Assembly: GCF_030814475.1 (NCBI RefSeq)
Contig: NZ_JAUSVF010000002.1
Coordinates: 930,001 to 994,000 of the forward strand
Reading direction: 5' to 3'
DNA from: Pararhizobium capsulatum DSM 1112
GTDB lineage: Bacteria > Pseudomonadota > Alphaproteobacteria > Rhizobiales > Rhizobiaceae
DNA: 64,000 bases
Below are positions 1 through 64,000 of the stretch, in pieces. The notes under the pieces were generated by a model that saw only the letters and a program-made list of their open reading frames with translations, did no database searches and was not told where the DNA came from. Within the stretch, counting starts at the first letter, position 1; the number at the start of each line of letters is the position of its first letter. The position numbers and the translations under genes are program-made.

Positions 1-1001
1 TTCGGCTGGCCTGTCAATGAAAACGGCCCCATGCCCTGCCGGCCGATACGGCCCGTTGCCAGGTGACAGTTGATGATGGCATTGACCTTGTCGGTGCCGG
101 ACGACGACTGGTTGACGCCCTGGCTGTAGCAGGTGACGACCTTTTCGGTGCGCTCGAACAGGCTGAAGAACTGGCGAATTTCTCTGGCGCCAAGCCCTGT
201 GCGTTCCATCAATTCGGGAAAGCGCATGGCGCTTGCGACCGCAAAGGCCTCGGAAAAGCCGTTGGTGTGGGCGGCAAGATAGTTTTCGTCAATGGCACTT
301 GTCTTGGCGAGGTGGGCGAGCAGGCCGTTGAACAGCGCGATATCGCCATCGGGGCGGATCGCCAGATGCAGGTCGGCAATATCGGCGGTCATGGTTCGGC
401 GCGGATCGATCACCACTACCTTCAAGCCCGGTCGTGCCGCCTTGGCGGCCGCGAGCCGCTGGTAGATGACGGGGTGGCACCAGGCGAGGTTCGAGCCCGT
501 AAGGATCACCAGATCGGCGAGTTCCAGGTCCTCGTAGCAGCCCGGCACCGTATCCGAACCGAAGGCCCGCCGGTGGCCGGCGACCGAAGAGGACATGCAA
601 AGCCTTGAATTCGTGTCGATATTGGCCGAACCGATGTAGCCCTTCATCAGCTTGTTGGCGACGTAGTAGTCCTCTGTCAGAAGCTGGCCGGAAACGTAGA
701 AGGCGACCGAATCCGGCCCATGTTCGGCAATCGCGGCGGAGAAGCGCTCGGCCACCAGATCGAGAGCTTCGCCCCACGCAGCGGCCTTGCCGCGAATTTC
801 CGGCTCAAGCAGGCGTCCGTCGAGATCTAGGGTCTCGGCCAGCGCCGATCCCTTGGAGCAAACGCGGCCGAAATTGGCGGGGTGATCGGGATCACCCTTG
901 ACAGAAACCTTGCCATCCTCGTCCACGCGGGCGATCACCCCGCAGCCGACACCGCAATAGGGACAGGTGGTTTTCGTTTCAGGCGCCATGTTCGTTCCCA
1001 T
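1..1001 (-). CDS. nasA: Assimilatory nitrate reductase catalytic subunit, 5' part
   Basis: Molybdopterin oxidoreductase that reduces nitrate to nitrite in the cytoplasm. The gene runs off the left edge, so only about the first 333 residues are present. The N-terminus carries the [4Fe-4S] motif CPYCGVGC (residues 13-20), with the fourth cysteine in RVCSKG near residue 47. Family blocks follow, such as NIDTNSRLCMSS, GSNLAWCHPV and VVVIDPRRT, typical of Nas/Nap-type enzymes. The start at 1001 is chosen because GGAG lies 8-9 bases upstream; an in-frame ATG at 989 is the alternative. It begins 3 bases after the nirD stop, so it is the last visible gene of the transporter-nirB-nirD-nasA operon. The family assignment is secure. 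The assimilatory role is inferred from the neighbours. Confidence 0.95.
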   Translation of the reverse strand, partial: MGTNMAPETKTTCPYCGVGCGVIARVDEDGKVSVKGDPDHPANFGRVCSKGSALAETLDLDGRLLEPEIRGKAAAWGEALDLVAERFSAAIAEHGPDSVAFYVSGQLLTEDYYVANKLMKGYIGSANIDTNSRLCMSSSVAGHRRAFGSDTVPGCYEDLELADLVILTGSNLAWCHPVIYQRLAAAKAARPGLKVVVIDPRRTMTADIADLHLAIRPDGDIALFNGLLAHLAKTSAIDENYLAAHTNGFSEAFAVASAMRFPELMERTGLGAREIRQFFSLFERTEKVVTCYSQGVNQSSSGTDKVNAIINCHLATGRIGRQGMGPFSLTGQP

Positions 1002-1004
1002 GAC

Positions 1005-1334
1005 CTACTCCGCCGCCATCATCAGGCTTTCCAGCGCGATCGAGAGTTCGCCGTCTTCGTTGCGCACGGGAATGGTTCGAACCACCCCTTCATCCGCGCC
1101 CAGTGCGTTGCCGGTCTCCAGCGAAATCACCCAGTTGTGCAGCGGACACGTCACGGCCTTGCCGTGAACGATGCCTTGCGTCAGCGGTCCGCCCTTGTGC
1201 GGGCAATGATCCTCGATGGCGAAAACCTCGTTTTCGCCTGTGCGGAAGACACCGATCTTGCCTTGGGGTGTCTTGACACAACGCGCGCCCCGGAGCGGAA
1301 TGTCGTCGATGTTGCCGATGGCATACCAGTTCAT
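1005..1334 (-). CDS. nirD: Nitrite reductase small subunit (Rieske-like)
   Basis: Small subunit (109 aa) of NADH-dependent assimilatory nitrite reductase, the partner of NirB. The protein is a single Rieske-fold domain. The start at 1334 (MNWYAIGNIDD) is preceded by GGAAAGGAAAG; the open frame extends further upstream but would run into nirB. Rieske ligand motifs are intact: C-P-H in DHCPHKGG (about residues 44-50) and C-P-L-H in TCPLHNW (about residues 63-69). Many enterobacterial NirD proteins have lost these ligands, so this copy may bind a [2Fe-2S] cluster. It lies 20 bases downstream of nirB and 3 bases before nasA, and is clearly co-transcribed with both. Confidence 0.95.
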   Translation of the reverse strand: MNWYAIGNIDDIPLRGARCVKTPQGKIGVFRTGENEVFAIEDHCPHKGGPLTQGIVHGKAVTCPLHNWVISLETGNALGADEGVVRTIPVRNEDGELSIALESLMMAAE

Positions 1335-1354
1335 GTTTCTTTCCTTTCCGGAGA

Positions 1355-3805
1355 TCACTCGGCAGCCTGACTGAAACCGACGGACGCCATCGGTCTGAAC
1401 TCGTGTTTGTCCTTGCCGGAGACGCGTTCCGACCACGGATCGACCTGAGCGAATTGCTGGCTGAAGACGAAACGCTCGTAATAGGCCTTGCGCTTTTCGG
1501 TATCGTCGATGATCTGACGGCGGATTTCCTCAAGGCCGATGCGCTTGGCCCATTTGTAGATGCGCTCCAGATAGCGGGCCTGCTCGCGATACATCTGCGT
1601 CAGCGCCACGATATGCTCCAGCGCTTCGTCCTCGGTCTTCACGAGCCCTAGAACCTCGGTTCCCTTGATGTCGAGGCCGGCGGCACCAGCGAAATGGATT
1701 TCGAAGCCTGAATCGACGCAGATCACACCGATATCCTTGCAAGTCGCCTCCGCGCAGTTTCGCGGACAGCCGGAAACCGCCATCTTCAGCTTGGCCGGTG
1801 TCCACGAGCCCCACATGAACTTTTCGATGCGGATGCCGAGACCGGTCGAATCCTGCGTGCCGAAGCGACACCAATCGGAGCCGACGCAGGTTTTGACCGT
1901 GCGAAGGCCCTTGGCGTAGGCCTGACCGGAGATGAAGCCGGCCTTGCCGAGATCGGCCCAGACGGCGGGCAGGTCTTCCTTTTCGATGCCGAGCAGGTCG
2001 ATGCGTTGGCCGCCTGTCACCTTCACCAAGGGGATATCGAACTTATCAACGACATCGGCGATGGCGCGCAGCTCACCCGCATTCGTGACGCCGCCCCACA
2101 TGCGCGGCACGACCGAATAGGTACCATCCTTCTGGATGTTGGCGTGGACGCGCTCGTTGATGAAACGCGACTGATAGTCGTCGGCATATTCATCCGGCCA
2201 GTCGCAGACGAGGTAATAGTTCAACGCCGGGCGGCACTTGGCGCAACCGCATGAGGTCTTCCATTCCAGGTCCTGCATCACCGCGGGGATGGTCTTCAAA
2301 CCCTTCGCCTTGATCAGCCGGCGCACGTCGTCGTGGCCAAACTCCGTGCAGCCGCACATCGGCTGGACGGCAGCAGGGTTGTAGCTATCACCGAGGGTGA
2401 TCGTCATCAGCTTCTCGACCAGCCCCGTGCAGGAGCCGCAGGAAGCGGATGCCTTGGTGTGAGACCGCACGTCGTCGAGCGAACTCAGCCCCTTTGATGT
2501 GATCGTAGAGACGATTCTGCCCTTGCAGACGCCGTTGCAGCCGCAGATTTCCGCGTCATCCGGCAAGGCTGCAACGGCCGCCATAGGGTCCAGCGGAGAC
2601 CCTCCCTGATAGGCCTGACCGAAGATCAGCGTTTCGCGCATCTGTGAGATGTCAGTCGCCTTCTTCTTCAGGTCGTTGAACCAGGCGCCATCGGCGGTTT
2701 CGCCGTAGAGCACCGTGCCGATGATGCGGTTTTCCTTCAACACCACCCGCTTGTAGACGCCGGCCGAGGCATCGCGCAGCACAATCTCCTCGCGGTCGTC
2801 GCCATCAGCGAAATCACCGAGCGAGAACAGTTCGATACCCGTGACCTTGAGTTTGGTCGGCGTGTCGGAATGGACGAAGGCCGGCAAACGGTCGCCGGCA
2901 AGATGGGAAGCGGCAATGCGGGCCATCTCGTAGAGCGGCGCGACGAGGCCATAGACCATACCGCCGACCTCGGCGCATTCGCCAAGTGCCATGATGTTGC
3001 CGTCGGAGGTCAGCATGCCGTCATCGACGACGATACCTCTGTTAACGGCAAGACCGGCGTCCCTGGCAAGCCCGACGCTCGGGCGGATACCGACGGCCAT
3101 GACGACCAGCGTTGCCGGAATGATGCGGCCATCGTCAAGCTCGATGCCCTCGACCTTGCCATTGCCGATGATTGCCTTGGTGTTGGCCTTGCAGAGGATC
3201 TTGATGCCGCGCCCTTCCAGCTCCTTCTGCAGGAGATAGCCGGCAGCAGGATCAAGCTGGCGGTCCATCAGGGTCGGCATGACATGCAGGACGGTCACAT
3301 CCATGCCACGACCGGCAAGCCCGGCCGCGGCCTCGAGGCCAAGCAGGCCGCCACCGATGACGACGGCCTTCTCGCGCGATTGCGCCGCAAGCAGCATGGC
3401 CTGCACGTCATCGAGATCGCGGTAGGTGATGACGCCGCGCATGTCGTTGCCCGGAACGGGAATGATGAAGGGCACGGAGCCGGTGGCGATCACCAGCTTG
3501 TCGTAGCTTTCGGTCACGCCATGATCGGAGGTCACGGTCTTGGCGGCACGGTCTATCGCGACGATACGGTGGCCCTTGTAGAGCGTGATGCCGTGCTTGA
3601 TGTACCAGCCGTCGCCATGGATGATGATTTCCTCGTATTCCTTCTCGCCGGAGAGAACCGGCGAGAGCATGATGCGGTCGTAATTGACGCGCGGCTCGGC
3701 GTTGAAAATCGTGACCTGATACTGCTCCGGCGCCTTTTCGAACAGGTGCTCCAGCATTCGCCCCGGCGCCATGCCATTGCCGATAATGACGAGTTTCTCT
3801 GTCAT
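1355..3805 (-). CDS. nirB: Nitrite reductase [NAD(P)H] large subunit
   Basis: Reduces nitrite to ammonium with NAD(P)H in the cytoplasm. The 816 residues match the usual NirB length. Residues 1-330 are an FAD/NAD disulfide-reductase-type domain, beginning with the dinucleotide-binding strand KLVIIGNGMAPGR. Two BFD-like [2Fe-2S] modules follow, with CGCNGVC near residue 420 and CGCTEFG near 484, each with a later Cys pair. The C-terminal half is the sulfite/nitrite reductase repeat. It has siroheme-[4Fe-4S] cysteines in TCVGSDWCRFG (about 640) and GCPRNCAEA (about 680). It follows the transporter by 17 bases and precedes nirD by 20, in one operon controlled from the leader at 5.1-5.3 kb. Confidence 0.97.
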   Translation of the reverse strand: MTEKLVIIGNGMAPGRMLEHLFEKAPEQYQVTIFNAEPRVNYDRIMLSPVLSGEKEYEEIIIHGDGWYIKHGITLYKGHRIVAIDRAAKTVTSDHGVTESYDKLVIATGSVPFIIPVPGNDMRGVITYRDLDDVQAMLLAAQSREKAVVIGGGLLGLEAAAGLAGRGMDVTVLHVMPTLMDRQLDPAAGYLLQKELEGRGIKILCKANTKAIIGNGKVEGIELDDGRIIPATLVVMAVGIRPSVGLARDAGLAVNRGIVVDDGMLTSDGNIMALGECAEVGGMVYGLVAPLYEMARIAASHLAGDRLPAFVHSDTPTKLKVTGIELFSLGDFADGDDREEIVLRDASAGVYKRVVLKENRIIGTVLYGETADGAWFNDLKKKATDISQMRETLIFGQAYQGGSPLDPMAAVAALPDDAEICGCNGVCKGRIVSTITSKGLSSLDDVRSHTKASASCGSCTGLVEKLMTITLGDSYNPAAVQPMCGCTEFGHDDVRRLIKAKGLKTIPAVMQDLEWKTSCGCAKCRPALNYYLVCDWPDEYADDYQSRFINERVHANIQKDGTYSVVPRMWGGVTNAGELRAIADVVDKFDIPLVKVTGGQRIDLLGIEKEDLPAVWADLGKAGFISGQAYAKGLRTVKTCVGSDWCRFGTQDSTGLGIRIEKFMWGSWTPAKLKMAVSGCPRNCAEATCKDIGVICVDSGFEIHFAGAAGLDIKGTEVLGLVKTEDEALEHIVALTQMYREQARYLERIYKWAKRIGLEEIRRQIIDDTEKRKAYYERFVFSQQFAQVDPWSERVSGKDKHEFRPMASVGFSQAAE

Positions 3806-3822
3806 GGATCGTCCTTTTCGTT

Positions 3823-5076
3823 TCAGGCAGCGACAGCGGAGACGGAAAGCGCATTGCGCTCCATTCTCCGGATCGACAGGTGCATCCAGATCATCGACCC
3901 GGCGACGACGGCGAAGAGAAGAAGGAAGCAGCTCGACCAGAGACCGGTGAGATCCTTTAGCAACCCGAAGGCGATGGGCAGGATGAAGCCGCCGAGACCG
4001 CCGACCATGCCGACGATACCGCCAACAGCGCCGACGCTATCGGGATAATAGGCCGGAATGTGCTTGTAGACGGCAGCCTTGCCGAGGCTCATGAAGAAGC
4101 CGAGCACGAAGATCACCACGATGAAGACGGCCGGTGTAATGCCGAATGCTACTCCGCTCGTTGCGGCGGGCAGCGAAAGGATGAGCGTGGCGAGACCCGA
4201 GACACCGAGCACCCAATACATCACGCTGCGCGCGCCCTTGCGGTCGGACAGAACACCGCCAAAGGCCCGAAAGATGCTGCCGGGGATCGAATAGGCGGCC
4301 GCGATCATGCCGGCATGGGCGATATCGAAGCCGTAGACACCGACGAGATAACGCGGCAGCCAGAGCGACAGGGCGACGAAGCCACCGAAGGCAAAGAAAT
4401 AGTAGAGCGAGAAACGCCAGACCTGGACGTTCTTCAGCGGTGCGAATTCCTGTGCGAGACTGCGTGGGGCAGCGCGACGTTCGCGCCGGGCGCGAAACGA
4501 TGGATCGTCGGTCGTCGTGAACCAGAAGACGATCGCCGTGACGACCAGGGCAACAGCCCAGATCTGCGCAACGGCCTGCCATCCCCAAGCCAGCAGCACG
4601 AAGGGGGCTGCAAACTTGGTCACTGCCGCTCCGACATTGCCGGCGCCAAAGATGCCAAGCGCCGTGCCCTGCTTCTGCGATGGAAAGAACGGCGAAATAT
4701 ACGCAACTCCGACCGCGAAGGAACCGCCGGCCAGACCAACGCCGAGACCGGCAAGCAGCATCTGCGGAAACGTGGTCGCATAGGACAGCAGGAAGGTTGC
4801 CAGCGCTGCGGCAAGCATGGTTGCGACATAGAGGAGACGGCCGCCGTAACGGCTGGTCCAGATACCGAGCACGATGCGAACAATAGAGCCCGACAGGATC
4901 GGCGTGCCGATCAGCAGGCCGAATTCGGCTTCGCTTAAGGCCAGATCCTGCTTGATACGGACGCCGATGATGGCGAAGATGGTCCAGACGGCGAAACAGA
5001 CGGTGAAAGCGAATGTGGACATCCACAGAGCTTTGGCTGGCTCACCGGCAGACAGGGTTTTCGTGTTCTCAGACAT
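3823..5076 (-). CDS. Nitrate/nitrite transporter, MFS (NarK/NasA type)
   Basis: Inner-membrane major facilitator of 417 residues for uptake of nitrate (and possibly export of nitrite). About 12 hydrophobic segments are visible. The nitrate/nitrite porter signature glycines are seen in FAVGVAYISPFFP and in the second half at GGIVGMVGGLGGFILP. The start at 5076 (MSENTK) is chosen because GGAGAAG lies just upstream; an ATG at 5097 in the same frame lacks a comparable ribosome site. It is the first gene after the leader that carries the terminator and antiterminator, so its expression should depend on NasT. Assignment to the NarK family is confident; the direction of transport cannot be read from sequence. 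Confidence 0.92.
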   Translation of the reverse strand: MSENTKTLSAGEPAKALWMSTFAFTVCFAVWTIFAIIGVRIKQDLALSEAEFGLLIGTPILSGSIVRIVLGIWTSRYGGRLLYVATMLAAALATFLLSYATTFPQMLLAGLGVGLAGGSFAVGVAYISPFFPSQKQGTALGIFGAGNVGAAVTKFAAPFVLLAWGWQAVAQIWAVALVVTAIVFWFTTTDDPSFRARRERRAAPRSLAQEFAPLKNVQVWRFSLYYFFAFGGFVALSLWLPRYLVGVYGFDIAHAGMIAAAYSIPGSIFRAFGGVLSDRKGARSVMYWVLGVSGLATLILSLPAATSGVAFGITPAVFIVVIFVLGFFMSLGKAAVYKHIPAYYPDSVGAVGGIVGMVGGLGGFILPIAFGLLKDLTGLWSSCFLLLFAVVAGSMIWMHLSIRRMERNALSVSAVAA

Positions 5077-5120
5077 GGCTTCTCCGAGGCCCGACAAGGT
5101 CGTGCCGATCCGATGTTTGG

Positions 5121-5193
5121 GTTGAAAAACAAAAAAGCCGCTGGCCAGGTCGCGCCAACACTTTACGTGTGCACATATCCTGATCAGCGGCTT
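5121..5193 (-). terminator. Leader attenuator upstream of the nitrate operon
   Basis: Read on the minus strand, the arms AAGCCGCTG-AT-CAGG (5193-5179) and CCTG-GC-CAGCGGCTT (5149-5135) form a long GC-rich stem. TTTTTTGTTTTT follows at 5136-5125. This is an intrinsic terminator lying between the promoter and the first coding gene, roughly 50 bases downstream of the predicted transcription start. Its upstream arm overlaps a hexaloop hairpin of the ANTAR type, so terminator and antiterminator should exclude each other. Confidence 0.9.
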
Positions 5194-5220
5194 TGCTGGA
5201 GACGCCCTTCGTTGGACGTC
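5185..5220 (-). promoter_or_regulatory. Two-hexaloop ANTAR antiterminator RNA (NasT target)
   Basis: On the minus-strand transcript, hairpin P1 (5220-5201) has arms GACGTCC and GGGCGTC around the hexaloop AACGAA. Hairpin P2 (5198-5185) has arms CAGC and GCTG around the hexaloop AAAGCC. Both loops have A at position 1 and G at position 4, which is the signature known for RNAs bound by ANTAR proteins. P2 uses bases that form the 5' arm of the terminator at 5193-5135. The ANTAR protein NasT is encoded directly upstream. Binding would therefore free transcription into the transporter-nirBD-nasA operon. Confidence 0.9.
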
Positions 5221-5252
5221 GAATTCGTGACCCGAAGGCCTGAAAATATCAA

Positions 5253-5269
5253 AGCAAGATGCGTGCCAA
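5253..5269 (-). promoter_or_regulatory. Sigma-54 (-24/-12) promoter of the nitrate operon
   Basis: The minus strand reads TTGGCACGCATCTTGCT, an exact fit to the RpoN consensus TGGCACG-N4-TTGCW with the invariant GG and GC pairs. The predicted start is near 5242, so the transcript would begin just before the ANTAR hairpins. This puts nitrate assimilation under nitrogen-status control (NtrC with RpoN) and under NasT antitermination. Confidence 0.92.
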
Positions 5270-5342
5270 CTTTGCTGGATTATTAGTTTTCAAAGACTTG
5301 GCGGGGAACGGCCGAATTCTCCAACGAAAACTAGCTCCCGCA

Positions 5343-5381
5343 TGTGCACAGGAGGCGTCAAATTTTGTGCAGTGCGCACAA
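5343..5381. promoter_or_regulatory. Palindromes in the enhancer position (NtrC-like candidates)
   Basis: Two dyads lie about 77-115 bases upstream of the sigma-54 promoter: TTGTGC-N5-GCACAA (5365-5381) and TGTGCACA (5343-5350). The GTGC/GCAC half-sites resemble the NtrC consensus with GCAC half-sites, and the distance suits an enhancer. Which protein binds is an inference. The sites lie in the short gap between nasS and the promoter. Confidence 0.6.
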
Positions 5382-5388
5382 ATTAGGC

Positions 5389-6606
5389 TCAATGCGGATG
5401 GCGTTGCGCGGCGATATACGCGTCGATGGCATCCGGATCGAAAAGGCCGCCATCGAAGAAGCCGTCAGGCCCGAGGCTCAGGGCACCGGATGAACCGACC
5501 GGAGTTTCAACGGTGAGCGCGCCTTCCACCTTGGCGCTTGCAGAGGGCATGGCCACGCCGCGGGATTTCAGCGCGGCCCGGTAAAGATCCGGCCGATAGG
5601 TTTCGGCCGCGATCTGCTGATGGGAGGCACTGTGTTCGATCTGCCCCCAACGCACCATCTGGGTGTAAAACCAGAGAGCATGGCTCTTCCAGGGAAACGT
5701 TGCGGCCTTGGCATGGGGAACGAAGAAATCCTTCACGGAGCGGATCGCGCCACCACCAATCGGCAAGGCCCCGCTCAAGGCGGGCAGCAGTAGCTCCACA
5801 TCGCGCCCGACATAGGCCGGCCTCGCCAGCAGCTCTGCCAGTTCCTGATGATTTTCCGGCCGCGCACACCAACGCGATGCTTCCTCAAGCGCGACAATCA
5901 ATCCCGAGAGGGCTTCCGGGTGGTTCTCGGCCCAGCGGGCGTTGACGCCGAGCACCTTTTCCGGGCTCGACTTCCAGATGGCAGCCTTGACCGTGGCGAG
6001 ATGCGCGCCGCGCTTGAGCACACCAAAGGAATTCCAGGGCTCGCCTGCGCAATACCCATCGATGATACCCGCTGCCAGAGCATCTCCCATGTCTGGCGGC
6101 GGCAGAACGAAAATTTCGATTTCTCGGTCAGGATCGATACCGCTTGCGGCAAGCCAATAGCGAAGCTCGTAGTTGTGCCCCGAATAGGGATGGACGACGC
6201 CGAAGCGAAGTGGATCGGACTGCCTGGTAGCGATGACTTTGCGCAATGCTTCGCCATTGCCGCTGGCGTCGAGATCCGCCGTTGCACCATGCTGCGCCAT
6301 CGATTGCCAGAGTGACCCCGAAACGGTGACCGCGTTGCCGCCCAGCCCTAGCGCCATCGGCACGATCATCGTTGGAGCCGGTGCGCTGAGGCCGAGATTG
6401 CAGGCGATCGGCATCGGCGCCAGGATATGGGCAGCATCGAAATGACTGACTGCTAGCCGGTCGCGGATAGACGCCCACGAGCGCTCCCGCACCAGGGAAA
6501 GGTCGATCGCGTTTTCCTCTGCAAAGCCTTTTTCCTTGGCGACGACCAGAAGTGCGCTGTCGAGCAGCGGCACGAAACCGGCAGTGATTTCGTATCTGGA
6601 CGTCAT
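5389..6606 (-). CDS. nasS: Nitrate-sensing regulator NasS (NrtA-like, cytoplasmic)
   Basis: Periplasmic-binding-protein-like sensor of the NrtA/NasS family (405 aa). It lacks any signal peptide: the N-terminus MTSRYEITAGFVPLLDSALL starts directly at the first strand of the fold. In the known system NasS holds NasT inactive until nitrate or nitrite binds. Family blocks include AHILAPMPIACNLG, GVVHPYSGHNYELRYWL and CAGEPWNSFGV. Its ATG overlaps the nasT stop (ATGA), indicating translational coupling and matched amounts of sensor and antiterminator. The gene ends just before the enhancer-like palindromes of the nitrate operon. NrtA of the ABC transporter is the only real alternative, but the missing signal peptide and coupling to nasT argue against it. 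Confidence 0.93.
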   Translation of the reverse strand: MTSRYEITAGFVPLLDSALLVVAKEKGFAEENAIDLSLVRERSWASIRDRLAVSHFDAAHILAPMPIACNLGLSAPAPTMIVPMALGLGGNAVTVSGSLWQSMAQHGATADLDASGNGEALRKVIATRQSDPLRFGVVHPYSGHNYELRYWLAASGIDPDREIEIFVLPPPDMGDALAAGIIDGYCAGEPWNSFGVLKRGAHLATVKAAIWKSSPEKVLGVNARWAENHPEALSGLIVALEEASRWCARPENHQELAELLARPAYVGRDVELLLPALSGALPIGGGAIRSVKDFFVPHAKAATFPWKSHALWFYTQMVRWGQIEHSASHQQIAAETYRPDLYRAALKSRGVAMPSASAKVEGALTVETPVGSSGALSLGPDGFFDGGLFDPDAIDAYIAAQRHPH

Positions 6607-7205
6607 TCATCAGCTCCCGGATCGAGCATGCTTGCGGCGGTGATAAGGCTTTGGGCAATCTCGACGATCTTGCGGTTCTGGTTCATCGCCGTCTTGCGCA
6701 AAAGTGCGTAGGCCGCCTCCTCCGACAGCCCACGCGAGCGCATGAGAAGGCCTTTGGCGCGATCGACGATCTTGCGGTTCTCCAGTTCGCCGCGCGTTTC
6801 CTCAAGCTCCCTCGAAAGGCGCGAGAAGGCATTGAAGCGACTGATCGCCATCTTGAGGATCGGTCGCACTCTCTCCTGCTTCAAGCCATCGACGATATAG
6901 GCCGACACCCCTGCATCGACGGCTGCTTCGATGGAGGCTTCATCGGATCTGTCGACAAACATGGCGATTGGGCGTTGCACGGCGCGGGATATCTGGAAGA
7001 AGCTTTCCAGCATGTCCCGATTTGGATTTTCGAGATCGATAACGATGACATCGGGATTGAGTTCGGCAATGCGACGCGCGAGCCCGTGCATATCGTCGAT
7101 TATCGTCACCCGATCATAGCCGCCTTCCCGCAAGCCCTCTTCAATGATGGACGCACGAATGCGGTTTTCATCGATGACCAGAACGTTGAGGCTGCGTGAT
7201 TTCAT
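6603..7205 (-). CDS. nasT: ANTAR-domain antiterminator NasT
   Basis: RNA-binding response-regulator-like protein (200 aa) that lets RNA polymerase read through the leader terminator of the nitrate operon. The N-terminal receiver domain has acidic residues at IDEN and the potential phosphoacceptor Asp57 (VIVIDLEN). The C-terminal ANTAR domain follows a coiled-coil linker (SRELEETRGELENRKIVDR) with the typical AKGLLM-R...EEAAYALLRKTAM pattern. The start at 7205 gives the usual family length; the open frame continues to 7328, but the extra residues are not NasT-like. Upstream up to the insertion sequence (7206-7383) I see no clear promoter. It is coupled to nasS by a 4-base overlap. Confidence 0.94.
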   Translation of the reverse strand: MKSRSLNVLVIDENRIRASIIEEGLREGGYDRVTIIDDMHGLARRIAELNPDVIVIDLENPNRDMLESFFQISRAVQRPIAMFVDRSDEASIEAAVDAGVSAYIVDGLKQERVRPILKMAISRFNAFSRLSRELEETRGELENRKIVDRAKGLLMRSRGLSEEAAYALLRKTAMNQNRKIVEIAQSLITAASMLDPGADE

Positions 7206-7380
7206 GACACCAACAACAGGTTTGCCGCGAAAGCAGCCCGGCGACACAAAACGGCGCCTGGATCGCACATGAGCGAAGCCGATCCGGAAATCAAGTGAAA
7301 AACAGGGTGAGACCGCAGACCCGCACATTTTCGCAACAGGGGGAACTACGATGCGGCAGCCAATCCGCTATGGGCATGAT

Positions 7381-8162
7381 CTAGGTTCTGTTGACAAAGT
7401 AGGGTAGCCAAATCTTTGCGGCAGCCAACGCGAGGAAGGCTTCAAAAGAAGCTCTGGTCTTATCGTATCTGGTGGCGATCCTGCGAAACTGCTTGAGACG
7501 ATTAAACATCCGCTCGATACGATTGCGATCCTTGTATGCTCGGTAGTCACAGGCAGGCGGGTTCTTCCGGTTCGCTTTTGGCGGAATAACGGGACGGATG
7601 CCGCGCATCAAAAGCTCTTCCCGGATAGAGTCGCCGTCATACCCCTTATCTGCCAGGAATAGCCTGGGCTTGTTGACTGGCATGGCCAACAGAGCCGGAA
7701 CGGCATTGTAGTCCGAGGTCTCGCCACCCGTCAGGATAAAGCCAAGAGGGCGTCCCTGACCGTCCGCTCTGGCATGGATTTTTGTCGTAAAGCCGCCGCG
7801 TGATCGACCAAAAGCCTCCTTATGAGTCCCCCTTTAGCGCCCGCTGCCTGCGAATGGCCGCGAACTGTGGTGCTATCGATCATGTGCTGCCAGTCGTCAG
7901 TCAGGCCAAGGCCGACCAATGTTTCCAGAAGGGCATCCCAAACGCCGTGCTCAGCCCATCGCCGGAAACGGACATAGACCGAATTCCATTTGCCGTATCG
8001 CTCGTGCATATCCCGCCAAGGGCATCCGACGCGCAGAACGTGCAGCATCCCATTTAGAAAGCGCCGATTATCATGGGCAGGACGGGATTTTCGTCCGCGC
8101 TCCGCAGGCAAAAGCCCTTCAATAATCCGCCATTCGACATCCGAAAGATCGCCACGAGCCAA
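7381..8162 (-). CDS. IS5/IS427-group transposase, made by -1 frameshift
   Basis: DDE transposase. The first frame (start 8162) reads MARGDLSDVEWRIIEGLLP and carries the first catalytic Asp in MIDSTTVRGH. The second frame has ADKGYD and the catalytic Glu in RIERMF. The zero frame leaves the family sequence after GAKGG. At the slippery run AAAGGGGGA (7835-7827), a -1 shift gives THKEAFGRSRGGFTTKIHA, the expected continuation. The fused product is about 260 residues, full length for the group. The stop codon TAG is formed by flanking target bases 7383-7381, outside the element itself. The element therefore looks functional. Confidence 0.9.
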
Positions 8163-8232
8163 AGCAGCCTCCTAAAAGACAGCGTTGAATCATGCTTCGG
8201 GTGATTTGCAAACCCACTTTGTCAACAGGACC
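7384..8232 (-). mobile_element. IS5-family (IS427-group) insertion sequence, intact
   Basis: The 849-bp element is bounded by 21-bp imperfect terminal inverted repeats (7384-7404 and 8212-8232). They share CTGTTGACAAAGT and differ at three or so positions. Flanks are CTA on the left and TAG on the right, consistent with insertion into CTAG with duplication of TA. It encodes one transposase in two overlapping frames. It sits between nasT and the end of a sugar-binding-protein gene and disrupts no recognisable gene. It lies directly behind the terminator hairpin of that transporter gene. Confidence 0.92.
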
Positions 8233-8238
8233 TAGTCA

Positions 8239-8265
8239 TTCGGAGCGCCCGTTCCACGGACGCTC
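8239..8265 (-). terminator. Hairpin after the sugar-binding-protein gene
   Basis: CGGAGCG and CGCTCCG form a 7-bp stem around a 13-base loop, 13 bases downstream of the stop codon at 8278 on the minus strand. No T-run follows, because the insertion sequence begins 7 bases further on. The element may have replaced the original tail. Confidence 0.6.
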
Positions 8266-8277
8266 CGAACGTGTACG

Positions 8278-9264
8278 TTACTTCTGGATACAGGTGTCAA
8301 CCGTGTCCTTGGTGCACTCGTCGAGCCCGGTGAACACCGGATCTTCGACCGGCTTTCCGGCGACAAGGTCCATCATGACCGATGGTGCCTTGTAGCCCAT
8401 TTCGAACGGCCGCTGGCCGACGAGCGCGGTCACCAGGCCTTCGCGCGCGATGGCTACTTCGTCGCCGATCGTATCGGCGGCGCCGATGACGAATTCATTG
8501 CTGGCGATTTTGTCGGCCATCGGCTTGAACAGGTCACGGTAGGGCTGCGGCGCACCGAATAGTGGCCAACCGCCCATTATTCCGAAAGCGGCAAGGTCGG
8601 GATTAGCGGCGAGAATGTCCGTCATCGCCTGTACGCCCTTGGCGCCATCGTCATTGGTAAAGACCGGGCAGCCGGCAACTTCGGTCCAGCCGCCTTCGCC
8701 GGCCAATGCCGTCAGGCCCTTTTGGCCGGTCAGCGTGTCGCGCATACCCTGCGCACGGCGCAGGATGTTGTCGGCTCCTGGGTTACCTTCGATCGTGCAG
8801 ATCTTGCCCCCATTCGGTTTCGCCTTCTTGATATAGTCACCGATCCGCGCGCCCATCAGGTAATTGTCCGTGCCGAGATAGGTCTTGCGCAGAGCCGAAT
8901 CTTCAACCGCCAGGTCGGCATCCAGAGTCATGATCGGGATTGTCGGGTTGGCGGTCTTCAATGTCTGGGCGATCAGCTTGGCGTTGGACGGCGAAATGGC
9001 CATCGCAACGGTGTCCGCCTTGCCCAGCATGTCCTGGACGATCTGCGCCTCACCGGCCTCGTCGGAGGTCGATGCTGGACCGGTGTAGAAGCATTCATAC
9101 TCAGAGTCAGGGTTTTCCTTATTCCATTTCTGGCAGCCCTGGTTGATCGCCTCGAAGAACGGGTTGTCGAGGCCCTTGACGACAATGACGAGCTGCTTTT
9201 TTGCCAATGCCTGTCCGGCGCTGAGGGCCATTATGGCCACGCCGAGCAACAGTAACTTCCTCAT
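8278..9264 (-). CDS. Periplasmic sugar-binding protein of an ABC importer
   Basis: Substrate-binding protein (328 aa) of the Peripla_BP_4/RbsB-like class. The signal peptide MRKLLLLGVAIMALSAGQALA has a likely cleavage after ALA. The mature start KKQLVIVVKGLDNPFFEAINQG is the typical first strand and sugar-binding loop. The start at 9264 is preceded by GGGAGGAA; the longer open frame to 9315 overlaps the upstream gene. It follows the epimerase gene by 47 bases. A perfect palindrome GGGCACG-G-CGTGCCC at 9287-9301 lies in this gap and could protect the abundant binding-protein mRNA. The permease and ATPase are encoded divergently at 10.5-12.3 kb. The sugar is unknown. Confidence 0.9.
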   Translation of the reverse strand: MRKLLLLGVAIMALSAGQALAKKQLVIVVKGLDNPFFEAINQGCQKWNKENPDSEYECFYTGPASTSDEAGEAQIVQDMLGKADTVAMAISPSNAKLIAQTLKTANPTIPIMTLDADLAVEDSALRKTYLGTDNYLMGARIGDYIKKAKPNGGKICTIEGNPGADNILRRAQGMRDTLTGQKGLTALAGEGGWTEVAGCPVFTNDDGAKGVQAMTDILAANPDLAAFGIMGGWPLFGAPQPYRDLFKPMADKIASNEFVIGAADTIGDEVAIAREGLVTALVGQRPFEMGYKAPSVMMDLVAGKPVEDPVFTGLDECTKDTVDTCIQK

Positions 9265-9311
9265 TGATTCCTCCCTTGAAAAAGACGGGCACGGCGTGCC
9301 CGCCACACACA

Positions 9312-10292
9312 TCAACCCGGATACCAGACGATGCGAGGGTCATTCACTGAGCGCTCGTATTTCCAAGCCGAGTCGATTAGCAATTCCAGATCGTATTTCG
9401 GTTGCCAGTCCAGCAGGTACTTGGCCTTGCTGTTGTCCATCCAGTTGGAGTGGTACTGGCTCGGTATGTCGATGCTGCCAAAACCGCGCGTCACAGCAAG
9501 GTAGTCCGCCACCGCCCGGTAATCCACCGGCCGGTCCATACAGATGTTGAAGAGCTGCCGTTTCGTGCGCGGATTGTCGAGAGCTGCCAGTATGGCCGCA
9601 ACCAGATCGTCGACATGGACGAAATTGCGCTTCAGCGGCCGGCCGTCAGCGTCAAGCAGAAGCGGCACGATTCCATCGGCGGCGTAGCGCCGCGCATCCG
9701 CCTCCGGCACCATGGTTTTCCAGTCGGGGCCGCCGAACACGTCGTCACCGAAGGACAGCGTGTATTTGAAGTCGTCCTTCTCCATGATCCACGGTGCACG
9801 CAGGCAGCAGCCGTTCAGGTCGTACTGGACACCGAACTGCTCCAGCATGACCTCCTCGAGAACCTTCGATAAAGCGTAGCTTCCCGGATAGGCCTGATGC
9901 GGCGTCTTTTCGGTGATTGGTCCATCGTGGTGATAGAAGAAATGGCCGATGCCGGCGTCTCCGCCGATGAGGATGAACTGCCGGGCGCTGGCACTCGCCC
10001 GGAATTCCTCAAGCAGCCAGAACAGCCCCTTGACGGTGACGTCCATAACGTCTTGAGGAGTTTCCTTGCAAGTGGCCAAGTGAACGACATGCGTGACACC
10101 GCGCAGCGCTGCGGCCACAACATCACGATCGGAGATCGACCCCCGCGTCACCGTTATCCGGTCGGTTTCATCGCATGACCGGTTATGGCAAAGCGCACGA
10201 ATGCGCGCAGTCGAAAATCGCGGATCGTCAAGCAGCCCAGCGATGAAGTGCCGCCCGACCTTGCCGGTCGCCCCGGTGACAAGGATCAGCAT
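9312..10292 (-). CDS. NAD-dependent epimerase/dehydrogenase (extended SDR)
   Basis: Extended short-chain dehydrogenase of 326 residues. The N-terminus has the Rossmann motif TGATGKVG (residues 6-13), and the YxxxK catalytic pair is in YALSK. It is likely to oxidise or epimerise a sugar or sugar acid. Uronate dehydrogenase-like and UDP-sugar epimerase-like enzymes are the nearest broad types I recognise. The start at 10292 has GGGAGGCGAGC upstream. Being in front of the binding-protein gene in the same transcript suggests that it acts on the imported sugar. The promoter should be in the AT-rich stretch 10330-10380, shared with the divergent ATPase gene. Confidence 0.85.
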   Translation of the reverse strand: MLILVTGATGKVGRHFIAGLLDDPRFSTARIRALCHNRSCDETDRITVTRGSISDRDVVAAALRGVTHVVHLATCKETPQDVMDVTVKGLFWLLEEFRASASARQFILIGGDAGIGHFFYHHDGPITEKTPHQAYPGSYALSKVLEEVMLEQFGVQYDLNGCCLRAPWIMEKDDFKYTLSFGDDVFGGPDWKTMVPEADARRYAADGIVPLLLDADGRPLKRNFVHVDDLVAAILAALDNPRTKRQLFNICMDRPVDYRAVADYLAVTRGFGSIDIPSQYHSNWMDNSKAKYLLDWQPKYDLELLIDSAWKYERSVNDPRIVWYPG

Positions 10293-10544
10293 GCTCGCCT
10301 CCCGAAAGCAGCTAATATGCACGCGCTTTGTTCGTCAACGACTATATATAATATAATTGAAATATTCCCGAACGCGACTTGAAACCTCCACATTCAATTG
10401 ACGCTTCGACGGTGTTTTGCATTAATGCGTTCTGTCGCCGTCCACGGGAGGAAATCGGGATGGCGGGTTGCGGCGGCTTGGTGTGCCGATTGGTATGTGC
10501 TCCAGCGTTGTCGCGTGCCTGTTGGCGGGGAGGCTAGAAGGCTG

Positions 10545-11281
<737 letters not shown>

Positions 11282-11285
<4 letters not shown>

Positions 11286-12322
11286 CCGAGGCGATCGGAC
11301 GCGAAAAGGAAAAGGGGCCGGCGATGGCAGTGACGCTTGACCAGACGATCGAACACCGGCAGCAAGGCTGGCTTTCTGCGGTGCTGGGCGGCCAGACCTT
11401 CTGGGTACTGATCTCCGTCATCCTCGCCTGCATCTTCCTGTCGTTCGCCACAGATTCCTTCGCGACGACGAAAAACCTCTACAACATCACCCGCAACGTC
11501 ACTTTTGTGGCGATCATCGCACTGGGCATGACGGTGGTGATCATCACCGGCGGCATTGATCTTTCGGTCGGCTCTGTGCTCTGCCTGTGCAGCATGGTGC
11601 TGGCGGTGATCATGAACGCCGGCTACAGCATCGAGGTGGGGATCGCCGCCTCGGTCGCTGTCGCGCTGATTGTCGGTGGGTTCAACGGCGTGTTGATCGC
11701 CTATCTCGGTTTTCCGCCGTTCGTCGTCACGCTCGGGATGCTGTCGATCGCGCGCAGTCTGGCGATGGTGGCGTCCAATAATACCGTCGTTTTCCAGTTC
11801 GGCCCGGACCACGACAAGCTCCTGGCGCTGGGCGGTGGCGCATGGCTGTTCGGCATCGCCAATCCAGTGCTCTACATGATCGTCCTGGCGCTGATAACCG
11901 GTTTCGTGCTGCGGTGGACGCGCTTCGGTCGCTATGTCTTCGCCATAGGCGGTAACGAGCATGCAGCGACGCTGACGGGCGTGCCGGTGCGGCGGATCAA
12001 GGTTACCGTCTATATGATTTCGGCGCTGTCGGCTGGGATCGCCGGCATCATCCAGACCGGTTGGCTCGGGGCCGTCACCACCAATATCGGCGCCGGGATG
12101 GAACTGCAGGTCATCGCCGCAGCCGTCATCGGCGGTGCCAACCTGGCCGGCGGCGTCGGCACTGCTTTTGGCGCGCTGATCGGGGCGGCGCTGATAGAAG
12201 TGATCCGCAACAGCCTCGGTCTATTGGGCATCAACGCCTTTTGGCAAGGAACCTTCATCGGCGGCGCCATTGTGCTTGCCGTCCTGTTCGACCGGATACG
12301 CAACTTCCGGCAGAGTCAGTAG
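11282..12322 (+). CDS. Sugar ABC importer permease (RbsC family)
   Basis: Inner-membrane permease (346 aa) with 8-10 hydrophobic segments. It has the RbsC-family core VIITGGIDLSVGSVLCLC, followed by GNEHAATLTGVPVRRIKVTVY, the usual cytoplasmic loop contacting the ATPase. The ATG overlaps the ATPase stop (ATGA), so 11282 is preferred; an ATG at 11324 is possible. With the divergent binding protein and epimerase it makes a complete importer. No dedicated regulator or sugar kinase gene is visible in this block, so substrate and control stay open. Confidence 0.9.
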
Positions 12323-12454
12323 AAGATCACTTGCCAGACCAACGGAGAGCGATCAAAAACCGGGACTGAACACCAGTTTTCTTCCTGACACCCGAACCCC
12401 GGCCCCCGCAGAAGATGCAGTCGGACCCGCGCGCAGTTTGGTATAGGTACTCGG

Positions 12455-14221
12455 ATGGGCTCGACATCACTTCTCGAACAGGATCCGGAGCGGGATCCAC
12501 ATCAGAACTCCGATACAGCAGCGTCGGGCTGGCAACGCTGGCTGCCGGGAATACAGACCGCCCGCCAGTACCAGATTTCCTGGCTGCCGCGTGATTTGGT
12601 CGCCGGGCTGGTATTGTCAGCCATGCTGGTTCCTGTTGGCATCGCCTATGCGGTGGCCTCCGGCGTGCCGGGCATCTACGGCCTCTATGCTACCATGATT
12701 CCGCTACTCACCTACGCCTTGTTCGGCCCCAGCAGAATCCTTGTGTTGGGGCCGGACTCAGCTCTGGCGACGCTCATCCTCGGCACTGTGCTGCCGCTCT
12801 CGGGAGGGGATCCGGCGCGTACCGTTGCCCTTGCCGGCATGCTGGCAGTGGTCGCCGGGCTGGTGTTGATCCTGTCCGGCGTGCTGCGGCTCGGGTTCGT
12901 CACCGAGCTCCTCTCGAAGCCGATCCGTTACGGCTATATGAACGGCATAGCGCTGACCGTGATCGTCACCCAGATTCCCAAACTCTTCCAGGTTTCCATC
13001 GACAGCACAGGGCCGCTGCAGGACTCAATTAAGATCGCAAAATCGATTCTGAACGGCGAGGCGAACTGGACCGCCTTTGCAATGGGTGCGGGCACGCTGG
13101 CGTTGATCCTTTTGTTGAAGCGTTGGCCGCGCGTTCCCGGTATTCTCTTGGTGGTTATCGCCGCGACCGTCGTAGTCGGTGTGCTCGGACTAGCTGAGAC
13201 TGAAGGAGTGGCGGTGCTCGGCCCATTGCCGGCGGGCTTGCCGTCTTTCGCCTTGCCGCAAATCTACATTAGCGACATCGGTCCCCTTGTCATCGGCGGA
13301 AGCGCGATCGCGCTGGTGTCCTTTGCCGATACCAGCGTGCTGTCCCGCTCCTACGCAGCGCGGCTGGGGACAAGTGTAAACCCCAATCAGGAAATGATCG
13401 GACTTGGGGCAGCTAATTTTGCAGCAGGGTTATTCCAAGGCTTCCCGATCAGCAGCAGCTCTTCGCGTACGCCCGTGGCCGAAGCCGCGGGTGCGAGGAC
13501 GCAGCTGACCAGCGTTATCGGTGCGGCAGGTGTGGCTCTCCTCCTAGTCCTCGCGCCGAACCTTCTGCGCAACTTGCCAAGCAGCGTGCTGGCTGCGGTG
13601 GTGATTGCCGCCGCCATCGGTCTCTTCGAGGTCTTGGATTTGCGACGCATCTACCGCATCCAGCAATGGGAGTTCTGGCTGTCCATGCTTTGCTTCGTCG
13701 GCGTCGCCGTCCTTGGAGCCATCCAGGGTATCGGGCTCGCCATCGTCGTCGCGGTCATCGAATTCCTCTGGGATGGGTGGCGTCCTTATTTTGCCGTCCT
13801 AGGTCGCGTTGACGGCTTGCGCGGTTACCATGATCTCAAGCGTTACCCGGCGGCGCGGCGCGTTCCAGGGCTACTTATCTTCCGCTGGGACGCACCACTG
13901 TTCTTCGCCAATTCCGAGCTTTTCCGTCAGAGCCTTACAGCGGAGATCGCAAGGTCGCCTACGCCGGTGCGGCGGGTAATCCTGGGGGCAGAGCCCATCA
14001 CCAGCGTGGACGTGACGGCAGCCGACATGCTTGCCGAGTTGGAGAGCAAGTTGAGGAAAACTGGAATCGAATTGCGCTTCGCGGAGATGAAAGATCCGGT
14101 AAAGGACAAGCTGAGACGCTTCGAGCTTCTGGAACAGCTAGGGGACGACAGCTTCTATCCAACGCTTGGGGCGGCAATTGACGCCTACCTCGCCGAGCAT
14201 CGCATCGACTGGAAGCCGTAA
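12455..14221 (+). CDS. SulP-family anion transporter with STAS domain
   Basis: SLC26/SulP-type membrane protein of 588 residues. The N-terminal part has the family signature LVAGLVLSAMLVPVGIAYAVASGVPGIYG split over the first helices, then about ten membrane spans, then a cytoplasmic STAS domain from about residue 440. The STAS core SVDVTAADMLAELESKLRKTGIELRF is recognisable. The substrate could be sulfate, bicarbonate or another anion. It stands alone on the plus strand with 132 bases before it. A 9-bp inverted repeat GCGCCGCCT/AGGCGGCGC (14243-14251 and 14279-14287) follows within 70 bases, without a T-run. Confidence 0.9.
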   Translation: MGSTSLLEQDPERDPHQNSDTAASGWQRWLPGIQTARQYQISWLPRDLVAGLVLSAMLVPVGIAYAVASGVPGIYGLYATMIPLLTYALFGPSRILVLGPDSALATLILGTVLPLSGGDPARTVALAGMLAVVAGLVLILSGVLRLGFVTELLSKPIRYGYMNGIALTVIVTQIPKLFQVSIDSTGPLQDSIKIAKSILNGEANWTAFAMGAGTLALILLLKRWPRVPGILLVVIAATVVVGVLGLAETEGVAVLGPLPAGLPSFALPQIYISDIGPLVIGGSAIALVSFADTSVLSRSYAARLGTSVNPNQEMIGLGAANFAAGLFQGFPISSSSSRTPVAEAAGARTQLTSVIGAAGVALLLVLAPNLLRNLPSSVLAAVVIAAAIGLFEVLDLRRIYRIQQWEFWLSMLCFVGVAVLGAIQGIGLAIVVAVIEFLWDGWRPYFAVLGRVDGLRGYHDLKRYPAARRVPGLLIFRWDAPLFFANSELFRQSLTAEIARSPTPVRRVILGAEPITSVDVTAADMLAELESKLRKTGIELRFAEMKDPVKDKLRRFELLEQLGDDSFYPTLGAAIDAYLAEHRIDWKP

Positions 14222-14242
14222 GCTCAGCCTCAAGCGCATTCC

Positions 14243-14287
14243 GCGCCGCCTCTCGAAACAATCATTAACAGCGATGTAAGGCGGCGC
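14243..14287. repeat. 9-bp inverted repeat downstream of sulP
   Basis: GCGCCGCCT at 14243-14251 is repeated in inverse at 14279-14287 with a 27-base loop. It could be a weak transcription end or a degenerate palindromic element. There is no T-run, and I saw no second copy in the window. Confidence 0.4.
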
Positions 14288-14400
14288 TGGCAGACGCCGT
14301 TGATCGAGGACTTACCCCGTTGAAGCAGGCGCGCAAATGCCTAATAGGCCCTGCGCCAACCCGGCTTCCTTGGAGCATCCCAACAACGATTAGCTAAGCT

Positions 14401-14781
14401 TTAAACTTGCCTTGCCTTGCGGTTGGCATAGCGCCTGTCGCGTTCGGCCTTTCGCGCGGCTTCGTCTTCAATGACCCGCGTCAAGCGCGCCGTTTCCGCC
14501 GTCTTGCGGGCCGCTTGCTCGGCTTGTGCGGCAGCAAACGCTGCGCCCTGGCGCTCCGCGGCTTCAGTCTCAATCCGGTTGATCTCGTCAAGCTTAACAC
14601 GCTCGCGTTCGAGGCGGCGTTCTTCTCTCGCCGATGCAGTCGCGATGCGTTCCGCTTGCTTTGCCGCCCGAAGGGGCTCAGCTGCCGCCTGAGCGGCACG
14701 ATGGGAAGCGAGGAGAGCCGCCCTGGCGTCAGTTGCCGCGGTTCGGCGATCGAGGAATTCGTTATTTCTTCCGTTCTTCAA
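14401..14781 (-). CDS. DUF6481 family protein
   Basis: Cytoplasmic protein of 126 residues, almost entirely charged and alanine-rich. It matches the DUF6481 pattern: NNEFLDRRTAATDARAALL at the start, a long helical stretch of Glu/Arg/Ala, and the tail ERDRRYANRKARQV. A long coiled coil is likely. The start is TTG at 14781 with CCAGGA 8 bases upstream. The function is unknown. Such genes are common next to cold-shock genes in rhizobia and sphingomonads, as here. It lies on the same strand as the small basic gene and cspA, separated from cspA by a strong terminator. Confidence 0.8.
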   Translation of the reverse strand: MKNGRNNEFLDRRTAATDARAALLASHRAAQAAAEPLRAAKQAERIATASAREERRLERERVKLDEINRIETEAAERQGAAFAAAQAEQAARKTAETARLTRVIEDEAARKAERDRRYANRKARQV

Positions 14782-14812
14782 GCTTGTATCCTGGTAATGC
14801 GGTTAAAGGGGA

Positions 14813-15037
14813 TCAATTGGCCGTTGTTCGTTTCGCAATAAGGCTCGCGGTCGCCGAGGCGCGGTCTTCCATTTCCTTGGCAAGGCGAGCTTCACGAAGC
14901 CGCAATGTCTTTGCTTCTCGCGACTGGGTGAGAGAGTGAAGCTCTTCGACCGCTTTGTCTTTCGCAAAAAACTGCTTCTGAACGTTGCCAAAGGCGATCT
15001 CAGCCTGCTGGCGAGACTTGGTGAACGTCTCCGTCAT
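14813..15037 (-). CDS. Small charged helical protein of unknown function
   Basis: 74-residue protein rich in Lys, Glu, Arg and Ala (MTETFTKSRQQAEIAFGNVQ at the start), predicted to be helical throughout and without a signal peptide. The start at 15037 has AGGAGAAC just upstream; a longer open frame to 15142 would overlap the csp terminator. It lies between cspA and the DUF6481 gene on the same strand. I do not recognise a named domain. The strong ribosome site and composition like its neighbour support a real gene, probably part of a small stress-related group. Confidence 0.75.
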   Translation of the reverse strand: MTETFTKSRQQAEIAFGNVQKQFFAKDKAVEELHSLTQSREAKTLRLREARLAKEMEDRASATASLIAKRTTAN

Positions 15038-15061
15038 GTGTTCTCCTGGGCTCGCATTGGC

Positions 15062-15097
15062 GAGAAAAAGCAAAAGGCCAGACAATGGATCTGGCCT
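15062..15097 (-). terminator. Intrinsic terminator of cspA
   Basis: On the minus strand AGGCCAGA and TCTGGCCT (15097-15090 and 15082-15075) form an 8-bp stem with a 7-base loop, followed by TTTGCTTTTT. It lies about 65 bases after the cspA stop and separates it from the small gene at 14813-15037. Confidence 0.92.
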
Positions 15098-15160
15098 GCC
15101 GAGATAACGTACTTTCCACAGTGCCAGTACATCCGTGGTCACAGGAAAGCAGATATCAGA

Positions 15161-15370
15161 TTATGCTGCCTGGAGATTGCAAGCCGACATCTTGCCAGAC
15201 TTGTTATCTCGCTCCAGGTCGAAGCCGATCTTCTGACCTTCGACGAGTTCGCGCATACCGGCGCGCTCTACGGCAGAGATGTGAACGAAGGCGTCCGCGC
15301 CACCGTTGTCGGGCTGAATGAAGCCGAAGCCCTTGGTGGAATTAAACCATTTAACTGTGCCAGTGGTCAT
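15161..15370 (-). CDS. cspA: Cold-shock protein, CspA family
   Basis: 69-residue single cold-shock domain that binds single-stranded RNA and DNA. The RNP1-like KGFGFIQP and RNP2-like DAFVHISAV motifs are intact, and [18 protein letters not shown] is the standard alphaproteobacterial opening. The start at 15370 follows AAAGGG. As is common for csp genes, the upstream region is long. A hairpin with a U-run sits only 25 bases in front of the start codon, which suggests control in the mRNA leader. The gene has its own terminator. Confidence 0.97.
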
Positions 15371-15395
15371 GATGAACCCTTTCATAGCAATACTG

Positions 15396-15419
15396 AAAAA
15401 CCACAACGCCAAAGCGTTG
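15396..15419 (-). promoter_or_regulatory. Hairpin plus U-run in the cspA leader
   Basis: Minus strand: CAACGC-TTTG-GCGTTG (15419-15404) followed by TGGTTTTT (to 15396), about 25 bases before the cspA ATG. It looks like a terminator or a thermosensitive leader structure. Attenuation is possible but not proven. Confidence 0.6.
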
Positions 15420-16171
15420 CAGATGGTGGTAGCGATTCTTGAAAGGAAGTTCGTTGAGGGCGCGGTGCCAATCGCGCGATAACCAGAGCTAGCAAGCAAA
15501 ATTCGATAACAAGTGAATAGCGAACTCCCGCCAGAAAGTCAACTTTTAGTTTTGATCGATTTTCACCCAAATATTTCCAGTTGATCGTCGCCACTGGACA
15601 CGTCCTCAGCGTGGAGACCGTTCCGCGTTAATTCTTACTCCAGTGCACCCACCCGCAGCAACGACTGTATTGTGGGTTACATCACCCTCCCCTTGGCCTG
15701 CAGCGTCCGCGGAGGTGCAACCGGACAGAGCCTCGACCTTGATGAAGGCAACGGACCAAGCTCAGCAAAGGCAGCCACAGAAATGGACAAAAGCGAAAAA
15801 CGGTTCATTCAAAACGTGAAGTAAAATTGGATTTGTCTTTCAGAAGGAGCTAACATAGATCACCAAACAGCTCACCTACTGTTTTGTTGGCGGACAATAA
15901 ACCTGGTCTCGATTACCCGCCGCCTTAAATAGGTGGCGACCATTACGTGCAAGGGGCTTTCCATGTTGGGCTGTTCTCTTACGTGCAGGCTACGCGACCG
16001 GCACAGCTAGGCTTTTGCCGTTACGAATGGATTGTTGGTCTTCTAACCCACTCGCGCCGGGAGTCAGTTCGTGCCGACCGGGGCGCTAATCGCACATCCG
16101 GGCAGGCTGTCTGGGAGAGCGTCTTCGCGCCGTGGTTCTGTCGCGATTTCGGGAGAACGGGGTACAGGATT
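15420..16171. other. Non-coding stretch between cspA and the first RTX gene
   Basis: The left part must hold the cspA promoter and leader. The plus-strand frame of the RTX gene is open from 15947, but its codons there do not look like the downstream protein and no repeat motif is present. I see no other gene. Short AT-rich tracts near 15820-15930 could hold the RTX promoter. Confidence 0.5.
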
Positions 16172-17329
16172 ATGGGCGCTCTGAATGTGCGCGATCAGTC
16201 ATTGAACATGTACGAGATGGGGTTCCGGCAGTATGAGGCCGGGAGCGCACCACTCGTCGAGTTCGACGACGGCGTGGCGACCATCTGGTGGAGTGCAACA
16301 GAATACTTGCAATTTGAGGCGAGCTCCTACGATCCCGTCATCGGGCCGATCTACGATGGTGCCCAAGGTTTCTCCAACGGAGTTCTGATCTACAGTCTAT
16401 ACGACCCGTCGGAGATTTTTCTTGAAGGAAATGCCGCGCTTGAGGCATTTGCACTGACCGGCGATGGTTTTGCTCTATTTGAACTTTTGATCAATGGATA
16501 CCCTGAGTACAAGGCGCACCCAGCTTTGTATGGTCGGGCCGAAGACGATTTGCTATTCGGGCTCGACCACAACGACACTCTCGAAGGGGACGGCGGCAAC
16601 GATGAATTGATTGGCAACGAAGGAAACGATGCCCTCCTTGGAGACGCCATCGTCAGCTTCGCCCCAGGAGGTGACGACGCACTGGATGGCGGTCCGGGCT
16701 CGGATCGCATGGAAGGCGGGCTTGGCAACGACACCTACTATGTCGACGACAGCACAGACAAAATTATCGAAGATGATATCACCCAGGGAGACGACCAAGC
16801 CTTCACCGGCGTCAGCTACACCCTCGCCGCGGAGGTGTCTGTAGAGACGCTCTCGACTGCAGATCAGTCCGGTAGCGACGCAATCGATCTAACCGGCAAC
16901 GAACTTGGCAACTGGCTCGTCGGCAACGCCGGGAACAACAACATTTCCGCAGGGGACGGCGACGATGTCCTACAGGGGTGGGGTGGCACCGACACGCTGA
17001 CGGGCGGCATCGGAAACGATTTCTTCTGCTTCAGCACCCTACCCGACCAACGGGCGCTCACTACCCAAATAACCGACTTTACGACGACCGAGGAGGATAC
17101 GGTTGCGTTGGACGGCATCGTGTTTAGGGAGTTGACTGTCGGCGTGCTAGATAGCGCGGCGTTTCGGATCGGCGCTGCCGCGGAAGATGCCGACGACCGG
17201 ATCATCTACAACGCTACGACCGGCGCCCTGACCTACGACAACAACGGAGTGGTCAGCGACGGGGACACCACAATCGCGATGCTGACGGTCGGTCTGGTCC
17301 TGAGGAATACGGACTTTTTGATATCCTAA
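16172..17329 (+). CDS. RTX calcium-binding repeat protein
   Basis: Probable exported protein of about 385 residues. After an unrecognised N-terminal part (about 120 residues), glycine/aspartate nonapeptides appear (GGNDELIGNEGNDALLGD, GGPGSDRMEGGLGNDTYYVD), then a second group near residue 265 (AGDGDDVLQGWGGTDTLTGG). The C-terminus (DDRIIYNATTGALTYDNNG...NTDFLIS) is the kind of tail read by type I secretion systems in rhizobia. There is no N-terminal signal peptide. The start at 16172 is a choice; the frame is open from 15947. No ABC/HlyD secretion genes are nearby. The function of the N-terminal part is unknown. Confidence 0.85.
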   Translation: MGALNVRDQSLNMYEMGFRQYEAGSAPLVEFDDGVATIWWSATEYLQFEASSYDPVIGPIYDGAQGFSNGVLIYSLYDPSEIFLEGNAALEAFALTGDGFALFELLINGYPEYKAHPALYGRAEDDLLFGLDHNDTLEGDGGNDELIGNEGNDALLGDAIVSFAPGGDDALDGGPGSDRMEGGLGNDTYYVDDSTDKIIEDDITQGDDQAFTGVSYTLAAEVSVETLSTADQSGSDAIDLTGNELGNWLVGNAGNNNISAGDGDDVLQGWGGTDTLTGGIGNDFFCFSTLPDQRALTTQITDFTTTEEDTVALDGIVFRELTVGVLDSAAFRIGAAAEDADDRIIYNATTGALTYDNNGVVSDGDTTIAMLTVGLVLRNTDFLIS

Positions 17330-17604
17330 TACGGGACAACACTCGGGAACCCACGCCCGCACAAAGTGTCAGATGCTTCGTTCCTTGCTGCCTAGCTCGA
17401 GGGCTTCACTCCAATGACGTCAGGAGAGGCACGCGCTCCATCAGTTCCTAGCGAATATAAGCACATTGGGATACAATCCCCAGTGAGGACATCGCTCAAC
17501 AATCCGAAACCTTATCCTGACCGGATTCATAGGGAAGCTTCGGCCGGCACCGACGTGCCCAGGGGTGGGGACGCCAACTAAACAAGCTACCAGGGAGTTT
17601 TGAA

Positions 17605-19407
17605 ATGGCTATCGTCCAATGCCTCGAAGCGACCAGCTGGAATGACGTTCGGGATGTGCCAGGCCCCCCTTTGCAGACGACTACCAACACGTCCATTTCG
17701 TTCGATCTTTTGTCCCTCAATCCCGCAACGATGTTTGCCGCCAACGGCACCTTCGACGGCGCTGGCAATGGTGTCATCAGCGAAATTGCATTCGATACCA
17801 GCGACCCGGGCCTTTTCACGAACCTCTACATCACCACGTCGTTCAACGTGGACACCGGCTTTTTGGTGACCGTGGGACTTGGCGGCTTCGCCTATGCCAT
17901 CCAGCGCCTGCTCGAGGGCGCGGACACGTTCTACGGTTCTCGCGGAGCGGATTTCCTGAAAGGCTTCGGCGGCGATGACGTGTTCATGACGAGCGGCGGG
18001 GCCGATACGTTCGATGGAGGGGCGGGCAACAACACGGTCAACTATTCGACAGGCGCGCCCGGCCTGGTCGTGGAACTCGAAGCGCCCGGATACAACAAGG
18101 GTTCTGCCGCCGGCGACACCTACATCGACGTCGACAACGTCGTCGGGACCCGCTACGCCGATTATATCTATGGCAACGGCTTCAGGAACAAGTTGGAGGG
18201 TGGTGACGGTAACGACACCTTGGTCGGCAAGGCCGGAGGCGACACGCTCGACGGTGGTGTGGGCAGCGACACCGCGTCCTATGATGCGAGCACCTTCGGG
18301 GTGACTGCAAGCCTGCTCACCCCTTCGATCAACAAAGGTCAGGCGAACCTGGACGTCTATATCTCGATCGAGAACCTCGCGGGCGGCAGCTTCGACGACA
18401 TCTTGCAAGGCAACAACCTTGCCAACACGATCGAGGGCAACGACTATCCCGAATTCCCCTCCGTAGTCGACAATGACCAGCTGTTCGGCTTCGGCGGCAA
18501 TGACAAGCTGTTCGGCTATCGCGGCAACGACACCCTCACCGGCGGCCTCGGCACCGACATTCTCGACGGCGGCCTCGGCAACGATCTCTATATTCTCGAA
18601 AACGGCTTTGACACCGTCGTCGACGCGGGCGGCCTCGACAGCGCCACATCGACGATCAGCCGTTCGCTCGCGACCGGTGGCCTCATTGCAGTCGAAAACC
18701 TGACGCTGGTCAATGTCGCGACCGCGCTCAGCGCCACCGGCAACAACCTCAACAACGTTCTCACCGGCAACACCTTCAACAACGCTCTGTCCGGCGGCAA
18801 CGGCAACGACACCCTCGTCGGTGGCCGTGGTGCCGACGCTCTCAATGGCGGAAGCGGTACAGACCGCGCGTCATATTCCACGGCGACTACCGGTGTCGTT
18901 GCCAATCTCACGTCACCGTCGATCAACAACGGTGACGCCAAGGGCGACACCTACGTGTCGATCGAGAACCTTTCCGGTTCGAACTTCAATGACACCCTCT
19001 ACGGCAGCACTGGTGCCAACGCGATCAGCGGAGGCAATGGCAACGACATCCTCATCGGCTATGGCGGCAATGATACGCTGACTGGCGGCGCCGGCGCGGA
19101 CCGGTTTGACTTCAAATCGGCGCTAAGCGCGATTGACAAGATCACCGACTACAACGTCGCCGCCGACACCATCCGCCTTGAGAACGCCATCTTCACGGCA
19201 CTGGCTGCGGTGGGGACGCTTGCATCCGGTGCCTTCGCGTCGAATTCGACCGGCTTTGCTGGCGATAGCAGCGACCGCATCATCTACGAGAAGGACACAG
19301 GCGAACTCTACTATGATGCCAACGGCAGCGGCACTGGTGGGGGCATCCACTTCGCCACCTTGAGCGCCAATCTGACACTCACCAACGCGGATTTCCTGGT
19401 GATTTAG
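17605..19407 (+). CDS. Large RTX calcium-binding repeat protein
   Basis: 600-residue acidic protein with GGxGNDxLxG nonapeptides in several blocks (about residues 108-145, 190-220, 290-330, 390-420 and 470-500). Three related 48-residue modules start near residues 143, 222 and 420, each reading roughly A-S-Y...GV-A-L...S-IN-G...D-Y-SIENL-G..F-D-L-G. The C-terminus (SSDRIIYEKDTGELYYDANG...NADFLVI) is homologous to that of the preceding RTX protein and is the probable type I secretion signal. The start at 17605 follows CAGGGAG. It lies 275 bases after the first RTX gene. A structural, adhesion or surface-layer role is likely; no enzyme domain is seen. Confidence 0.88.
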   Translation: MAIVQCLEATSWNDVRDVPGPPLQTTTNTSISFDLLSLNPATMFAANGTFDGAGNGVISEIAFDTSDPGLFTNLYITTSFNVDTGFLVTVGLGGFAYAIQRLLEGADTFYGSRGADFLKGFGGDDVFMTSGGADTFDGGAGNNTVNYSTGAPGLVVELEAPGYNKGSAAGDTYIDVDNVVGTRYADYIYGNGFRNKLEGGDGNDTLVGKAGGDTLDGGVGSDTASYDASTFGVTASLLTPSINKGQANLDVYISIENLAGGSFDDILQGNNLANTIEGNDYPEFPSVVDNDQLFGFGGNDKLFGYRGNDTLTGGLGTDILDGGLGNDLYILENGFDTVVDAGGLDSATSTISRSLATGGLIAVENLTLVNVATALSATGNNLNNVLTGNTFNNALSGGNGNDTLVGGRGADALNGGSGTDRASYSTATTGVVANLTSPSINNGDAKGDTYVSIENLSGSNFNDTLYGSTGANAISGGNGNDILIGYGGNDTLTGGAGADRFDFKSALSAIDKITDYNVAADTIRLENAIFTALAAVGTLASGAFASNSTGFAGDSSDRIIYEKDTGELYYDANGSGTGGGIHFATLSANLTLTNADFLVI

Positions 19408-19451
19408 GCGGGGGAGAGCGCGCGAGCGAATCTGAAAGATCCCGGTACGTT

Positions 19452-21128
19452 TTAGGCGCGACGATAAACTGTGGGATCCGGGATCGGGACGGCACCGATA
19501 AGCGCGCGCGTGTAATCGTCGCGCTGCTCTTGGAACACTGTTCGACGCGATCCCATCTCCACCAGTTCTCCGCCGCGCATGACCGCGACGACATGCGCCA
19601 TTTTCTCGATTACCGCCATGTCGTGGGAGATGAAGAGGTAGGCAAGGCCCATCTGTTCCTGCAATTCGAGCATGAGATCCAGCACGCGAGCGCGCACTGA
19701 CACATCCAGGGCGGCGACACTCTCGTCCGCGACGATCAGCTTGGGTTCGAGGGCAAGTGCCCGAGCGATGCAGATGCGCTGGCGCTGGCCGCCGGAAAAC
19801 TCGTGCGGGTAGCGCTCGGCGGCATCGGCGGTTAGACCGACACGCTTCAGCAGGGCGGCTACGCGGTCACGTCGGTCGGATGCATTGCCGATGCCGTGGA
19901 TGACGAGCGGCTCCGCGACGGCGGCGCCCACATTCATGCGGGGATCGAGCGAGGCATAGGGGTCCTGGAAAATCATCTGGGCGGCACGGCGGATCGGTTG
20001 CATGGCACGGGCCGAAAGGCCGGAAATCTCCTGTCCATCGATGCGCACACTGCCTTTGAACGGAATAAGGCCGAGGACAGCCTTGCCGGTCGTCGACTTG
20101 CCAGAGCCGCTTTCACCAACCAACCCAAGCGTCCTTCCCGCCTCCAGCCGGAAGCTGATGCCCTTGACCGTTGCTTGCTGCTCGGTGTCGCGACCGAACC
20201 AACCCGTTCTGCCGCCATAGGTAACCGTGAGATCCGTGACTTCCAGAACCGGCCGGGGCAATGGTGGCCGCGGCGCGGCGGCTGATACGCGCGGAGGCTC
20301 GTCTGTTCCAGCATAGGTGCCGAGGCGTGGCGCCGCAGACAGAAGTTCGCGGGTGTAGGCGGCCACAGGCCTGTGGAAGATGTCGATAACGTCGCCCTGC
20401 TCGACAGTGCGGCCGTTTTGCATGATGACAACCCGATCCGCCATCTCGGCGACCACACCCATGTCGTGTGTGATCATCAGAATAGAGGTGCCGAATTCGT
20501 GTTTCAACTCACGCATCAGCTTCAGGATCTGCGCCTGCACGGTGACGTCGAGGGCCGTCGTCGGTTCGTCGGCGATCAGCACCTTCGGCTGGCAGGAAAG
20601 GGCCATGGCGATCATCACACGCTGGCGCATGCCGCCGGAGAGTTCGTGCGGATACTGCGTCATCCGTCGTGCGGGATCGGCGATATGGACCGCATCCAGC
20701 ATTCGCCTGGCAACAGCCTGGGCGTTTTCGGCGAGTGCATCCTGATGTTCCCGGATTGCCTCGACAAGCTGCGTTCCGATGCTCATCACCGGATTGAGCG
20801 AGGTCATCGGTTCCTGGAAGATCATCGCGATGTCGCCGCCCCGAACCCGTCGCATCGCCTTTTCCGGAAGGCGCAGTAGGTCTGTATCGCCAAGCCTTAT
20901 CTCGCCCGCGGTAACGCGCAGCGAAGCCTTTGGCAGCAGCCCCATGATCGCCAGCGAGGTCACGGACTTGCCGGAACCGGATTCGCCGGCCAGGCAAAGG
21001 GTTTCCCCAACTGCAATATCGAAGCCCACGCTGTCCAGGATGCGCTTCAGTCCGCCCGGGGTGCGCGCATCGATCGAGAGGTCGCGAACCGAAAGGATCG
21101 GGGCAGCGCGCGGCGTAGTTTCATTCAT
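19452..21128 (-). CDS. Dipeptide-type ABC importer, fused double ATPase
   Basis: 558-residue ATPase with two oligopeptide-type nucleotide-binding domains in one chain (DppD-DppF fusion, as in GsiA-like proteins). Each half has Walker A (GESGSGKSV and GESGSGKST), a signature (LSGGMRQRV and FSGGQRQRI) and Walker B with DEPTTALD or DESVAALD. The second half has DESV in place of the usual DEPT. The start at 21128 overlaps the stop of the formamidase gene (ATGA). It is the last gene of the operon with the SBP, two permeases, amidase and AmiC/AmiR regulators, and powers that importer. Confidence 0.93.
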   Translation of the reverse strand: MNETTPRAAPILSVRDLSIDARTPGGLKRILDSVGFDIAVGETLCLAGESGSGKSVTSLAIMGLLPKASLRVTAGEIRLGDTDLLRLPEKAMRRVRGGDIAMIFQEPMTSLNPVMSIGTQLVEAIREHQDALAENAQAVARRMLDAVHIADPARRMTQYPHELSGGMRQRVMIAMALSCQPKVLIADEPTTALDVTVQAQILKLMRELKHEFGTSILMITHDMGVVAEMADRVVIMQNGRTVEQGDVIDIFHRPVAAYTRELLSAAPRLGTYAGTDEPPRVSAAAPRPPLPRPVLEVTDLTVTYGGRTGWFGRDTEQQATVKGISFRLEAGRTLGLVGESGSGKSTTGKAVLGLIPFKGSVRIDGQEISGLSARAMQPIRRAAQMIFQDPYASLDPRMNVGAAVAEPLVIHGIGNASDRRDRVAALLKRVGLTADAAERYPHEFSGGQRQRICIARALALEPKLIVADESVAALDVSVRARVLDLMLELQEQMGLAYLFISHDMAVIEKMAHVVAVMRGGELVEMGSRRTVFQEQRDDYTRALIGAVPIPDPTVYRRA

Positions 21129-22069
21129 GCGAAAACAATTCTCGGGAAATAAAAGGAAACGACCCAATTGGGCATATCGACGATCTCGCTGATCCGAAGA
21201 TCGCCACAGACGGAGCAGAGCATATAGGCATCAACCGGGTTCAGGCCATGTTCGGCGGAGAGCAGGTCGACCATGCGCATGACCGCGTCGCGCGCACCCG
21301 TCATCAGGTCGGGGCCGATGCCGGTGGTCACCTCATAGCCGGCGCCGTCGAGATGGCGGGTGACGGGCTCGGTGGTGGTGAAGCGCGGCGTCTGGAGATT
21401 GGCGCCTTTGATGAGATCGAGCGTCAATTCGACGTTCATCTGGCTTTCGATGGCTGTGCCACAGACCTCTCCGTCGCCTTGGGCGGCGTGGGTGTCGCCG
21501 ACCGAAAAGAGCGCGCCTTCAACCTCGATCGGCAGATAGAGCGTTACGCCCGCCGAGAGATCACGAATATCCATGTTGCCGCCGACGCGGCGCGGTGGAA
21601 CGACGGAGTGCAGGCCGGCTTCTGCTGGAGCCACGCCGATGGTGCCGGTAAACGGCTTCAACGGCACCCTGCCACCCGGACCGAAGGCAGATGGCGCCAT
21701 GGAGACCGTGTCATAGTTCCAGATATGCAGCGCCGGCTCCTTGAACTGGTCTGCCAGCAAACCGAAGCCTGGAATATTGGCTGTCCAGCCATAGCCGCAG
21801 GGGTGAAACTTGCGGATAGTGACCTTCAGTGCATCGCCGGGTTCGGCGCCCTCTACAAAAACGGGGCCGGAAACCGGGTTGATCTTACCGAAATCGAGGC
21901 TGGTGAGTGTGTCGAGCGTCGCGTCGGCCCCGATCTGACCGCCGGACGAATCCAGGCACTCGAACAGGATGGTTTCGCCAGCCTTTGCTATAAGCGCCGG
22001 GGAGAAATCTTTGTTCCAGCCGAAATTATGCTGAGCGCGGTGAATGGTGTGATTGCAAGCGACACACAT
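21125..22069 (-). CDS. Acetamidase/formamidase family hydrolase
   Basis: Hydrolase of 314 residues in the FmdA/AmdA family, which cleaves formamide, acetamide or similar short amides to ammonia and the acid in the cytoplasm. Recognisable blocks are the N-terminal FGWNKDFSPALIAKAGETILFECLD split around the conserved Asp/Ser-GGQ segment, VEGAEPGDALKV, NYDTVSMAPSAFGPGG and FSVGDTHAAQGDGEVCGTAIE (about residues 205-225). The start at 22069 has GAGG 7 bases upstream. Its position in an AmiC/AmiR-controlled importer operon suggests that the imported compound is an amide that both induces and feeds this enzyme. It replaces the nitrilase-type AmiE found in the Pseudomonas ami operon. Confidence 0.9.
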   Translation of the reverse strand: MCVACNHTIHRAQHNFGWNKDFSPALIAKAGETILFECLDSSGGQIGADATLDTLTSLDFGKINPVSGPVFVEGAEPGDALKVTIRKFHPCGYGWTANIPGFGLLADQFKEPALHIWNYDTVSMAPSAFGPGGRVPLKPFTGTIGVAPAEAGLHSVVPPRRVGGNMDIRDLSAGVTLYLPIEVEGALFSVGDTHAAQGDGEVCGTAIESQMNVELTLDLIKGANLQTPRFTTTEPVTRHLDGAGYEVTTGIGPDLMTGARDAVMRMVDLLSAEHGLNPVDAYMLCSVCGDLRISEIVDMPNWVVSFYFPRIVFA

Positions 22070-22146
22070 GGCAATGCCTCGACGTTTTTGGTTGTTTCCT
22101 CTTGGGTGCCCTCCCCCGCATCCGCGGGAGAAGGCCATAGCCCAGC

Positions 22147-23766
22147 TTACTGTTTTACGAAGATCGCATCGTAGTTGATGACGCGGGTCGGATCGATGTA
22201 GATGTTGTCTGGGCCACCCATACGCATCGACTTGGCGACGACGCGGCGCTCGTTGATCACCGGAACCCAGGGCGCGTCGGCCATGATATCGGTGAAGATC
22301 TTGCCCCAGACGACCTGACGTTCCGCAAGCTTGGATGGGTCAGACATGCCGTCCGCCGCAATCGCGCGTTTGTCGAGTTCTTCGTTGCAGTACCATGACC
22401 AGTTCCAGCCGCCTTGAACCGCGCCGGCACAACCGAGGATCGGGCCGTAGAAGTTCGACGGATCCGGGAAGTCGGCGATCCAGGCCATGCCGCCCGACCA
22501 GATCATCGGTGCTTCGCCTTCCGTGCCGCCAGCGGCGATCACGTTGCCCTGGGCAAGGGCACGGATTTCCGCCTTGATGCCGACAGCGGCGAGGTCCTGC
22601 TGGATCGCCTGGGCGATACGCGGCTGCGGGTCGGTGTTGGTGGAGTAGAGCACCGTTTCGAACCCGTCCGGATGGCCGGCTTCTGCAAGCAGCGCCTTGG
22701 CCTTTTCGACATCATACGCATAACCGGTGAAGGTCTTGTCATAGCCCGGCATCAGCGGCGGCAGCGGCTGGTTGGCGGGTGTTGCGCGGCCGTTAAGAAT
22801 GCGGGTGATGCGCTCCTTGTTGATCGCCATGTTGACGGCCTGGCGTACCTTCACGTCGTCGAAGGGTTTTACTTTGGTATTGAGGGTGACATAGCCCGTA
22901 TGGAGCTGCTCCCCGTCAACGATCATCTGCGCGCCTTCCGGGGAGTTTTTGATCTCAAGGAATTTGGCCGGGGGAATGCCATCACCGGCGATATCGACCT
23001 CGCCCTTCTGCAGGCGCAGCAGCGCGACCAGCGGTTCCTGACCGACTTCGACCGTCACCTTGTCGATATGCGGCATGTCCTTGACGAAATAATCCGGGTT
23101 GCGATCGAAGACGAGCTTCTGGCCGATTGTCCAGTCCTTCAGGATGAAGGTGCCGGAACCGACCGGCTTCTTGCCGAAATCGCCGGCCGCGGCCTCGACA
23201 GCTTCCTTCGGCACGATCGAGGCGAAGTTGATCGCCAGCACATGCAGGAAGGTGGCATCCGGACGGGAGAGGTTGAAGATGACGGTGCCGTCATCCGGCG
23301 TCTCGATACCCGAGAGGGTCTCGGATTTGCCGCCGGTTACATCGTCGAAACCGGCGATGGCGCCGAAGAAGCCGGCGCCGGGGCCTTGGGTTTTCGGATT
23401 AACGGCACGCTCAATCGAATATTTTACGTCGGAGGCGACGACTTCGCGCCCGTTCGAGAACTTGACGCCCTTGCGCAGCTTGAATTCATAGGTGAGGCCA
23501 TCGGGCGAAACTGTGAAGCTTTCAGCAAGAGAAGGCACGATATTGGCGGTACCCGGTTCGTAATCGACAAGACGGGAGAACAGGCTCTTGATCATCGACC
23601 AGTTCACCCAATCGTAGCCGATGGCCGGATCGAGCGTGGTGATGTCGTCCTTGTAGGTGACGACGATGTCACCGCCCTGGGCAGGTGTGTCCTGCGCGCT
23701 GGCTGCGAACGGCATGAGCGCGAAGAGCGCCGCCGTGGTGGTGCTGAGAAGCATGCGTCTGAACAT
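22147..23766 (-). CDS. Dipeptide-type ABC substrate-binding protein
   Basis: 539-residue SBP_bac_5 family protein with signal peptide (MFRRMLLSTTTAALFALMPF, cleavage after ASA). The mature part has the typical sequence DITTLDPAIGYDWVNW, YEFKLRKGVKFSNGREV and VRQAVNMAINKERI. It delivers its ligand to the permeases encoded just upstream. The family takes peptides, glutathione, nickel or other small compounds, so the ligand here, probably an amide, is inferred from context. The start at 23766 follows GGGGAACC. The 77-base gap to the formamidase gene holds a short CTCCC...GGGAG hairpin. Confidence 0.93.
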   Translation of the reverse strand: MFRRMLLSTTTAALFALMPFAASAQDTPAQGGDIVVTYKDDITTLDPAIGYDWVNWSMIKSLFSRLVDYEPGTANIVPSLAESFTVSPDGLTYEFKLRKGVKFSNGREVVASDVKYSIERAVNPKTQGPGAGFFGAIAGFDDVTGGKSETLSGIETPDDGTVIFNLSRPDATFLHVLAINFASIVPKEAVEAAAGDFGKKPVGSGTFILKDWTIGQKLVFDRNPDYFVKDMPHIDKVTVEVGQEPLVALLRLQKGEVDIAGDGIPPAKFLEIKNSPEGAQMIVDGEQLHTGYVTLNTKVKPFDDVKVRQAVNMAINKERITRILNGRATPANQPLPPLMPGYDKTFTGYAYDVEKAKALLAEAGHPDGFETVLYSTNTDPQPRIAQAIQQDLAAVGIKAEIRALAQGNVIAAGGTEGEAPMIWSGGMAWIADFPDPSNFYGPILGCAGAVQGGWNWSWYCNEELDKRAIAADGMSDPSKLAERQVVWGKIFTDIMADAPWVPVINERRVVAKSMRMGGPDNIYIDPTRVINYDAIFVKQ

Positions 23767-23795
23767 TTTGGTTCCCCTTTTTTGATCGCTGGGCT

Positions 23796-24716
23796 TCAGT
23801 TTGAACGGATGCGCGGGTCGATGACCGGCGCGAGAAAATCGGCGACTAGGTTGCCGATGATGATGGCAAGCGCGGAGGTGAGCGTGACACCCATGATGAT
23901 CGGAATATCGACCTGCTGGATCGCCTGCCAGGCAAGCTGGCCGATGCCCGGCCAGCCATAGACCGCCTCGACGACCACCACGCCGCCCATGAACTGTCCG
24001 ATATCGATGCCGATCATGGCGATGATTGGAAGCACTGCGTTCGGAAGGACGTGGCGCAGGATGATGCGCCTCTGGGAAAGGCCTTTGGCGCGCGCGGTGC
24101 GCACATAATCCTGGTTCAATACATCGACGACGGCGGAACGAACCATGCGGGCGTACCAGCCCGCGCCAAGCAGGCCGAGCGTTGCCGCGGGCAGGACGAC
24201 ATGGGCCGCCGTGCCGTAACCGGACATCGGAAACCAGCCGAGCGTTGCGGCAAAGACGTAGAGAAGTAAGAGCGCGACGACGAATTGCGGTGCGGAAACA
24301 CCGATAAAGGCCGTGGTCATCACGGCACGGTCAAGGAACCCGCCGCGATTGAGGGCGGCTATCGTGCCGAGCGTCACACCGATCAACACCTCCAGAAAAA
24401 TGCCGGCAGCCATGAGAACAAGCGTTGCTGGAAGACGAGCGGCGATCAGGGTCGCAACTTCTGTCTTCTGCGCATAGGAACGACCAAGATCGCCCTGCAC
24501 CAGACCGCGGACATAGTGCAGAAACTGGACGAGCAGCGGCTGGTCGAGGCCGAGTTCGTGGCGGATGTTGGCAACCGTCTGGGCGGTAGCGCTGCGACCG
24601 GCGATCATGCGCGCCGGATCTGCCGGAAGCGCGTAGAGCAGGACGAAGGTTATAGCGGCGACACCGAGCAGGATCAGAGCGGACTGGAAGAGGCGCTTGG
24701 CGAGAACCGACAGCAT
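23796..24716 (-). CDS. Dipeptide-type ABC permease, DppB-like
   Basis: 306-residue inner-membrane permease with six hydrophobic segments. The DppB hallmarks are MLSVLAKRLFQSALILLGVA at the start, the 'GLDQPLLVQFLHYVRGLVQGDLG' stretch and the ATPase-contact loop YVRTARAKGLSQRRIILRHVLPNA. The ATG overlaps the stop of the upstream DppC-like gene (TGATG), showing translational coupling. It lies 29 bases before the binding-protein gene. Confidence 0.94.
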   Translation of the reverse strand: MLSVLAKRLFQSALILLGVAAITFVLLYALPADPARMIAGRSATAQTVANIRHELGLDQPLLVQFLHYVRGLVQGDLGRSYAQKTEVATLIAARLPATLVLMAAGIFLEVLIGVTLGTIAALNRGGFLDRAVMTTAFIGVSAPQFVVALLLLYVFAATLGWFPMSGYGTAAHVVLPAATLGLLGAGWYARMVRSAVVDVLNQDYVRTARAKGLSQRRIILRHVLPNAVLPIIAMIGIDIGQFMGGVVVVEAVYGWPGIGQLAWQAIQQVDIPIIMGVTLTSALAIIIGNLVADFLAPVIDPRIRSN

Positions 24717-25564
24717 CAGCCTCTCCCGCGCTGGGTCGGGTCGAGAATGTCGCGCAGCGCATCACCGACCAGATTGAAGGCAAGTGCCGTCACAAGGATC
24801 ACGGCACCAGGGAAGAACACCAGCCACGGGGCTGCCTGGAAGTAGCTTTGGCTTTCGAAGATAATGTTGCCCCAGGAAGGGGCTGGCGGCTGCACGCCAA
24901 TGCCGAGGAACGAAAGGGTGGCTTCCAGAAGCACGGTGGTCGCGATGCCGAGCGTACCCCAGACGATTGCCGTCGGCATCAAATGCGGCAGGATGTGCAA
25001 AAACAGGATACGGCCATGCCCGGCTCCGAGCGAACGCTCAGCAAGGATGAAATCACGTTCGACGAGACCGCGTGTCTCGGTATAGACGATGCGTGCGACC
25101 TGAACCCAGTTGACCAGCGCGATCACCATCGCGACGATCCAGAGGCTTGGCTTCAGCAACGCGGCAAGCACGATGGCCAGAAGCAATGCCGGGAAGGCCA
25201 TCATCAGATCTGTGAAGCGCATCAGCAGATTGCCGGCCCAGCCACGCAGATAACCCGCCGTGATGCCGACAAAAAGGCCGATCGTCACCGCTATGCCGTT
25301 TGCGACGAGGCCGATGATCAACGACGTGCGGGCGCCGAAAAGCATGCGTGAAAAGAGGTCCCGCCCGAGCGTATCCGTGCCGAGCAGGAACTGGCCGCCG
25401 GGCGGCATCGGTGCGCCCTCGAGCGTCAAGCCATCGAACATCTGCTCGTCGGGATTGAAGGGTGCAATGAGGGGTGCGGCAATTGCCATGACAATGACGA
25501 TGACGACCACGGCGAGGCCGAAGAGGGCCGTTGGTTGCCGGCAGATTTCCTTGAGAACGCGCAT
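24716..25564 (-). CDS. Dipeptide-type ABC permease, DppC-like
   Basis: 282-residue second permease of the importer. It begins MRVLKEICRQPTALFGLAVV and has the family features LLGTDTLGRDLFSRMLFGAR and the contact loop RDFILAERSLGAGHGRILFLHILPH. The start at 25564 overlaps the stop of the AmiR-like gene (TGATG). The open frame continues far upstream but out of register with family sequence, so the longer version is rejected. Confidence 0.94.
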   Translation of the reverse strand: MRVLKEICRQPTALFGLAVVVIVIVMAIAAPLIAPFNPDEQMFDGLTLEGAPMPPGGQFLLGTDTLGRDLFSRMLFGARTSLIIGLVANGIAVTIGLFVGITAGYLRGWAGNLLMRFTDLMMAFPALLLAIVLAALLKPSLWIVAMVIALVNWVQVARIVYTETRGLVERDFILAERSLGAGHGRILFLHILPHLMPTAIVWGTLGIATTVLLEATLSFLGIGVQPPAPSWGNIIFESQSYFQAAPWLVFFPGAVILVTALAFNLVGDALRDILDPTQRGRG

Positions 25565-26145
25565 CAACCGACGTCCTTCAAGGCTTTTGAACTGCCGAGA
25601 AACAGGGCGGCCAATTGCTCCATCGGCATGCGACGCTGCATGGCGCACTCGCGCAGCAGGCGGTAGGCTTGCTCGTCGTCGATCCGTCTTTCCGTTTTCA
25701 GACGATTGATTGCGGCAAAGACCACCGGCCGCAGCCGCAGCCGCTCCTCCAGCTTCGCCACCTGAGCCTCGGCCTCCATGCGCCGTTGGTGCGAGGCGAC
25801 TGCCAGTACCAGAGCGGGATAGATGGTCGAAGCCGAAACTGGTTTGGGGATGATCGCCGAAGCGCCGCAACCGATCGCCCAGGCGATGCGGCCAGGCGCT
25901 TCCGAGCCAAGCAGGGCGACGACCGGACGGGCCGGTTTACCTTCCGGCCATGGCAGCAACTCATCCCAGCCGCGGTCCGCATCGACGATAACCAGTTCCG
26001 GCAAGTCGAGCGGCAAAAGCGGAAGCCATTGCAGTGCGGAGGCTACTCCCAGCAAGGTCAGCTGTCGGCGCAGCCTGTCGGTGTTTGCATCTTCCTCAGC
26101 GAGAATGGCAACGCGCCAGCCGGCGAAATTCGGCGTGTTGATCAT
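25564..26145 (-). CDS. amiR: ANTAR antiterminator, AmiR-like
   Basis: 193-residue protein with an atypical receiver domain (VAILAEEDANTDRLRRQLTLLG; VIVDADRG at the usual phospho-site position), a coiled coil (EAEAQVAKLEERLRLRP) and a C-terminal ANTAR domain (INRLKTERRIDDEQAYRLLRECAM). AmiR of Pseudomonas is held inactive by AmiC and, when amide binds AmiC, prevents termination in the ami leader. Here the gene overlaps the amiC-like stop (ATGA) and lies inside the operon downstream of the leader terminator, so it would control its own expression. Confidence 0.9.
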   Translation of the reverse strand: MINTPNFAGWRVAILAEEDANTDRLRRQLTLLGVASALQWLPLLPLDLPELVIVDADRGWDELLPWPEGKPARPVVALLGSEAPGRIAWAIGCGASAIIPKPVSASTIYPALVLAVASHQRRMEAEAQVAKLEERLRLRPVVFAAINRLKTERRIDDEQAYRLLRECAMQRRMPMEQLAALFLGSSKALKDVG

Positions 26146-27278
26146 GACACCACCCTCAACGAGGGGGCGGAGCGAAGGCGTTCGCCGGTGAGATAGGGGT
26201 CCGCCACGATGGCCGGCCGCGAGGCGATGACATCGAAGCCGCCGTCAGGATTGATCCGGCCGAGGTGGAAGGGGAGTGCCACATGGTTCGTGGCCGGGTC
26301 GATGACGATGTCGCCAAGAACGGTCGGCCAGGAGCGTGACAGGACTTCGCGGCGAATCGCCACCGGATCGTCACTTCCACAAGATTTCATCGCAGCTATG
26401 CACAGTGTCACGGTTGCATAAGCACTGGCGAAGATGCTGGAAATATGGGTAATCGACGGCCGCCAGGTCTGAACGCGCGCCTTGAATGCGCGGTTTACGG
26501 CCGTGTCGAGGCTGTCAAAATAGGGAAGCGCGCAAAGCTGACCGATCGCAGCCCCCCTCTCGATATCGGAGAGCTCGCATTCCGTCAGGTCACAACTGGC
26601 AACCGGGCAGTTTTCCGGCAGGAATGCGGGGTCGCGCTCGGCAAGGCGCTGAAGGGCGGCAAGGAAGGCGTAGCTCGAGGGGCCGATGAGGTTGTTGAGG
26701 ATGAAGCTCGGGCGCTTTTCGGCGATATCGGCGATAATGCGCTCGACCGCAGTTTCCTCCAACGGCAGATAACGCTCGCCAAGCACCTCGCCGCCAGCCT
26801 TGGTAATCAGCTCGCGCGCCAACCGGTTCATCTCCCAGCCCCAGACGTAGTTGGCACCAAGCAGATAGGGCCGGTTGCCATGACGCGGCACCAAATGGTC
26901 GAGCAGGGGAATCAAATGCTGGTTTGGGCAGCCGGCAACATAGATGACGTTTTCATTGGCCTCGAAACCTTCATAGGGACACATGTACCAAAGAAGACCA
27001 TCGTGCTTCTCGACAAGCGGTATCACTTCCTTGCGCGCAGAAGACGTGATCGTGCCGATGATGCTGCGGCAACCGTGATCGCGGATCAGGCTGCGCGCAC
27101 CTTCCAGATAGGCGGAAAGATCGGCGTGGGCGTCGAAAAATACGAGCTCCACACCTTCGCCACCGGCTGCACGCCAGTCATGCAGCGCAAATTCAGCGCC
27201 TGCCCAGCCGTCTCGCCCCAGGGCGCCATAGGGCCCGGTGGTCGAGTAGAGGATGCCAATCTTTGCCATGTCCTGCAT
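26142..27278 (-). CDS. amiC: Amide-sensing binding protein, AmiC-like
   Basis: 378-residue cytoplasmic periplasmic-binding-protein fold of the AmiC/UrtA type (Peripla_BP_5). It starts MQDMAKIGILYSTTGPYGALGRDGWAGAE with no signal peptide, as expected for a partner of AmiR. Other family blocks are IIGTITSSARKEVIPLVE, YMCPYEGFEANENVIY and GANYVWGWEMNR. The start at 27278 has GGAAAT upstream; an ATG at 27269 is possible. It is the first gene after the leader terminator. In Pseudomonas the AmiC-AmiR complex is dissociated by acetamide; the inducer here is inferred to be an amide. Confidence 0.9.
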   Translation of the reverse strand: MQDMAKIGILYSTTGPYGALGRDGWAGAEFALHDWRAAGGEGVELVFFDAHADLSAYLEGARSLIRDHGCRSIIGTITSSARKEVIPLVEKHDGLLWYMCPYEGFEANENVIYVAGCPNQHLIPLLDHLVPRHGNRPYLLGANYVWGWEMNRLARELITKAGGEVLGERYLPLEETAVERIIADIAEKRPSFILNNLIGPSSYAFLAALQRLAERDPAFLPENCPVASCDLTECELSDIERGAAIGQLCALPYFDSLDTAVNRAFKARVQTWRPSITHISSIFASAYATVTLCIAAMKSCGSDDPVAIRREVLSRSWPTVLGDIVIDPATNHVALPFHLGRINPDGGFDVIASRPAIVADPYLTGERLRSAPSLRVVS

Positions 27279-27290
27279 CGGTATTTCCAA

Positions 27291-27338
27291 ATACAAAAAG
27301 CCCACAACGCGGATCCCGATTTCCGGGGCGTTGTGGGC
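27291..27338 (-). terminator. Leader terminator of the ami operon
   Basis: Minus strand: GCCCACAACGC (27338-27328) pairs perfectly with GCGTTGTGGGC (27310-27300), followed by TTTTTGTAT. This 11-bp stem ends about 20 bases before the amiC-like start codon and about 65 bases after the predicted transcription start. It is the expected attenuator for AmiR. Confidence 0.93.
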
Positions 27339-27348
27339 GCTATTGCCC
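27335..27348 (-). promoter_or_regulatory. Hexaloop hairpin overlapping the ami terminator
   Basis: Minus strand GGGC-AATAGC-GCCC. The 3' arm GCCC is also the first part of the terminator stem, so the two folds compete, as in ANTAR-controlled leaders. The loop is six bases with A first, but position 4 is A rather than G. It is a less canonical match than the nitrate leader. A further small hairpin CTTCG-TTTGT-CGAAG (27365-27351) lies directly upstream. Confidence 0.55.
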
Positions 27349-27407
27349 TTCGACAAACGAAGTCATGTAACAAATGTCGGCTAATATTGCCTAATCTTGA
27401 GGCTTGC

Positions 27408-27436
27408 ATAAAAGACAGGCACGCAAGGTTTGTCAA
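27408..27436 (-). promoter_or_regulatory. Sigma-70 type promoter of the ami operon
   Basis: Minus strand: perfect -35 TTGACA (27436-27431), 17-base spacer, -10 TTTTAT (27413-27408). The start should fall near 27400, giving a leader of about 120 bases that holds the hairpins and terminator. Confidence 0.8.
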
Positions 27437-27594
27437 GACGCTAATTTGGCAGCCGACGCAGGGCCTTGCCCCAATCACATCAGCAAGCCTCAGGTAACAA
27501 ACAGAGCGCGCGCAGATATCCGTCTTCGCCGTTGACTTGCGCAAAGCCGACAAGCGGATCATAGTTTGGCTGTGAGATTGGCGGTAGGCAGGCG

Positions 27595-28650
27595 GTGGTT
27601 GCGCATCACGACGATCCAATCATTCGAGGGCTGACGACCGTTCCTACCGGAATGGGCCTGGCTGTGCGTCTCGCCGTGGTGCATTTGGAACGGTTGGGGA
27701 TAGATCCCGCACCGATACTGGCGCAGGTTGGCTTATCCGAGGCTCATGTCGCCAACCGCAAACGCGTTAGCAATATCGCGCAGATCGAGTTTCTGGGACG
27801 GGTTTCGCACGCTACAAAGGACAGTTGGATCGGCCTTACCCTGGCGCGTGACTTTGACCTTCGGCAAATTGGGATGCTGTATTATGTGGTCGCCTCGTCT
27901 CATTGCCTGGGCGATGCACTACGGCGTCTTGAACGGTATTCCAATGTTGCGAACGAAGCACTTGCTATTAGGGTCGAAAAAGAGCCGGTCTGCCGTATTG
28001 GATTGACGTACACGGGCGTTTCCCGCCATCTGGACCTGCACCAGATGGAGTGCCTGGCGGTCGTGTTACTGCGCCTTTGCCGACAGGTTGTCGGCGGGAA
28101 GCTTGTGCCGCTTCGAGCGAGTTTTATTCACCACCGTTCGGGTGATTTGCGAACTATAGAGCGATTGCTCGGTTGTGACATCCAGTTCGATGCTTATGCC
28201 GACGAGATGCAATTTGACGGAGCGATCCTCGACCTTCCACTCGTTGAAGATGACCCGTTCCTCAATGAGCTGATGGTGAGGATGTGCGAGGACGCGATCT
28301 CGGTCCGCGTCTCAAATGCAAGTCCTTTCCGCACCTTGGTTGAGAACACTATTGCCCCCCTCCTTCCTCATGCCGAGGCAAGAGCCAAGACTGTCGCTCA
28401 TCGTCTCGGTTTGAGCGAGCGTACCTTCGCGCGCCGATTGGCGAAGGAGGATTTGAGTTTCGGCGAAATTCTTGATGAGATGCGGCGCGATCTGGCGGTT
28501 CGCTATCTAGAAGAGAAAAGCCTGCAAACCTCGCAAATAGCGTGGCTCTTAGGATTTCAGCAGCCAAGCGCTTTCAGCCACGCATGCCGACGGTGGACCG
28601 GACAGAGTCCTTCGGAGATTCGGCGCCCATCCAACCTTACGAACGCCTAA
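27595..28650 (+). CDS. AraC-family regulator with arabinose-binding-like domain
   Basis: 351-residue regulator. The N-terminal two thirds match the Arabinose_bd domain seen in OruR/ArgR-like AraC proteins (LAQVGLSEAHVANRKRVS, then LARDFDLRQIGMLYYVVASS). The C-terminal AraC HTH has AHRLGLSERTFARRLAKEDLSFGEILDEMRRDLA (first helix pair) and IAWLLGFQQPSAFSHACRRWTGQSPSEIR (second). The start is GTG at 27595; an ATG at 27652 is an alternative. It is divergent from the ami operon across about 315 bases, so it may regulate that operon or a lost neighbour. The target is unknown. Confidence 0.85.
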   Translation: MVAHHDDPIIRGLTTVPTGMGLAVRLAVVHLERLGIDPAPILAQVGLSEAHVANRKRVSNIAQIEFLGRVSHATKDSWIGLTLARDFDLRQIGMLYYVVASSHCLGDALRRLERYSNVANEALAIRVEKEPVCRIGLTYTGVSRHLDLHQMECLAVVLLRLCRQVVGGKLVPLRASFIHHRSGDLRTIERLLGCDIQFDAYADEMQFDGAILDLPLVEDDPFLNELMVRMCEDAISVRVSNASPFRTLVENTIAPLLPHAEARAKTVAHRLGLSERTFARRLAKEDLSFGEILDEMRRDLAVRYLEEKSLQTSQIAWLLGFQQPSAFSHACRRWTGQSPSEIRRPSNLTNA

Positions 28651-29319
28651 CGCACGCAACAAGGGGTGGATTGAAAAAGCGCACCAACACGACACGTCAG
28701 GAACACACTTTTGCCGCTAGTCGACCGAGCCTGTCGGAAGCGCAAACCGCCAAGGTTGTACCCTGGGGACTACGGTTGCCAACTTGCATGCCCTGTTGTC
28801 GCGATAACCGGCACTGCGGACCAGCCCCCCCGCCAGATTTGGTCGCAGTGCCGTGCTTCGAAGCCCAAAAAATGGGTCCATCTTGGCGTGATCGTCATAC
28901 TGGTTTGACCAGCAAATATCTTGCTGCATCCTGACAAAGACTTGCGTAAAGCGGCCAGGAGATGTCCGGACGTGAGATTGGCGGCAGGGAGAAGCCGGTT
29001 ACTCGCCGCAATAGCATTGTTCAACACAACCCGACCAACCGCGCGGCATCCATCGTGCTCGGGTTAGAGAATCCAGCGCGCGAAGCTTGCCGCCGGTGAG
29101 CGAAACAAGACGACGGTAGCAATGGCTGCTGGCAGCAAATGTTTGGCTTCCCAAAGCAAGTTCTCGGGGTTCATGGAAGCGACGCCCAACACCACATGAT
29201 AGCCGATGGCCAATAAAGGCGAGTGATGGTCGTCCGTCGCGGTCGCGCCACTCTTACGGGGTGAACGCGATACAACTGCGCCAAGGCAAGGGTCATAACA
29301 TAGGAGCCTGAGACACATC
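28651..29319. other. Stretch without a recognisable gene
   Basis: Open frames in this 670-base stretch are short and conflict with each other, and none gives a protein I recognise. The region lies between an AraC regulator and an IS5-family transposase and probably consists of remnants. Confidence 0.5.
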
Positions 29320-29598
29320 ATGCGTGAAGACACCAGACTACCCACAACCAACGTCCCCCTCCTCAAGCTGGGCGCCTGCCAGTGCCGCTTCCCAGTTCGT
29401 GAAGATAAGTCAGTGCCCGGCGGCTACTTTTTTTGTGCCGGCGCGACTTCGCCGGACCGCGTCTATTGCGACCACCACCACGGCATCGTTACCGCCGTTG
29501 AGCAGCGTCGAAGCCGTTCAGGTTTCAATCTCGCTCTAACAGGATGCGGAAAAAGGCGCTTGCTGCGAGCGGACTGCCGTGATTCCATGCCCGAGTGA
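29320..29598 (+). CDS. Small GcrA-like zinc-finger protein or remnant
   Basis: 92-residue frame. Its middle resembles the C-terminal motif of GcrA-type cell-cycle regulators: LGACQCRFPVRED...GGYFFCAGATSPDRVYCDHHHG, with the Cys...FC...YC..HH spacing. The N-terminal helix-turn-helix of true GcrA is missing. The last 25 or so residues run into the sequence in front of the IS5 transposase gene and are probably not original. It could be a free-standing small protein of this type, which occur in rhizobia, or a fragment truncated by the insertion. The ribosome site is weak (GGAG 13 bases upstream). Confidence 0.5.
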   Translation: MREDTRLPTTNVPLLKLGACQCRFPVREDKSVPGGYFFCAGATSPDRVYCDHHHGIVTAVEQRRSRSGFNLALTGCGKRRLLRADCRDSMPE

Positions 29599-29618
29599 TT
29601 GGCCGGCAGGAGCAGGAC

Positions 29619-30743
29619 ATGCGGGGCAGTGATATCCAGACGGCGGGTCTGTTTTCTTATGTGAGCTGCGAAGCACGCGTTCCGGCAAGCCATCCGCTGC
29701 GGGCAATCCGCGTGATTGTCGACGAGGCACTGGAAGTTCTGTCGCCTGATTTCGAGGCGATGTATTCAGCGATCGGCCGCCCGTCGATCCCGCCGGAGAA
29801 GCTTCTGCGCGCCCTGTTGTTGCAGGCTTTCTACACGATCCGCTCGGAGCGCCAGCTCATGGAGCAGATGGACTACAATCTGTTGTTCCGATGGTTCGTC
29901 GGCTTGTCGATGGACGCGCCGATCTGGGACGTCACCGTGTTCACCAAGAACCGTGAGCGGCTCCTGGCTGGCGACATCGCCGCCAAGTTCCTGGCCGCAT
30001 TGCTGAGCCAGCCGCGAGTTAAGGCTCTCTTGTCAGACGAGCACTTCTCGGTGGACGGCACCTTGATCGAAGCCTGGGCCAGCATGAAGAGCTTCAAGCC
30101 CAAGGACGAGACTGATGGTGACGGTGATGACAACAACGGCTCCGGCGCTGACGCGAACAAGCCCGCAAAGGCTACGGCACGCAACCCTGAGCGGGATTTC
30201 CACGGCGAGAAGCGCAGCAACGCAACTCACGCGTCGACCACCGACCCGGATGCCAGGCTTTACAAGAAGGCCCGTGGGCAGGCGGCCAAGCTTTGCCACA
30301 TGGGCCACGTCACCCTGGAAAACCGCAACGGGCTGGTTGTCGACGCCACGCTGACCCATGCGACAGGAACCGCAGAGCGCGAGGCTGCACTGGATATGGT
30401 GGGCCGCATGGATGGTCGTCATCGCATCACATTGGCTGCAGACAAAGCCTACGATACGGCAGACTTCGTTGCCGCCTTGCGGGATATCAAGGTGACGCCA
30501 CACGTTGCTCAGAACACGGCGAACCGACGCTCAGCCATCGATGGTCGTACCACCCATCACCCCGGCTACGCTGTCAGTCAGCGCATCCGAAAACGTATCG
30601 AAGAGGTATTCGGCTGGGCCAAGACCAGCGGCGGAATGCGCAAGACCCGCCATCGCGGAAAGGATCGCGTCGGTTGGATGTTCACCCTGACAGCGACGGC
30701 TTATAATCTGGTGAGGCTGCCAAAGCTGCTGACGACGGCATAA
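29619..30743 (+). CDS. IS5-family transposase
   Basis: 374-residue DDE transposase starting MRGSDIQTAGLFSYVSCEAR with AGGAG-like GCAGGAG upstream. It has the N-terminal DUF772 domain (LLRALLLQAFYTIRSERQLMEQ). The catalytic residues are Asp in HFSVDGTLIEAW, Asp in LAADKAYDT and Glu in RIEEVFGW. A low-complexity insert of Asp/Gly/Asn (DETDGDGDDNNGSGAD) sits at about residue 170. The reading frame is intact. I could not match the two inverted ends convincingly: the element probably spans from about 29540 to about 30840. A hairpin ATCCGCC-GGCGGAT follows the stop. Confidence 0.88.
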   Translation: MRGSDIQTAGLFSYVSCEARVPASHPLRAIRVIVDEALEVLSPDFEAMYSAIGRPSIPPEKLLRALLLQAFYTIRSERQLMEQMDYNLLFRWFVGLSMDAPIWDVTVFTKNRERLLAGDIAAKFLAALLSQPRVKALLSDEHFSVDGTLIEAWASMKSFKPKDETDGDGDDNNGSGADANKPAKATARNPERDFHGEKRSNATHASTTDPDARLYKKARGQAAKLCHMGHVTLENRNGLVVDATLTHATGTAEREAALDMVGRMDGRHRITLAADKAYDTADFVAALRDIKVTPHVAQNTANRRSAIDGRTTHHPGYAVSQRIRKRIEEVFGWAKTSGGMRKTRHRGKDRVGWMFTLTATAYNLVRLPKLLTTA

Positions 30744-31085
30744 TCGCGCCCGCAATCCGCCGAGACAGGGCGGATGACGACAAAAGGACCGAAAAGGCCG
30801 CTGAAAAAGCCTCATCCCCGCTCGTCTTCGAACCGTCTAGCGAGGATCGGTAGAAAAATTAGCGCTATTTCCGCAACCTGCTAAGACGTGCCGCATGATT
30901 TAGCTGGCGGATGCCGACACTGTATCAAAGCTATGGGCGGTGTGCCCTTCGCGCACCGCAGGAGCGGCAGAACTACCCGCTTGTCGCGACCAATGAAGCT
31001 ATTTGATGCTGATGGAGCGTGGAATGACTTCTTATCTGGCCCGTCAATATCACTGATTTTCCTGATCAAAACGCGCCTCTTCGGC
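30744..31085. other. Region between the IS5 transposase and the DUF599 gene
   Basis: It contains a hairpin ATCCGCC...GGCGGAT near 30754-30774, which could end the transposase transcript, and then the presumed right end of the element near 30800-30850. I see no gene in the remainder. Confidence 0.5.
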
Positions 31086-31856
31086 TCATTTGCGTTTTCC
31101 TTTGTTCAGTTGCAGTTGCTCTCCGGTTTTGGACTTCGATACAACGGATGCAGGCGGGACATCGTTGTCCAACAGCTTGCGAATTGCCATCACGCCCTTT
31201 GCGGTGTCGGACCAGCTCTGCCTCCAAACGAGGAGTCCGACGGCGCACAGAGTGGCGACGATGAAGGCGACAGGGCCGAGGAACCAGAGAGCTGCGGCAA
31301 CGGTGAAATAATAGGACCGGACACCGACGCTGAAGGATCGCAGGGCCGGATTGACGACGAGGGTCAATGCCTCCGTCCAGGCTTCGATGTCGCGTTGTTC
31401 TTCTCTGGAGGGGCTCGCTCCGATGGCGGCAAGGCTGTAGTTGATCTGCCGGACAGCCCAGATGAAATCCGACAGTCCGCGCATCAAAGTCGCCATCACG
31501 AGCACAACCTTGCACTGAAATAGCCAGATCGGCCCCGCTGCCGCAAACTTTGCAATGATCCCGGCTTCAACACCGTGAGTGGGTTCGGTGAACAGCGCGC
31601 TGCTCATGCCGACGATGACGATCAGGTTGGCGGAGCCGAAGAACGAGGCCGAGTTAATGGTATGGCCGAGGATGGCGGCGTCGCCTATGAAATTGTTGTC
31701 GCGCGTCAGGACTTCACGCATCCAGGCCTTGCGAACGCGTGCCATGTCCAGGAGCAGACTGTTCGTCCTGCGCGGCCAGCCTATCGCCATCATTGGCTCG
31801 ATGCCAATCCAAGCGATCATGAAGAAGACAAACGCAATCCAGTCCAGATATTGCAC
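31086..31856 (-). CDS. DUF599 membrane protein
   Basis: 256-residue protein with about four hydrophobic segments. It opens MQYLDWIAFVFFMIAWIGIE and contains the DUF599 core MREVLTRDNNFIGDAAILGHTINSASFFGS (within about residues 46-76) and a second conserved block WEALTLVVNPALRSFSVGVRSYYF (as WTEALTLVVNP). The start is GTG at 31856 with a perfect GGAGG 8 bases upstream. The C-terminus is a basic tail (KGKRK). The function of the family is unknown. The gene stands alone. Confidence 0.85.
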   Translation of the reverse strand: MQYLDWIAFVFFMIAWIGIEPMMAIGWPRRTNSLLLDMARVRKAWMREVLTRDNNFIGDAAILGHTINSASFFGSANLIVIVGMSSALFTEPTHGVEAGIIAKFAAAGPIWLFQCKVVLVMATLMRGLSDFIWAVRQINYSLAAIGASPSREEQRDIEAWTEALTLVVNPALRSFSVGVRSYYFTVAAALWFLGPVAFIVATLCAVGLLVWRQSWSDTAKGVMAIRKLLDNDVPPASVVSKSKTGEQLQLNKGKRK

Positions 31857-32228
31857 GTTGGATCCTCCTTTGCCCGGGACGCCAGTAGAGGGGCGGATCG
31901 TGGCTGCGTCAACGCAGATATCAGGACGACAATCGATTCAACACTGGAAAGGAAGCCGCGTGTAACGGATCAATTGGCGGCTTAAGGAACGATGAAGGGC
32001 GCCCCCCGAAAAGGAACGCCCTCGTAATCCGGACAGCTTCAAAAACACGACATCGATCGCAACGCCAGCAACAACGAGAACGCGCGGATCAAAATCCAGG
32101 GCGTCGAATGGCTTCCTCTGCGAACCGGCGGGCGAAAATGGCATCGCGGTTTGTTGGTGAATCTGGACCTCAGTCAGCGAACGTCCAATGCTTTGAGTAA
32201 AAGCCCAGATCGTCGCAGACCGACCCAC
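31857..32228. other. Region without a supported gene
   Basis: Open frames here are short. A hairpin built from AGGGCG and CGCCCT at about 31994-32023 could end a minus-strand transcript from the aldo/keto reductase gene. Nothing else is recognisable. Confidence 0.45.
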
Positions 32229-33218
32229 TCAAAACCGTTGCGGCGGCGACGGCTTGTTTCCGATGATCTCATCGATGCGTGCCAGAATTTCTGGTGTCAG
32301 TTTGCTTTTGTGATCCAGCGCAGCGAGGTTGTCTTCCAATTGGCTCTTGCGGGAAGCACCGAGAATGACAGTCGATACGTTCCGATTGGAAAGGCACCAG
32401 AGCAGTGCAAGATGCGTCATGGAAAGACCGATCTCATCAGCAAGAACCGTCAACTCCCTCACTTTGCCAAGCTGCGCACGGCCAGCCTCGCTGGACCATT
32501 TTTCCTTCAGCCATTCGTAACCCGGAAGATTCAGGCGGCTGTCGTTTGGCGTGTCCTTGTTGTACTTCCCGGTCAGGATGCCCGAGGCCAGTGGCGACCA
32601 GATCGTGGTGCCCAAGCCCATCAGATCGTAAAGCGGAAGATAGTCGGCCTCGACCTTTTGACGCTCGAAGACGTTGTATTGCGGCTGTTCCATTGTCGGC
32701 GGTGTTATGCGCAGGTCACGGGCCACGGCATAGGCTTCGGTCAATTGCTGGGCCGACCACTCCGAGGTCCCCCAATACAAAACCTTCCCCTGGGTTACGA
32801 GGTCGTGCATGGCACGAACTGTCTCCTCGATCGGAGTATCGATGTCCGGCCGGTGGCAGAAATACAGATCGAGATACTCCACCTGAAGACGTTTCAACGC
32901 GGCATGCGCCGCGTCGGTTACGTGCTTGCGTGAAAGCCCTCGCTGCGTGGGCTTCTCTCCGCCCCAGAACACCTTGCTGGAAACAACGAAACTATCGCGG
33001 CTCCATCCGAGGGTCTTGAGTGCCTGTCCCATCACGATTTCGGAATTCCCGCTCTCGTAGCCCTCGGCATTGTCGAAAAAATTGATGCCGTTGTCATATG
33101 CGTGCGCCATCAAGCTTACGGCGTCGCTGCCGTCGACCTGCTTACCGAAAGTTACCCAGGAACCGAACGAAAATTCGCTGACCTTGAGGCCTGATTTTCC
33201 AAGACGACGATATTCCAC
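32229..33218 (-). CDS. Aldo/keto reductase
   Basis: NADPH-dependent oxidoreductase (329 aa) related to the YghZ/potassium-channel-beta group. The catalytic tetrad is visible: Asp and Tyr in NFFDNAEGY, Lys in VVSSKVFW and His in YFCHRPD. The C-terminal cofactor-binding pattern is VSTVILGASRKSQLEDNLAAL. I choose GTG at 33218 (VEYRRLGKSGLKVSEF) because GGGAGGA lies 7 bases upstream and the family starts exactly there; ATG at 33233 lies within that ribosome site. The substrate is unknown. The gene is downstream of the MFS gene on the same strand with a 157-base gap. Confidence 0.9.
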   Translation of the reverse strand: MEYRRLGKSGLKVSEFSFGSWVTFGKQVDGSDAVSLMAHAYDNGINFFDNAEGYESGNSEIVMGQALKTLGWSRDSFVVSSKVFWGGEKPTQRGLSRKHVTDAAHAALKRLQVEYLDLYFCHRPDIDTPIEETVRAMHDLVTQGKVLYWGTSEWSAQQLTEAYAVARDLRITPPTMEQPQYNVFERQKVEADYLPLYDLMGLGTTIWSPLASGILTGKYNKDTPNDSRLNLPGYEWLKEKWSSEAGRAQLGKVRELTVLADEIGLSMTHLALLWCLSNRNVSTVILGASRKSQLEDNLAALDHKSKLTPEILARIDEIIGNKPSPPQRF

Positions 33219-33375
33219 GACTGTTCCTCCCATGCGATGACAGCTCGACAAATCATTATCGGAATAACGTCAAAGCGGCAAATCTTTGGTCCAAATTCCA
33301 TCCTGCTAGCTGGCCGATCTGGCTTACCGTTTCTCCGTCTACAGATGATCGTGCCGGGAAATCGAATGACTGTAG

Positions 33376-34557
33376 TCAATGCCCATTGTCGCGCCCGAAG
33401 ACGGTCACGAAACCCAATGCTGCGGCAGCAAGCGAGAAGGCGGCGGTGAAGCCGAACATGTGTGGCCAAGAGAAGCCGGCCGTGATGCCTGCGAGCACCG
33501 AGCCCAACGCGCCGACGCCATCCATGAGCACAAACGCTAGACCCAGTGTTGTTCCTTCGCGGTCGTCGGTGTGATCAACAGCCGCCGCGAGCATCGCTGC
33601 GCGGATCGCATCCATCCCGGCGACGGCAACGGTCATCGCGGCGATCATGATCCAGAAAGAGGGCTGGAAAATAAGCACTGCGCTGGCCAGCCCTGCCGCA
33701 AGATTGCCCAATATCAGGATCGGTCGGCGGCCGACGATATCAGATATCTTGCCGACCCACGGTTGGGCCAGTGCACCGACCGTCAGCAAGCCAGAGAACG
33801 TAATGCCGACGACGGCGGGACCGAAACCGTGCCTTTCCGCGAAATACAGCGGGATCATGCTGAGAAGCGCCATCAGCGCGATGTTATACAGGCTGATCAT
33901 CACAACTATGCGCAGGCCATTTCCCTTGCTCCATGTATTCAGGAGGTCGAGCATGTCTTGCTTGCTCACCGTCCTCTTCTCGACACGGGGGACAGCAAGC
34001 ACCACCCAGAAGAAGCAAATGCCTAGTAGCACAGTTGGAAGAACCGAGATAACCAGCGCTCCGCGCCAGTCGACATAGGAAAGGAGGAAACCGACAGAAA
34101 GCGGCGCCAGCACTTCGGCGAGCGAACCGCCCATGGCGTGAATGCCCAACGCGTAAGCGCGCTGTTCTCTGCTTTTATGCGTAAGCACGCCCGCCGCGAT
34201 CGGGTGCCAGGCGGCATTGCCCATCCCGGCCACGGCAAGCAGCAGCGCAAGGCCCCAATATCCTGGTGCAAAAGCGGCCAGACCACAACCGACCGTAACC
34301 CACCAGAACGTAGCGACCAGCAACCGTCCCCGGTTGGAGGCATGATCAGCGAGGATACCGGCTGGCAAGTATGCGAGCGCCCCGCCGACGTTGAAGATTG
34401 TAAAGAGCAGCCCAACGTCCGTTGGCGTCAACCCCATGGCAATGCCAGCCGTTGGCGCGATCAGCCACAACGAGGAAATCGGCCAATCATTGGCGAGATG
34501 GCCCAAGGCGAACCATGCATGGAAAGTGCGATTGTTCATGGTGACAGCCAGTCCCAT
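33376..34557 (-). CDS. MFS transporter, fosmidomycin-resistance (Fsr)-like
   Basis: 393-residue membrane protein with 12 hydrophobic segments. It has features of the Fsr/YajR-type group: HLANDWPISSLWLIAPTAGIAMGLT early, then GNAAWHPIAAGVLTHKSREQRAYALGIHAMGGSLAEVLAP. It is probably a drug or metabolite exporter. The start is uncertain: ATG at 34557 or 34539, neither with a strong ribosome site; the open frame continues to 34659 across the divergent gene's promoter. Divergence from an AraC regulator (start 34665) suggests that this regulator controls it. Confidence 0.83.
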   Translation of the reverse strand: MGLAVTMNNRTFHAWFALGHLANDWPISSLWLIAPTAGIAMGLTPTDVGLLFTIFNVGGALAYLPAGILADHASNRGRLLVATFWWVTVGCGLAAFAPGYWGLALLLAVAGMGNAAWHPIAAGVLTHKSREQRAYALGIHAMGGSLAEVLAPLSVGFLLSYVDWRGALVISVLPTVLLGICFFWVVLAVPRVEKRTVSKQDMLDLLNTWSKGNGLRIVVMISLYNIALMALLSMIPLYFAERHGFGPAVVGITFSGLLTVGALAQPWVGKISDIVGRRPILILGNLAAGLASAVLIFQPSFWIMIAAMTVAVAGMDAIRAAMLAAAVDHTDDREGTTLGLAFVLMDGVGALGSVLAGITAGFSWPHMFGFTAAFSLAAAALGFVTVFGRDNGH

Positions 34558-34664
34558 TCCAAACAGGCGGACTTCACGTCCAAGTGCCTGGTAACTGATA
34601 ACGGAACTTGCTATGTCTGTCTGTCGATGCAAAGATAAACTATATCGAAAAATCGTCACACGTT

Positions 34665-35441
34665 ATGACCATCCAAACGCACACGCCGCCACACGTCCAC
34701 GAAAACGCGAATAGACCACGCTATCTGGGCGAGACAGTCAGGGCGGTATCTGGAGAAAGTTTCGACTGGCATACCCATGACTTCGGGCAGCTTATATCCT
34801 CAACGACCGGCTCAATGTATGTCGGCACTTCGAACAGGGTGCTTTTGCTAAGCCCAGCAATGGCAATCTGGATTCCGCCAGACGCTCAGCACTGGATGCG
34901 AACCGGTTCGAACAACGAGATGTTATACGTCGATGTCAACCGGGCCGAGTCGAGAACGCTCGGCTCTGAATGCCGTATTATGACCATGACGCCGCTGCTG
35001 AGCGCCTTAATTTCCGCGACACTGCCCCAGAACGCACATGACCGCATAAACCATCACAACGAGGCGCTTCACAATCTCCTGCGCCATGAACTCATTGCTG
35101 CCAAGGATGTCCCCCTCTCAATTGTGATACCTCAGGATAGAAGAATTAGCGGGGTTGCCATGGCGGCACTCGAAAATCCCGGGGCGATCGTTTCAGTCGA
35201 GACCTGGCTTATCGAAGTTGCCGCTAGCCGCAAGACAATCGAACGCTTGTTTATCACCGAAACAGGCATGCCGCCGTCCCGATGGTTGCGACATGCCCGC
35301 ATTCTTCATGCCATTTCCCAGATTGCCGCCGGCGAGAAAATCAGCTCCGTCGCCATGAATATGGGTTATGAGTCCACAAGTGCATTTAGCTATATGTTTC
35401 GCCGTTTACTCGGGGTTAGTCCAAGCGATTTCTGCACCTGA
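34665..35441 (+). CDS. AraC-family regulator with cupin domain
   Basis: 258-residue regulator. The N-terminal cupin-like sensor has HTHDFGQL and IPPDAQHWM. The C-terminal AraC HTH reads VAASRKTIERLFITETGMPPSRWLRHARILHA and VAMNMGYESTSAFSYMFRRLLGVSPSDF. The start at 34665 is selected for family length; the frame is open from 34608. It is divergent from the MFS exporter gene and probably its activator. A small GCCTC-CACA-GAGGC hairpin follows the stop at 35443-35456. Confidence 0.85.
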   Translation: MTIQTHTPPHVHENANRPRYLGETVRAVSGESFDWHTHDFGQLISSTTGSMYVGTSNRVLLLSPAMAIWIPPDAQHWMRTGSNNEMLYVDVNRAESRTLGSECRIMTMTPLLSALISATLPQNAHDRINHHNEALHNLLRHELIAAKDVPLSIVIPQDRRISGVAMAALENPGAIVSVETWLIEVAASRKTIERLFITETGMPPSRWLRHARILHAISQIAAGEKISSVAMNMGYESTSAFSYMFRRLLGVSPSDFCT

Positions 35442-35651
35442 GCCTCCACAGAGGCGCTACTTCGAGGATTAGTGACGTCAGAACTGCACGCTGGACGCAA
35501 GCACCCCATTGCGTCATACCGATGCAGGTCAGCCACGACCAAAATTTGTCAAACAGACTTTGGACGAAAGAGCCCTTTGCTCCCATTGCAAAGGTACATT
35601 TTCTTTTTTTCAGTTTCTGGTTCCAGATTATATGTAACGCTGGTCGGAAAA

Positions 35652-35777
35652 CTATATGATTTGGCGCTTCACAGCCAATAGATGTTGAGTAAAGATCTCC
35701 TTCGGCGTCCGAAATCCCAGACACTTTTGCGGCGTGGTATTGAGCCTCTCACACAAAGAATCGATGTCTATGATTGA
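35652..35777 (-). pseudogene. IS30-family transposase, C-terminal remnant
   Basis: About 41 codons on the minus strand read DIDSLCERLNTTPQKCLGFR and then TPKEIF, followed by a stop at 35652. This is the hallmark end of IS30-family transposases. The frame is stopped upstream at 35778, so the catalytic part is gone. It lies 25 bases beyond the 3' end of the hydantoin racemase gene and marks the left border of the catabolic cluster. The region 35442-35651 shows no gene. Confidence 0.8.
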
Positions 35778-35801
35778 CTATATTGGTGGTCGCATGGCTG
35801 C

Positions 35802-36524
35802 TCAGGCGCAGGCTGTGACTTTGGTTTCTTTTACGCGCGGATAGTCATAGGCGTTGACCTTCGAGGTCGTGTAGCCCGCGCCCACCAGCGCTTCCGCCAG
35901 CTTGATAGCCGCCGTCACACCGTCGATGACGGGAACTCCGGTTGCCGCACGCAGCCGATCGCAAAGAGCGGACATGCCGGCGCAGCCGAGGATGATGGCT
36001 TCGGCGCGGTCTTCCTTCTTCGCTGCCTCAATCTCGCGGATCAGCAGCAATTCTGCCCCGGCCGGATCTTCCTCAAGTCCAAGAACGGGAAGATTAATGG
36101 CGCGGACATTGCGGCAATGGCGCTCAGCACCGTAGCCGCTCACCAGATCTTCAATGATCGGGATAGAGCGTGGCAGCGTGGTGATGATCGAGAAGCGGCG
36201 GCTGATCGTCATGGCAACCTGCACGGCCGCCTGGCAGATGCCTATCACCGGTCCCCGCGCCACTTCGCGCGCGGCATGCAGGCCGGGATCATCGAAGCAA
36301 GCGACCACATAAGCATCGACCCCCAGTCGCTCGCCCTTGCGGATTTCATCGAGCATGCCCGGAACCGCCGCAGCTTCATCGGCGCCGCCTTCGATGCTGA
36401 CGGGCGTGTTGAGCGGATTGACGGCCGAGACGTCCGTGTCCTTCTGCTTGACGCGCAAGGCGCTATCCAGCGCCTGCGCGGTCATGGATGCCGTGGAATT
36501 CGGATTGATCAGACGGATATGCAT
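35802..36524 (-). CDS. hyuA: Hydantoin racemase
   Basis: Asp/Glu/hydantoin racemase superfamily protein of 240 residues that interconverts D- and L-5-monosubstituted hydantoins (cofactor-independent, two-cysteine mechanism). The cysteines fall at residue 76 (VVACFDDPG) and residue 181 (ILGCAGM), the positions described for the S. meliloti enzyme. The N-terminus MHIRLINPNST and the block VAMTISRRFSIITTL are also typical. The start at 36524 has AAAGG upstream. It is 22 bases downstream of the flavin reductase-like gene; both are read from the promoter region with operator site A. No hydantoinase or carbamoylase of the classical type is in the window. Confidence 0.82.
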   Translation of the reverse strand: MHIRLINPNSTASMTAQALDSALRVKQKDTDVSAVNPLNTPVSIEGGADEAAAVPGMLDEIRKGERLGVDAYVVACFDDPGLHAAREVARGPVIGICQAAVQVAMTISRRFSIITTLPRSIPIIEDLVSGYGAERHCRNVRAINLPVLGLEEDPAGAELLLIREIEAAKKEDRAEAIILGCAGMSALCDRLRAATGVPVIDGVTAAIKLAEALVGAGYTTSKVNAYDYPRVKETKVTACA

Positions 36525-36546
36525 GGTATCGAACCTTTCAAAGCCT

Positions 36547-37176
36547 TCAGTCGCGCTGCGGCTTGATGAAATCGGCAATCGGCGGAGCCTTCAGGACGAA
36601 CTGGCGGTCCGAGGTGATGTAGTTGTCGGCGTGCAACCGGGCGATCGGCTGGTAGTTTTCCGGATCGACATAACGCCCCTCCGCGTCCAGGCATTCCCGG
36701 CGGACGTGCATGTGCACGACCTCGCCGAGAACGAGGGTGCGGCGCGGATAATCAATGAGGCGCTCGACACGGCACTCGAAGACGCAGGGCGATTCGGCCG
36801 CATAGCTTGCATCGATCTGGCTGCAGGTGGTTGCCGTGAGGCCAGCCATGGATAGCTCGTCGACCTCGTTGTCGAAGCCGAGACCGCAGACAAGCATCTG
36901 CTGCGAGAGCGCCATGTCCACCATGTTGATGGCAAACTCCTGGGTGCGGCGGATATTCATCATCGTATCCTTTTCCTCGCCACTCAGGCGCGGCTGGATG
37001 CCAAGCACCACGATCGCCGGATCGTGGGAGAAAACATTGAAGAAGCTCATCGGCGCCGCGTTGCTGTGGCCGGCCTCGGAGCGCGTCGTCACGAGCGCGA
37101 TTGGCCGCGGCCCGATGAAATTCGTCAGCAGACGGTAGCGGCTGAGCGGCTCAAGCTCGGTAAAGTCGAATTCCAT
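36547..37176 (-). CDS. Flavin reductase-like, FMN-binding split-barrel protein
   Basis: 209-residue protein of the flavin reductase-like (DIM6/NTAB) family. It has the FMN-binding pattern RYRLLTNFIGPRPIALVTTRS, NAAPMSFFNVFSHDP and EFAINMVDMALSQQM. It may supply reduced flavin to a monooxygenase or act directly on the pathway substrate; no flavin monooxygenase gene is visible nearby. The start at 37176 has AGGA 8 bases upstream. It is the first gene of the two-gene hyuA operon, divergent from the GntR regulator. Confidence 0.85.
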   Translation of the reverse strand: MEFDFTELEPLSRYRLLTNFIGPRPIALVTTRSEAGHSNAAPMSFFNVFSHDPAIVVLGIQPRLSGEEKDTMMNIRRTQEFAINMVDMALSQQMLVCGLGFDNEVDELSMAGLTATTCSQIDASYAAESPCVFECRVERLIDYPRRTLVLGEVVHMHVRRECLDAEGRYVDPENYQPIARLHADNYITSDRQFVLKAPPIADFIKPQRD

Positions 37177-37200
37177 GGCGCGATCCTGAGTTAATAATCT

Positions 37201-37227
37201 ACAATATGATTTCATATTGTTGACAAT
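37201..37227. promoter_or_regulatory. Operator site A (ATTGT-TG-ACAAT) with extended palindrome
   Basis: ATTGTTGACAAT lies at 37216-37227. It overlaps a second, perfect palindrome ACAATATGA-TT-TCATATTGT (37201-37220), so ACAAT/ATTGT half-sites occur three times in 27 bases. It is in the divergent region between the flavin reductase-like gene and the gntR gene. The same 12-mer recurs at 44813 and 48114 and, imperfectly, at 49756. I infer that it is bound by the GntR protein encoded next to it, including autoregulation. Confidence 0.75.
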
Positions 37228-37307
37228 TCTGCAATCAAAATCCTGCTGTTGCAGTTGACTTTTTCCGCTGTTTCCCGCTTGTCTACCCCCAATGGGGAGT
37301 GAAATTG

Positions 37308-37985
37308 ATGACTGAGCAAACCGGTCCTTCTATACAACAGATTGTCGAGAAAGTCTGGCTGTCTATCGCCGAGCGCAGGCTCCGTCCCGGCGTTCAGCTG
37401 AAGGAGGAGCAGATGGCCGCGATTTTCAACGTCAGCCGCGCTCGCATCCGGCAGGCACTGGCCGTTCTTGAACGCGACGGGCTCGTCACCATCATCCCCA
37501 ATCGTGGCGCCTTCGTCTCCAAGCCCTCGGTCGAGGAAGCCCGTGATGTCTTCTTCGTGCGCCGTACGGTTGAGCGTCGTGTCGTCGAGCGCCTGTGCAA
37601 ATCGGTCTCAAAGGCCGATCTCAAGCGCCTGCGCGACCATGTCGCCAAGGAGCGGATTGCCAACGCCCAGGATGTCACCACCGACATCATCAAGCTTTCC
37701 GGCGGCTTCCACCTGCTGCTTTCCGAAACCGCAGGCTCCGACTTCCTGTTTACGACCATGCGGGACCTGATCTCCCGATCGTCCCTCATCACGGCCGTCT
37801 ACCGCAACACCAACCGTTTCAATTGCGGGCCGGACGAGCATGCCGAGATCGTCGAGGCGATCGCCAACAACGAGGCCGACAAGGCCACCCGTCTGATGGC
37901 CCATCACCTCGAACATGTGGAATCCGAACTCGACCTCAGCGAGATCCGCGACCTTTCCCACGACCTGCGCGCAGCGCTTGCCTGA
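37308..37985 (+). CDS. GntR-family regulator with FCD domain
   Basis: 225-residue transcription factor. The N-terminal winged helix has LKEEQMAAIFNVSRARIRQALAVLERDGLVTIIPNRGAFV split over the helix-turn-helix and wing. The C-terminal FCD ligand domain has the metal-binding type pattern with RRTVERRVVERL, an FHLLL motif and DEHAEIVEAIANNEADKATRLMAHHLEHVE. The start at 37308 follows GGGGAG 8 bases upstream; a GTG at 37299 is also open. It sits between the racemase operon and the importer-amidohydrolase operon and is the only regulator in the cluster. It is therefore the likely local repressor, released by a pathway compound. Confidence 0.92.
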   Translation: MTEQTGPSIQQIVEKVWLSIAERRLRPGVQLKEEQMAAIFNVSRARIRQALAVLERDGLVTIIPNRGAFVSKPSVEEARDVFFVRRTVERRVVERLCKSVSKADLKRLRDHVAKERIANAQDVTTDIIKLSGGFHLLLSETAGSDFLFTTMRDLISRSSLITAVYRNTNRFNCGPDEHAEIVEAIANNEADKATRLMAHHLEHVESELDLSEIRDLSHDLRAALA

Positions 37986-37994
37986 AGCACTGCC

Positions 37995-38978
37995 TCAGGC
38001 ACTTGTGGTATCGCCGGTCGCAAGATGGCAGGCGACGCGTGTGCCGTTTGCAAGCATGCGAACTGCCGGCACCTCCGCCGAACACCGTGCCGTAGCAATC
38101 GGGCAGCGCGGATGGAAGGTACAGCCGGACGGAGGTTTAAGCGGGCTCGGCACCTCGCCGCTCGCCAGTTCCCGGTCACGACGCGGCTCGGCGATATTGG
38201 GAATGGTCTGCAGCAGAAGCTGCGTATAGGGATGGCGCGGACGAGCGAAAAGCTCCTCGGTGTCACCTTCTTCCACAATGCGGCCGAGATACATGACGGC
38301 AATGCGATCCGACATGTGACGCACCACGCTCATGTCGTGACTGATGAAAAGATAGGTGAGACCCAGTTCATCCTGCAGCCGGCGCATGAGGTTCAGAACC
38401 TGCGCCTGCACCGAGACGTCGAGCGCCGACGTCGGCTCGTCGCAGACGAGGAACTCCGGCTCGCTCGCCAACGCCCGGGCGATCGAAATACGCTGACGCT
38501 GGCCGCCGGAAAACTCATGCGGGAATTTTTCACCATCAGAAGCGGACAGTCCGACGGTGAGCAGAAGCTCCTCGACCCGTTCGATGACCTCGGCCGGCGT
38601 CTCGCGCAGCTTCAGTTCGCGCAAGGGTTCGGCGATGATGTTCTTCACCCTCCAGCGCGGATTGAGCGAAGCATAGGGATCCTGGAAAATCATCTGGGCC
38701 GAAAGCGGCGCGCCGGAGCGGCCGGGCGCGAAGCGGACTTCGCCGCCAGTCGGCCTGTGTAGACCGGTGATCAGCCGCGCCACGGTGGATTTGCCGCAGC
38801 CGCTCTCGCCAACGATACTAAGGCAGCCGCCGGCCGGCACCGTGAAGTCGATATCGTTGACCGCCTGCACGAACTGGCGGGGCTTGCGCTCGATGAGACG
38901 ATTGAGCCAGGGCGCCGAGACGTCGAAGATCTTGACCAAGCCGTTGACGGTCAGGGCCGGCGTTTTCTGAGCGGTCAT
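37995..38978 (-). CDS. Dipeptide-type ABC importer ATPase, DppF/OppF-like
   Basis: 327-residue ATPase with Walker A GESGCGKST, signature FSGGQRQRI and Walker B FLVCDEPTSALD. The C-terminal oligopeptide-transporter domain has SGCTFHPRCPIATARC, with Cys residues suited to an Fe-S or metal site as in the DppF class. Its ATG overlaps the stop of the DppD-like gene (ATGA). It is the last gene of the six-gene operon read from the promoter at 44.8 kb and ends 10 bases from the convergent gntR gene. Confidence 0.94.
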   Translation of the reverse strand: MTAQKTPALTVNGLVKIFDVSAPWLNRLIERKPRQFVQAVNDIDFTVPAGGCLSIVGESGCGKSTVARLITGLHRPTGGEVRFAPGRSGAPLSAQMIFQDPYASLNPRWRVKNIIAEPLRELKLRETPAEVIERVEELLLTVGLSASDGEKFPHEFSGGQRQRISIARALASEPEFLVCDEPTSALDVSVQAQVLNLMRRLQDELGLTYLFISHDMSVVRHMSDRIAVMYLGRIVEEGDTEELFARPRHPYTQLLLQTIPNIAEPRRDRELASGEVPSPLKPPSGCTFHPRCPIATARCSAEVPAVRMLANGTRVACHLATGDTTSA

Positions 38979-39958
38979 ACTGTTCCTCCCGCGTTGAGCC
39001 AGCAGGCGCTAGCGCCTTCGCCGACGGCTATCAGTTCGGGCCGTTCGCTGAGACAGCGCGGGCCGGCGGAGCGGCAGCGCGGATTGAAGGCGCAACCGCT
39101 CGGGATGGCGTCGAGGCGCGGCATAGAGCCGTCGATCTGGTTGAGCCTTTCGACCCGTGCGCCAAGCGACGGGATCGAGGCCATCAGCCCCTGCGTATAG
39201 GGATGGCGCGGCGAATGCAGCACCTGCTCCACCGGGCCGATCTCGATGAGGCGGCCGGCATAGAGCACGGCAACGCGGTCGGCAGCTTCTGCAATGACGC
39301 CCATGTCATGGGTCACCAGCATGACGGCAGTCTGTTTCTCCTTGCAGAGCCGGCGCAGCAGGGAAATGATCTGGGCCTGGATCGACACGTCGAGCGCCGT
39401 GGTGGGCTCGTCGGCGATGATCAGCTTCGGAGACGCCGAAAGCGCAAGCGCGATTACCACGCGCTGCCGCATGCCGCCCGAAAACTGGTGCGGATAATGA
39501 TTGACCCGCTCTTCCGGCGAGGGAATGCCAACATCGCGCAGCAACTGCACGGCACGCGCCCGCGCCTCCGCCTTGCCGAGCGGCAGATGCTGGCGGATTG
39601 TTTCGGTAAGTTGCGCCCCGACCGTAAACAGCGGGTTGAGCGAGGTCAGCGGGTCCTGGAAGATCGCCCCGATCTCCCGGCCCCGGATCTGCTCCATCGC
39701 TCGGTCGCCGAGCGTATCGATACGGCGGTTGCCGAGCCAGATTTCGCCATCGGCGATATGACCGGGCCGTTCGAGAAGGCCCTGGATCGCCAGTCCAGTC
39801 ATCGACTTGCCAGCCCCGGATTCTCCGACGACGCCGAGGATTTCGCCGGCGCGGATCGAAAGGCTGATATCCGACAACGCCGTCACCGTGCCACGGCGCC
39901 CCGGAAACTCTACCTTGAGATTGCGGACGTCGATGACCGCCTGTTGTGCTTCACCCAT
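38975..39958 (-). CDS. Dipeptide-type ABC importer ATPase, DppD/OppD-like
   Basis: 327-residue ATPase with Walker A GESGAGKSM, signature FSGGMRQRV and Walker B LIIADEPTTALD. The C-terminal extension is SGCAFNPRCRSAGPRC. The start at 39958 has GAGG upstream and overlaps the end of the amidohydrolase gene by 8 bases; the open frame to 39973 adds nothing family-like. It pairs with the DppF-like ATPase to drive the permeases at 42.6-44.6 kb. Confidence 0.94.
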   Translation of the reverse strand: MGEAQQAVIDVRNLKVEFPGRRGTVTALSDISLSIRAGEILGVVGESGAGKSMTGLAIQGLLERPGHIADGEIWLGNRRIDTLGDRAMEQIRGREIGAIFQDPLTSLNPLFTVGAQLTETIRQHLPLGKAEARARAVQLLRDVGIPSPEERVNHYPHQFSGGMRQRVVIALALSASPKLIIADEPTTALDVSIQAQIISLLRRLCKEKQTAVMLVTHDMGVIAEAADRVAVLYAGRLIEIGPVEQVLHSPRHPYTQGLMASIPSLGARVERLNQIDGSMPRLDAIPSGCAFNPRCRSAGPRCLSERPELIAVGEGASACWLNAGGTV

Positions 39959-41444
39959 GTGTGTCCACCTCAATCGGATAGCTCGGCGGGAAGATGTCCG
40001 AAACCGAGGGATTGGCCCAGCTTCGCTCGGGGTATTTGGCGATCAGCCCGTCAAACTGGGCCTGCGCTTCGACGCGCGCCTTCTCCATGTCGATACCCGC
40101 CACCTTGCGCGACAGCATTGAGACGCGGCCATCGACGAAGACGGAGCGGGTAACTTTGCCGGAACCGCCGGTGACCAGCGTCGTGATCGGATCAATGGAC
40201 GGTGCCATGACCGTATCGTCGAGATCGAAGACGGCGATGTCGGCGCGGGCACCGGGCGAGAGATGGCCGAGATCCGGGCGGCCGAGTGCGCGGGCACCGC
40301 CGAGCGTAGCGGCATCGAAGAGATCGGCCGAGCGCAGCTGGTCGGGCGCGCGGTCGGCGATGCGGCCGGTGATCATTCCGGCAAGCAAGTTCATCAGCAT
40401 GTCGGCCGGCGTCGTATCCGTACCCATGGCGATATTGATGCCGCGCTTGCGGCAGGCGGAGAAGGAATAAAGGATGCTGCCGCCACGGCCCGAAACCAGC
40501 GGACAATGCACGATGGAAACGCCGTTTTCGGCATAAAGCGCTAGGTCTTCCTCGGTCGCGTTGGTGGCGTGCGGCGCGATCAGCCGGTCGCTGAGTAGAC
40601 CCGCCTTCGCCAGCCAGACCGGGGCGGTTGAGCCATAGAGGGCGCGCACGGTATCGACCTCCATGGCGCCTTGCGCCATATGCAGACGGAACTTGCAATC
40701 GAGATCGCGGGCGGCGGCGTCCGTGCGCTGGATCAGCGCCAGCGTCGATGTCTCGACCCGGTCGGGCGCCAACATGCCGCGCACGAGATCGCCGTGACGG
40801 CCGTTCTGCCGTTCTATATAGGCGATTGCGTCCTTCAGCCCTTGGAAGCCGCGCTCCTCGTCGAACACCGGTACGACACGGCCGGGTTCTTCCACCACCA
40901 TGCCGCCGGAGCGATAGGCTGGGCTCAGATAGACACGCAAGCCGAGTTCCCCGGCGGCATCTGCCGCCGCGTCGAATTCGGCCACGGTCTCTCCCCATTC
41001 GCGGTAGAACAGCGAAGCGATGGGCGCTGCGGTCGTAATGCCGTTCAGGAGAAGCTGACCGAAGGCGAAACGCTTCTGGAAGGCCAGTTCGGCCTCACTG
41101 TACATCTCATAGGGGCCAGCCTCGACATAGGAACGCGGCCAGACGCGGCCCTTGGCCCAGCCGGGATGATGGTCAATGCCGAGAATGGTGGTGTCGAGAT
41201 CTGAAAGCGCGTCAAGATCGATCAGGCCGGGGCTGATCAGGGCATTGCCGAAATCGATACGACGGGCCACCTCGCCGGGAAAACGATGGCCGACGAAGAG
41301 GATTTCGCCATTTTCGAAGACCACCTCGCCGTTGCGTAGAAGGCGATGGCTGCCATCCTTGTGGCCGACCACCCAGCTCGCGGTAACGAGCGTGCGGCCT
41401 TCGGGCCGACGGCCGAGCGCCAGAGATGCCAAAGCTTCGCTCAT
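39951..41444 (-). CDS. Amidohydrolase, paralogue 1
   Basis: 497-residue member of the amidohydrolase superfamily (urease/ATZ-TRZ-like). The usual N-terminal beta domain ends in NALISPGLIDLDALSDLD: the first metal motif HxH of the family is replaced by Asp-containing LDALSD. Later residues resemble metal ligands: FRLHMAQG, IAPHATNATEE and the Asp in MGTDTTPADM. The C-terminus has ARADIAVFDLDD and LVTGGSGKVTRSVFVDGR, typical of the group. The ATG overlaps the stop of the cytosine deaminase-like gene (TGATG). It is about half identical by eye to the gene at 44850-46355. The reaction is unknown, presumably hydrolysis of a C-N bond in the imported compound. Confidence 0.85.
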   Translation of the reverse strand: MSEALASLALGRRPEGRTLVTASWVVGHKDGSHRLLRNGEVVFENGEILFVGHRFPGEVARRIDFGNALISPGLIDLDALSDLDTTILGIDHHPGWAKGRVWPRSYVEAGPYEMYSEAELAFQKRFAFGQLLLNGITTAAPIASLFYREWGETVAEFDAAADAAGELGLRVYLSPAYRSGGMVVEEPGRVVPVFDEERGFQGLKDAIAYIERQNGRHGDLVRGMLAPDRVETSTLALIQRTDAAARDLDCKFRLHMAQGAMEVDTVRALYGSTAPVWLAKAGLLSDRLIAPHATNATEEDLALYAENGVSIVHCPLVSGRGGSILYSFSACRKRGINIAMGTDTTPADMLMNLLAGMITGRIADRAPDQLRSADLFDAATLGGARALGRPDLGHLSPGARADIAVFDLDDTVMAPSIDPITTLVTGGSGKVTRSVFVDGRVSMLSRKVAGIDMEKARVEAQAQFDGLIAKYPERSWANPSVSDIFPPSYPIEVDTHG

Positions 41445-42637
41445 CACGGCATCTCCACCACCGCCTTGCCCTGACGGGCGGTGACCCGGCCGCCCTTGAG
41501 GACCAGTGTCCGCGGCGCGATATCGACGACGGCGTGGGCGAGCGTCTCGCCGGTCAGCAGCGTGAAATCGGCATTGCAGCCGACATCCAGGCCATAGTTT
41601 TCAAGCCGCATGACATCGGCGCCGCCCTGCGAAACGACGTGAAGCACATGGGCAAGCTCGATATCCGAGCGCAGCCCGTTCTTCATGCCGATGATCTTGG
41701 CGCGGTCCAGCATGTCCGGCTGGCCCCAGGGACCCCAGGTATCGCGAATGCCATCACAACCACCGCCGACGCGCACTCCGGCTTCCTTCAGCCGCATGAT
41801 CGAAGGCACGTTGGCAGAAGGTGCACCGGTCGTCAGGATCGCGACGTCGAGGCGGGCGATCTGCTCGATCAGCTTGCCGACCCTCAGACAGTCATTCATG
41901 CCGAGCGCGAAAGCGTGGCTGATCGCCACCTTGCCTTCCATGCCGTTGGCGCGGATGCGCTCGAAAATCAGTTCCATGGTGAAGGCGCCGAGATCGGCGG
42001 CCTCGTGAAGATGAATATCGATCGCAACGCCGTGCTTGACCGCCAGCGCAAAGAGGATGTCGAGCTGGCCCTTGGGGTCGCGGTCGATGCCGCAGGGATC
42101 GATGCCGCCCAAAACTTCGCAGCCCTGGCGCAGCGCTTCGTCCAGAAGCTCTACCGTGCCAGGCATCACCATGACGCCGGATTGCGGGAAGGCGACGATC
42201 TCGATGTCGATGATGCCCTTCAGCTTTTCGCGCGTCTCCCAGATGCCCTCGACCAGAGAAAGCCCATGGGTCGGGTCGATATCGACATGGCTGCGGATAT
42301 GGGTGCCGCCATGGGCGACGAGCCCGATCGCGTGGCGCATGGATTGGCGATGCGGGTCGATGCCGATATCGAGACGGTTTTCACGTTCGAAATCGATCCG
42401 CTCGCGCAGGATCGCCGCGCGGTTGTTGACGTGCCAGGGCATGCCCCAGGTCGTCTTGTCGAGATGGGTGTGGGCGTCGATCAGGCCGGGCGCCACGATC
42501 GCGCCAGCGCCATCCTCGATGGCCATGCCAGGCGCAGCCTCGAATGTCCCGAAGCCGGCTATCTTCCCGTCCTTGATAAGGATGTCGCAGCTTTCGCCGG
42601 CCATCGGCCTGACATTGCGGAGCAAGAGATCGTGCAT
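41444..42637 (-). CDS. Cytosine deaminase-like amidohydrolase
   Basis: 397-residue metal-dependent hydrolase resembling cytosine deaminase/CodA-type proteins. It has the metal motif in VAPGLIDAHTHLDKTTWGMP (HTH, near residue 60), then RSHVDIDP, DIHLHEAAD, VAISHAFALG and the Asp in VGGGCDGIRDTWGPWGQPDM. It is expected to remove an amino or open an amide group on a heterocycle. The start at 42637 has GAGGTAAG upstream; a much longer open frame overlapping the permease gene is rejected. It is 6 bases downstream of the permease stop. Confidence 0.87.
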   Translation of the reverse strand: MHDLLLRNVRPMAGESCDILIKDGKIAGFGTFEAAPGMAIEDGAGAIVAPGLIDAHTHLDKTTWGMPWHVNNRAAILRERIDFERENRLDIGIDPHRQSMRHAIGLVAHGGTHIRSHVDIDPTHGLSLVEGIWETREKLKGIIDIEIVAFPQSGVMVMPGTVELLDEALRQGCEVLGGIDPCGIDRDPKGQLDILFALAVKHGVAIDIHLHEAADLGAFTMELIFERIRANGMEGKVAISHAFALGMNDCLRVGKLIEQIARLDVAILTTGAPSANVPSIMRLKEAGVRVGGGCDGIRDTWGPWGQPDMLDRAKIIGMKNGLRSDIELAHVLHVVSQGGADVMRLENYGLDVGCNADFTLLTGETLAHAVVDIAPRTLVLKGGRVTARQGKAVVEMP

Positions 42638-42642
42638 GGAAC

Positions 42643-43593
42643 TTACCTCAGTTTCGGATTGAGCGCATCGCGCAGCCAGTCGCCGAGCATGTTGACGGTG
42701 ACGACCAGCAGGCAGAGTTGAACAACGGGGAACAGGACGATCCACCACGAACCGGAAAACAGGAACTGGTTGCCGATGCGAATCAGCGTTCCGAGCGAAG
42801 GCTGGCTCGGCGGCATGCCGATGCCGAGGAACGACAGCGTCGCCTCCGTCAGGATCGCCATGCCGAAGTTGAGGGTGGCCGCGACCATGATCGGCGTCAG
42901 CGTGTTGGGCAGGATGTGATGGGCCATGATGCGCCGCGCCGGCACGCCGATAAGCTTGGCCGCCGACACATAGTCCTTGCCGCTTTCGACAATCGCCTGG
43001 GCACGCACCGTTCGCGCATATTGCACCCAGGCCGACAGCGCGATGGCGAGCACCAGCACCGCGGAGGCCCCGGCATCGCGCAGGTATTCCGGAAGCATCT
43101 GGCGCACTACAGTCGAAACGAGGATGGCGACGAGGATGGTCGGGATCGACAGCGTGATGTCGCCGATACGCATCAGCAGATTGTCGATGAAGCCGCCGAA
43201 ATAACCGGCGACCAGACCGGCCGTCATGCCGATCACCAGCGACAGCGCGACCGAGGCCATGCCGATGACGATGGAGATGCGGGTGCCATAGAGGATCGCG
43301 GAGAGCATGTCGCGGCCTTGCGTATCGGTGCCGAGAAGATACGGCATTTCGCCGCCCTCCTGCCATATCGGCGGCAGCTCGGCCTTCCACATGTCGAGCG
43401 AGGCCCCGTCATAAGGATTCTGCGGCGCGATCAACGGCGCAAAGACCGCCGTCAGGATCAGGATCGCCAGAAGCAGGGCGCTGATCTTTGCCGACTTGCT
43501 CTGGGTGAAGGACCACCAGACATCGCTGTTGCGGATGCGCTTCAAGAGCGAAGGACGGACGGCCTTGGTCGTTTGCGAAAGTTCCCTGGTCAT
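42643..43593 (-). CDS. Dipeptide-type ABC permease, DppC-like
   Basis: 316-residue membrane permease with the N-terminal cytoplasmic tail of DppC proteins. It has LLGTDTQGRDMLSAILYGTR, the loop DYVSAAKLIGVPARRIMAHHILPN and six membrane spans. GGGAG lies upstream of the ATG at 43593. It follows the DppB-like gene by 18 bases. Confidence 0.94.
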   Translation of the reverse strand: MTRELSQTTKAVRPSLLKRIRNSDVWWSFTQSKSAKISALLLAILILTAVFAPLIAPQNPYDGASLDMWKAELPPIWQEGGEMPYLLGTDTQGRDMLSAILYGTRISIVIGMASVALSLVIGMTAGLVAGYFGGFIDNLLMRIGDITLSIPTILVAILVSTVVRQMLPEYLRDAGASAVLVLAIALSAWVQYARTVRAQAIVESGKDYVSAAKLIGVPARRIMAHHILPNTLTPIMVAATLNFGMAILTEATLSFLGIGMPPSQPSLGTLIRIGNQFLFSGSWWIVLFPVVQLCLLVVTVNMLGDWLRDALNPKLR

Positions 43594-43611
43594 CGAACCG
43601 GCTCCCGTTTC

Positions 43612-44580
43612 TTAGCGTGCGGTACGCAAGCGCGGATCGATCACCGCATAGGCGATGTCAACCAGCGTGTTGAGGACAACAAAGATGAAGGAAATGATGC
43701 AGAGATAGGCGGCCATGACCGGGATATCGAGGAAGGTCACGGCCTGGATGAACAGCATGCCCATGCCCGGCCACTGGAACACGGTCTCGGTGATCAGCGC
43801 AAAGGCGATCAGCGAGCCGACATTCATGGCCGTCATGGTGACGACGGGCATAAGACAGTTGCGCAGGGCATGGCGGAAATAGATGCGCCAGCGCGGAATG
43901 CCACGGGCACGGGCGAATTTCACGAAATCGGAGCGCAGCACTTCCAGCATCTCCGCCCGCACAAGGCGCATCACAAGGGTGATCTGGTAAAGCGACAGCG
44001 CAATCGAGGGCAAGATCAGCGCTGCGCGACCGGAAGGGGTGAGCAGGCCGGTCGACCACCAGCCGAGCTGCACCACGTCGCCGCGACCGAAGGCAGGCGC
44101 CCAGCCCATAATCACCGAGAAGACGAGGATCAACAGGATACCGACGACGAAGCTCGGCAGCGACACCCCGACAATTGAGAGGAACTGCAGGCCCTCCGCA
44201 TACCATTTTCCGCGCCTGATCGCGGTCAGAACGCCGAGTGGAAGACCAACCGCCAGCGAGATGATGGTCGCCACCAGAACCAGCTCCAGAGTGGCGGGAA
44301 AGCGCTCCGCAATCAGCGGCAGCACCTTCTGTCCGTTACGGTAGGAAACGCCGAAATTTCCCTGCGCCGCATCGGTGACGAAGCGTGCATATTGCACCAC
44401 CAGACCGTCGTTAAGGCCGAGGCGGTCGCGCAGCGCATCCTTGTCCGCCTGCGACGTCTGCTCGCCCACCATCAGCTCGACGGGATCGCCCGCGAGCCGG
44501 AAGATCAGAAAGGCAAGCAGGGCGACGGCAAGCATCACCAGGATTGCATTTCCGAGGCGCTTGATGATGAAAACCAGCAT
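43612..44580 (-). CDS. Dipeptide-type ABC permease, DppB-like
   Basis: 322-residue permease opening MLVFIIKRLGNAILVMLAVA. The DppB features are RDRLGLNDGLVVQYARFVTDAAQGNFG, the contact loop DFVKFARARGIPRWRIYFRHALRN, and the ending IDIAYAVIDPRLR (as LVDIAYAVIDPRLRTAR). GAGAGG precedes the ATG. It is the first gene behind the promoter and operator B at 44.8 kb. Confidence 0.94.
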   Translation of the reverse strand: MLVFIIKRLGNAILVMLAVALLAFLIFRLAGDPVELMVGEQTSQADKDALRDRLGLNDGLVVQYARFVTDAAQGNFGVSYRNGQKVLPLIAERFPATLELVLVATIISLAVGLPLGVLTAIRRGKWYAEGLQFLSIVGVSLPSFVVGILLILVFSVIMGWAPAFGRGDVVQLGWWSTGLLTPSGRAALILPSIALSLYQITLVMRLVRAEMLEVLRSDFVKFARARGIPRWRIYFRHALRNCLMPVVTMTAMNVGSLIAFALITETVFQWPGMGMLFIQAVTFLDIPVMAAYLCIISFIFVVLNTLVDIAYAVIDPRLRTAR

Positions 44581-44780
44581 AGTGACCTCTCGGCTTCGCT
44601 CCGGCCTCCGGCAGTCGCCGCCCGGACGGTTCGATCAATGACATTCAATGTTGGGGAAGGTTATTTTGGGGGCACATGCCAAGGTACAACCGGCCGGCAC
44701 ACAGCCCAAACCGCAGCGGCCTCAGCCCCCGCACGACGAGCGCTCCTCGCACACAACCTCCCTTGTTCTCGTCATCCGGC

Positions 44781-44824
44781 ATTAAATCAGGGTTTCGAAT
44801 CTTGTCAACTTAATTGTAGACAAT
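44781..44824 (-). promoter_or_regulatory. Promoter with operator site B before the permease operon
   Basis: Minus strand: operator ATTGTCTACAAT (44824-44813), four bases, -35 TTGACA (44808-44803), 16-base spacer, -10 TTTAAT (44786-44781). It lies 200 bases upstream of the DppB-like start. The gap 44581-44780 otherwise holds nothing I recognise. The operator-to--35 distance is the same as at site C. Confidence 0.8.
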
Positions 44825-44849
44825 TTTTGAAGACCAGTACGCCATTTCC

Positions 44850-46355
44850 TCAACATTCTTTGTCGCCTTTGTCTGTCCACAACGAATAGCCCGGTGAAAA
44901 CAATGCCTCTACCGGGGGATGCTCCCAGCTTCTTTCAGGATACTTGGCAAGGAGCCCCTCGAACTGGCTTTGGGCCTGCTTGCGCGCCGCGTGCATGTCG
45001 AAGCCCGAAAGCTTTCCTTCCAGCATGGAAATCCGTCCGTCGACAAAGACGGCCTGCGTGACCTTGCCTGAACCGCCGAGCACCAGCGTCGTGATCGGAT
45101 CGACGCTGGGTGTCATGTAAAGATCATCGAGACGGAACACAGCGACGTCGGCACGGGTGCCCGAGCAAAGCCTGCCGATATCGGTTCGGCCGAGCGCTTT
45201 GGCACCGCCAAGTGTCGCCGCGTTAAACAGGTCGGCAGAGAGCACTGCATCGGATTTTTTTTCGCTGATGCGACAGGTAACGAGCCCCATCAGCAAGTTC
45301 ATGAGCATGTCGGGCGGCGCCGTATCCGTCGCCATGCCGATATTGATGCCGAGCCTGCGACATAACGCGAAGGAATTCAGAACGCTGCCCATGCGGGCCG
45401 AAACCATCGGCGAGTGGGCGATGGAAACACCATTGATGGCGTAAAGCCGAAGGTCCTCATCGGTGGCATAGGTGGCGTGGGGTGCGATCAGCCGTTCGCC
45501 GAGCAGGCCATGGCTTGCCATCCAGCCCGGCCCGGTCGCACCATGCAGGGCCCGCATCGTTTCGAGCTCGGCTGGTCCCTGCGCCATATGCAGCCGCACC
45601 TGGCAATCGAGATCGCCGGCTGCCGCCATGGTCCGCTGCAAAAGCTCCAGCGTACAGGTCTCGACGCGATCCGGCGCCAGCATGCCGTTGACAAGGCCAC
45701 CGTGACGGCCCTGCTGCCGCTCGATGAAGGAAATCGCATCGTTCAGGCCGGCAAGCCCTCTCGCCTCGTCAAAGACCGGAACCATCTTACCCGGCGCTTC
45801 CAGCACGATGCCGCCGGAGCGATAGGCCGGGCTCAGGAAAACCCGAAGACCCAGCTCGCCCGCCGCATCCGCAGCCGCGTCGAACTCCGCGACTGTCTCG
45901 GCCCATTCGCGATAATAGAGCGAGGCAACGGGTGCAGCCGTGGTGACGCCGTTCAGAAGCTGAAGACCAAAGGCGAACTTCTTTTGAAAAGCCAGTTCTT
46001 CCTGACTGTACATTTCATAAGGCCCGCGCTCGACATAGGAGCGCGGCCAGATACGGCCCCTCGCCCATCCAGGCTGATTGTCGAGAACCAGTGTATAGGT
46101 GTCGAGATCGGAAAGCGCGTCGAGATCGATCAGGCCGGGGCTGATCAGCGCTGCCCCGAAATCGATGCGGCGGGCAACCTCCCCGCGAAAGCACGGACCG
46201 GCATAGATCACCGCGCCGTCCTCCATCACCATCTCGCCGCCTGGCACGAGGCGGTGGCCGCCCTCGCGCCAGGCCAGCAGCCAGTCAGCCGTCAGCAGTG
46301 TGCGGCCTGCCGGCCGTTCGCCGAGAGTGAGTGTATGGAGAGCATGGGATGTCAT
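44850..46355 (-). CDS. Amidohydrolase, paralogue 2
   Basis: 501-residue amidohydrolase closely similar over its whole length to the gene at 39951-41444 (shared blocks include DFGAALISPGLIDLDALSDLD, WPRSYVE-GPYEMYS and GLRVFLSPAYRSGGI). It has the same replaced first metal motif, and LHMAQG, APHATYATDEDL and MATDTAPPDM as later ligands. The C-terminus lacks the last residues of paralogue 1. It follows the binding-protein gene after a hairpin terminator, so readthrough expression is likely. The start at 46355 lies in a tandem 10-bp repeat GGGATGTCAT; the ribosome site is weak, so the start is uncertain. Confidence 0.85.
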   Translation of the reverse strand: MTSHALHTLTLGERPAGRTLLTADWLLAWREGGHRLVPGGEMVMEDGAVIYAGPCFRGEVARRIDFGAALISPGLIDLDALSDLDTYTLVLDNQPGWARGRIWPRSYVERGPYEMYSQEELAFQKKFAFGLQLLNGVTTAAPVASLYYREWAETVAEFDAAADAAGELGLRVFLSPAYRSGGIVLEAPGKMVPVFDEARGLAGLNDAISFIERQQGRHGGLVNGMLAPDRVETCTLELLQRTMAAAGDLDCQVRLHMAQGPAELETMRALHGATGPGWMASHGLLGERLIAPHATYATDEDLRLYAINGVSIAHSPMVSARMGSVLNSFALCRRLGINIGMATDTAPPDMLMNLLMGLVTCRISEKKSDAVLSADLFNAATLGGAKALGRTDIGRLCSGTRADVAVFRLDDLYMTPSVDPITTLVLGGSGKVTQAVFVDGRISMLEGKLSGFDMHAARKQAQSQFEGLLAKYPERSWEHPPVEALFSPGYSLWTDKGDKEC

Positions 46356-46390
46356 GGGATGTCATGGCATGTCCGGCTGAATGTCCAAAA

Positions 46391-46430
46391 CATATGAAAA
46401 GAGCGCCTCACGCGGTCATGAGACGCTCTT
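46391..46430 (-). terminator. Hairpin between binding-protein and amidohydrolase genes
   Basis: Minus strand AAGAGCG-TCTCA (46430-46419) pairs with TGAGG-CGCTCTT (46410-46399), then TTTTCATATG. It is 27 bases after the binding-protein stop. Such structures commonly raise the ratio of binding protein to downstream products by partial termination. Confidence 0.8.
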
Positions 46431-46457
46431 GTCCTGTCAAAAACTCAGGCTATCGCC

Positions 46458-48023
46458 TTAATTGCCCATCTGGGTAAGCCAGTGGCGCGGCTTGTTGTCA
46501 GCGCGGAAGTCGACGCTTTTGACGGTTCCGAGCATGGCCCAGGCGATCGGCTGCTGGTGCAGCGGGATCAGCATGACTTCATCCTTGGCGATCTTGAGCG
46601 CCTGCCCTTCCAGAGCGATACGCTTGGTGCTGTCCGGCTCCTGCGCAGCCGCGGCAACCAGCTTGTCGAGCGCCGGGTTGGACCAGTTGCCGTAGTTGGA
46701 GACGCCCATCGCGCCCTGTTTGGTCGACAGCACCTGCGCCAGCAGCGAATAGGCATCGAGCGTCGGCTCGTTTGCCCAGCTGAGGTTGAACATATCAGCC
46801 TTGCCGGCGCTGCGCTTCGGTGTCTGCACGGCGCGTGGCGCGATATCGATCGTCGGGTTGAAGCCGCCACGCTTCATCATGTTGGCGACGCCTGAGCAGA
46901 TGTCTTCTTCGTTGATGCTCTCGTCGTTCATGCAGGTATAGGTGAACGCGAGATCCGACTGGCCGGCCTCGGCGAGAAGCTTCTTCGAGAGTTCCGGATC
47001 GGCCGGCGCGTAGGTGTCGAGCGACTTATCGTAACCGGATATTTCCGGGGCGATCAGCGAGCCGGACGGACGGGCGAGCCCACGCATGACCTTCTTGTTG
47101 ATCAGGTCGCGGTCGACGGTGGCTTCGACGGCCTGGCGCACGCGGATGTCGTTGAAGGGGTTCGGGCGGCCGTCTTCCAGCTTTTCCTTGCGGTTGAAGT
47201 TGAGGAAGACAGTGCGCAGCTCGGTACGCTTCTTGACGGTGATGCCCGCCGAGGATTCAAGCCGCGGCAAGTCCTGGATAGGCGCGGAATCGATCAGGTC
47301 GATCTCGCCGGAGAGAAGGGCCGCGACACGGGTTGCGGCCGAGGTGATCGGCATGAATTCGATGCGGTCGAGATTGTGCTTCTTTTCATCCCACCAGCCT
47401 TCGTTGGCGACAAGAACCGTCTTGCTGTCCGGCACCCGGCTTTCAAGCTTGAAAGGGCCTGTGCCGTTGGTGTGCATGGTCGTGTAGCCTTCGGTCTTCG
47501 TGGCGACGTCCGTCGGCTTTTCGCTGTTGTTGGCCTTCAGCCAGCCGGCATCGAAGATGAAGATGTTGGTGATGTCGTTGAGGAACAGCGAGGTCGGCGC
47601 GGTAACAGTGAGATCGACGGTATAGTCATCCACCTTTGTGACGCCGGCATAGAGCGGGATGTTGCCGCGCAGCGGCGAGGTCTGATCGGAAACACGGGTG
47701 AAGGAAGCGACCACGTCGTCGGCCGTAAAATCGGCGCCGTCGTGGAACTTCACGCCCTTGCGCAGGGTGAAGCGCCAGGTCTTGCCGTCAACCAGCTTCC
47801 ATTCGGTGGCGAGCGCCGGTTCGATCTGGAAGTCCGGCCCATAGCGCACCAGGCCCTCATAGATATGGTTGAGAAAAGCGAGGTTCGAGGTCGATGGCAC
47901 CGAATAGGGATCGAGCGAGTAGAGATCGGCCCGCCCGCCCCAGCGAAGTGTCTCCGCACGGGCCGGCACAGCAATGGCAGCCGCAGCGAGCGCGGCAAGA
48001 ATGAAGCTTTTTACGCGGGACAT
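46458..48023 (-). CDS. Dipeptide-type ABC substrate-binding protein
   Basis: 521-residue periplasmic SBP_bac_5 protein. Its signal peptide is MSRVKSFILAALAAAAIAVP, with cleavage after ARA. The mature start ETLRWGGRADLYSLDPYS and the block FTLRKGVKFHDGADFTADDV are typical. It serves the importer at 38-44.6 kb, which has no other binding protein. Two Cys in the C-terminal half (YTCMNDESINEEDICSG) could form a disulfide. The promoter with operator C lies upstream and is shared with the divergent amidohydrolase. The ligand is unknown. Confidence 0.93.
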   Translation of the reverse strand: MSRVKSFILAALAAAAIAVPARAETLRWGGRADLYSLDPYSVPSTSNLAFLNHIYEGLVRYGPDFQIEPALATEWKLVDGKTWRFTLRKGVKFHDGADFTADDVVASFTRVSDQTSPLRGNIPLYAGVTKVDDYTVDLTVTAPTSLFLNDITNIFIFDAGWLKANNSEKPTDVATKTEGYTTMHTNGTGPFKLESRVPDSKTVLVANEGWWDEKKHNLDRIEFMPITSAATRVAALLSGEIDLIDSAPIQDLPRLESSAGITVKKRTELRTVFLNFNRKEKLEDGRPNPFNDIRVRQAVEATVDRDLINKKVMRGLARPSGSLIAPEISGYDKSLDTYAPADPELSKKLLAEAGQSDLAFTYTCMNDESINEEDICSGVANMMKRGGFNPTIDIAPRAVQTPKRSAGKADMFNLSWANEPTLDAYSLLAQVLSTKQGAMGVSNYGNWSNPALDKLVAAAAQEPDSTKRIALEGQALKIAKDEVMLIPLHQQPIAWAMLGTVKSVDFRADNKPRHWLTQMGN

Positions 48024-48080
48024 GTTTCCCCCCTTATTGATCGTTGTTGAGTCCGGGCTGCGAAGCCCTCAGCGAAGGGG

Positions 48081-48125
48081 AGTATTGTTTCGTCCATCTC
48101 TATTGTCAATTATATTGTTGACAAT
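48081..48125. promoter_or_regulatory. Promoter region with operator site C
   Basis: Operator ATTGTTGACAAT at 48114-48125. On the minus strand, -35 TTGACA (48109-48104) comes four bases after it, then a 17-base spacer and -10 AATACT (48086-48081), serving the binding-protein gene. An extra ATTGTCAAT half-palindrome at 48102-48110 overlaps this -35. The site lies between the divergent binding-protein and plus-strand amidohydrolase genes and may control both. Confidence 0.8.
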
Positions 48126-48192
48126 TATCGTAACCAAAAATCGGCACGAAGATCGCCAGCGGCGGTGGTTGCGAAAAGAGGAGAAAAACGGG

Positions 48193-49668
48193 ATGGGAAA
48201 TTTCCTGCTGCTTCACGGCACAATCGTAACAGTGGACCGCGAGCGGCGCATCATCGAAGACGGCGCGCTGGCCATCACCGATGACAGGATTATCGACATC
48301 GGCACAGCCGAGGATCTGGTACCGCGACACGCGGACAAACAGGTCATCGATTGCCGTGGCAAGCTGATCATCCCGGGCCTGATCGATGCCCACGGCCATG
48401 CCGGCCATGCGCTGATCCGCAGCATCGCCGCGGACACCAATTCGATGTGGATGCGTGTCGTCACCCCGACCTACTACCACTATGTGACGCGCGACTACTG
48501 GTATGCCGACGGCCTCGTCTCCGGCATTGAACGGCTTCGTGCCGGGGTCACGACCGGCGCCAGCATCATCACCTCCATGCCGCGCGCGGACGACCCGGTC
48601 TTCGCCATCAATCACGCCCGCGCCTATAGCGAGATCGGTCTGCGCGAGATCATCTGCGTCGGCCCGTCGGGCCAGCCCTGGCCGCATCCCGTGACCCGCT
48701 GGGAGAGCGGCAAGCCTAAGCGGCGCAACGTCTCTTTCGAAGAGATGATGGAGGGCACGGAAGCGGTCATCGAGGCCCTGAATGGAAGTGCAGGCGGTCG
48801 TATCAAGGTGTTCGTGACGCCGTTCACGATCGTCCCATCAGTTGAGCCGTCGAATGCATCGACGCCGGATCAGGCGGTGAAACTCACCGAAAACGATCGA
48901 ATGCAGGCCCGCCGTGTGCGCGAAACCGCCCGGAAATGGGGCGTCCGGATGCATTCCGACGCCTTTGCCGGCCAAATTCGCATGGCCTACCAGGACAAGG
49001 AAAATGCGCTGTTGGGGCCGGATATCCACCTCCAGCACTGCTGGGGCATCTCACACGAGGAGATAGACATCCTCGCCGAGACCGGTACCCACGTCACTCA
49101 CGCCCCTCCTGGCCGCTCGACACCAATCATGGAGATGATGTCCAAGGGTATCCGCGTTGCAATCACCACCGACGGCGCAGCGCCGAGCCGGCACTTCGAC
49201 ATGCTGCAGACAGCAAGGCTCGCGCAGTTCACCCAGCACCTGCTCCACAATCATGACCGCTACCTTCTGCCGCCCGGCAAGGTCTTCGAAATGATCACTA
49301 TCGATGCCGCCCGCGCTATCGGCATGGAACACGAGATCGGCTCGCTCGAAATCGGCAAGAAGGCTGATATCGCCATCATCGACATGCGCAAGCCCCATCT
49401 CATGCCCATGTGGATGCCCCTTCACCGGCTTATCCATCAGGTGCTTGGAAGCGATGTCGATACGGTCATCGTCGACGGCAAAATCCTGATGGAAGGCGGC
49501 AAGGTTCTGACCACCGATGTTGATGCGGCCATCACCTTCGGCCAGCAGGAAGCGCTGGCGCTCGCCGCACGCGCCGGCCTGCAACCGCATATGCATGACC
49601 CCGGCTGGGGCAAGCTGCTGCGCACCTTCGACGAACCGGTCATTCCACCTCAGCCGCCGACCTGCTGA
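48193..49668 (+). CDS. ATZ/TRZ-type amidohydrolase
   Basis: 491-residue amidohydrolase of the chlorohydrolase/deaminase type. It starts MGNFLLLHGTIVTVDRERR and has the metal motif in LIIPGLIDAHGHAGHALIRS (HGH, near residue 65), MHSDAF, LQHCWGISHEE and the Asp in AITTDGAAPSR. The C-terminal closing block is IGSLEIGKKADIAIIDMRKPHLMP. GAGGAG lies about 10 bases upstream of the ATG. It differs clearly from the paralogue pair on the other strand. As the only plus-strand enzyme gene in the cluster, divergent from the binding-protein gene across operator C, it may catalyse the first hydrolytic step. The substrate is unknown. Confidence 0.88.
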   Translation: MGNFLLLHGTIVTVDRERRIIEDGALAITDDRIIDIGTAEDLVPRHADKQVIDCRGKLIIPGLIDAHGHAGHALIRSIAADTNSMWMRVVTPTYYHYVTRDYWYADGLVSGIERLRAGVTTGASIITSMPRADDPVFAINHARAYSEIGLREIICVGPSGQPWPHPVTRWESGKPKRRNVSFEEMMEGTEAVIEALNGSAGGRIKVFVTPFTIVPSVEPSNASTPDQAVKLTENDRMQARRVRETARKWGVRMHSDAFAGQIRMAYQDKENALLGPDIHLQHCWGISHEEIDILAETGTHVTHAPPGRSTPIMEMMSKGIRVAITTDGAAPSRHFDMLQTARLAQFTQHLLHNHDRYLLPPGKVFEMITIDAARAIGMEHEIGSLEIGKKADIAIIDMRKPHLMPMWMPLHRLIHQVLGSDVDTVIVDGKILMEGGKVLTTDVDAAITFGQQEALALAARAGLQPHMHDPGWGKLLRTFDEPVIPPQPPTC

Positions 49669-49755
49669 TCGGCGGAAAGGGCGTCCAGACCGCATGTCCG
49701 GCGCGTTGCGGGATATGCCCCACAAATACCTCGATGCTATCAATTTCAGAAATAT

Positions 49756-49767
49756 ATTGTAGACAAA
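49756..49767. promoter_or_regulatory. Imperfect operator site D at the cluster's right edge
   Basis: ATTGTAGACAAA matches the cluster motif in 11 of 12 positions. It sits after the plus-strand amidohydrolase, where no promoter is needed for the present genes. A short plus-strand frame begins at 49815 (MPNRIFSFEDIDPRRVLSAPVR) and dissolves into the exporter gene. This may be the start of a lost pathway gene. The 49669-49890 gap holds nothing else. Confidence 0.5.
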
Positions 49768-49890
49768 ACTGCACATATTATCGTGACTTACGGCGGGCGG
49801 GCCTGCCAAAGGCAATGCCAAATCGAATTTTCTCCTTTGAAGATATCGATCCACGGCGAGTTCTCTCCGCACCCGTGCGGATAGCGGGAG

Positions 49891-51693
49891 TTAGAGGGCG
49901 TCTGCACCCGCGGCTATTTCCGCAATATCGCCAGGAAGATTGTGCAGGCGGGCGTAAAGACCGTCTGGCCTCCGCGCAAGCTCCTTATGCGTACCTTCCT
50001 CGACGACCAGCCCATCGCGCATCACGATGATCTTGTCGGCATTGGCGATCGTCGACAGGCGGTGAGCGATGACGACGACCGTACGTCCCGACATCGCGTG
50101 GTCGAGCGCCTTCTGCACGGCTGCTTCCGATTCGGTGTCGAGCGCCGAGGTGGCCTCATCGAGAAGCAGGATTGGCGCCTTGCGCACCAGGGCGCGGGCA
50201 ATCGAGAGCCGCTGACGCTGGCCCCCCGATAGCGTCACGCCGTTTTCGCCGACGGGCGTGTCGTAACCCTGCGGCTGCGCAAGGATGAAGTCGTGGGCGT
50301 ATGCCAGCCTTGCTGCTTCCTCGATTTCATCATCGGTCGCACCGGGGCGGCCGTAGCGGATGTTGTCGCGGATGGATCCTTCGAAGAGATAAGGTTGCTG
50401 CGAAACATAGGCGAGGCCGTTGCGCAGCGATTGTTTGGTGACGTGGGCGATGTCTTGCCCATCGACGAGGATTTCGCCCGAGCCGGGATCGTAGAAGCGC
50501 GGGATGAGGCTGATCACCGTCGACTTGCCAGCGCCCGACGGGCCGACGAGGGCCGTGGTTTTGCCGCCTTCTGCGACAAAGCTCACGCCCTTCAGGATAT
50601 CGCCGCCGGTCGCATAGCCAAAATGAACGTTGCGGAACTCGATCTGCGCCTGCCCAAGCTTCAGCTCGGTCGCATCCGCCCGGTCGCGCTGATGCGGCAC
50701 AGTGTCGAGAATCTCGTAAAGCATGCGGGCATTAACGGCGGCGCGCTCCAGCGACACCTGCAGGCGCGCCAGCCGCCGAGCCGGGTCGTAAGCCATGAGA
50801 AGCGCGGTGACGAAGGCTAAGAAGGCGCCGGGAGGAATATTGCCGTAGATCGTGCGGAACGCGGCGTATGCGAACACGCTGGAGATCGCCAAGCCGGCGA
50901 AGGTCTCGGTCATCGGCGCGGTACGTTCGCTCAAGCGCGCGATACGGTTGGCGCGGTTCTCGGCGCGGTCGATGATCGCTTCGACCTTACGCCGCAACTC
51001 GTCTTCCATTGTAAAGGCTTTGACGATGGTAATGCCTTGTATTGCTTCCTGCATCGCTCCGAAAACAAGGCTGTTGACTTCCACCGATTCACGCGTCGCC
51101 AGACGGAGGCGCTTGGAGATGTAGCGCAGGCCAAGGAGCATCGGCGGCGCGGCGGAGAAAACAATCAAAGTCAACAACCAGTCCTTGCCAATCATCACGC
51201 CGATCAGCGCGACGAGTGTCAGGAGGTCGCGGGCGATCGAGGTGACCGTCATGTTCAGGACGTCGCGGATGCCCGAAACGTTCTGGTTTATTTTTGCAAG
51301 GAGGCGCGCGGAACGCTGCTCCTGAAAATAGCCTATACTAAGCGCCATCAGGTGGGAGTGAAGTCGGCGCTTGTAGCTCGCTACAATATTGTTGCCGATC
51401 TTCGAGAAGGCCATAGCTTGTCCGTATGTCGCTAAACCTCTCAAGACAAAGGCAGCAAAAAGGGCACCACAGACCAGCAGAACGATGTCACCGCGCCTAT
51501 TGGCGAACAGCTCATTGACGACGGTTTCCATTATCCAGGCGGTGAAGCCTGTTGTTGCCGCCACCACGACAAGACACACGATGGCGAAGGCATAACCACG
51601 AATGTGTTCCCGGCCGTTTTCGGCGATGACGCGCCTGAGGATCGCAAGCGTTTCGGACTCGGCTGTGCCCACCCTTCGATTGTTCAACTTCAA
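49891..51693 (-). CDS. MsbA-like ABC exporter (fused permease-ATPase)
   Basis: 600-residue half-transporter with an N-terminal six-helix ABC_membrane domain (from about residue 35) and a C-terminal ATPase. The ATPase has Walker A GPSGAGKST near residue 383, signature LSGGQRQRL near 488, Walker B ILLLDEATSALD and switch VIAHRLST. The family exports lipids, lipid-linked sugars or drugs. The start is TTG at 51693 with AGGAG 8 bases upstream. It is next to ELM1-family and glycosyltransferase genes, which suggests a role in envelope glycolipid or polysaccharide export. The substrate is not known. Confidence 0.92.
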   Translation of the reverse strand: MKLNNRRVGTAESETLAILRRVIAENGREHIRGYAFAIVCLVVVAATTGFTAWIMETVVNELFANRRGDIVLLVCGALFAAFVLRGLATYGQAMAFSKIGNNIVASYKRRLHSHLMALSIGYFQEQRSARLLAKINQNVSGIRDVLNMTVTSIARDLLTLVALIGVMIGKDWLLTLIVFSAAPPMLLGLRYISKRLRLATRESVEVNSLVFGAMQEAIQGITIVKAFTMEDELRRKVEAIIDRAENRANRIARLSERTAPMTETFAGLAISSVFAYAAFRTIYGNIPPGAFLAFVTALLMAYDPARRLARLQVSLERAAVNARMLYEILDTVPHQRDRADATELKLGQAQIEFRNVHFGYATGGDILKGVSFVAEGGKTTALVGPSGAGKSTVISLIPRFYDPGSGEILVDGQDIAHVTKQSLRNGLAYVSQQPYLFEGSIRDNIRYGRPGATDDEIEEAARLAYAHDFILAQPQGYDTPVGENGVTLSGGQRQRLSIARALVRKAPILLLDEATSALDTESEAAVQKALDHAMSGRTVVVIAHRLSTIANADKIIVMRDGLVVEEGTHKELARRPDGLYARLHNLPGDIAEIAAGADAL

Positions 51694-52173
51694 AAAGCCG
51701 GCTCCTGTTACAGATCAACGCGCCGGGCAAAAGAGACACGCAACCGACTGTATAGAGCTTCGCAACAGTCTTAGCGAGCCCTCGCGCCACCCCAATCGCT
51801 CCGCTCAAGCTCAGCCGTCGCTCAGTTGCAACACTAAACCTTCTCTCAATAGCAATACCCCTTCTGGATTCCCCATCGGAAATCTCGTGACGTTGCAGGA
51901 GAATTCTGCGCTGACCCGAGCATCGTGGACTGGTATTGCGGCGAGCAGTGCTTCATCGACGGCAACGCGCCCCGTGGCATTACCATTTCTCCCGACGTTG
52001 GCTCCTCCTTTTTCCGAAATTTGACGCTGGTCGTTTCCATTGAACTATCTTCTGGTGCCGCACCTGTCGAAGGGTGCTTGAGCCGTGATTTTCGCGCGCA
52101 GTTTTCTTCCCGGATGCAATCGAGAAGAGATATGTCAGAGCGGACATGCCGCCGCACGCGATGAAGGCTGGAA
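51694..52173. other. 480-base stretch without a recognisable gene
   Basis: Frames on both strands are short and mutually overlapping, and none resembles a known protein. It must contain the promoter of the MsbA-like exporter. The nearest upstream gene on the same strand ends at 52174. Confidence 0.5.
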
Positions 52174-53154
52174 TCAGACTGCTGCCTTCAGCGCAGATCG
52201 AATGATCGATCCGATCCGCCGCGTTTCGTTCAGCGGCTGATAGTCGTAGGATTCGATCTTGCCGCGGAATGGTTTGGTCAGTTGAAGCGTTTCTGCCAAA
52301 TCCCGATGGTAGAACTCGAATTTCTCAAGCCGCGGGCCTGGAATTTGCGTCAAATCAAGCGAATAAACTGGCTTACCGGTCGCCAGCGCCTCGCAGGGCA
52401 TCGTGATAGAGTCCTTTGCGATCAGGAATCCGTCGGCGGCGGCCATATAATAGAGATACGGGTTTTCACCGTTCCGGTCCCAAACATTAATATTTGCCGA
52501 GCGAAGCTTCAGAAGCGAATGCAACGTCTCCTCTTCCGATCTGCGTGAAACGGAAACCAGGACACGCCAGCCTTCGGCTTCCAGATGTTTGATGGCATCG
52601 CCGATGTGTTTATGCGTCTTGTCGTCGTAAAGATACGCACCGTTCGACCCGCCGACAAACACCGCCACAACTCGTCGCCCGTCGCCGGCAAAACGCGCCC
52701 TGGCATCGTCCCTCAGTGCTTTCAAACGCACGGGCGTGATCTGGTGGGGAACGCCAACCATCGGATAATAGTTTGGCAGACTGTCCAGCTCGGTAACCCA
52801 GTCGTGGCGGGACACGAACACCATGTCGTATCCCTCGATACGAGGCTTTTGAAGATGAACCGCTATGGGCCGACCGCCATAGGTTGCCTTGATTTCGAGT
52901 ACCGGCGGTTCGGACCGGAAACCGCAGGACACGAGCACGACGGGCTCCTGTTCCTTGCGCCGGAACAGGGGGGGTTCGAACCATTTCCTGATCCCACGCG
53001 ATCGGCTGATCGTCTTTACCTGGGGAGCGGGATTAAGCTCCTTTGCCACGCCGAGGCACTGCGTCAGCGTTCCCGCCTTGCTTTCCGTAACAGCCCAGAT
53101 GCAATCGACGTCGGGCTTGCCTTTGCCGGTGTGCGTGCCCTGATCCACACTCAA
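52174..53154 (-). CDS. ELM1/GtrOC1 family protein, putative glycosyltransferase
   Basis: 326-residue protein of the mitochondrial-fission ELM1 family (formerly DUF1022), bacterial members of which occur in envelope-sugar gene clusters. Recognisable are the N-terminal IWAVTESKAGTLTQCLGVAKEL, the block VFVSRHDWVTEL...VGVPHQITP, VAVFVGGSNGAYLYD and the C-terminal nucleotide-sugar-like AAADGFLIAKDSITMPCEALATGKPVYSLDL. The start is probably TTG at 53154 with AGGCGAGG upstream; GTG at 53148 is possible. The longer frame to 53373 overlaps the neighbour and is rejected. It lies 40 bases after the GT92-like gene on the same strand. Confidence 0.82.
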   Translation of the reverse strand: MSVDQGTHTGKGKPDVDCIWAVTESKAGTLTQCLGVAKELNPAPQVKTISRSRGIRKWFEPPLFRRKEQEPVVLVSCGFRSEPPVLEIKATYGGRPIAVHLQKPRIEGYDMVFVSRHDWVTELDSLPNYYPMVGVPHQITPVRLKALRDDARARFAGDGRRVVAVFVGGSNGAYLYDDKTHKHIGDAIKHLEAEGWRVLVSVSRRSEEETLHSLLKLRSANINVWDRNGENPYLYYMAAADGFLIAKDSITMPCEALATGKPVYSLDLTQIPGPRLEKFEFYHRDLAETLQLTKPFRGKIESYDYQPLNETRRIGSIIRSALKAAV

Positions 53155-53194
53155 GAAATTACCTCGCCTGATGATACATCTGCCGTCCCGGCAT

Positions 53195-54109
53195 CTAGCC
53201 ACGTAAGGCAATAGCATTTTCGTTGATGAAATCCACCATCCGCCGATCTTCGATGACGTTGTCCTCGATATACCGGATCGTCGCCAGAACCTTCTGCTGG
53301 TATTTTTGCGACGAGCTGTCGAAGGACCAGCCACGATCGAGCTTTTCCTGCAGTTCCTCCTTCGAGCGCGCATAGTAGTGATTCAGCTGGATGAATTCCG
53401 AAGAATAGAATTCGCTCATCTTTCGCCCGCGCCTCGAAAATTTCTTGCCCGCATCGTTGACGGTGACGTCGCCATGGTCCCTCGTCTTGAAGTGATGGAC
53501 ACTAACTCCCGTGACTTCGACGGGATCAACGATACATTTGAAGTTGCTGGCGTCGAGATTTTGTCTCATCGGATCGGGCACCCGCATGGTGTAGCTGAGC
53601 GATACGGGCTGTGATGGCCGGGAGACGTGGCCACTGTGGCCGAACATATGCCATGGTAATGAGACATTCGGAAAACCGCTCGCGCCCTGCAAGGCACTAT
53701 CAAGCGTCTGGCCCTTGCGCGGAAGAAGGAACTCATCGACATCGATGAAAGCCATCCACCGATAGCGACCGCCGAAGTTCAATATAGCATGGGCGTAGGC
53801 AATGTTCTGGCCATTCAGGATTTCGCCACTGCGGCTGTCCTGCATGCGCATTTTCCAGGGAACGACCGTCAGTTCCGCGGGAGACAGGATATTGCGAAGC
53901 ACATCGAGTGTCGCGTCCGTCGATCCGTCATTGTAGATATGAAAATGCCGGACACCGACCGCCCGGTGAAAGCGCACCCATTCCTCGATGTAGGTCTCTT
54001 CGTTCTTGACGCAGGCGACGATGGCGATGCCTTGGCGGTTCTTCTCCGGCGCGGGCGGCTCAATCTCTAGTTCCCTTGTAAGATGTCGGTTCGCCTTCCA
54101 CCCAAACAT
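53195..54109 (-). CDS. Glycosyltransferase, GT92/DUF23-like
   Basis: 304-residue enzyme with a GT-A type nucleotide-sugar fold: IAIVACVKNEETYIEEWVRFH at the start of the domain, HIYNDGSTDATLDVL, and the DxD-containing motif WMAFIDVDEFLLP. Then come SLPWHMFGHSGH and HHFKTRDHGDV, as in glycosyltransferase family 92. It is presumed to add a sugar to a surface glycan. The start at 54109 (MFGWKANRH) is chosen because upstream codons are not family-like. It heads a two-gene minus-strand unit with the ELM1-family gene, divergent from the gene at 54293. Confidence 0.82.
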   Translation of the reverse strand: MFGWKANRHLTRELEIEPPAPEKNRQGIAIVACVKNEETYIEEWVRFHRAVGVRHFHIYNDGSTDATLDVLRNILSPAELTVVPWKMRMQDSRSGEILNGQNIAYAHAILNFGGRYRWMAFIDVDEFLLPRKGQTLDSALQGASGFPNVSLPWHMFGHSGHVSRPSQPVSLSYTMRVPDPMRQNLDASNFKCIVDPVEVTGVSVHHFKTRDHGDVTVNDAGKKFSRRGRKMSEFYSSEFIQLNHYYARSKEELQEKLDRGWSFDSSSQKYQQKVLATIRYIEDNVIEDRRMVDFINENAIALRG

Positions 54110-54292
54110 ATCGCCCAACGGCTCCCTATCATTCCGTTCGCATATAATGCACGTCCGTAAACCAGTCCAGCAGCGCGTTGCCACCTACTCACCATTTCAG
54201 CGGCGCCCATTGCTTTGCTTTGGCAAGACCAAAGCTTATAGAGGTTGGAACGAGAGGCCGTAAAACACGGCCGAGTTCAGGAATGAAGACGC

Positions 54293-55135
54293 ATGAACCT
54301 GCCCAATCCCATGACGACGGCGAGCTTGAAGACGAATGAAGACTGGCGGACATTATTTTCCGCCTTTTCCCATATCGTCCTGATTGCCAACAGTGAGGCG
54401 ACCGATATTGCGGCGCTGAAGAAAGTTTATCCGGATACGGCGCTCTTCGTCTTCTTCAACAAGGTGTACAAGGTCCTGGAGCAGCCTTTTGAAGGGCACT
54501 CTCTGCTGATTTCGCGGGCACAGCCTAACGGTGCCAACATCGTCTACCGCGGGGAAGTCGCTGACGTTGTGAAACTATTGGCGCCGGAGCGTTTCCTGGG
54601 AATCATGAACGTGCGCCTACAAAGGGCGGAGAAGCTGAACACCCAGGAGGACTATCTGAATACGCCGACAGGTCACCTGGACCTGACCGATTTCTGCGCC
54701 GATTTCTATCCTTCCGAAAAAGTGCCGACGACAGGCTTTGCAATAAGTTTTTGGCTGGTCGATCAGAAAATCCCGGCTGAGATCGTCCTCGCGGGCTTTT
54801 CCGCCAAGCGCAGCGTTAAATGGCGGGTCGTTTCCGTCCACGACTGGACGTTCGAACAAGTCTTTCTGCGGCTTTGTGCACGGGCCGGCAAGGTATCGAT
54901 GCATGATGGGCTTGCCATCAACAGCTATGCACAACTGGCTTCGCGGTTCCCGGAATTTTCCGGTGCAGAGATTTCGTCGACGTTCGCCGAAGTTGTCTCC
55001 CGTCGGCTGGGCGAGACGGATGCGCAGGTTGACAAACTTATCTCGCTGACAAATGTACTGCGCTCGGCGGACCTGTTTCTTCGGCGGTTGAAGCCCGGCT
55101 TTTTAAAGAAGCGCAAGAGTGAAAAGCAGGACTGA
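54293..55135 (+). CDS. Sialyltransferase-like putative glycosyltransferase
   Basis: 280-residue cytoplasmic protein. A Rossmann-like opening (HIVLIANSEATDIAAL), AERFLGIMNVRL and KVPTTGFAISFWLVD resemble family 29-type sialyltransferase motifs (the P-T-T-G motif), but the match is weak. The C-terminal 70 residues are basic and helical (FLRRLKPGFLKKRKSEK). AGGAATG lies 8 bases upstream of the ATG. It is followed 48 bases later by the gene at 55184 on the same strand, within the polysaccharide region. Function is inferred from context; hypothetical protein is the safe label. Confidence 0.55.
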   Translation: MNLPNPMTTASLKTNEDWRTLFSAFSHIVLIANSEATDIAALKKVYPDTALFVFFNKVYKVLEQPFEGHSLLISRAQPNGANIVYRGEVADVVKLLAPERFLGIMNVRLQRAEKLNTQEDYLNTPTGHLDLTDFCADFYPSEKVPTTGFAISFWLVDQKIPAEIVLAGFSAKRSVKWRVVSVHDWTFEQVFLRLCARAGKVSMHDGLAINSYAQLASRFPEFSGAEISSTFAEVVSRRLGETDAQVDKLISLTNVLRSADLFLRRLKPGFLKKRKSEKQD

Positions 55136-55183
55136 TAAGCCTTCGATCGAAAGGCGGCACGAAGCGTGACGAGAGATAATCAT

Positions 55184-55912
55184 ATGGCGTCGTGGATGGC
55201 GGATACGCGCAAGCGGATGTACCGGAATATCAAGTACCGGCTGACCCGCCCAGCACCCCCTACAGCCCCGGCGCCCTTCACGCGGCCGGTAGTGGTCGTT
55301 GGTTCCGCACCCGTCTCGCACAAGCCGGCGGGGTGGGAGCCGGAGTTTGCCGTCATGACCATTAACGGTTCACAATCGGTTATCAAGTCCTGGGGCATAG
55401 CGGCGCCGGATATCACCTTCCTGCAATTCAACCAGATAGAAGGGACAAACACGAACGCGGTGGAGGTTCGACGGGTCCTGTCCGGGAAGCGCACAGGCGC
55501 ATTGTACGTCTTTCTCTGGCGCAAGGACGATCGGCCGCGGCTTGAAAAAGGGTTGCGCAACTTCGATTTCAGGTATGACAGCCTGCAGATCGTTGACCGT
55601 TATGAACGAATGGCGCTGATGGACCGCGTTGCCGGCGTCAAGTCGCTCGAACTCGACACGGAATCGAAATGCTCGAACGGAATGAATGCGGTGTTGTTTG
55701 CGCTTCACAATGGTGCGCCCGCCGTCATCATCACCGGCATCAATCCCAATTTGGCGGGTCACGCCTACAATCGGGAGGGACTGGTGCGCGCGCATGTGCA
55801 GATGGACAAGCAGATCGTCGCGAAGTTATTGGCGGATGGGCGTCCTTTGTACACTGCGGATCCGGCGGTTTCCGAAGACATGGGGATCCCCCTATGGACC
55901 GGCATGATATGA
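55184..55912 (+). CDS. Putative glycan-biosynthesis protein, paralogue A
   Basis: 242-residue protein with a nucleotide-binding-like opening VVVVGSAPVSHKP, a central WRKDD segment and a C-terminal block KCSNGMNAVLFALHNGAPAV, then ITGINPNLAGHAYNREG and SEDMGIPLW. The C-terminal half aligns by eye with the minus-strand gene at 55966-56679, so the two are paralogues. They recall DUF115/GT29-like proteins of surface-glycan clusters, but I do not recognise the family with certainty. The start could be ATG 55184 or GTG 55166. Confidence 0.6.
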   Translation: MASWMADTRKRMYRNIKYRLTRPAPPTAPAPFTRPVVVVGSAPVSHKPAGWEPEFAVMTINGSQSVIKSWGIAAPDITFLQFNQIEGTNTNAVEVRRVLSGKRTGALYVFLWRKDDRPRLEKGLRNFDFRYDSLQIVDRYERMALMDRVAGVKSLELDTESKCSNGMNAVLFALHNGAPAVIITGINPNLAGHAYNREGLVRAHVQMDKQIVAKLLADGRPLYTADPAVSEDMGIPLWTGMI

Positions 55913-55965
55913 CTATCGTTCCCTTTCTCGCGCAAGCCGCGACGATCAGCGAGCGTGTCGGTATT

Positions 55966-56679
55966 CTACGGTGATCTCGTTAGGATCGGCGGACTTGAAC
56001 CGGAGATGTCGGTGTAAGTCCGGGCGAGCGGAATGCCGACGTGCTCGGACAGTTCGCGTTCGGTCGTAAACACATTTCCCCGGTTTCGCAGTTGAGTGAG
56101 TACGAAGGTATCCTCCTCGATCTGACGTCGCACACTTCCCTTGTCATTGTAGGAATGACCCATCTTAGTCAGGGAAAAGCCGGACAAGGTCACGGACGGT
56201 ACACCCATATAAAGTGCATAGCAGAGTGCCGCGACACCGTTAGTCACCTTGCCGACGTCACCGACATCTGCCGGCAGCCCGCCGCTGACAAGCTGAACAA
56301 TCGCTTCGCGGTCGCTCTTCGTGGCACGCATCAGGCTCTTGTATTGAACGCTTGGCTTGAAAAGGAGCTTGACGCGCATGATCCACAACGGGCGTGTATG
56401 CAGCCACAAAAGCCCGCGCGTTCTCACAAAGGGATGCTCTTCCCAGGATTTCTTTTTCTTACGAAATGTCAGGTCCGCCGGTGGCAATCCCAGCATATTT
56501 GCCATTTTCCCGGAATTGTTGATATCTACGCGGGCACAGTGCCGGAGGATATCCTCGGGGAGTGTCGGATCAGGAGCGGAGCCAAACAGAAGCCACGGCT
56601 TGTCCAAAATCCCAAGATTGACGAGCCACCTGCGGTGTTCCGTGCGAAAAGACTGAAGATGATCGGGTTGCGTGATCAA
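55966..56679 (-). CDS. Putative glycan-biosynthesis protein, paralogue B
   Basis: 237-residue protein related to the convergent neighbour at 55184-55912. Shared elements are the opening WLLFGSAPDP, the block GKVTNGVAALCYALYMGVPS, SGFSLTKMGHSYNDKGSVR and SEHVGIPLA. The start appears to be TTG at 56679, with a modest AGG upstream. Position between glycosyltransferase and acyltransferase genes suggests a part in the same surface-sugar pathway. No catalytic residues can be named with confidence. Confidence 0.6.
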   Translation of the reverse strand: MITQPDHLQSFRTEHRRWLVNLGILDKPWLLFGSAPDPTLPEDILRHCARVDINNSGKMANMLGLPPADLTFRKKKKSWEEHPFVRTRGLLWLHTRPLWIMRVKLLFKPSVQYKSLMRATKSDREAIVQLVSGGLPADVGDVGKVTNGVAALCYALYMGVPSVTLSGFSLTKMGHSYNDKGSVRRQIEEDTFVLTQLRNRGNVFTTERELSEHVGIPLARTYTDISGSSPPILTRSP

Positions 56680-56844
56680 TAACGGCCTGCAGAGAAAGCT
56701 TTTATACAGCAGGAAAATTTAGACCAAGTTTTTCCCGAAAGTGCTAGAGGTTTTTTCGCCTGTGCACCGGGTCTTCCCGCCAATTCCAACGCATCGCGCA
56801 GGAATCTACGTTCGAGACTGGACGGGAACACCGGTTTTGTTGCA

Positions 56845-58893
56845 ATGCATGGCAAGACCGCCCCTGGCGGGGCGCAGAACTCGAAATCGGATAAAACATT
56901 GGCCACCAGGCATCTAGAGTACAGGCCCGATCTCGACGGGCTGAGAGCGATCGCAATTCTGCCGGTGCTATTCTTCCATGCCGACCTGGCCTGGTTTCAG
57001 GGCGGGTTCGTCGGCGTCGATGTCTTCTTTGTGCTCTCCGGTTTCTTCATGGCGCGAATCATTCTAGCCGATCTTGAGCGTGGCGACTTCAGTTTCTGGC
57101 AATTCTATCTGCGGCGCATCCGCCGCATCCTGCCGGCATTGTTCACCATGATTGCTACCACCGCTGCCGTCGCATGGTTTCTACTCATGCCGAAGGAATT
57201 TGTGTACTTCGCAGAGAGCGTCAAAGCCGCCGCGATTTTCACGTCCAACATCCTTTTCCGGCGCGAAAGCGGATATTTCGACATCGCGGCTGAAATGAAG
57301 CCGTTGCTTCACACGTGGTCGCTGTCGATCGAGGAACAATTCTACATCCTCTTCCCGATCTCGCTTTTCGCAGCCCATAGATTTGCGCGAAAGCACATGG
57401 CTGCAATTCTGTTGGCGGTGCTTCTGGTTTCGCTTGCCGCGAGCAGCTGGGAGGTTTTCCGCTCGCCTGAGAAAGCCTTCTATCTTCTCCAGTTCCGTAT
57501 ATGGGAGTTGTTGACCGGGTCGCTGGTCGCCTTGGTTCCGCGCCCGAACTATCCTGCAGCCCTGTCGAAATATCTTAGTCTCCTAGGGATAGGCGGCATT
57601 CTGCTTGCGGTATTCTTGTACTCTTCAGATATTCCATTCCCAGGTTTATATGCCGCCCTTCCCTGCTTCAGCACGGCGCTGGTCATCCACGCGCGCTGTA
57701 GCGACGGGCTGCCGGCTGTCATTCTCAACAATCGTGCCTCAATTGCCATCGGTCGTATCTCCTACTCGCTCTATCTTTGGCATTGGCCGTTGATTGTTTT
57801 TGTTCGATTTGCGGTTGGCCACGATCTGACGATCGTGAACAGCCTGCAAGTCATCGCCGTCTCTTTCGGGCTCGCCTATCTGTCGTGGCGGTTCATCGAA
57901 CAGCCAGCGCGCTACGGCGTTTGGGCGTCGTCCCGTACTGTGATTTTCGGCTTAAGCAGCAGCGCAGTATTAGCATCCGTCGTCTTTGGGATCACGGTCA
58001 AAAATCTCGAGGGAATTCCGCAAAGGCTGCCGCAAGACGTCTATCAGCTCTATGCAGCAACCTATGACAAAAGCCCGTTCTTCTCCGAGGCGTGCTTCGC
58101 GGACTCCGATGGAAAGGGTCTCTCGCCTGATGCCATCCGTGCGGGAAAGCTCTGCACAATGGGCACAGGCGACAAGGAAAAGATCCAGTTTCTCGTCTGG
58201 GGCGATTCCCATGCTGCGGCGATCGCGCCCGCCATCGACAAGGCGGCGCGCCAGAGTGGAACGTCAGGCCTTTTCGTCGGGCGAGCTTCCTGCCCTCCGC
58301 TTCCGGACGCGGCTTTCGGACCGCAAGCAGTGCTCGACCGATGCAAAGAGTACAACAATGCGGTCGTGGACCTGATCCGGCGGCGAAAATTTCCTTTTGT
58401 CTTCCTGGCGGGATATTGGCCGAAATACGTTCACCGGACAGAATTGCCGGGAGAAGGAGTTTATTTTGATGCCAAGATCAAGCCGGACTTCTCCGACTGG
58501 TCAGCGCCCGTGGAGGCAAGCCTGCGCAAAACCATTCAGGAGTTTTCTGATCAACGGACCCGGGCGATTCTTGTCATGGATGTTCCTGAAACCGGCCTCA
58601 TGGCCCCTGAGGCGCTTGCGCAGGCTAAAATGACGGGTACGACATTGGAAATAGCCCCGCCCATTGGATATACGGTGAGACGACAAGCGCTTGCCAGACA
58701 GATCTTAAATACAATCTCTAAAGATACCGGATCTATACTTGTAGATCCTATGACGTATTTATGTGACATACAGAAGTGCAGAGTCATTATTGATGGAAAA
58801 GTAATGTACCAGGATGAAGATCATCTATCACGTCAAGGAGCAGAAATACTTTCACCTATTTTCGATTCAGCGTTTAAAGTTATTCTGCGCTGA
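56845..58893 (+). CDS. Membrane acyltransferase with SGNH domain (OafA/OatA-like)
   Basis: 682-residue two-domain O-acyltransferase. Residues 28-370 form the acyltransferase-3 membrane domain with about ten helices: YRPDLDGLRAIAILPVLFFHAD at the start contains the catalytic His, and GVDVFFVLSGFFMARI and WSLSIEEQFYILFP follow. The periplasmic C-terminal SGNH hydrolase-like domain has GDSH near residue 452 and DEDHLS near 657 (Asp-His). It probably transfers acetyl groups to O-antigen, capsule or exopolysaccharide. The last 190 bases are clearly more AT-rich than the rest. The ribosome site of the ATG at 56845 is weak. Confidence 0.92.
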   Translation: MHGKTAPGGAQNSKSDKTLATRHLEYRPDLDGLRAIAILPVLFFHADLAWFQGGFVGVDVFFVLSGFFMARIILADLERGDFSFWQFYLRRIRRILPALFTMIATTAAVAWFLLMPKEFVYFAESVKAAAIFTSNILFRRESGYFDIAAEMKPLLHTWSLSIEEQFYILFPISLFAAHRFARKHMAAILLAVLLVSLAASSWEVFRSPEKAFYLLQFRIWELLTGSLVALVPRPNYPAALSKYLSLLGIGGILLAVFLYSSDIPFPGLYAALPCFSTALVIHARCSDGLPAVILNNRASIAIGRISYSLYLWHWPLIVFVRFAVGHDLTIVNSLQVIAVSFGLAYLSWRFIEQPARYGVWASSRTVIFGLSSSAVLASVVFGITVKNLEGIPQRLPQDVYQLYAATYDKSPFFSEACFADSDGKGLSPDAIRAGKLCTMGTGDKEKIQFLVWGDSHAAAIAPAIDKAARQSGTSGLFVGRASCPPLPDAAFGPQAVLDRCKEYNNAVVDLIRRRKFPFVFLAGYWPKYVHRTELPGEGVYFDAKIKPDFSDWSAPVEASLRKTIQEFSDQRTRAILVMDVPETGLMAPEALAQAKMTGTTLEIAPPIGYTVRRQALARQILNTISKDTGSILVDPMTYLCDIQKCRVIIDGKVMYQDEDHLSRQGAEILSPIFDSAFKVILR

Positions 58894-59353
58894 TATCACG
58901 TCGTCGTCGACCAACTCTTGGGGGACAATATCCCATCCGAAACACGTGCATCTTTGCAAGTCGCGGCAGATGGTATTCCGGGGGCGGAACGGAAAGTCAG
59001 TTGCTGGAAACTAATTTTGCGCCGTTAGAGGGGGTCAATAATATAATCTCTCCGGCCAATACAGTGGTCTGTTGCGAGTGCCAGTATCGGTCGAATCAAA
59101 TCCAGCCGCAGGCGTGGGGCACGGTTCCAAATGTTGGGGAAGGAGCTCCTTTTTTGCGCCGACGCGTTATTGGGTACTTGCAGCCCGGGGCAAAGGTATA
59201 TCTTGTAGGAGCCCTCGAAACTTCTTTCTCACGAGAGACAGAAGGATTACAGCGACGAATTGTAGGCAGTAACCCATGAGGGTATAAACCCGGGGTACTC
59301 ACCATTTGCCTCACCGCTGTTGGCGCAACGGAAACTTCAGAAACGGAAAGATT
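58894..59353. other. 460-base gap, AT-rich on the left
   Basis: The low-GC character of the acyltransferase 3' end continues here. Short frames on both strands are not convincing. It must contain the promoter of the glycosyltransferase gene at 59354. Nothing else is recognised. Confidence 0.45.
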
Positions 59354-60040
59354 ATGACGGAAACTGCTCATATATATATCGGTTTCGACAGCAAAGAAGT
59401 TGTCGCTTATCACGTACTTTGCCAGAGCATCTTAGAAAAAAGCTCCATCCCGGTTTCGTTCACGCCAATCGTCTTAGACAATCTCGGAAAAATCTTCACG
59501 CGTGAACGCAATCCATTGCAGTCAACGGAATTTTCGTTTTCGCGTTTCCTTGTCCCTCACTTGAGTAACTATGAAGGCTGGTCACTGTTCGCCGACTGCG
59601 ACATGCTGATGCGCACCGACATTGCAAAGCTTTGGGAGTTGCGCGATGACCGTTACGCGGCGATGTGCGTTAAGCATAGCTATGTTCCAAAAGTCGAGAC
59701 GAAATTTCTTGGCCAAGTTCAAACAAAATACGAGAAGAAAAATTGGTCAAGCGTCATCCTTTTCAACAACGCCAAATGCAAAAAACTGAATCTTGACTAT
59801 GTTAATACTGCTACCGGTCTTGAATTACACCAATTCAAATGGCTTGAATCAGAGGATTTGATTGGCGAACTGCCTCCGAGCTGGAACTGGCTGGTGAACG
59901 AATACGAACATAGTGAAGACGCTAACCTCGTCCATTTCACAGATGGTGGCCCCTATTTCGAAGAGTATAAAAATGATGATTACGCGCAGGAATGGTTCGC
60001 AGCCCGCGATCGCGTTCTTCATGTAACCCAACGGAAATGA
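59354..60040 (+). CDS. GT8-like glycosyltransferase
   Basis: 228-residue GT-A fold enzyme. The opening IYIGFDSKEVVAYHVLCQSIL and the DxD motif in WSLFADCDMLMRTDIAKLW (about residue 84) are typical of family 8-like transferases of surface glycans, and VHFTDGGPYFEEYK matches the C-terminal acidic/His block. The start at 59354 has GGAAAG nearby; the open frame from 59306 is not family-like. The gene is lower in GC than its neighbours, suggesting transfer. It closes the polysaccharide region. Confidence 0.8.
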   Translation: MTETAHIYIGFDSKEVVAYHVLCQSILEKSSIPVSFTPIVLDNLGKIFTRERNPLQSTEFSFSRFLVPHLSNYEGWSLFADCDMLMRTDIAKLWELRDDRYAAMCVKHSYVPKVETKFLGQVQTKYEKKNWSSVILFNNAKCKKLNLDYVNTATGLELHQFKWLESEDLIGELPPSWNWLVNEYEHSEDANLVHFTDGGPYFEEYKNDDYAQEWFAARDRVLHVTQRK

Positions 60041-60076
60041 CGACTCCGACCGCTCGTGGTCTCCTTTACCAGCGCT

Positions 60077-60385
60077 AATGTTGTGCGCGAGCGGTCGATA
60101 CATGCTGCAAGACGGGCGATAGCGGCCTCCAAATCACCTGCCCGCAATTTCTCGATGATTCGATATCTTCGTGATAGGGGCGGTCAGTGTGAGGCGGCTT
60201 GACCGACAAATGGGTCCTGAGCCCCGCGATCTTGGCCTGCAACGCCGAAGGCCGCGGCAAGTTTGCGCTCGGACAATTGCTCGCCGAGCGGCAGTTCACC
60301 GGCGACGACAAGTTCTCTGAGCTGGGCCGCCGCCGTTCGGCACGTTGATGAAAAGCTCTTCCTAGCGCCCGAAAACATCGTCCGG
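60077..60385 (-). pseudogene. Decayed GntR-family regulator
   Basis: On the minus strand, one frame gives a GntR winged-helix start (AAQLRELVVAGELPLGEQLSE, then RKLAAAFGV). After a gap and frame change, the end of an FCD domain follows (YRIIEKLRAGDLEAAIARLA, then ACIDRSRTTLA, to about 60077). The middle of the gene, roughly 130 codons, is missing. The rest of the gap 60041-60605 shows no other intact gene. Confidence 0.7.
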
Positions 60386-60573
60386 GTGCCGCACACGGTG
60401 ATCTCCCGTGTCCAGATCAGCCTGCCGACATCCTCGAGCTCATCAATGTCGCGGCCAGCACCATGGACGATCATGCCGCGAAATGCCAAAAATTTTCCAA
60501 AGGGTGATGATTCCTTCGCCGCGGCGTCGATTTCCCACAGCAGGATAAATTTCTTCCGAATAACGAGTTGTTT

Positions 60574-60597
60574 CCTGTAGAGAACATATCTCATAGG
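60574..60597. promoter_or_regulatory. Imperfect palindrome overlapping the XRE gene ribosome site
   Basis: CCTGTAGAGA (60574-60583) and TCTCATAGG (60589-60597) form an interrupted dyad that ends in the AGGAGA ribosome site of the gene starting at 60606. It is a candidate autoregulatory site. Confidence 0.45.
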
Positions 60598-60605
60598 AGA
60601 TAGCG

Positions 60606-61274
60606 ATGACCGATAAGAACGAGAAGAATGGACAGAAGCAGGCCATCCTGTCCCAGGACCCACACCGGGTTCGCGAGCCCCGGGAAAATAACCTGGAAAT
60701 GGCGATCGGCCACGAGGTCAGGACCTATCGCAAGGCGCTCGGCATCACCGTTACCGACCTCGCAACCGCGACCGGCATTTCGGTAGGCATGCTGTCAAAG
60801 ATCGAGAACGGCAATATTTCGCCCTCTCTGACCACGCTGCAGGCATTGACCCGAGCCCTCGGCGTGCCGCTCACGGCCTTCTTTCGCCGATTCGAGGAAC
60901 CCCATAACGCAACCTTCGTCAAAGCCGGAGAGGGCGTGAACATCGAGCGGCGCGGGACACGCGCCGGGCATCAGTACAGCCTGCTCGGGCACATCGCCAA
61001 CAATACCAGCGGCGTCACTGTCGAACCTTATCTCATAACGCTGACGACCGAGTCCGATGTGTTCCCGACGTTCCAGCATGAGGGCATGGAGTTCCTGCAC
61101 ATGCTGGAAGGCGAAGTGGTATACCGCCACGGCGATCAACTCTACACCATGCAACCGGGTGACAGCCTGTTCTTCGATGCCGATTCACCGCACGGACCGC
61201 AGGAACTGGTTCATCTGCCGGCTCGTTACCTATCTATCATCAGCTACCCGCGAAAGCGGAACCAGGCCGGTTGA
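60606..61274 (+). CDS. XRE-cupin transcriptional regulator
   Basis: 222-residue regulator. The HTH_3 domain at residues 36-90 reads IGHEVRTYRKALGITVTDLATATGISVGMLSKIENGNISPSLTTLQALTRALGV split around the recognition helix. The C-terminal cupin (about residues 150-215) has FQHEGMEFLHMLEGEVVYRHG and GDSLFFDADSPHGPQEL. Proteins of this build often sense small metabolites and control catabolic or amino-acid genes. The ATG at 60606 has AGGAGA 5 bases upstream. It is convergent with soxG, so regulation of the sarcosine genes is possible but unproven. Confidence 0.92.
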   Translation: MTDKNEKNGQKQAILSQDPHRVREPRENNLEMAIGHEVRTYRKALGITVTDLATATGISVGMLSKIENGNISPSLTTLQALTRALGVPLTAFFRRFEEPHNATFVKAGEGVNIERRGTRAGHQYSLLGHIANNTSGVTVEPYLITLTTESDVFPTFQHEGMEFLHMLEGEVVYRHGDQLYTMQPGDSLFFDADSPHGPQELVHLPARYLSIISYPRKRNQAG

Positions 61275-61300
61275 TTTATTTTTGAGACCAAGCAGCCGCT

Positions 61301-61873
61301 TTACCTCAGCGTTTTCGCATCCACGCCGAACTCCAGACTCATCTGGATGAGTTCGTCCCACAGGCTCTCAGCAAAACCGCGCAGCACCAGGAGTTCGAAG
61401 CTTTCCGGCCCAGTTCGGGCGATCAGCGCCGAGATATGGCCGATCAGCGTCATTGCCGAATGGCCGACCGGGAAATTCGACAAAGCAAGATCGACGGCTG
61501 TGCCCTTGGCGAGGACCGCTTCGACGGACGCGCCACTGATGCCGATCCGGATGCGGCCGTGGCCTTGATCAGAAATCGAAGCCTTGCCATCCAGCAGCGG
61601 TGTCTTGCCGAAAATTTCTGCAGCGGAAAGAGGCGCATCACCAACGACAAACCATTGGCCGGGGCCATAAGGACGCACCGCATGAGGGGTGCCATCGCTG
61701 ACCGTTGGGATCAGGCTCCGCAGGTTGCCGTTTCCAAGCGCGGCCAGAACCTGCAGCACGTGGCCTTCCGGCAGGGCCGCAAGGGTAATCCGCTTATCGG
61801 GTGACTCTGCGCCGAACGAACCGGACTTGGCATCGGCAAGGGCAGGACGGTGGAGGAGCGCAAAATCAACCAT
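61301..61873 (-). CDS. soxG: Sarcosine oxidase gamma subunit
   Basis: 190-residue smallest catalytic-core subunit of heterotetrameric sarcosine oxidase, which demethylates sarcosine to glycine with formation of 5,10-methylene-tetrahydrofolate. The fold is GcvT-like. Family blocks are LAALPEGHVLQVLAALG, VRPYGPGQWFVVGDAPL, SDQGHGRIRIGISG and LALSNFPVGHSAMTLIGHIS. Its start overlaps the soxA stop by 8 bases, the usual soxBDAG order. The Cys-poor sequence and length fit the family. Confidence 0.93.
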   Translation of the reverse strand: MVDFALLHRPALADAKSGSFGAESPDKRITLAALPEGHVLQVLAALGNGNLRSLIPTVSDGTPHAVRPYGPGQWFVVGDAPLSAAEIFGKTPLLDGKASISDQGHGRIRIGISGASVEAVLAKGTAVDLALSNFPVGHSAMTLIGHISALIARTGPESFELLVLRGFAESLWDELIQMSLEFGVDAKTLR

Positions 61874-64000
61874 GGAGCCTTCCGTTTTCCGGATCGAAGA
61901 AGACCGGGCTGCAAAGCACGGCCTTGGTGTATTCGTTTTTCAGGTCGTTCCAGACGGTGACATGTTCGCCATGGCGCTTGGCGCCGTGCTTGACGAGGGC
62001 CAGGCCAATGGTCGAGCCGAGGTTGGGCGAATAGCAGCTGGAGGAAACGTAGCCCTGGTCATTCGCAAGCGAGGGTACGGCACCATCCGAGAGGATGTGG
62101 GAGCCTGTCTTGAAGGTGGTCGCCGGATCGAGCGGCTTGACGCCGACAAGCGCAGGCCGGTCATCCGCCGTCAAGCCCTCGCGCGACAGCATCGCCTTGC
62201 CGATAAAGTCCGGCTTGGTCGCGGAGACCATTTTGGCAAAGCCGAGGTCTGACGGGATGACCGTGCCGTTGATCTCGGAATGGGTGACATGGCCTTTCTC
62301 GATGCGCATGACGCCCAGCGCCTCGACGCCGTACGGGCAGATGCCATGCGGCTTGCCCTCTTCCATGATCGCGTCGGCGATCGCCTCGCCGTAGCCGGCA
62401 GGAATCGCCAGTTCGTAAGCCAGCTCGCCGGAGAACGAGATGCGGAACAGCCGGCCGGTGAGCTTGCCGCCGCAGAGCGAGACTTCCCTGGCACCGAGGA
62501 ACGGAAAGGCCGCGTCGGAGATGTCCTCATCCACCAGCGTCTGCAGGATCGTGCGCGATTTCGGCCCGGCAACGGCAATCTGCGCCCATTGATCAGTCGA
62601 GGAGGCGAAATGCACATCGAGATCGGGCCACAGAGCTTGGGCGCAGAATTCCAGATGGTTCATGACGCCTGCCGCATAAGCCGTCGTGGTCGTCATGAAG
62701 AAGTGGGTTTCGCCAAGCCGGCTCGTCGTGCCGTCGTCGTAAATCATCCCGTCTTCGCGCAGCATCAGGCCGTAACGCGCCTTGCCGACCGGTAGCTTCA
62801 GGAAGGCGTTGCAGTAAATCCGGTTGAGGAATTCGGCCGCATCCTTGCCGAAGATCTCGATCTTGCCGAGGGTGGAGACGTCGCAGATACCGGCATTCTC
62901 ACGGACGTTGAGCACTTCGCGATCGACGCTCTCGCGCCACGTCGTTTCGCCCGCCTTCGGAAACCAGGAGGAGCGGTACCAGAGGCCGGTTTCGACAAAG
63001 ACCGCACCGTTCTTCTTGGCCCAGTCATGCAGCGGCGACTTGCGCACCGGCTGGAAGTGCTTGCCCTTCGAAGCGCCGGTCAGCGCACCGAAGGTGAGCG
63101 GCGTGTAGAACGGGCGGAAGGTCGTGGTGCCGACATCGGCCGGCGAGACTTTGCGTGCTTCGGCAAGAATGCCGATGGCGTTGATGTTCGACAGCTTGCC
63201 CTGATCGGTCGCCATGCCGTTGGTGGTGTAGCGCTTGGCAAGCTCGACATGGCCATAGCCTTCACTGACGGCGAGGCCGAGATCCTTCAGGTGCACATCG
63301 TTCTGGTAATCGACGAAGGCCTTGCCCTTGGAGCCGTGGACGCGCCAGAGCGGTTTTGAGACGATTGCCGTGTCGGCTTTTGCAGCGAACGCGGCGCTGG
63401 CATTCGAGAAGCCGAGAGTTTGCAGAGCTGACGCGGCTTTTCCGGCGCCGTCTGCAAGGCAGGCCTCGATGCTGCCAATACCCGCGGCGGCACCAGCGAC
63501 GGTCAAGCCTTCCTGAAGCGCCGGGGCAAGGAATGCAGCCTTGGCATCCGACCAGACCGGTTTTGCGCCGCGATGGCAGGCGAGATGAATGATCGGGCTC
63601 CAGCCGCCGGACATGCCGAGTGCATCCGCCGGGATGGTTTCCGAGCGACCACTGTTCAGGACGGTCACACCCTTGAGGCTCTTGCCGCCGATGGTATCGA
63701 CAACTACGGCACCGGGAAGGATGCGTGCCTTGCCGGACCATGTGCGGGCCGCATCCGGGCGGCTGTCGACGATGGCTGCAACGTCAACGCCAGCCCCTTC
63801 CAGATCGGCCGCGGTCGCGTAACCGGAGGCGTCGTTGGTGAATATGACCGTGCTTTTTCCAGGCGCGATCGCCTGCCGGTTGAGATAGGAGCGCATGGCG
63901 CCCGCCATCATCACGCCGGGAATATCGTTGCCGCCGAACACCAGCGGGCGCTCTTCGGCGCCAGTGGCGAGGATTGCCTGTTTGGCGGCGATACGCCAGA
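61866..64000 (-). CDS. soxA: Sarcosine oxidase alpha subunit, 3' part
   Basis: The gene continues beyond the right edge; 711 codons are present, out of about 990 expected. The visible N-terminal part belongs to the NAD/FAD pyridine-nucleotide domain (AILATGAEERPLVFGGNDIPGVMM). A Fer2_BFD-like/linker region follows near CLADGAGKAASALQTLGF. The C-terminal half is a GcvT-like folate-binding domain (VFVETGLWYRSSWFPKAGE, REVLNVRENAGICDVSTLGKIEIFG, and GYGEAIADAIMEEGKPHG). It is followed by soxG with an 8-base overlap. Together with SoxB and SoxD, presumably encoded outside the window, it makes the sarcosine oxidase complex. Confidence 0.95.
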   Translation of the reverse strand, partial: WRIAAKQAILATGAEERPLVFGGNDIPGVMMAGAMRSYLNRQAIAPGKSTVIFTNDASGYATAADLEGAGVDVAAIVDSRPDAARTWSGKARILPGAVVVDTIGGKSLKGVTVLNSGRSETIPADALGMSGGWSPIIHLACHRGAKPVWSDAKAAFLAPALQEGLTVAGAAAGIGSIEACLADGAGKAASALQTLGFSNASAAFAAKADTAIVSKPLWRVHGSKGKAFVDYQNDVHLKDLGLAVSEGYGHVELAKRYTTNGMATDQGKLSNINAIGILAEARKVSPADVGTTTFRPFYTPLTFGALTGASKGKHFQPVRKSPLHDWAKKNGAVFVETGLWYRSSWFPKAGETTWRESVDREVLNVRENAGICDVSTLGKIEIFGKDAAEFLNRIYCNAFLKLPVGKARYGLMLREDGMIYDDGTTSRLGETHFFMTTTTAYAAGVMNHLEFCAQALWPDLDVHFASSTDQWAQIAVAGPKSRTILQTLVDEDISDAAFPFLGAREVSLCGGKLTGRLFRISFSGELAYELAIPAGYGEAIADAIMEEGKPHGICPYGVEALGVMRIEKGHVTHSEINGTVIPSDLGFAKMVSATKPDFIGKAMLSREGLTADDRPALVGVKPLDPATTFKTGSHILSDGAVPSLANDQGYVSSSCYSPNLGSTIGLALVKHGAKRHGEHVTVWNDLKNEYTKAVLCSPVFFDPENGRLHG

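Follow-up and report, generated by a model that had tools for sequence, protein, structure and literature searches.

The window analysed here is a stretch of 64,000 nucleotides from Pararhizobium capsulatum DSM 1112 (parent genome, 6.48 Mb), and all coordinates are positions in this window. It carries an island of twelve genes, which are listed with their candidate operators in Table 1. Profile matches bear out the gene set of the initial annotation, that is, a racemase, a flavin reductase-like protein (FLR), a GntR/FCD regulator, an importer whose solute-binding protein (SBP) and DppBCDF form a complete subunit set, and four amidohydrolases. The racemase cysteines named there, Cys76 and Cys181, presumably the catalytic pair, are found with the 240-residue start, and two of the amidohydrolases, AHS1 and AHS2, are indeed paralogs (68% identical) without an HxH motif. 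Within the operon of the importer are the genes of an enzyme pair, CDA and AHS1. The dN/dS values of 0.04-0.15 across all twelve genes indicate purifying selection, and an Rfam scan of the window gave no match.

Table 1. Genes and candidate regulatory sites of the island (window positions)
Feature	Position	Strand	Basis
Racemase, Asp/Glu/hydantoin racemase family, 240 aa	35802..36524	-	PF01177; Cys76 and Cys181 with the given start
FLR, flavin reductase-like protein	36547..37176	-	PF01613, 82 bits
Candidate operator ATTGTTGACAAT, FLR/GntR divergent gap	37216..37227		palindrome match, conserved in relatives
GntR/FCD transcriptional regulator	37299..37985	+	PF00392 and PF07729
DppF-type ABC ATPase	37995..38978	-	profile match
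DppD-type ABC ATPase	38975..39958	-	profile match
AHS1, PRK06151 amidohydrolase without HxH	39951..41447	-	NF004801, 765 bits (cut-off 416)
CDA, cytosine-deaminase/AtzC-like amidohydrolase (PRK05985) with HxH	41444..42637	-	NF004636, 552 bits (cut-off 408)
DppC-type permease	42643..43593	-	PF00528 and PF12911
DppB-type permease	43612..44580	-	PF00528 and PF19300
Candidate operator ATTGTAGACAAT (+ strand letters), upstream of DppB operon	44813..44824		palindrome match
AHS2, AHS1 paralog without HxH	44850..46355	-	NF004801, 699 bits; single clade in tree
SBP, solute-binding protein family 5	46458..48023	-	PF00496, 305.6 bits
Candidate operator ATTGTTGACAAT, SBP/ATZ divergent gap	48114..48125		palindrome match
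ATZ, ATZ/TRZ-type amidohydrolase with HxH	48193..49668	+	PF01979, 111 bits
One-mismatch palindrome site ATTGTAGACAAA, downstream of ATZ	49756..49767		palindrome match

Candidate operators of the island

Each transcription unit of the island, including the GntR/FCD gene, has the palindrome ATTGTNNACAAT at its promoter gap. This sequence has three matches in the window, one at each of the three promoter gaps (0.02 expected), and only one further match in the whole 6.48-Mb genome, four in total. In 68 related loci, 102 matches were found against a mean of 0.65 in controls shuffled in two-base blocks, at least one being present in 48 of the 68 loci and none lying within the island genes. The exact palindrome is absent from 20 of these loci, and there is none in 15 loci of the Pseudomonas side, an assignment inferred from named database proteins. 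Its presence tracks identity to the island GntR (44 of 47 against 2 of 14), in a comparison from which six duplicate loci were dropped by name and whose Fisher p ignores relatedness, a confounder. The island thus looks like one regulon, apparently under one regulator, with the palindromes as candidate operators.

Whole-genome searches of 14 relatives gave 55 exact palindromes, 30 of them outside the island, where a reversed version of the pattern, as control, gave 5 matches in all, so other regulators may share the same site. Ten of the 30 were fetched: one (L126) has a GntR gene (57%) and an ATZ-like gene just downstream, two (L129 and L130) are beside AHS3-type genes, and the remaining seven had no convincing gene context. 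A figure of no palindromes more than 600 bases outside the island was set aside as generous, since the island span had included stray Dpp paralogs. For SBP there is a 10-of-12 sigma-70-like match (48109-48081) with the SBP/ATZ operator four bases upstream; this match alone proves nothing, because the promoter scan gave 5 matches against 3.5 in shuffles. In a related locus (L058), the letters of the one-mismatch site recur upstream of the gene for a second transporter, of the SBP_bac_3 type. The palindrome offers a simple handle for finding the inducer.

Core genes and the exchange of importers

The initial annotation called for a comparative search for the same gene set. Most of the island genes recur together, beyond what chance would give, in most of the 68 loci, which remained after identical AHS1 matches were dropped; the racemase is found in 53, and AHS2 (17) and the fourth amidohydrolase, ATZ (40), less often. 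Genes were counted at 36% identity or more over at least half the length, and some stretches end at contig ends, so that these counts are lower bounds. The taxonomic spread comprises rhizobia, Brucellaceae, Rhodobacterales and, by database names, Pseudomonas. CDA adjoins AHS1 in 59 of the 61 CDA-bearing loci, most commonly with an overlap of 4 bases, and in all 15 Pseudomonas-side loci. The latter keep GntR, CDA and AHS1, and neither the racemase nor the fourth amidohydrolase was found in them (E <= 1e-12); FLR was not found in 12 of the 68 loci, nor in two of the 15. Five loci (L044, L047, L052, L053 and L055) have AHS1 with no other island enzyme in the fetched stretch, and in the first three, which lack CDA, its neighbours are unrelated enzymes or wrong frames. 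As judged from gene presence, the core is GntR, an importer, CDA adjacent to a PRK06151 protein, and FLR. Extra genes that recur next to the island were also sought; most of the candidates were antisense frames, and the one genuine module was AHS3 (an HxH-bearing relative) with an SBP_bac_3 importer.

The importer itself is exchanged. On the Pseudomonas side it is of the polyamine type and PotABCD-like, although only a PotA model is exceeded at its cut-off among the Pot-type models. A set of enzymes whose members stay together behind importers of different classes is a useful lead to a nutrient of these bacteria. It bears also on the question whether the locus serves ordinary peptide uptake, with the hydrolases as chance neighbours. 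SBP belongs to family 5 and has relatives among the Dpp/Opp and AapF proteins; moreover, profile alignment places the Glu of its SWANEP segment at the DppA Asp of GWTGD, the residue that binds the peptide amino terminus, which leaves room for peptides. Nevertheless, the genes overlap, one palindrome stands at all units, and CDA-AHS1 is kept (with FLR in 13 of 15) behind the different importer of the Pseudomonas side, so this explanation is extremely improbable.

Amidohydrolases lacking the HxH motif

AHS1 and AHS2 both exceed the NF004801 cut-off of 416 bits and are thereby PRK06151 members. At the motif they read GLIDLDALSDLDT, where relatives have GLIDxHxH. The AHS1 site residues D79, D83, D85, H256, Q259, H293 and D344 (numbered from the GTG at 41447) are conserved: among 240 database relatives checked, Asp79, 83 and 85 replace HxH in 239, and the other four residues are kept in all 240. 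The first motif position is D in 239 and a gap in one, so that HxH is present in none. These relatives are the best 120 each of 2573 (E <= 1e-20) and 1698 (E <= 1e-80) proteins, each list drawn from 8000 scored candidates. H256, H293 and D344 align with the His, His and Asp of 7ww2; in this family the two His lie on strands 5 and 6 and the Asp on strand 8, and HxH lies at the end of strand 1. The catalytic Glu of HxxE is Gln259 in 240 of 240, and the nearest HxH-bearing relatives also have Gln. The conserved Asp/His site, together with the purifying selection on AHS1 (dN/dS, 0.07-0.08), points to a rebuilt site and not to decay.

AHS2 is a duplicate inside the AHS1 family (18 rows form a single clade with support 100) and is found in only a quarter of the loci, so the four amidohydrolases, although present, are inflated as four pathway steps. 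No remnant of a second binding protein was found in the AHS2-DppB gap, where the search gave one 12-residue match (E 0.39).

AHS1 may be inactive, and it is doubtful but worth serious attention that AHS1 and AHS2 are pseudoenzymes, metal-free scaffolds or regulators complexed with CDA or another partner, for which CRMPs and inactive dihydroorotase domains are precedents. Both proteins have lost HxH and carry Gln for the HxxE acid, and AHS1 is often paired with CDA. On the other hand, a dead site usually drifts, unlike the near-invariant residues above, and members of the AHS family occur without CDA in 7 of the 68 loci. Furthermore, HxH-less activity has a precedent in NagA: QxN replaces HxH in the E. 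coli and V. cholerae enzymes, and a QxN mutant of a mycobacterial enzyme has reduced but retained activity (PMC6016474).

A bolder and rather unlikely proposal is that PRK06151 is a catalytically active branch of the amidohydrolase superfamily in which a single ancient exchange put a carboxylate cluster (D79, D83 and D85 with H256, H293 and D344) where HxH had been. Its members would then bind a different metal or none and catalyse reactions without precedent in the superfamily. Regularly accompanied by a PRK05985 deaminase and a flavin reductase, the branch would form a portable core behind Dpp-, polyamine- and possibly basic-amino-acid-type importers and act on an undescribed class of cationic N-heterocycles; 2-(alkylamino)imidazolones, among them the hydroimidazolones derived from arginine, would be an example. 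Some of the HxH-less relatives are named chlorohydrolase, N-ethylammeline chlorohydrolase, 8-oxoguanine deaminase or 5'-deoxyadenosine deaminase, all of which assume the missing site.

Proposed substrate and related systems

The other enzymes are of more regular types. CDA has a match of 350.5 bits to 6nbo and contains the segments AHTHLD, AFPQ, DIHLHE, SHAF and CDGIRD; its metal site is complete, and H58, H60, H211, H243 and D297 do not vary in 79 loci, a set that retains near-duplicates (the numbering is that of a query with two residues more than the CDA of Table 1). The nearest solved relative of FLR, and also of the Pseudomonas-side FLR, is 2-nitrobenzoate nitroreductase 4z85 (132.7 bits for FLR), and its cofactor would be FMN, as in the family. 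No Pfam match to a monooxygenase partner was found among the ten island proteins scanned, and none is named within the cluster in seven annotated relatives, whose gene tables are incomplete; alternatively, a monooxygenase encoded at another place in the genome could be the partner of FLR. Further out from the cluster are FAD-dependent oxidoreductases in three relatives (L098, L103 and L104) and a ring-hydroxylating dioxygenase in another (L100).

s-Triazine or other xenobiotic degradation is brought to mind by the likeness of CDA to AtzC (189 bits) and of ATZ to AtzA (4v1x, 148.5 bits). It is hardly credible, because the island has diverged over several genera under purifying selection and, among the island proteins searched against Pfam, none matched a triazine ring-cleavage family. 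Salvage of pterins, lumazines or modified purines, in which CDA would deaminate 2-amino-4-oxo heterocycles, is clearly improbable too. It would suit the deaminase-type site of CDA and the NCS1 transporter (L102) and nucleoside deaminase (L103) beside the cluster, but each of these neighbours occurs in only one of nine annotated records, and a link of CDA to Arad3529, a pterin deaminase of Agrobacterium radiobacter K84, would be tentative. Purines and pterins, moreover, are not known to be common substrates of Dpp-type or polyamine-type importers.

The racemase (PF01177, 199.6 bits with a start six residues longer) is closest among solved structures to 3qvj, a "putative hydantoin racemase" which we take to be HpxA, and to allantoin racemase 5lfd, and the cluster of Defluviimonas (L101) lies near allantoicase and glyoxylate genes. 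Both facts favour a hydantoin- or allantoin-type pathway in which a chiral cyclic ureide is racemised and hydrolysed. This pathway is nonetheless unlikely, since no hydantoinase, allantoinase or carbamoylase family is reached in the island and the racemase is not core. The statement in the initial annotation that no hydantoinase or carbamoylase is present holds for the island, where the best match to the D-hydantoinase model TIGR02033 is 29.6 bits, in ATZ (cut-off 393.25), but not for the genome, which has three TIGR02033 and three TIGR01879 matches over cut-off elsewhere. A racemase paralog (47%) on contig C7 adjoins a D-hydantoinase match over cut-off, so the classical pair lies elsewhere in the genome. 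Of the import and stepwise hydrolysis of a chiral cyclic amide or ureide proposed earlier, the importer and the hydrolytic set for an N-compound, apparently under one regulator, stand; chirality or a ureide as the defining feature does not, because the racemase and the fourth amidohydrolase were not found in the 15 Pseudomonas-side loci.

The island probably imports and dismantles a nitrogen-rich small molecule. A small, perhaps cationic, amino-substituted N-heterocycle would fit its genes better than a chiral ureide, the transporter classes being the one pointer to a charge; the ligands of Dpp-type binding proteins, however, are of widely differing kinds. The following scheme of one substrate-inducible catabolic regulon has about an even chance of being right. 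GntR would repress the island until the substrate enters through SBP and DppBCDF. CDA, with its complete deaminase/AtzC-type site, would hydrolyse off an exocyclic amine, FLR itself would reduce the ring or an N-function, and AHS1 would act on the product via its rebuilt site, in which D79 replaces the first HxH histidine and H256, H293 and D344 are kept; beyond CDA, the order is guesswork. Lineage-specific additions, namely the racemase, ATZ and also AHS2, would deal with enantiomers and further C-N hydrolysis.

The initial annotation saw no match to the hydantoin, pyrimidine, creatinine or triazine pathways, and no described pathway cluster with this gene set was found in the nine annotated records or among the open-licence papers searched. 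Its Dpp-type importer and the Pot-type importer of the Pseudomonas side are both complete sets, two unrelated classes with the same enzyme core. CDA belongs to the same family as AtzC and the PRK05985 proteins (6nbo, 2qt3), over the NF004636 cut-off, but lacks a triazine gene set and is usually beside a PRK06151 partner. FLR can be compared with 2-nitrobenzoate nitroreductase (4z85) and with RutF-type flavin reductases, but its island has no monooxygenase partner. The racemase shares its family and both cysteines with those of hyu clusters and with allantoin racemase; unlike hyu clusters, the island is without hydantoinase and carbamoylase, and its racemase is dispensable across relatives. The description of the PRK06151 model (NF004801), to which AHS1 and AHS2 belong by score, gives no tested function and is silent on the loss of HxH. 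NagA of the E. coli type is a working amidohydrolase without HxH (PMC6016474), and the likeness of the AHS proteins to it would lie in that loss; they belong to another family, have the replacement D-x-L-(S/G)-D-x-D and carry Gln for the HxxE acid.

Gene content and layout of the island

Every gene that the initial annotation placed in the island was found at its given place by profile and family matches, and the racemase carries cysteines at 76 and 181, as had been stated, when the better start is used. From the layout there are five transcription units: the HxH-bearing ATZ/TRZ-type amidohydrolase (ATZ) alone; the family 5 solute-binding protein (SBP) with AHS2; DppB-DppC-CDA-AHS1-DppD-DppF; the flavin reductase-like protein (FLR) with the racemase; and the GntR/FCD regulator (GntR). 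Here AHS1 and AHS2 are paralogous PRK06151 amidohydrolases lacking HxH, CDA is the cytosine deaminase/AtzC-like enzyme and DppBCDF is the ABC importer. The CDA stop overlaps the AHS1 start, and AHS1 and DppD, as well as DppD and DppF, also overlap. Elsewhere in the window, another SBP_bac_5/DppBC-type set comes with genes for an FmdA/AmdA acetamidase/formamidase and for a two-domain ABC ATPase, and adjoins a Peripla_BP_5-type binding protein gene; a transposase (DUF772 + DDE domain) separates the two importer regions.

Positions of features in the window, elsewhere in its genome (contigs C1, C4, C7) and in two further loci
Feature	Position	Length	Remark
Racemase	35802-36524	240 residues	Start revised
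CDA	41444-42637	397 residues	Start revised
Palindrome matches in window	37216, 44813, 48114		Exact
Site behind ATZ	49756-49767		One mismatch
Second SBP_bac_5/DppBC-type set	19452-27356
Transposase	29595-30743
Fourth palindrome match	G000:C1:80031-80042		Exact
Paralogous cluster L056	G000:C4:117001-137000
D-hydantoinase match	C7:62172-63530
Racemase paralog	C7:63630-64328		47%
L126, in relative G051	G051:C11:140001-156000
L072	6667-11497

A candidate operator shared by the promoter gaps

A single palindrome, ATTGTNNACAAT, is common to all three island intergenic regions read. The 64 kb window contains just three matches to it, against 0.02 expected, and none of 100 shuffles had as many; the whole genome (6,477,857 bases) contains only four, the fourth lying upstream of an sdhC-like frame (identified by eye) which adjoins an SdhA-like frame. 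Across 68 related loci (deduplicated; 1,425,301 bases) there are 102 matches spread over 48 loci, where 20 shuffles averaged 0.65 and gave at most 2, and none of the 102 falls inside an island gene. The palindrome is present in 44 of the 47 loci with a GntR at least 55% identical, against 2 of 14 others, these loci being mutually related; the exact form is missing from 20 of the 68 loci and from the Pseudomonas-side loci described below. One site lies 4 bases from a match to a promoter of SBP, and the promoter scan as a whole gave 5 matches versus 3.5 in shuffles, which is not above them. The island appears to be one regulon under this candidate operator. When 14 relatives were searched whole, 30 of their 55 sites lay off the island, versus 5 for the reversed control pattern, which argues that the same letters are probably used by other regulators or by paralogs of the island GntR.

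In locus L089 the exact palindrome stands about 70 bases upstream of an SBP_bac_3-type gene adjoining ATZ, and in L058 a one-mismatch site, TTTGTCTACAAT, stands about 80 bases upstream of the counterpart. The window has the letters of the L058 site behind ATZ on the other strand, where no SBP_bac_3-type gene is found, and this site is probably a relic. The SBP_bac_3 module of this genome is on contig C4 (L056), a paralogous cluster that holds AHS3, an HxH-bearing relative, with an SBP_bac_3 importer, and also an ATZ-like gene accompanied by a DHDPS-family gene, an SDR and a Dpp-type importer. L126 has an exact palindrome with two genes behind it, one for a GntR (57%) and one ATZ-like (40%), and pieces of SBP_bac_3 type close by; this may be a sister regulon.

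The enzyme core, its importers and its possible substrate

AHS1 is present in 67 of the 68 loci, followed by DppD (63), SBP (62), CDA and DppF (61 each), DppC (59), DppB (58), GntR (57), FLR (56), the racemase (53), ATZ (40) and AHS2 (17). CDA adjoins AHS1 in 59 of the 61 loci that bear it, most commonly with a 4-base overlap, and in five of the 68 loci no other island enzyme lies near AHS1. The distribution of AHS1 relatives is patchy: 6 of 299 genomes phylum-wide (E <= 1e-120) and 5 of 385 in the window's class, its own genome counted in both. Three of those six belong to one genus outside that class, termed Pseudomonas-side because its AHS1 relative has named matches in, among others, P. 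citronellolis (87%) and P. guariconensis (80%); 17 of 25 genomes of this genus have the gene, and 1 of 369 in its class, namely the centre genome itself. One record, L072, titled Bacillus subtilis SK6B4, contains the ATZ (83%), SBP (76%) and AHS2 (72%) of the island, and its assembly is probably mislabelled or contaminated.

All 15 Pseudomonas-side loci compared, out of the 17, have the order GntR, PotABCD-like importer, CDA (about 40%) and AHS1 (about 47%), with FLR next in 13; the racemase and ATZ have no match in them at E 1e-12. The importer exceeds the PotA cut-off (366 vs 355.6 bits), the PotB, PotC and PotD/F models match its subunits below their cut-offs, and the best solved relatives of its binding protein are polyamine-binding proteins. 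The same enzyme core therefore occurs with two unrelated importer classes, and importer class is a weak guide to the ligand; on the profile alignment, peptides are a possible ligand too.

By its family, CDA would be a hydrolytic deaminase or N-dealkylaminase, racemases of the island enzyme's family invert the configuration at an acidic carbon, and FLR belongs to the flavin reductase family, its nearest PDB relative being 2-nitrobenzoate nitroreductase. The substrate may be a small, perhaps cationic, amino-substituted N-heterocycle, on which CDA would act early; FLR would perform a reduction, AHS1 would take the product, and the racemase and ATZ would widen the range. The chiral ureide proposed at first would give the racemase a central place, which the comparative data do not. 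The D-hydantoinase match and the racemase paralog on C7 look like the genome's classical hydantoin pair.

A probably rebuilt amidohydrolase site

AHS1 (765 bits) and AHS2 (699 bits) exceed the PRK06151 cut-off of 416, and both read GLIDLDALSDLDT at the position of their relatives' GLIDxHxH. Among 240 database proteins, the best 120 each from searches with a rhizobial and a Pseudomonas-side member, none has HxH; D79 (the exception being a gap), D83 and D85 are each kept in 239 and L81 in 238, H256, Q259, H293, H314 and D344 in all 240, while at E232 a Gln stands in 25 of the 120 from the second search. In a quick tree, the 86 HxH-less rows fall on the same side of one branch (support 96), the very divergent row L057 being unsurely placed; AHS2 forms a single clade of 18 rows (support 100), and the closest HxH-bearing relatives (AHS3, identity about 30%) group apart. 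AHS1 has a dN/dS of 0.08 with L060 and of 0.07 with L091; for AHS2 the value with L060 is 0.13, AHS2 against L091 being a comparison of paralogs. Taken as sequence, the site reads as rebuilt and maintained.

The island is a real and conserved catabolic system that seems to be co-regulated and whose general kind is known; no description of it was found in the open-licence literature searched or in the annotated relatives' records inspected. Its unusual part is the rebuilt amidohydrolase family. HxH-less amidohydrolases can function, as with QxN in NagA of E. coli and V. cholerae, and in a mycobacterial NagA a QxN mutant has reduced activity and an AxA mutant none (PMC6016474).
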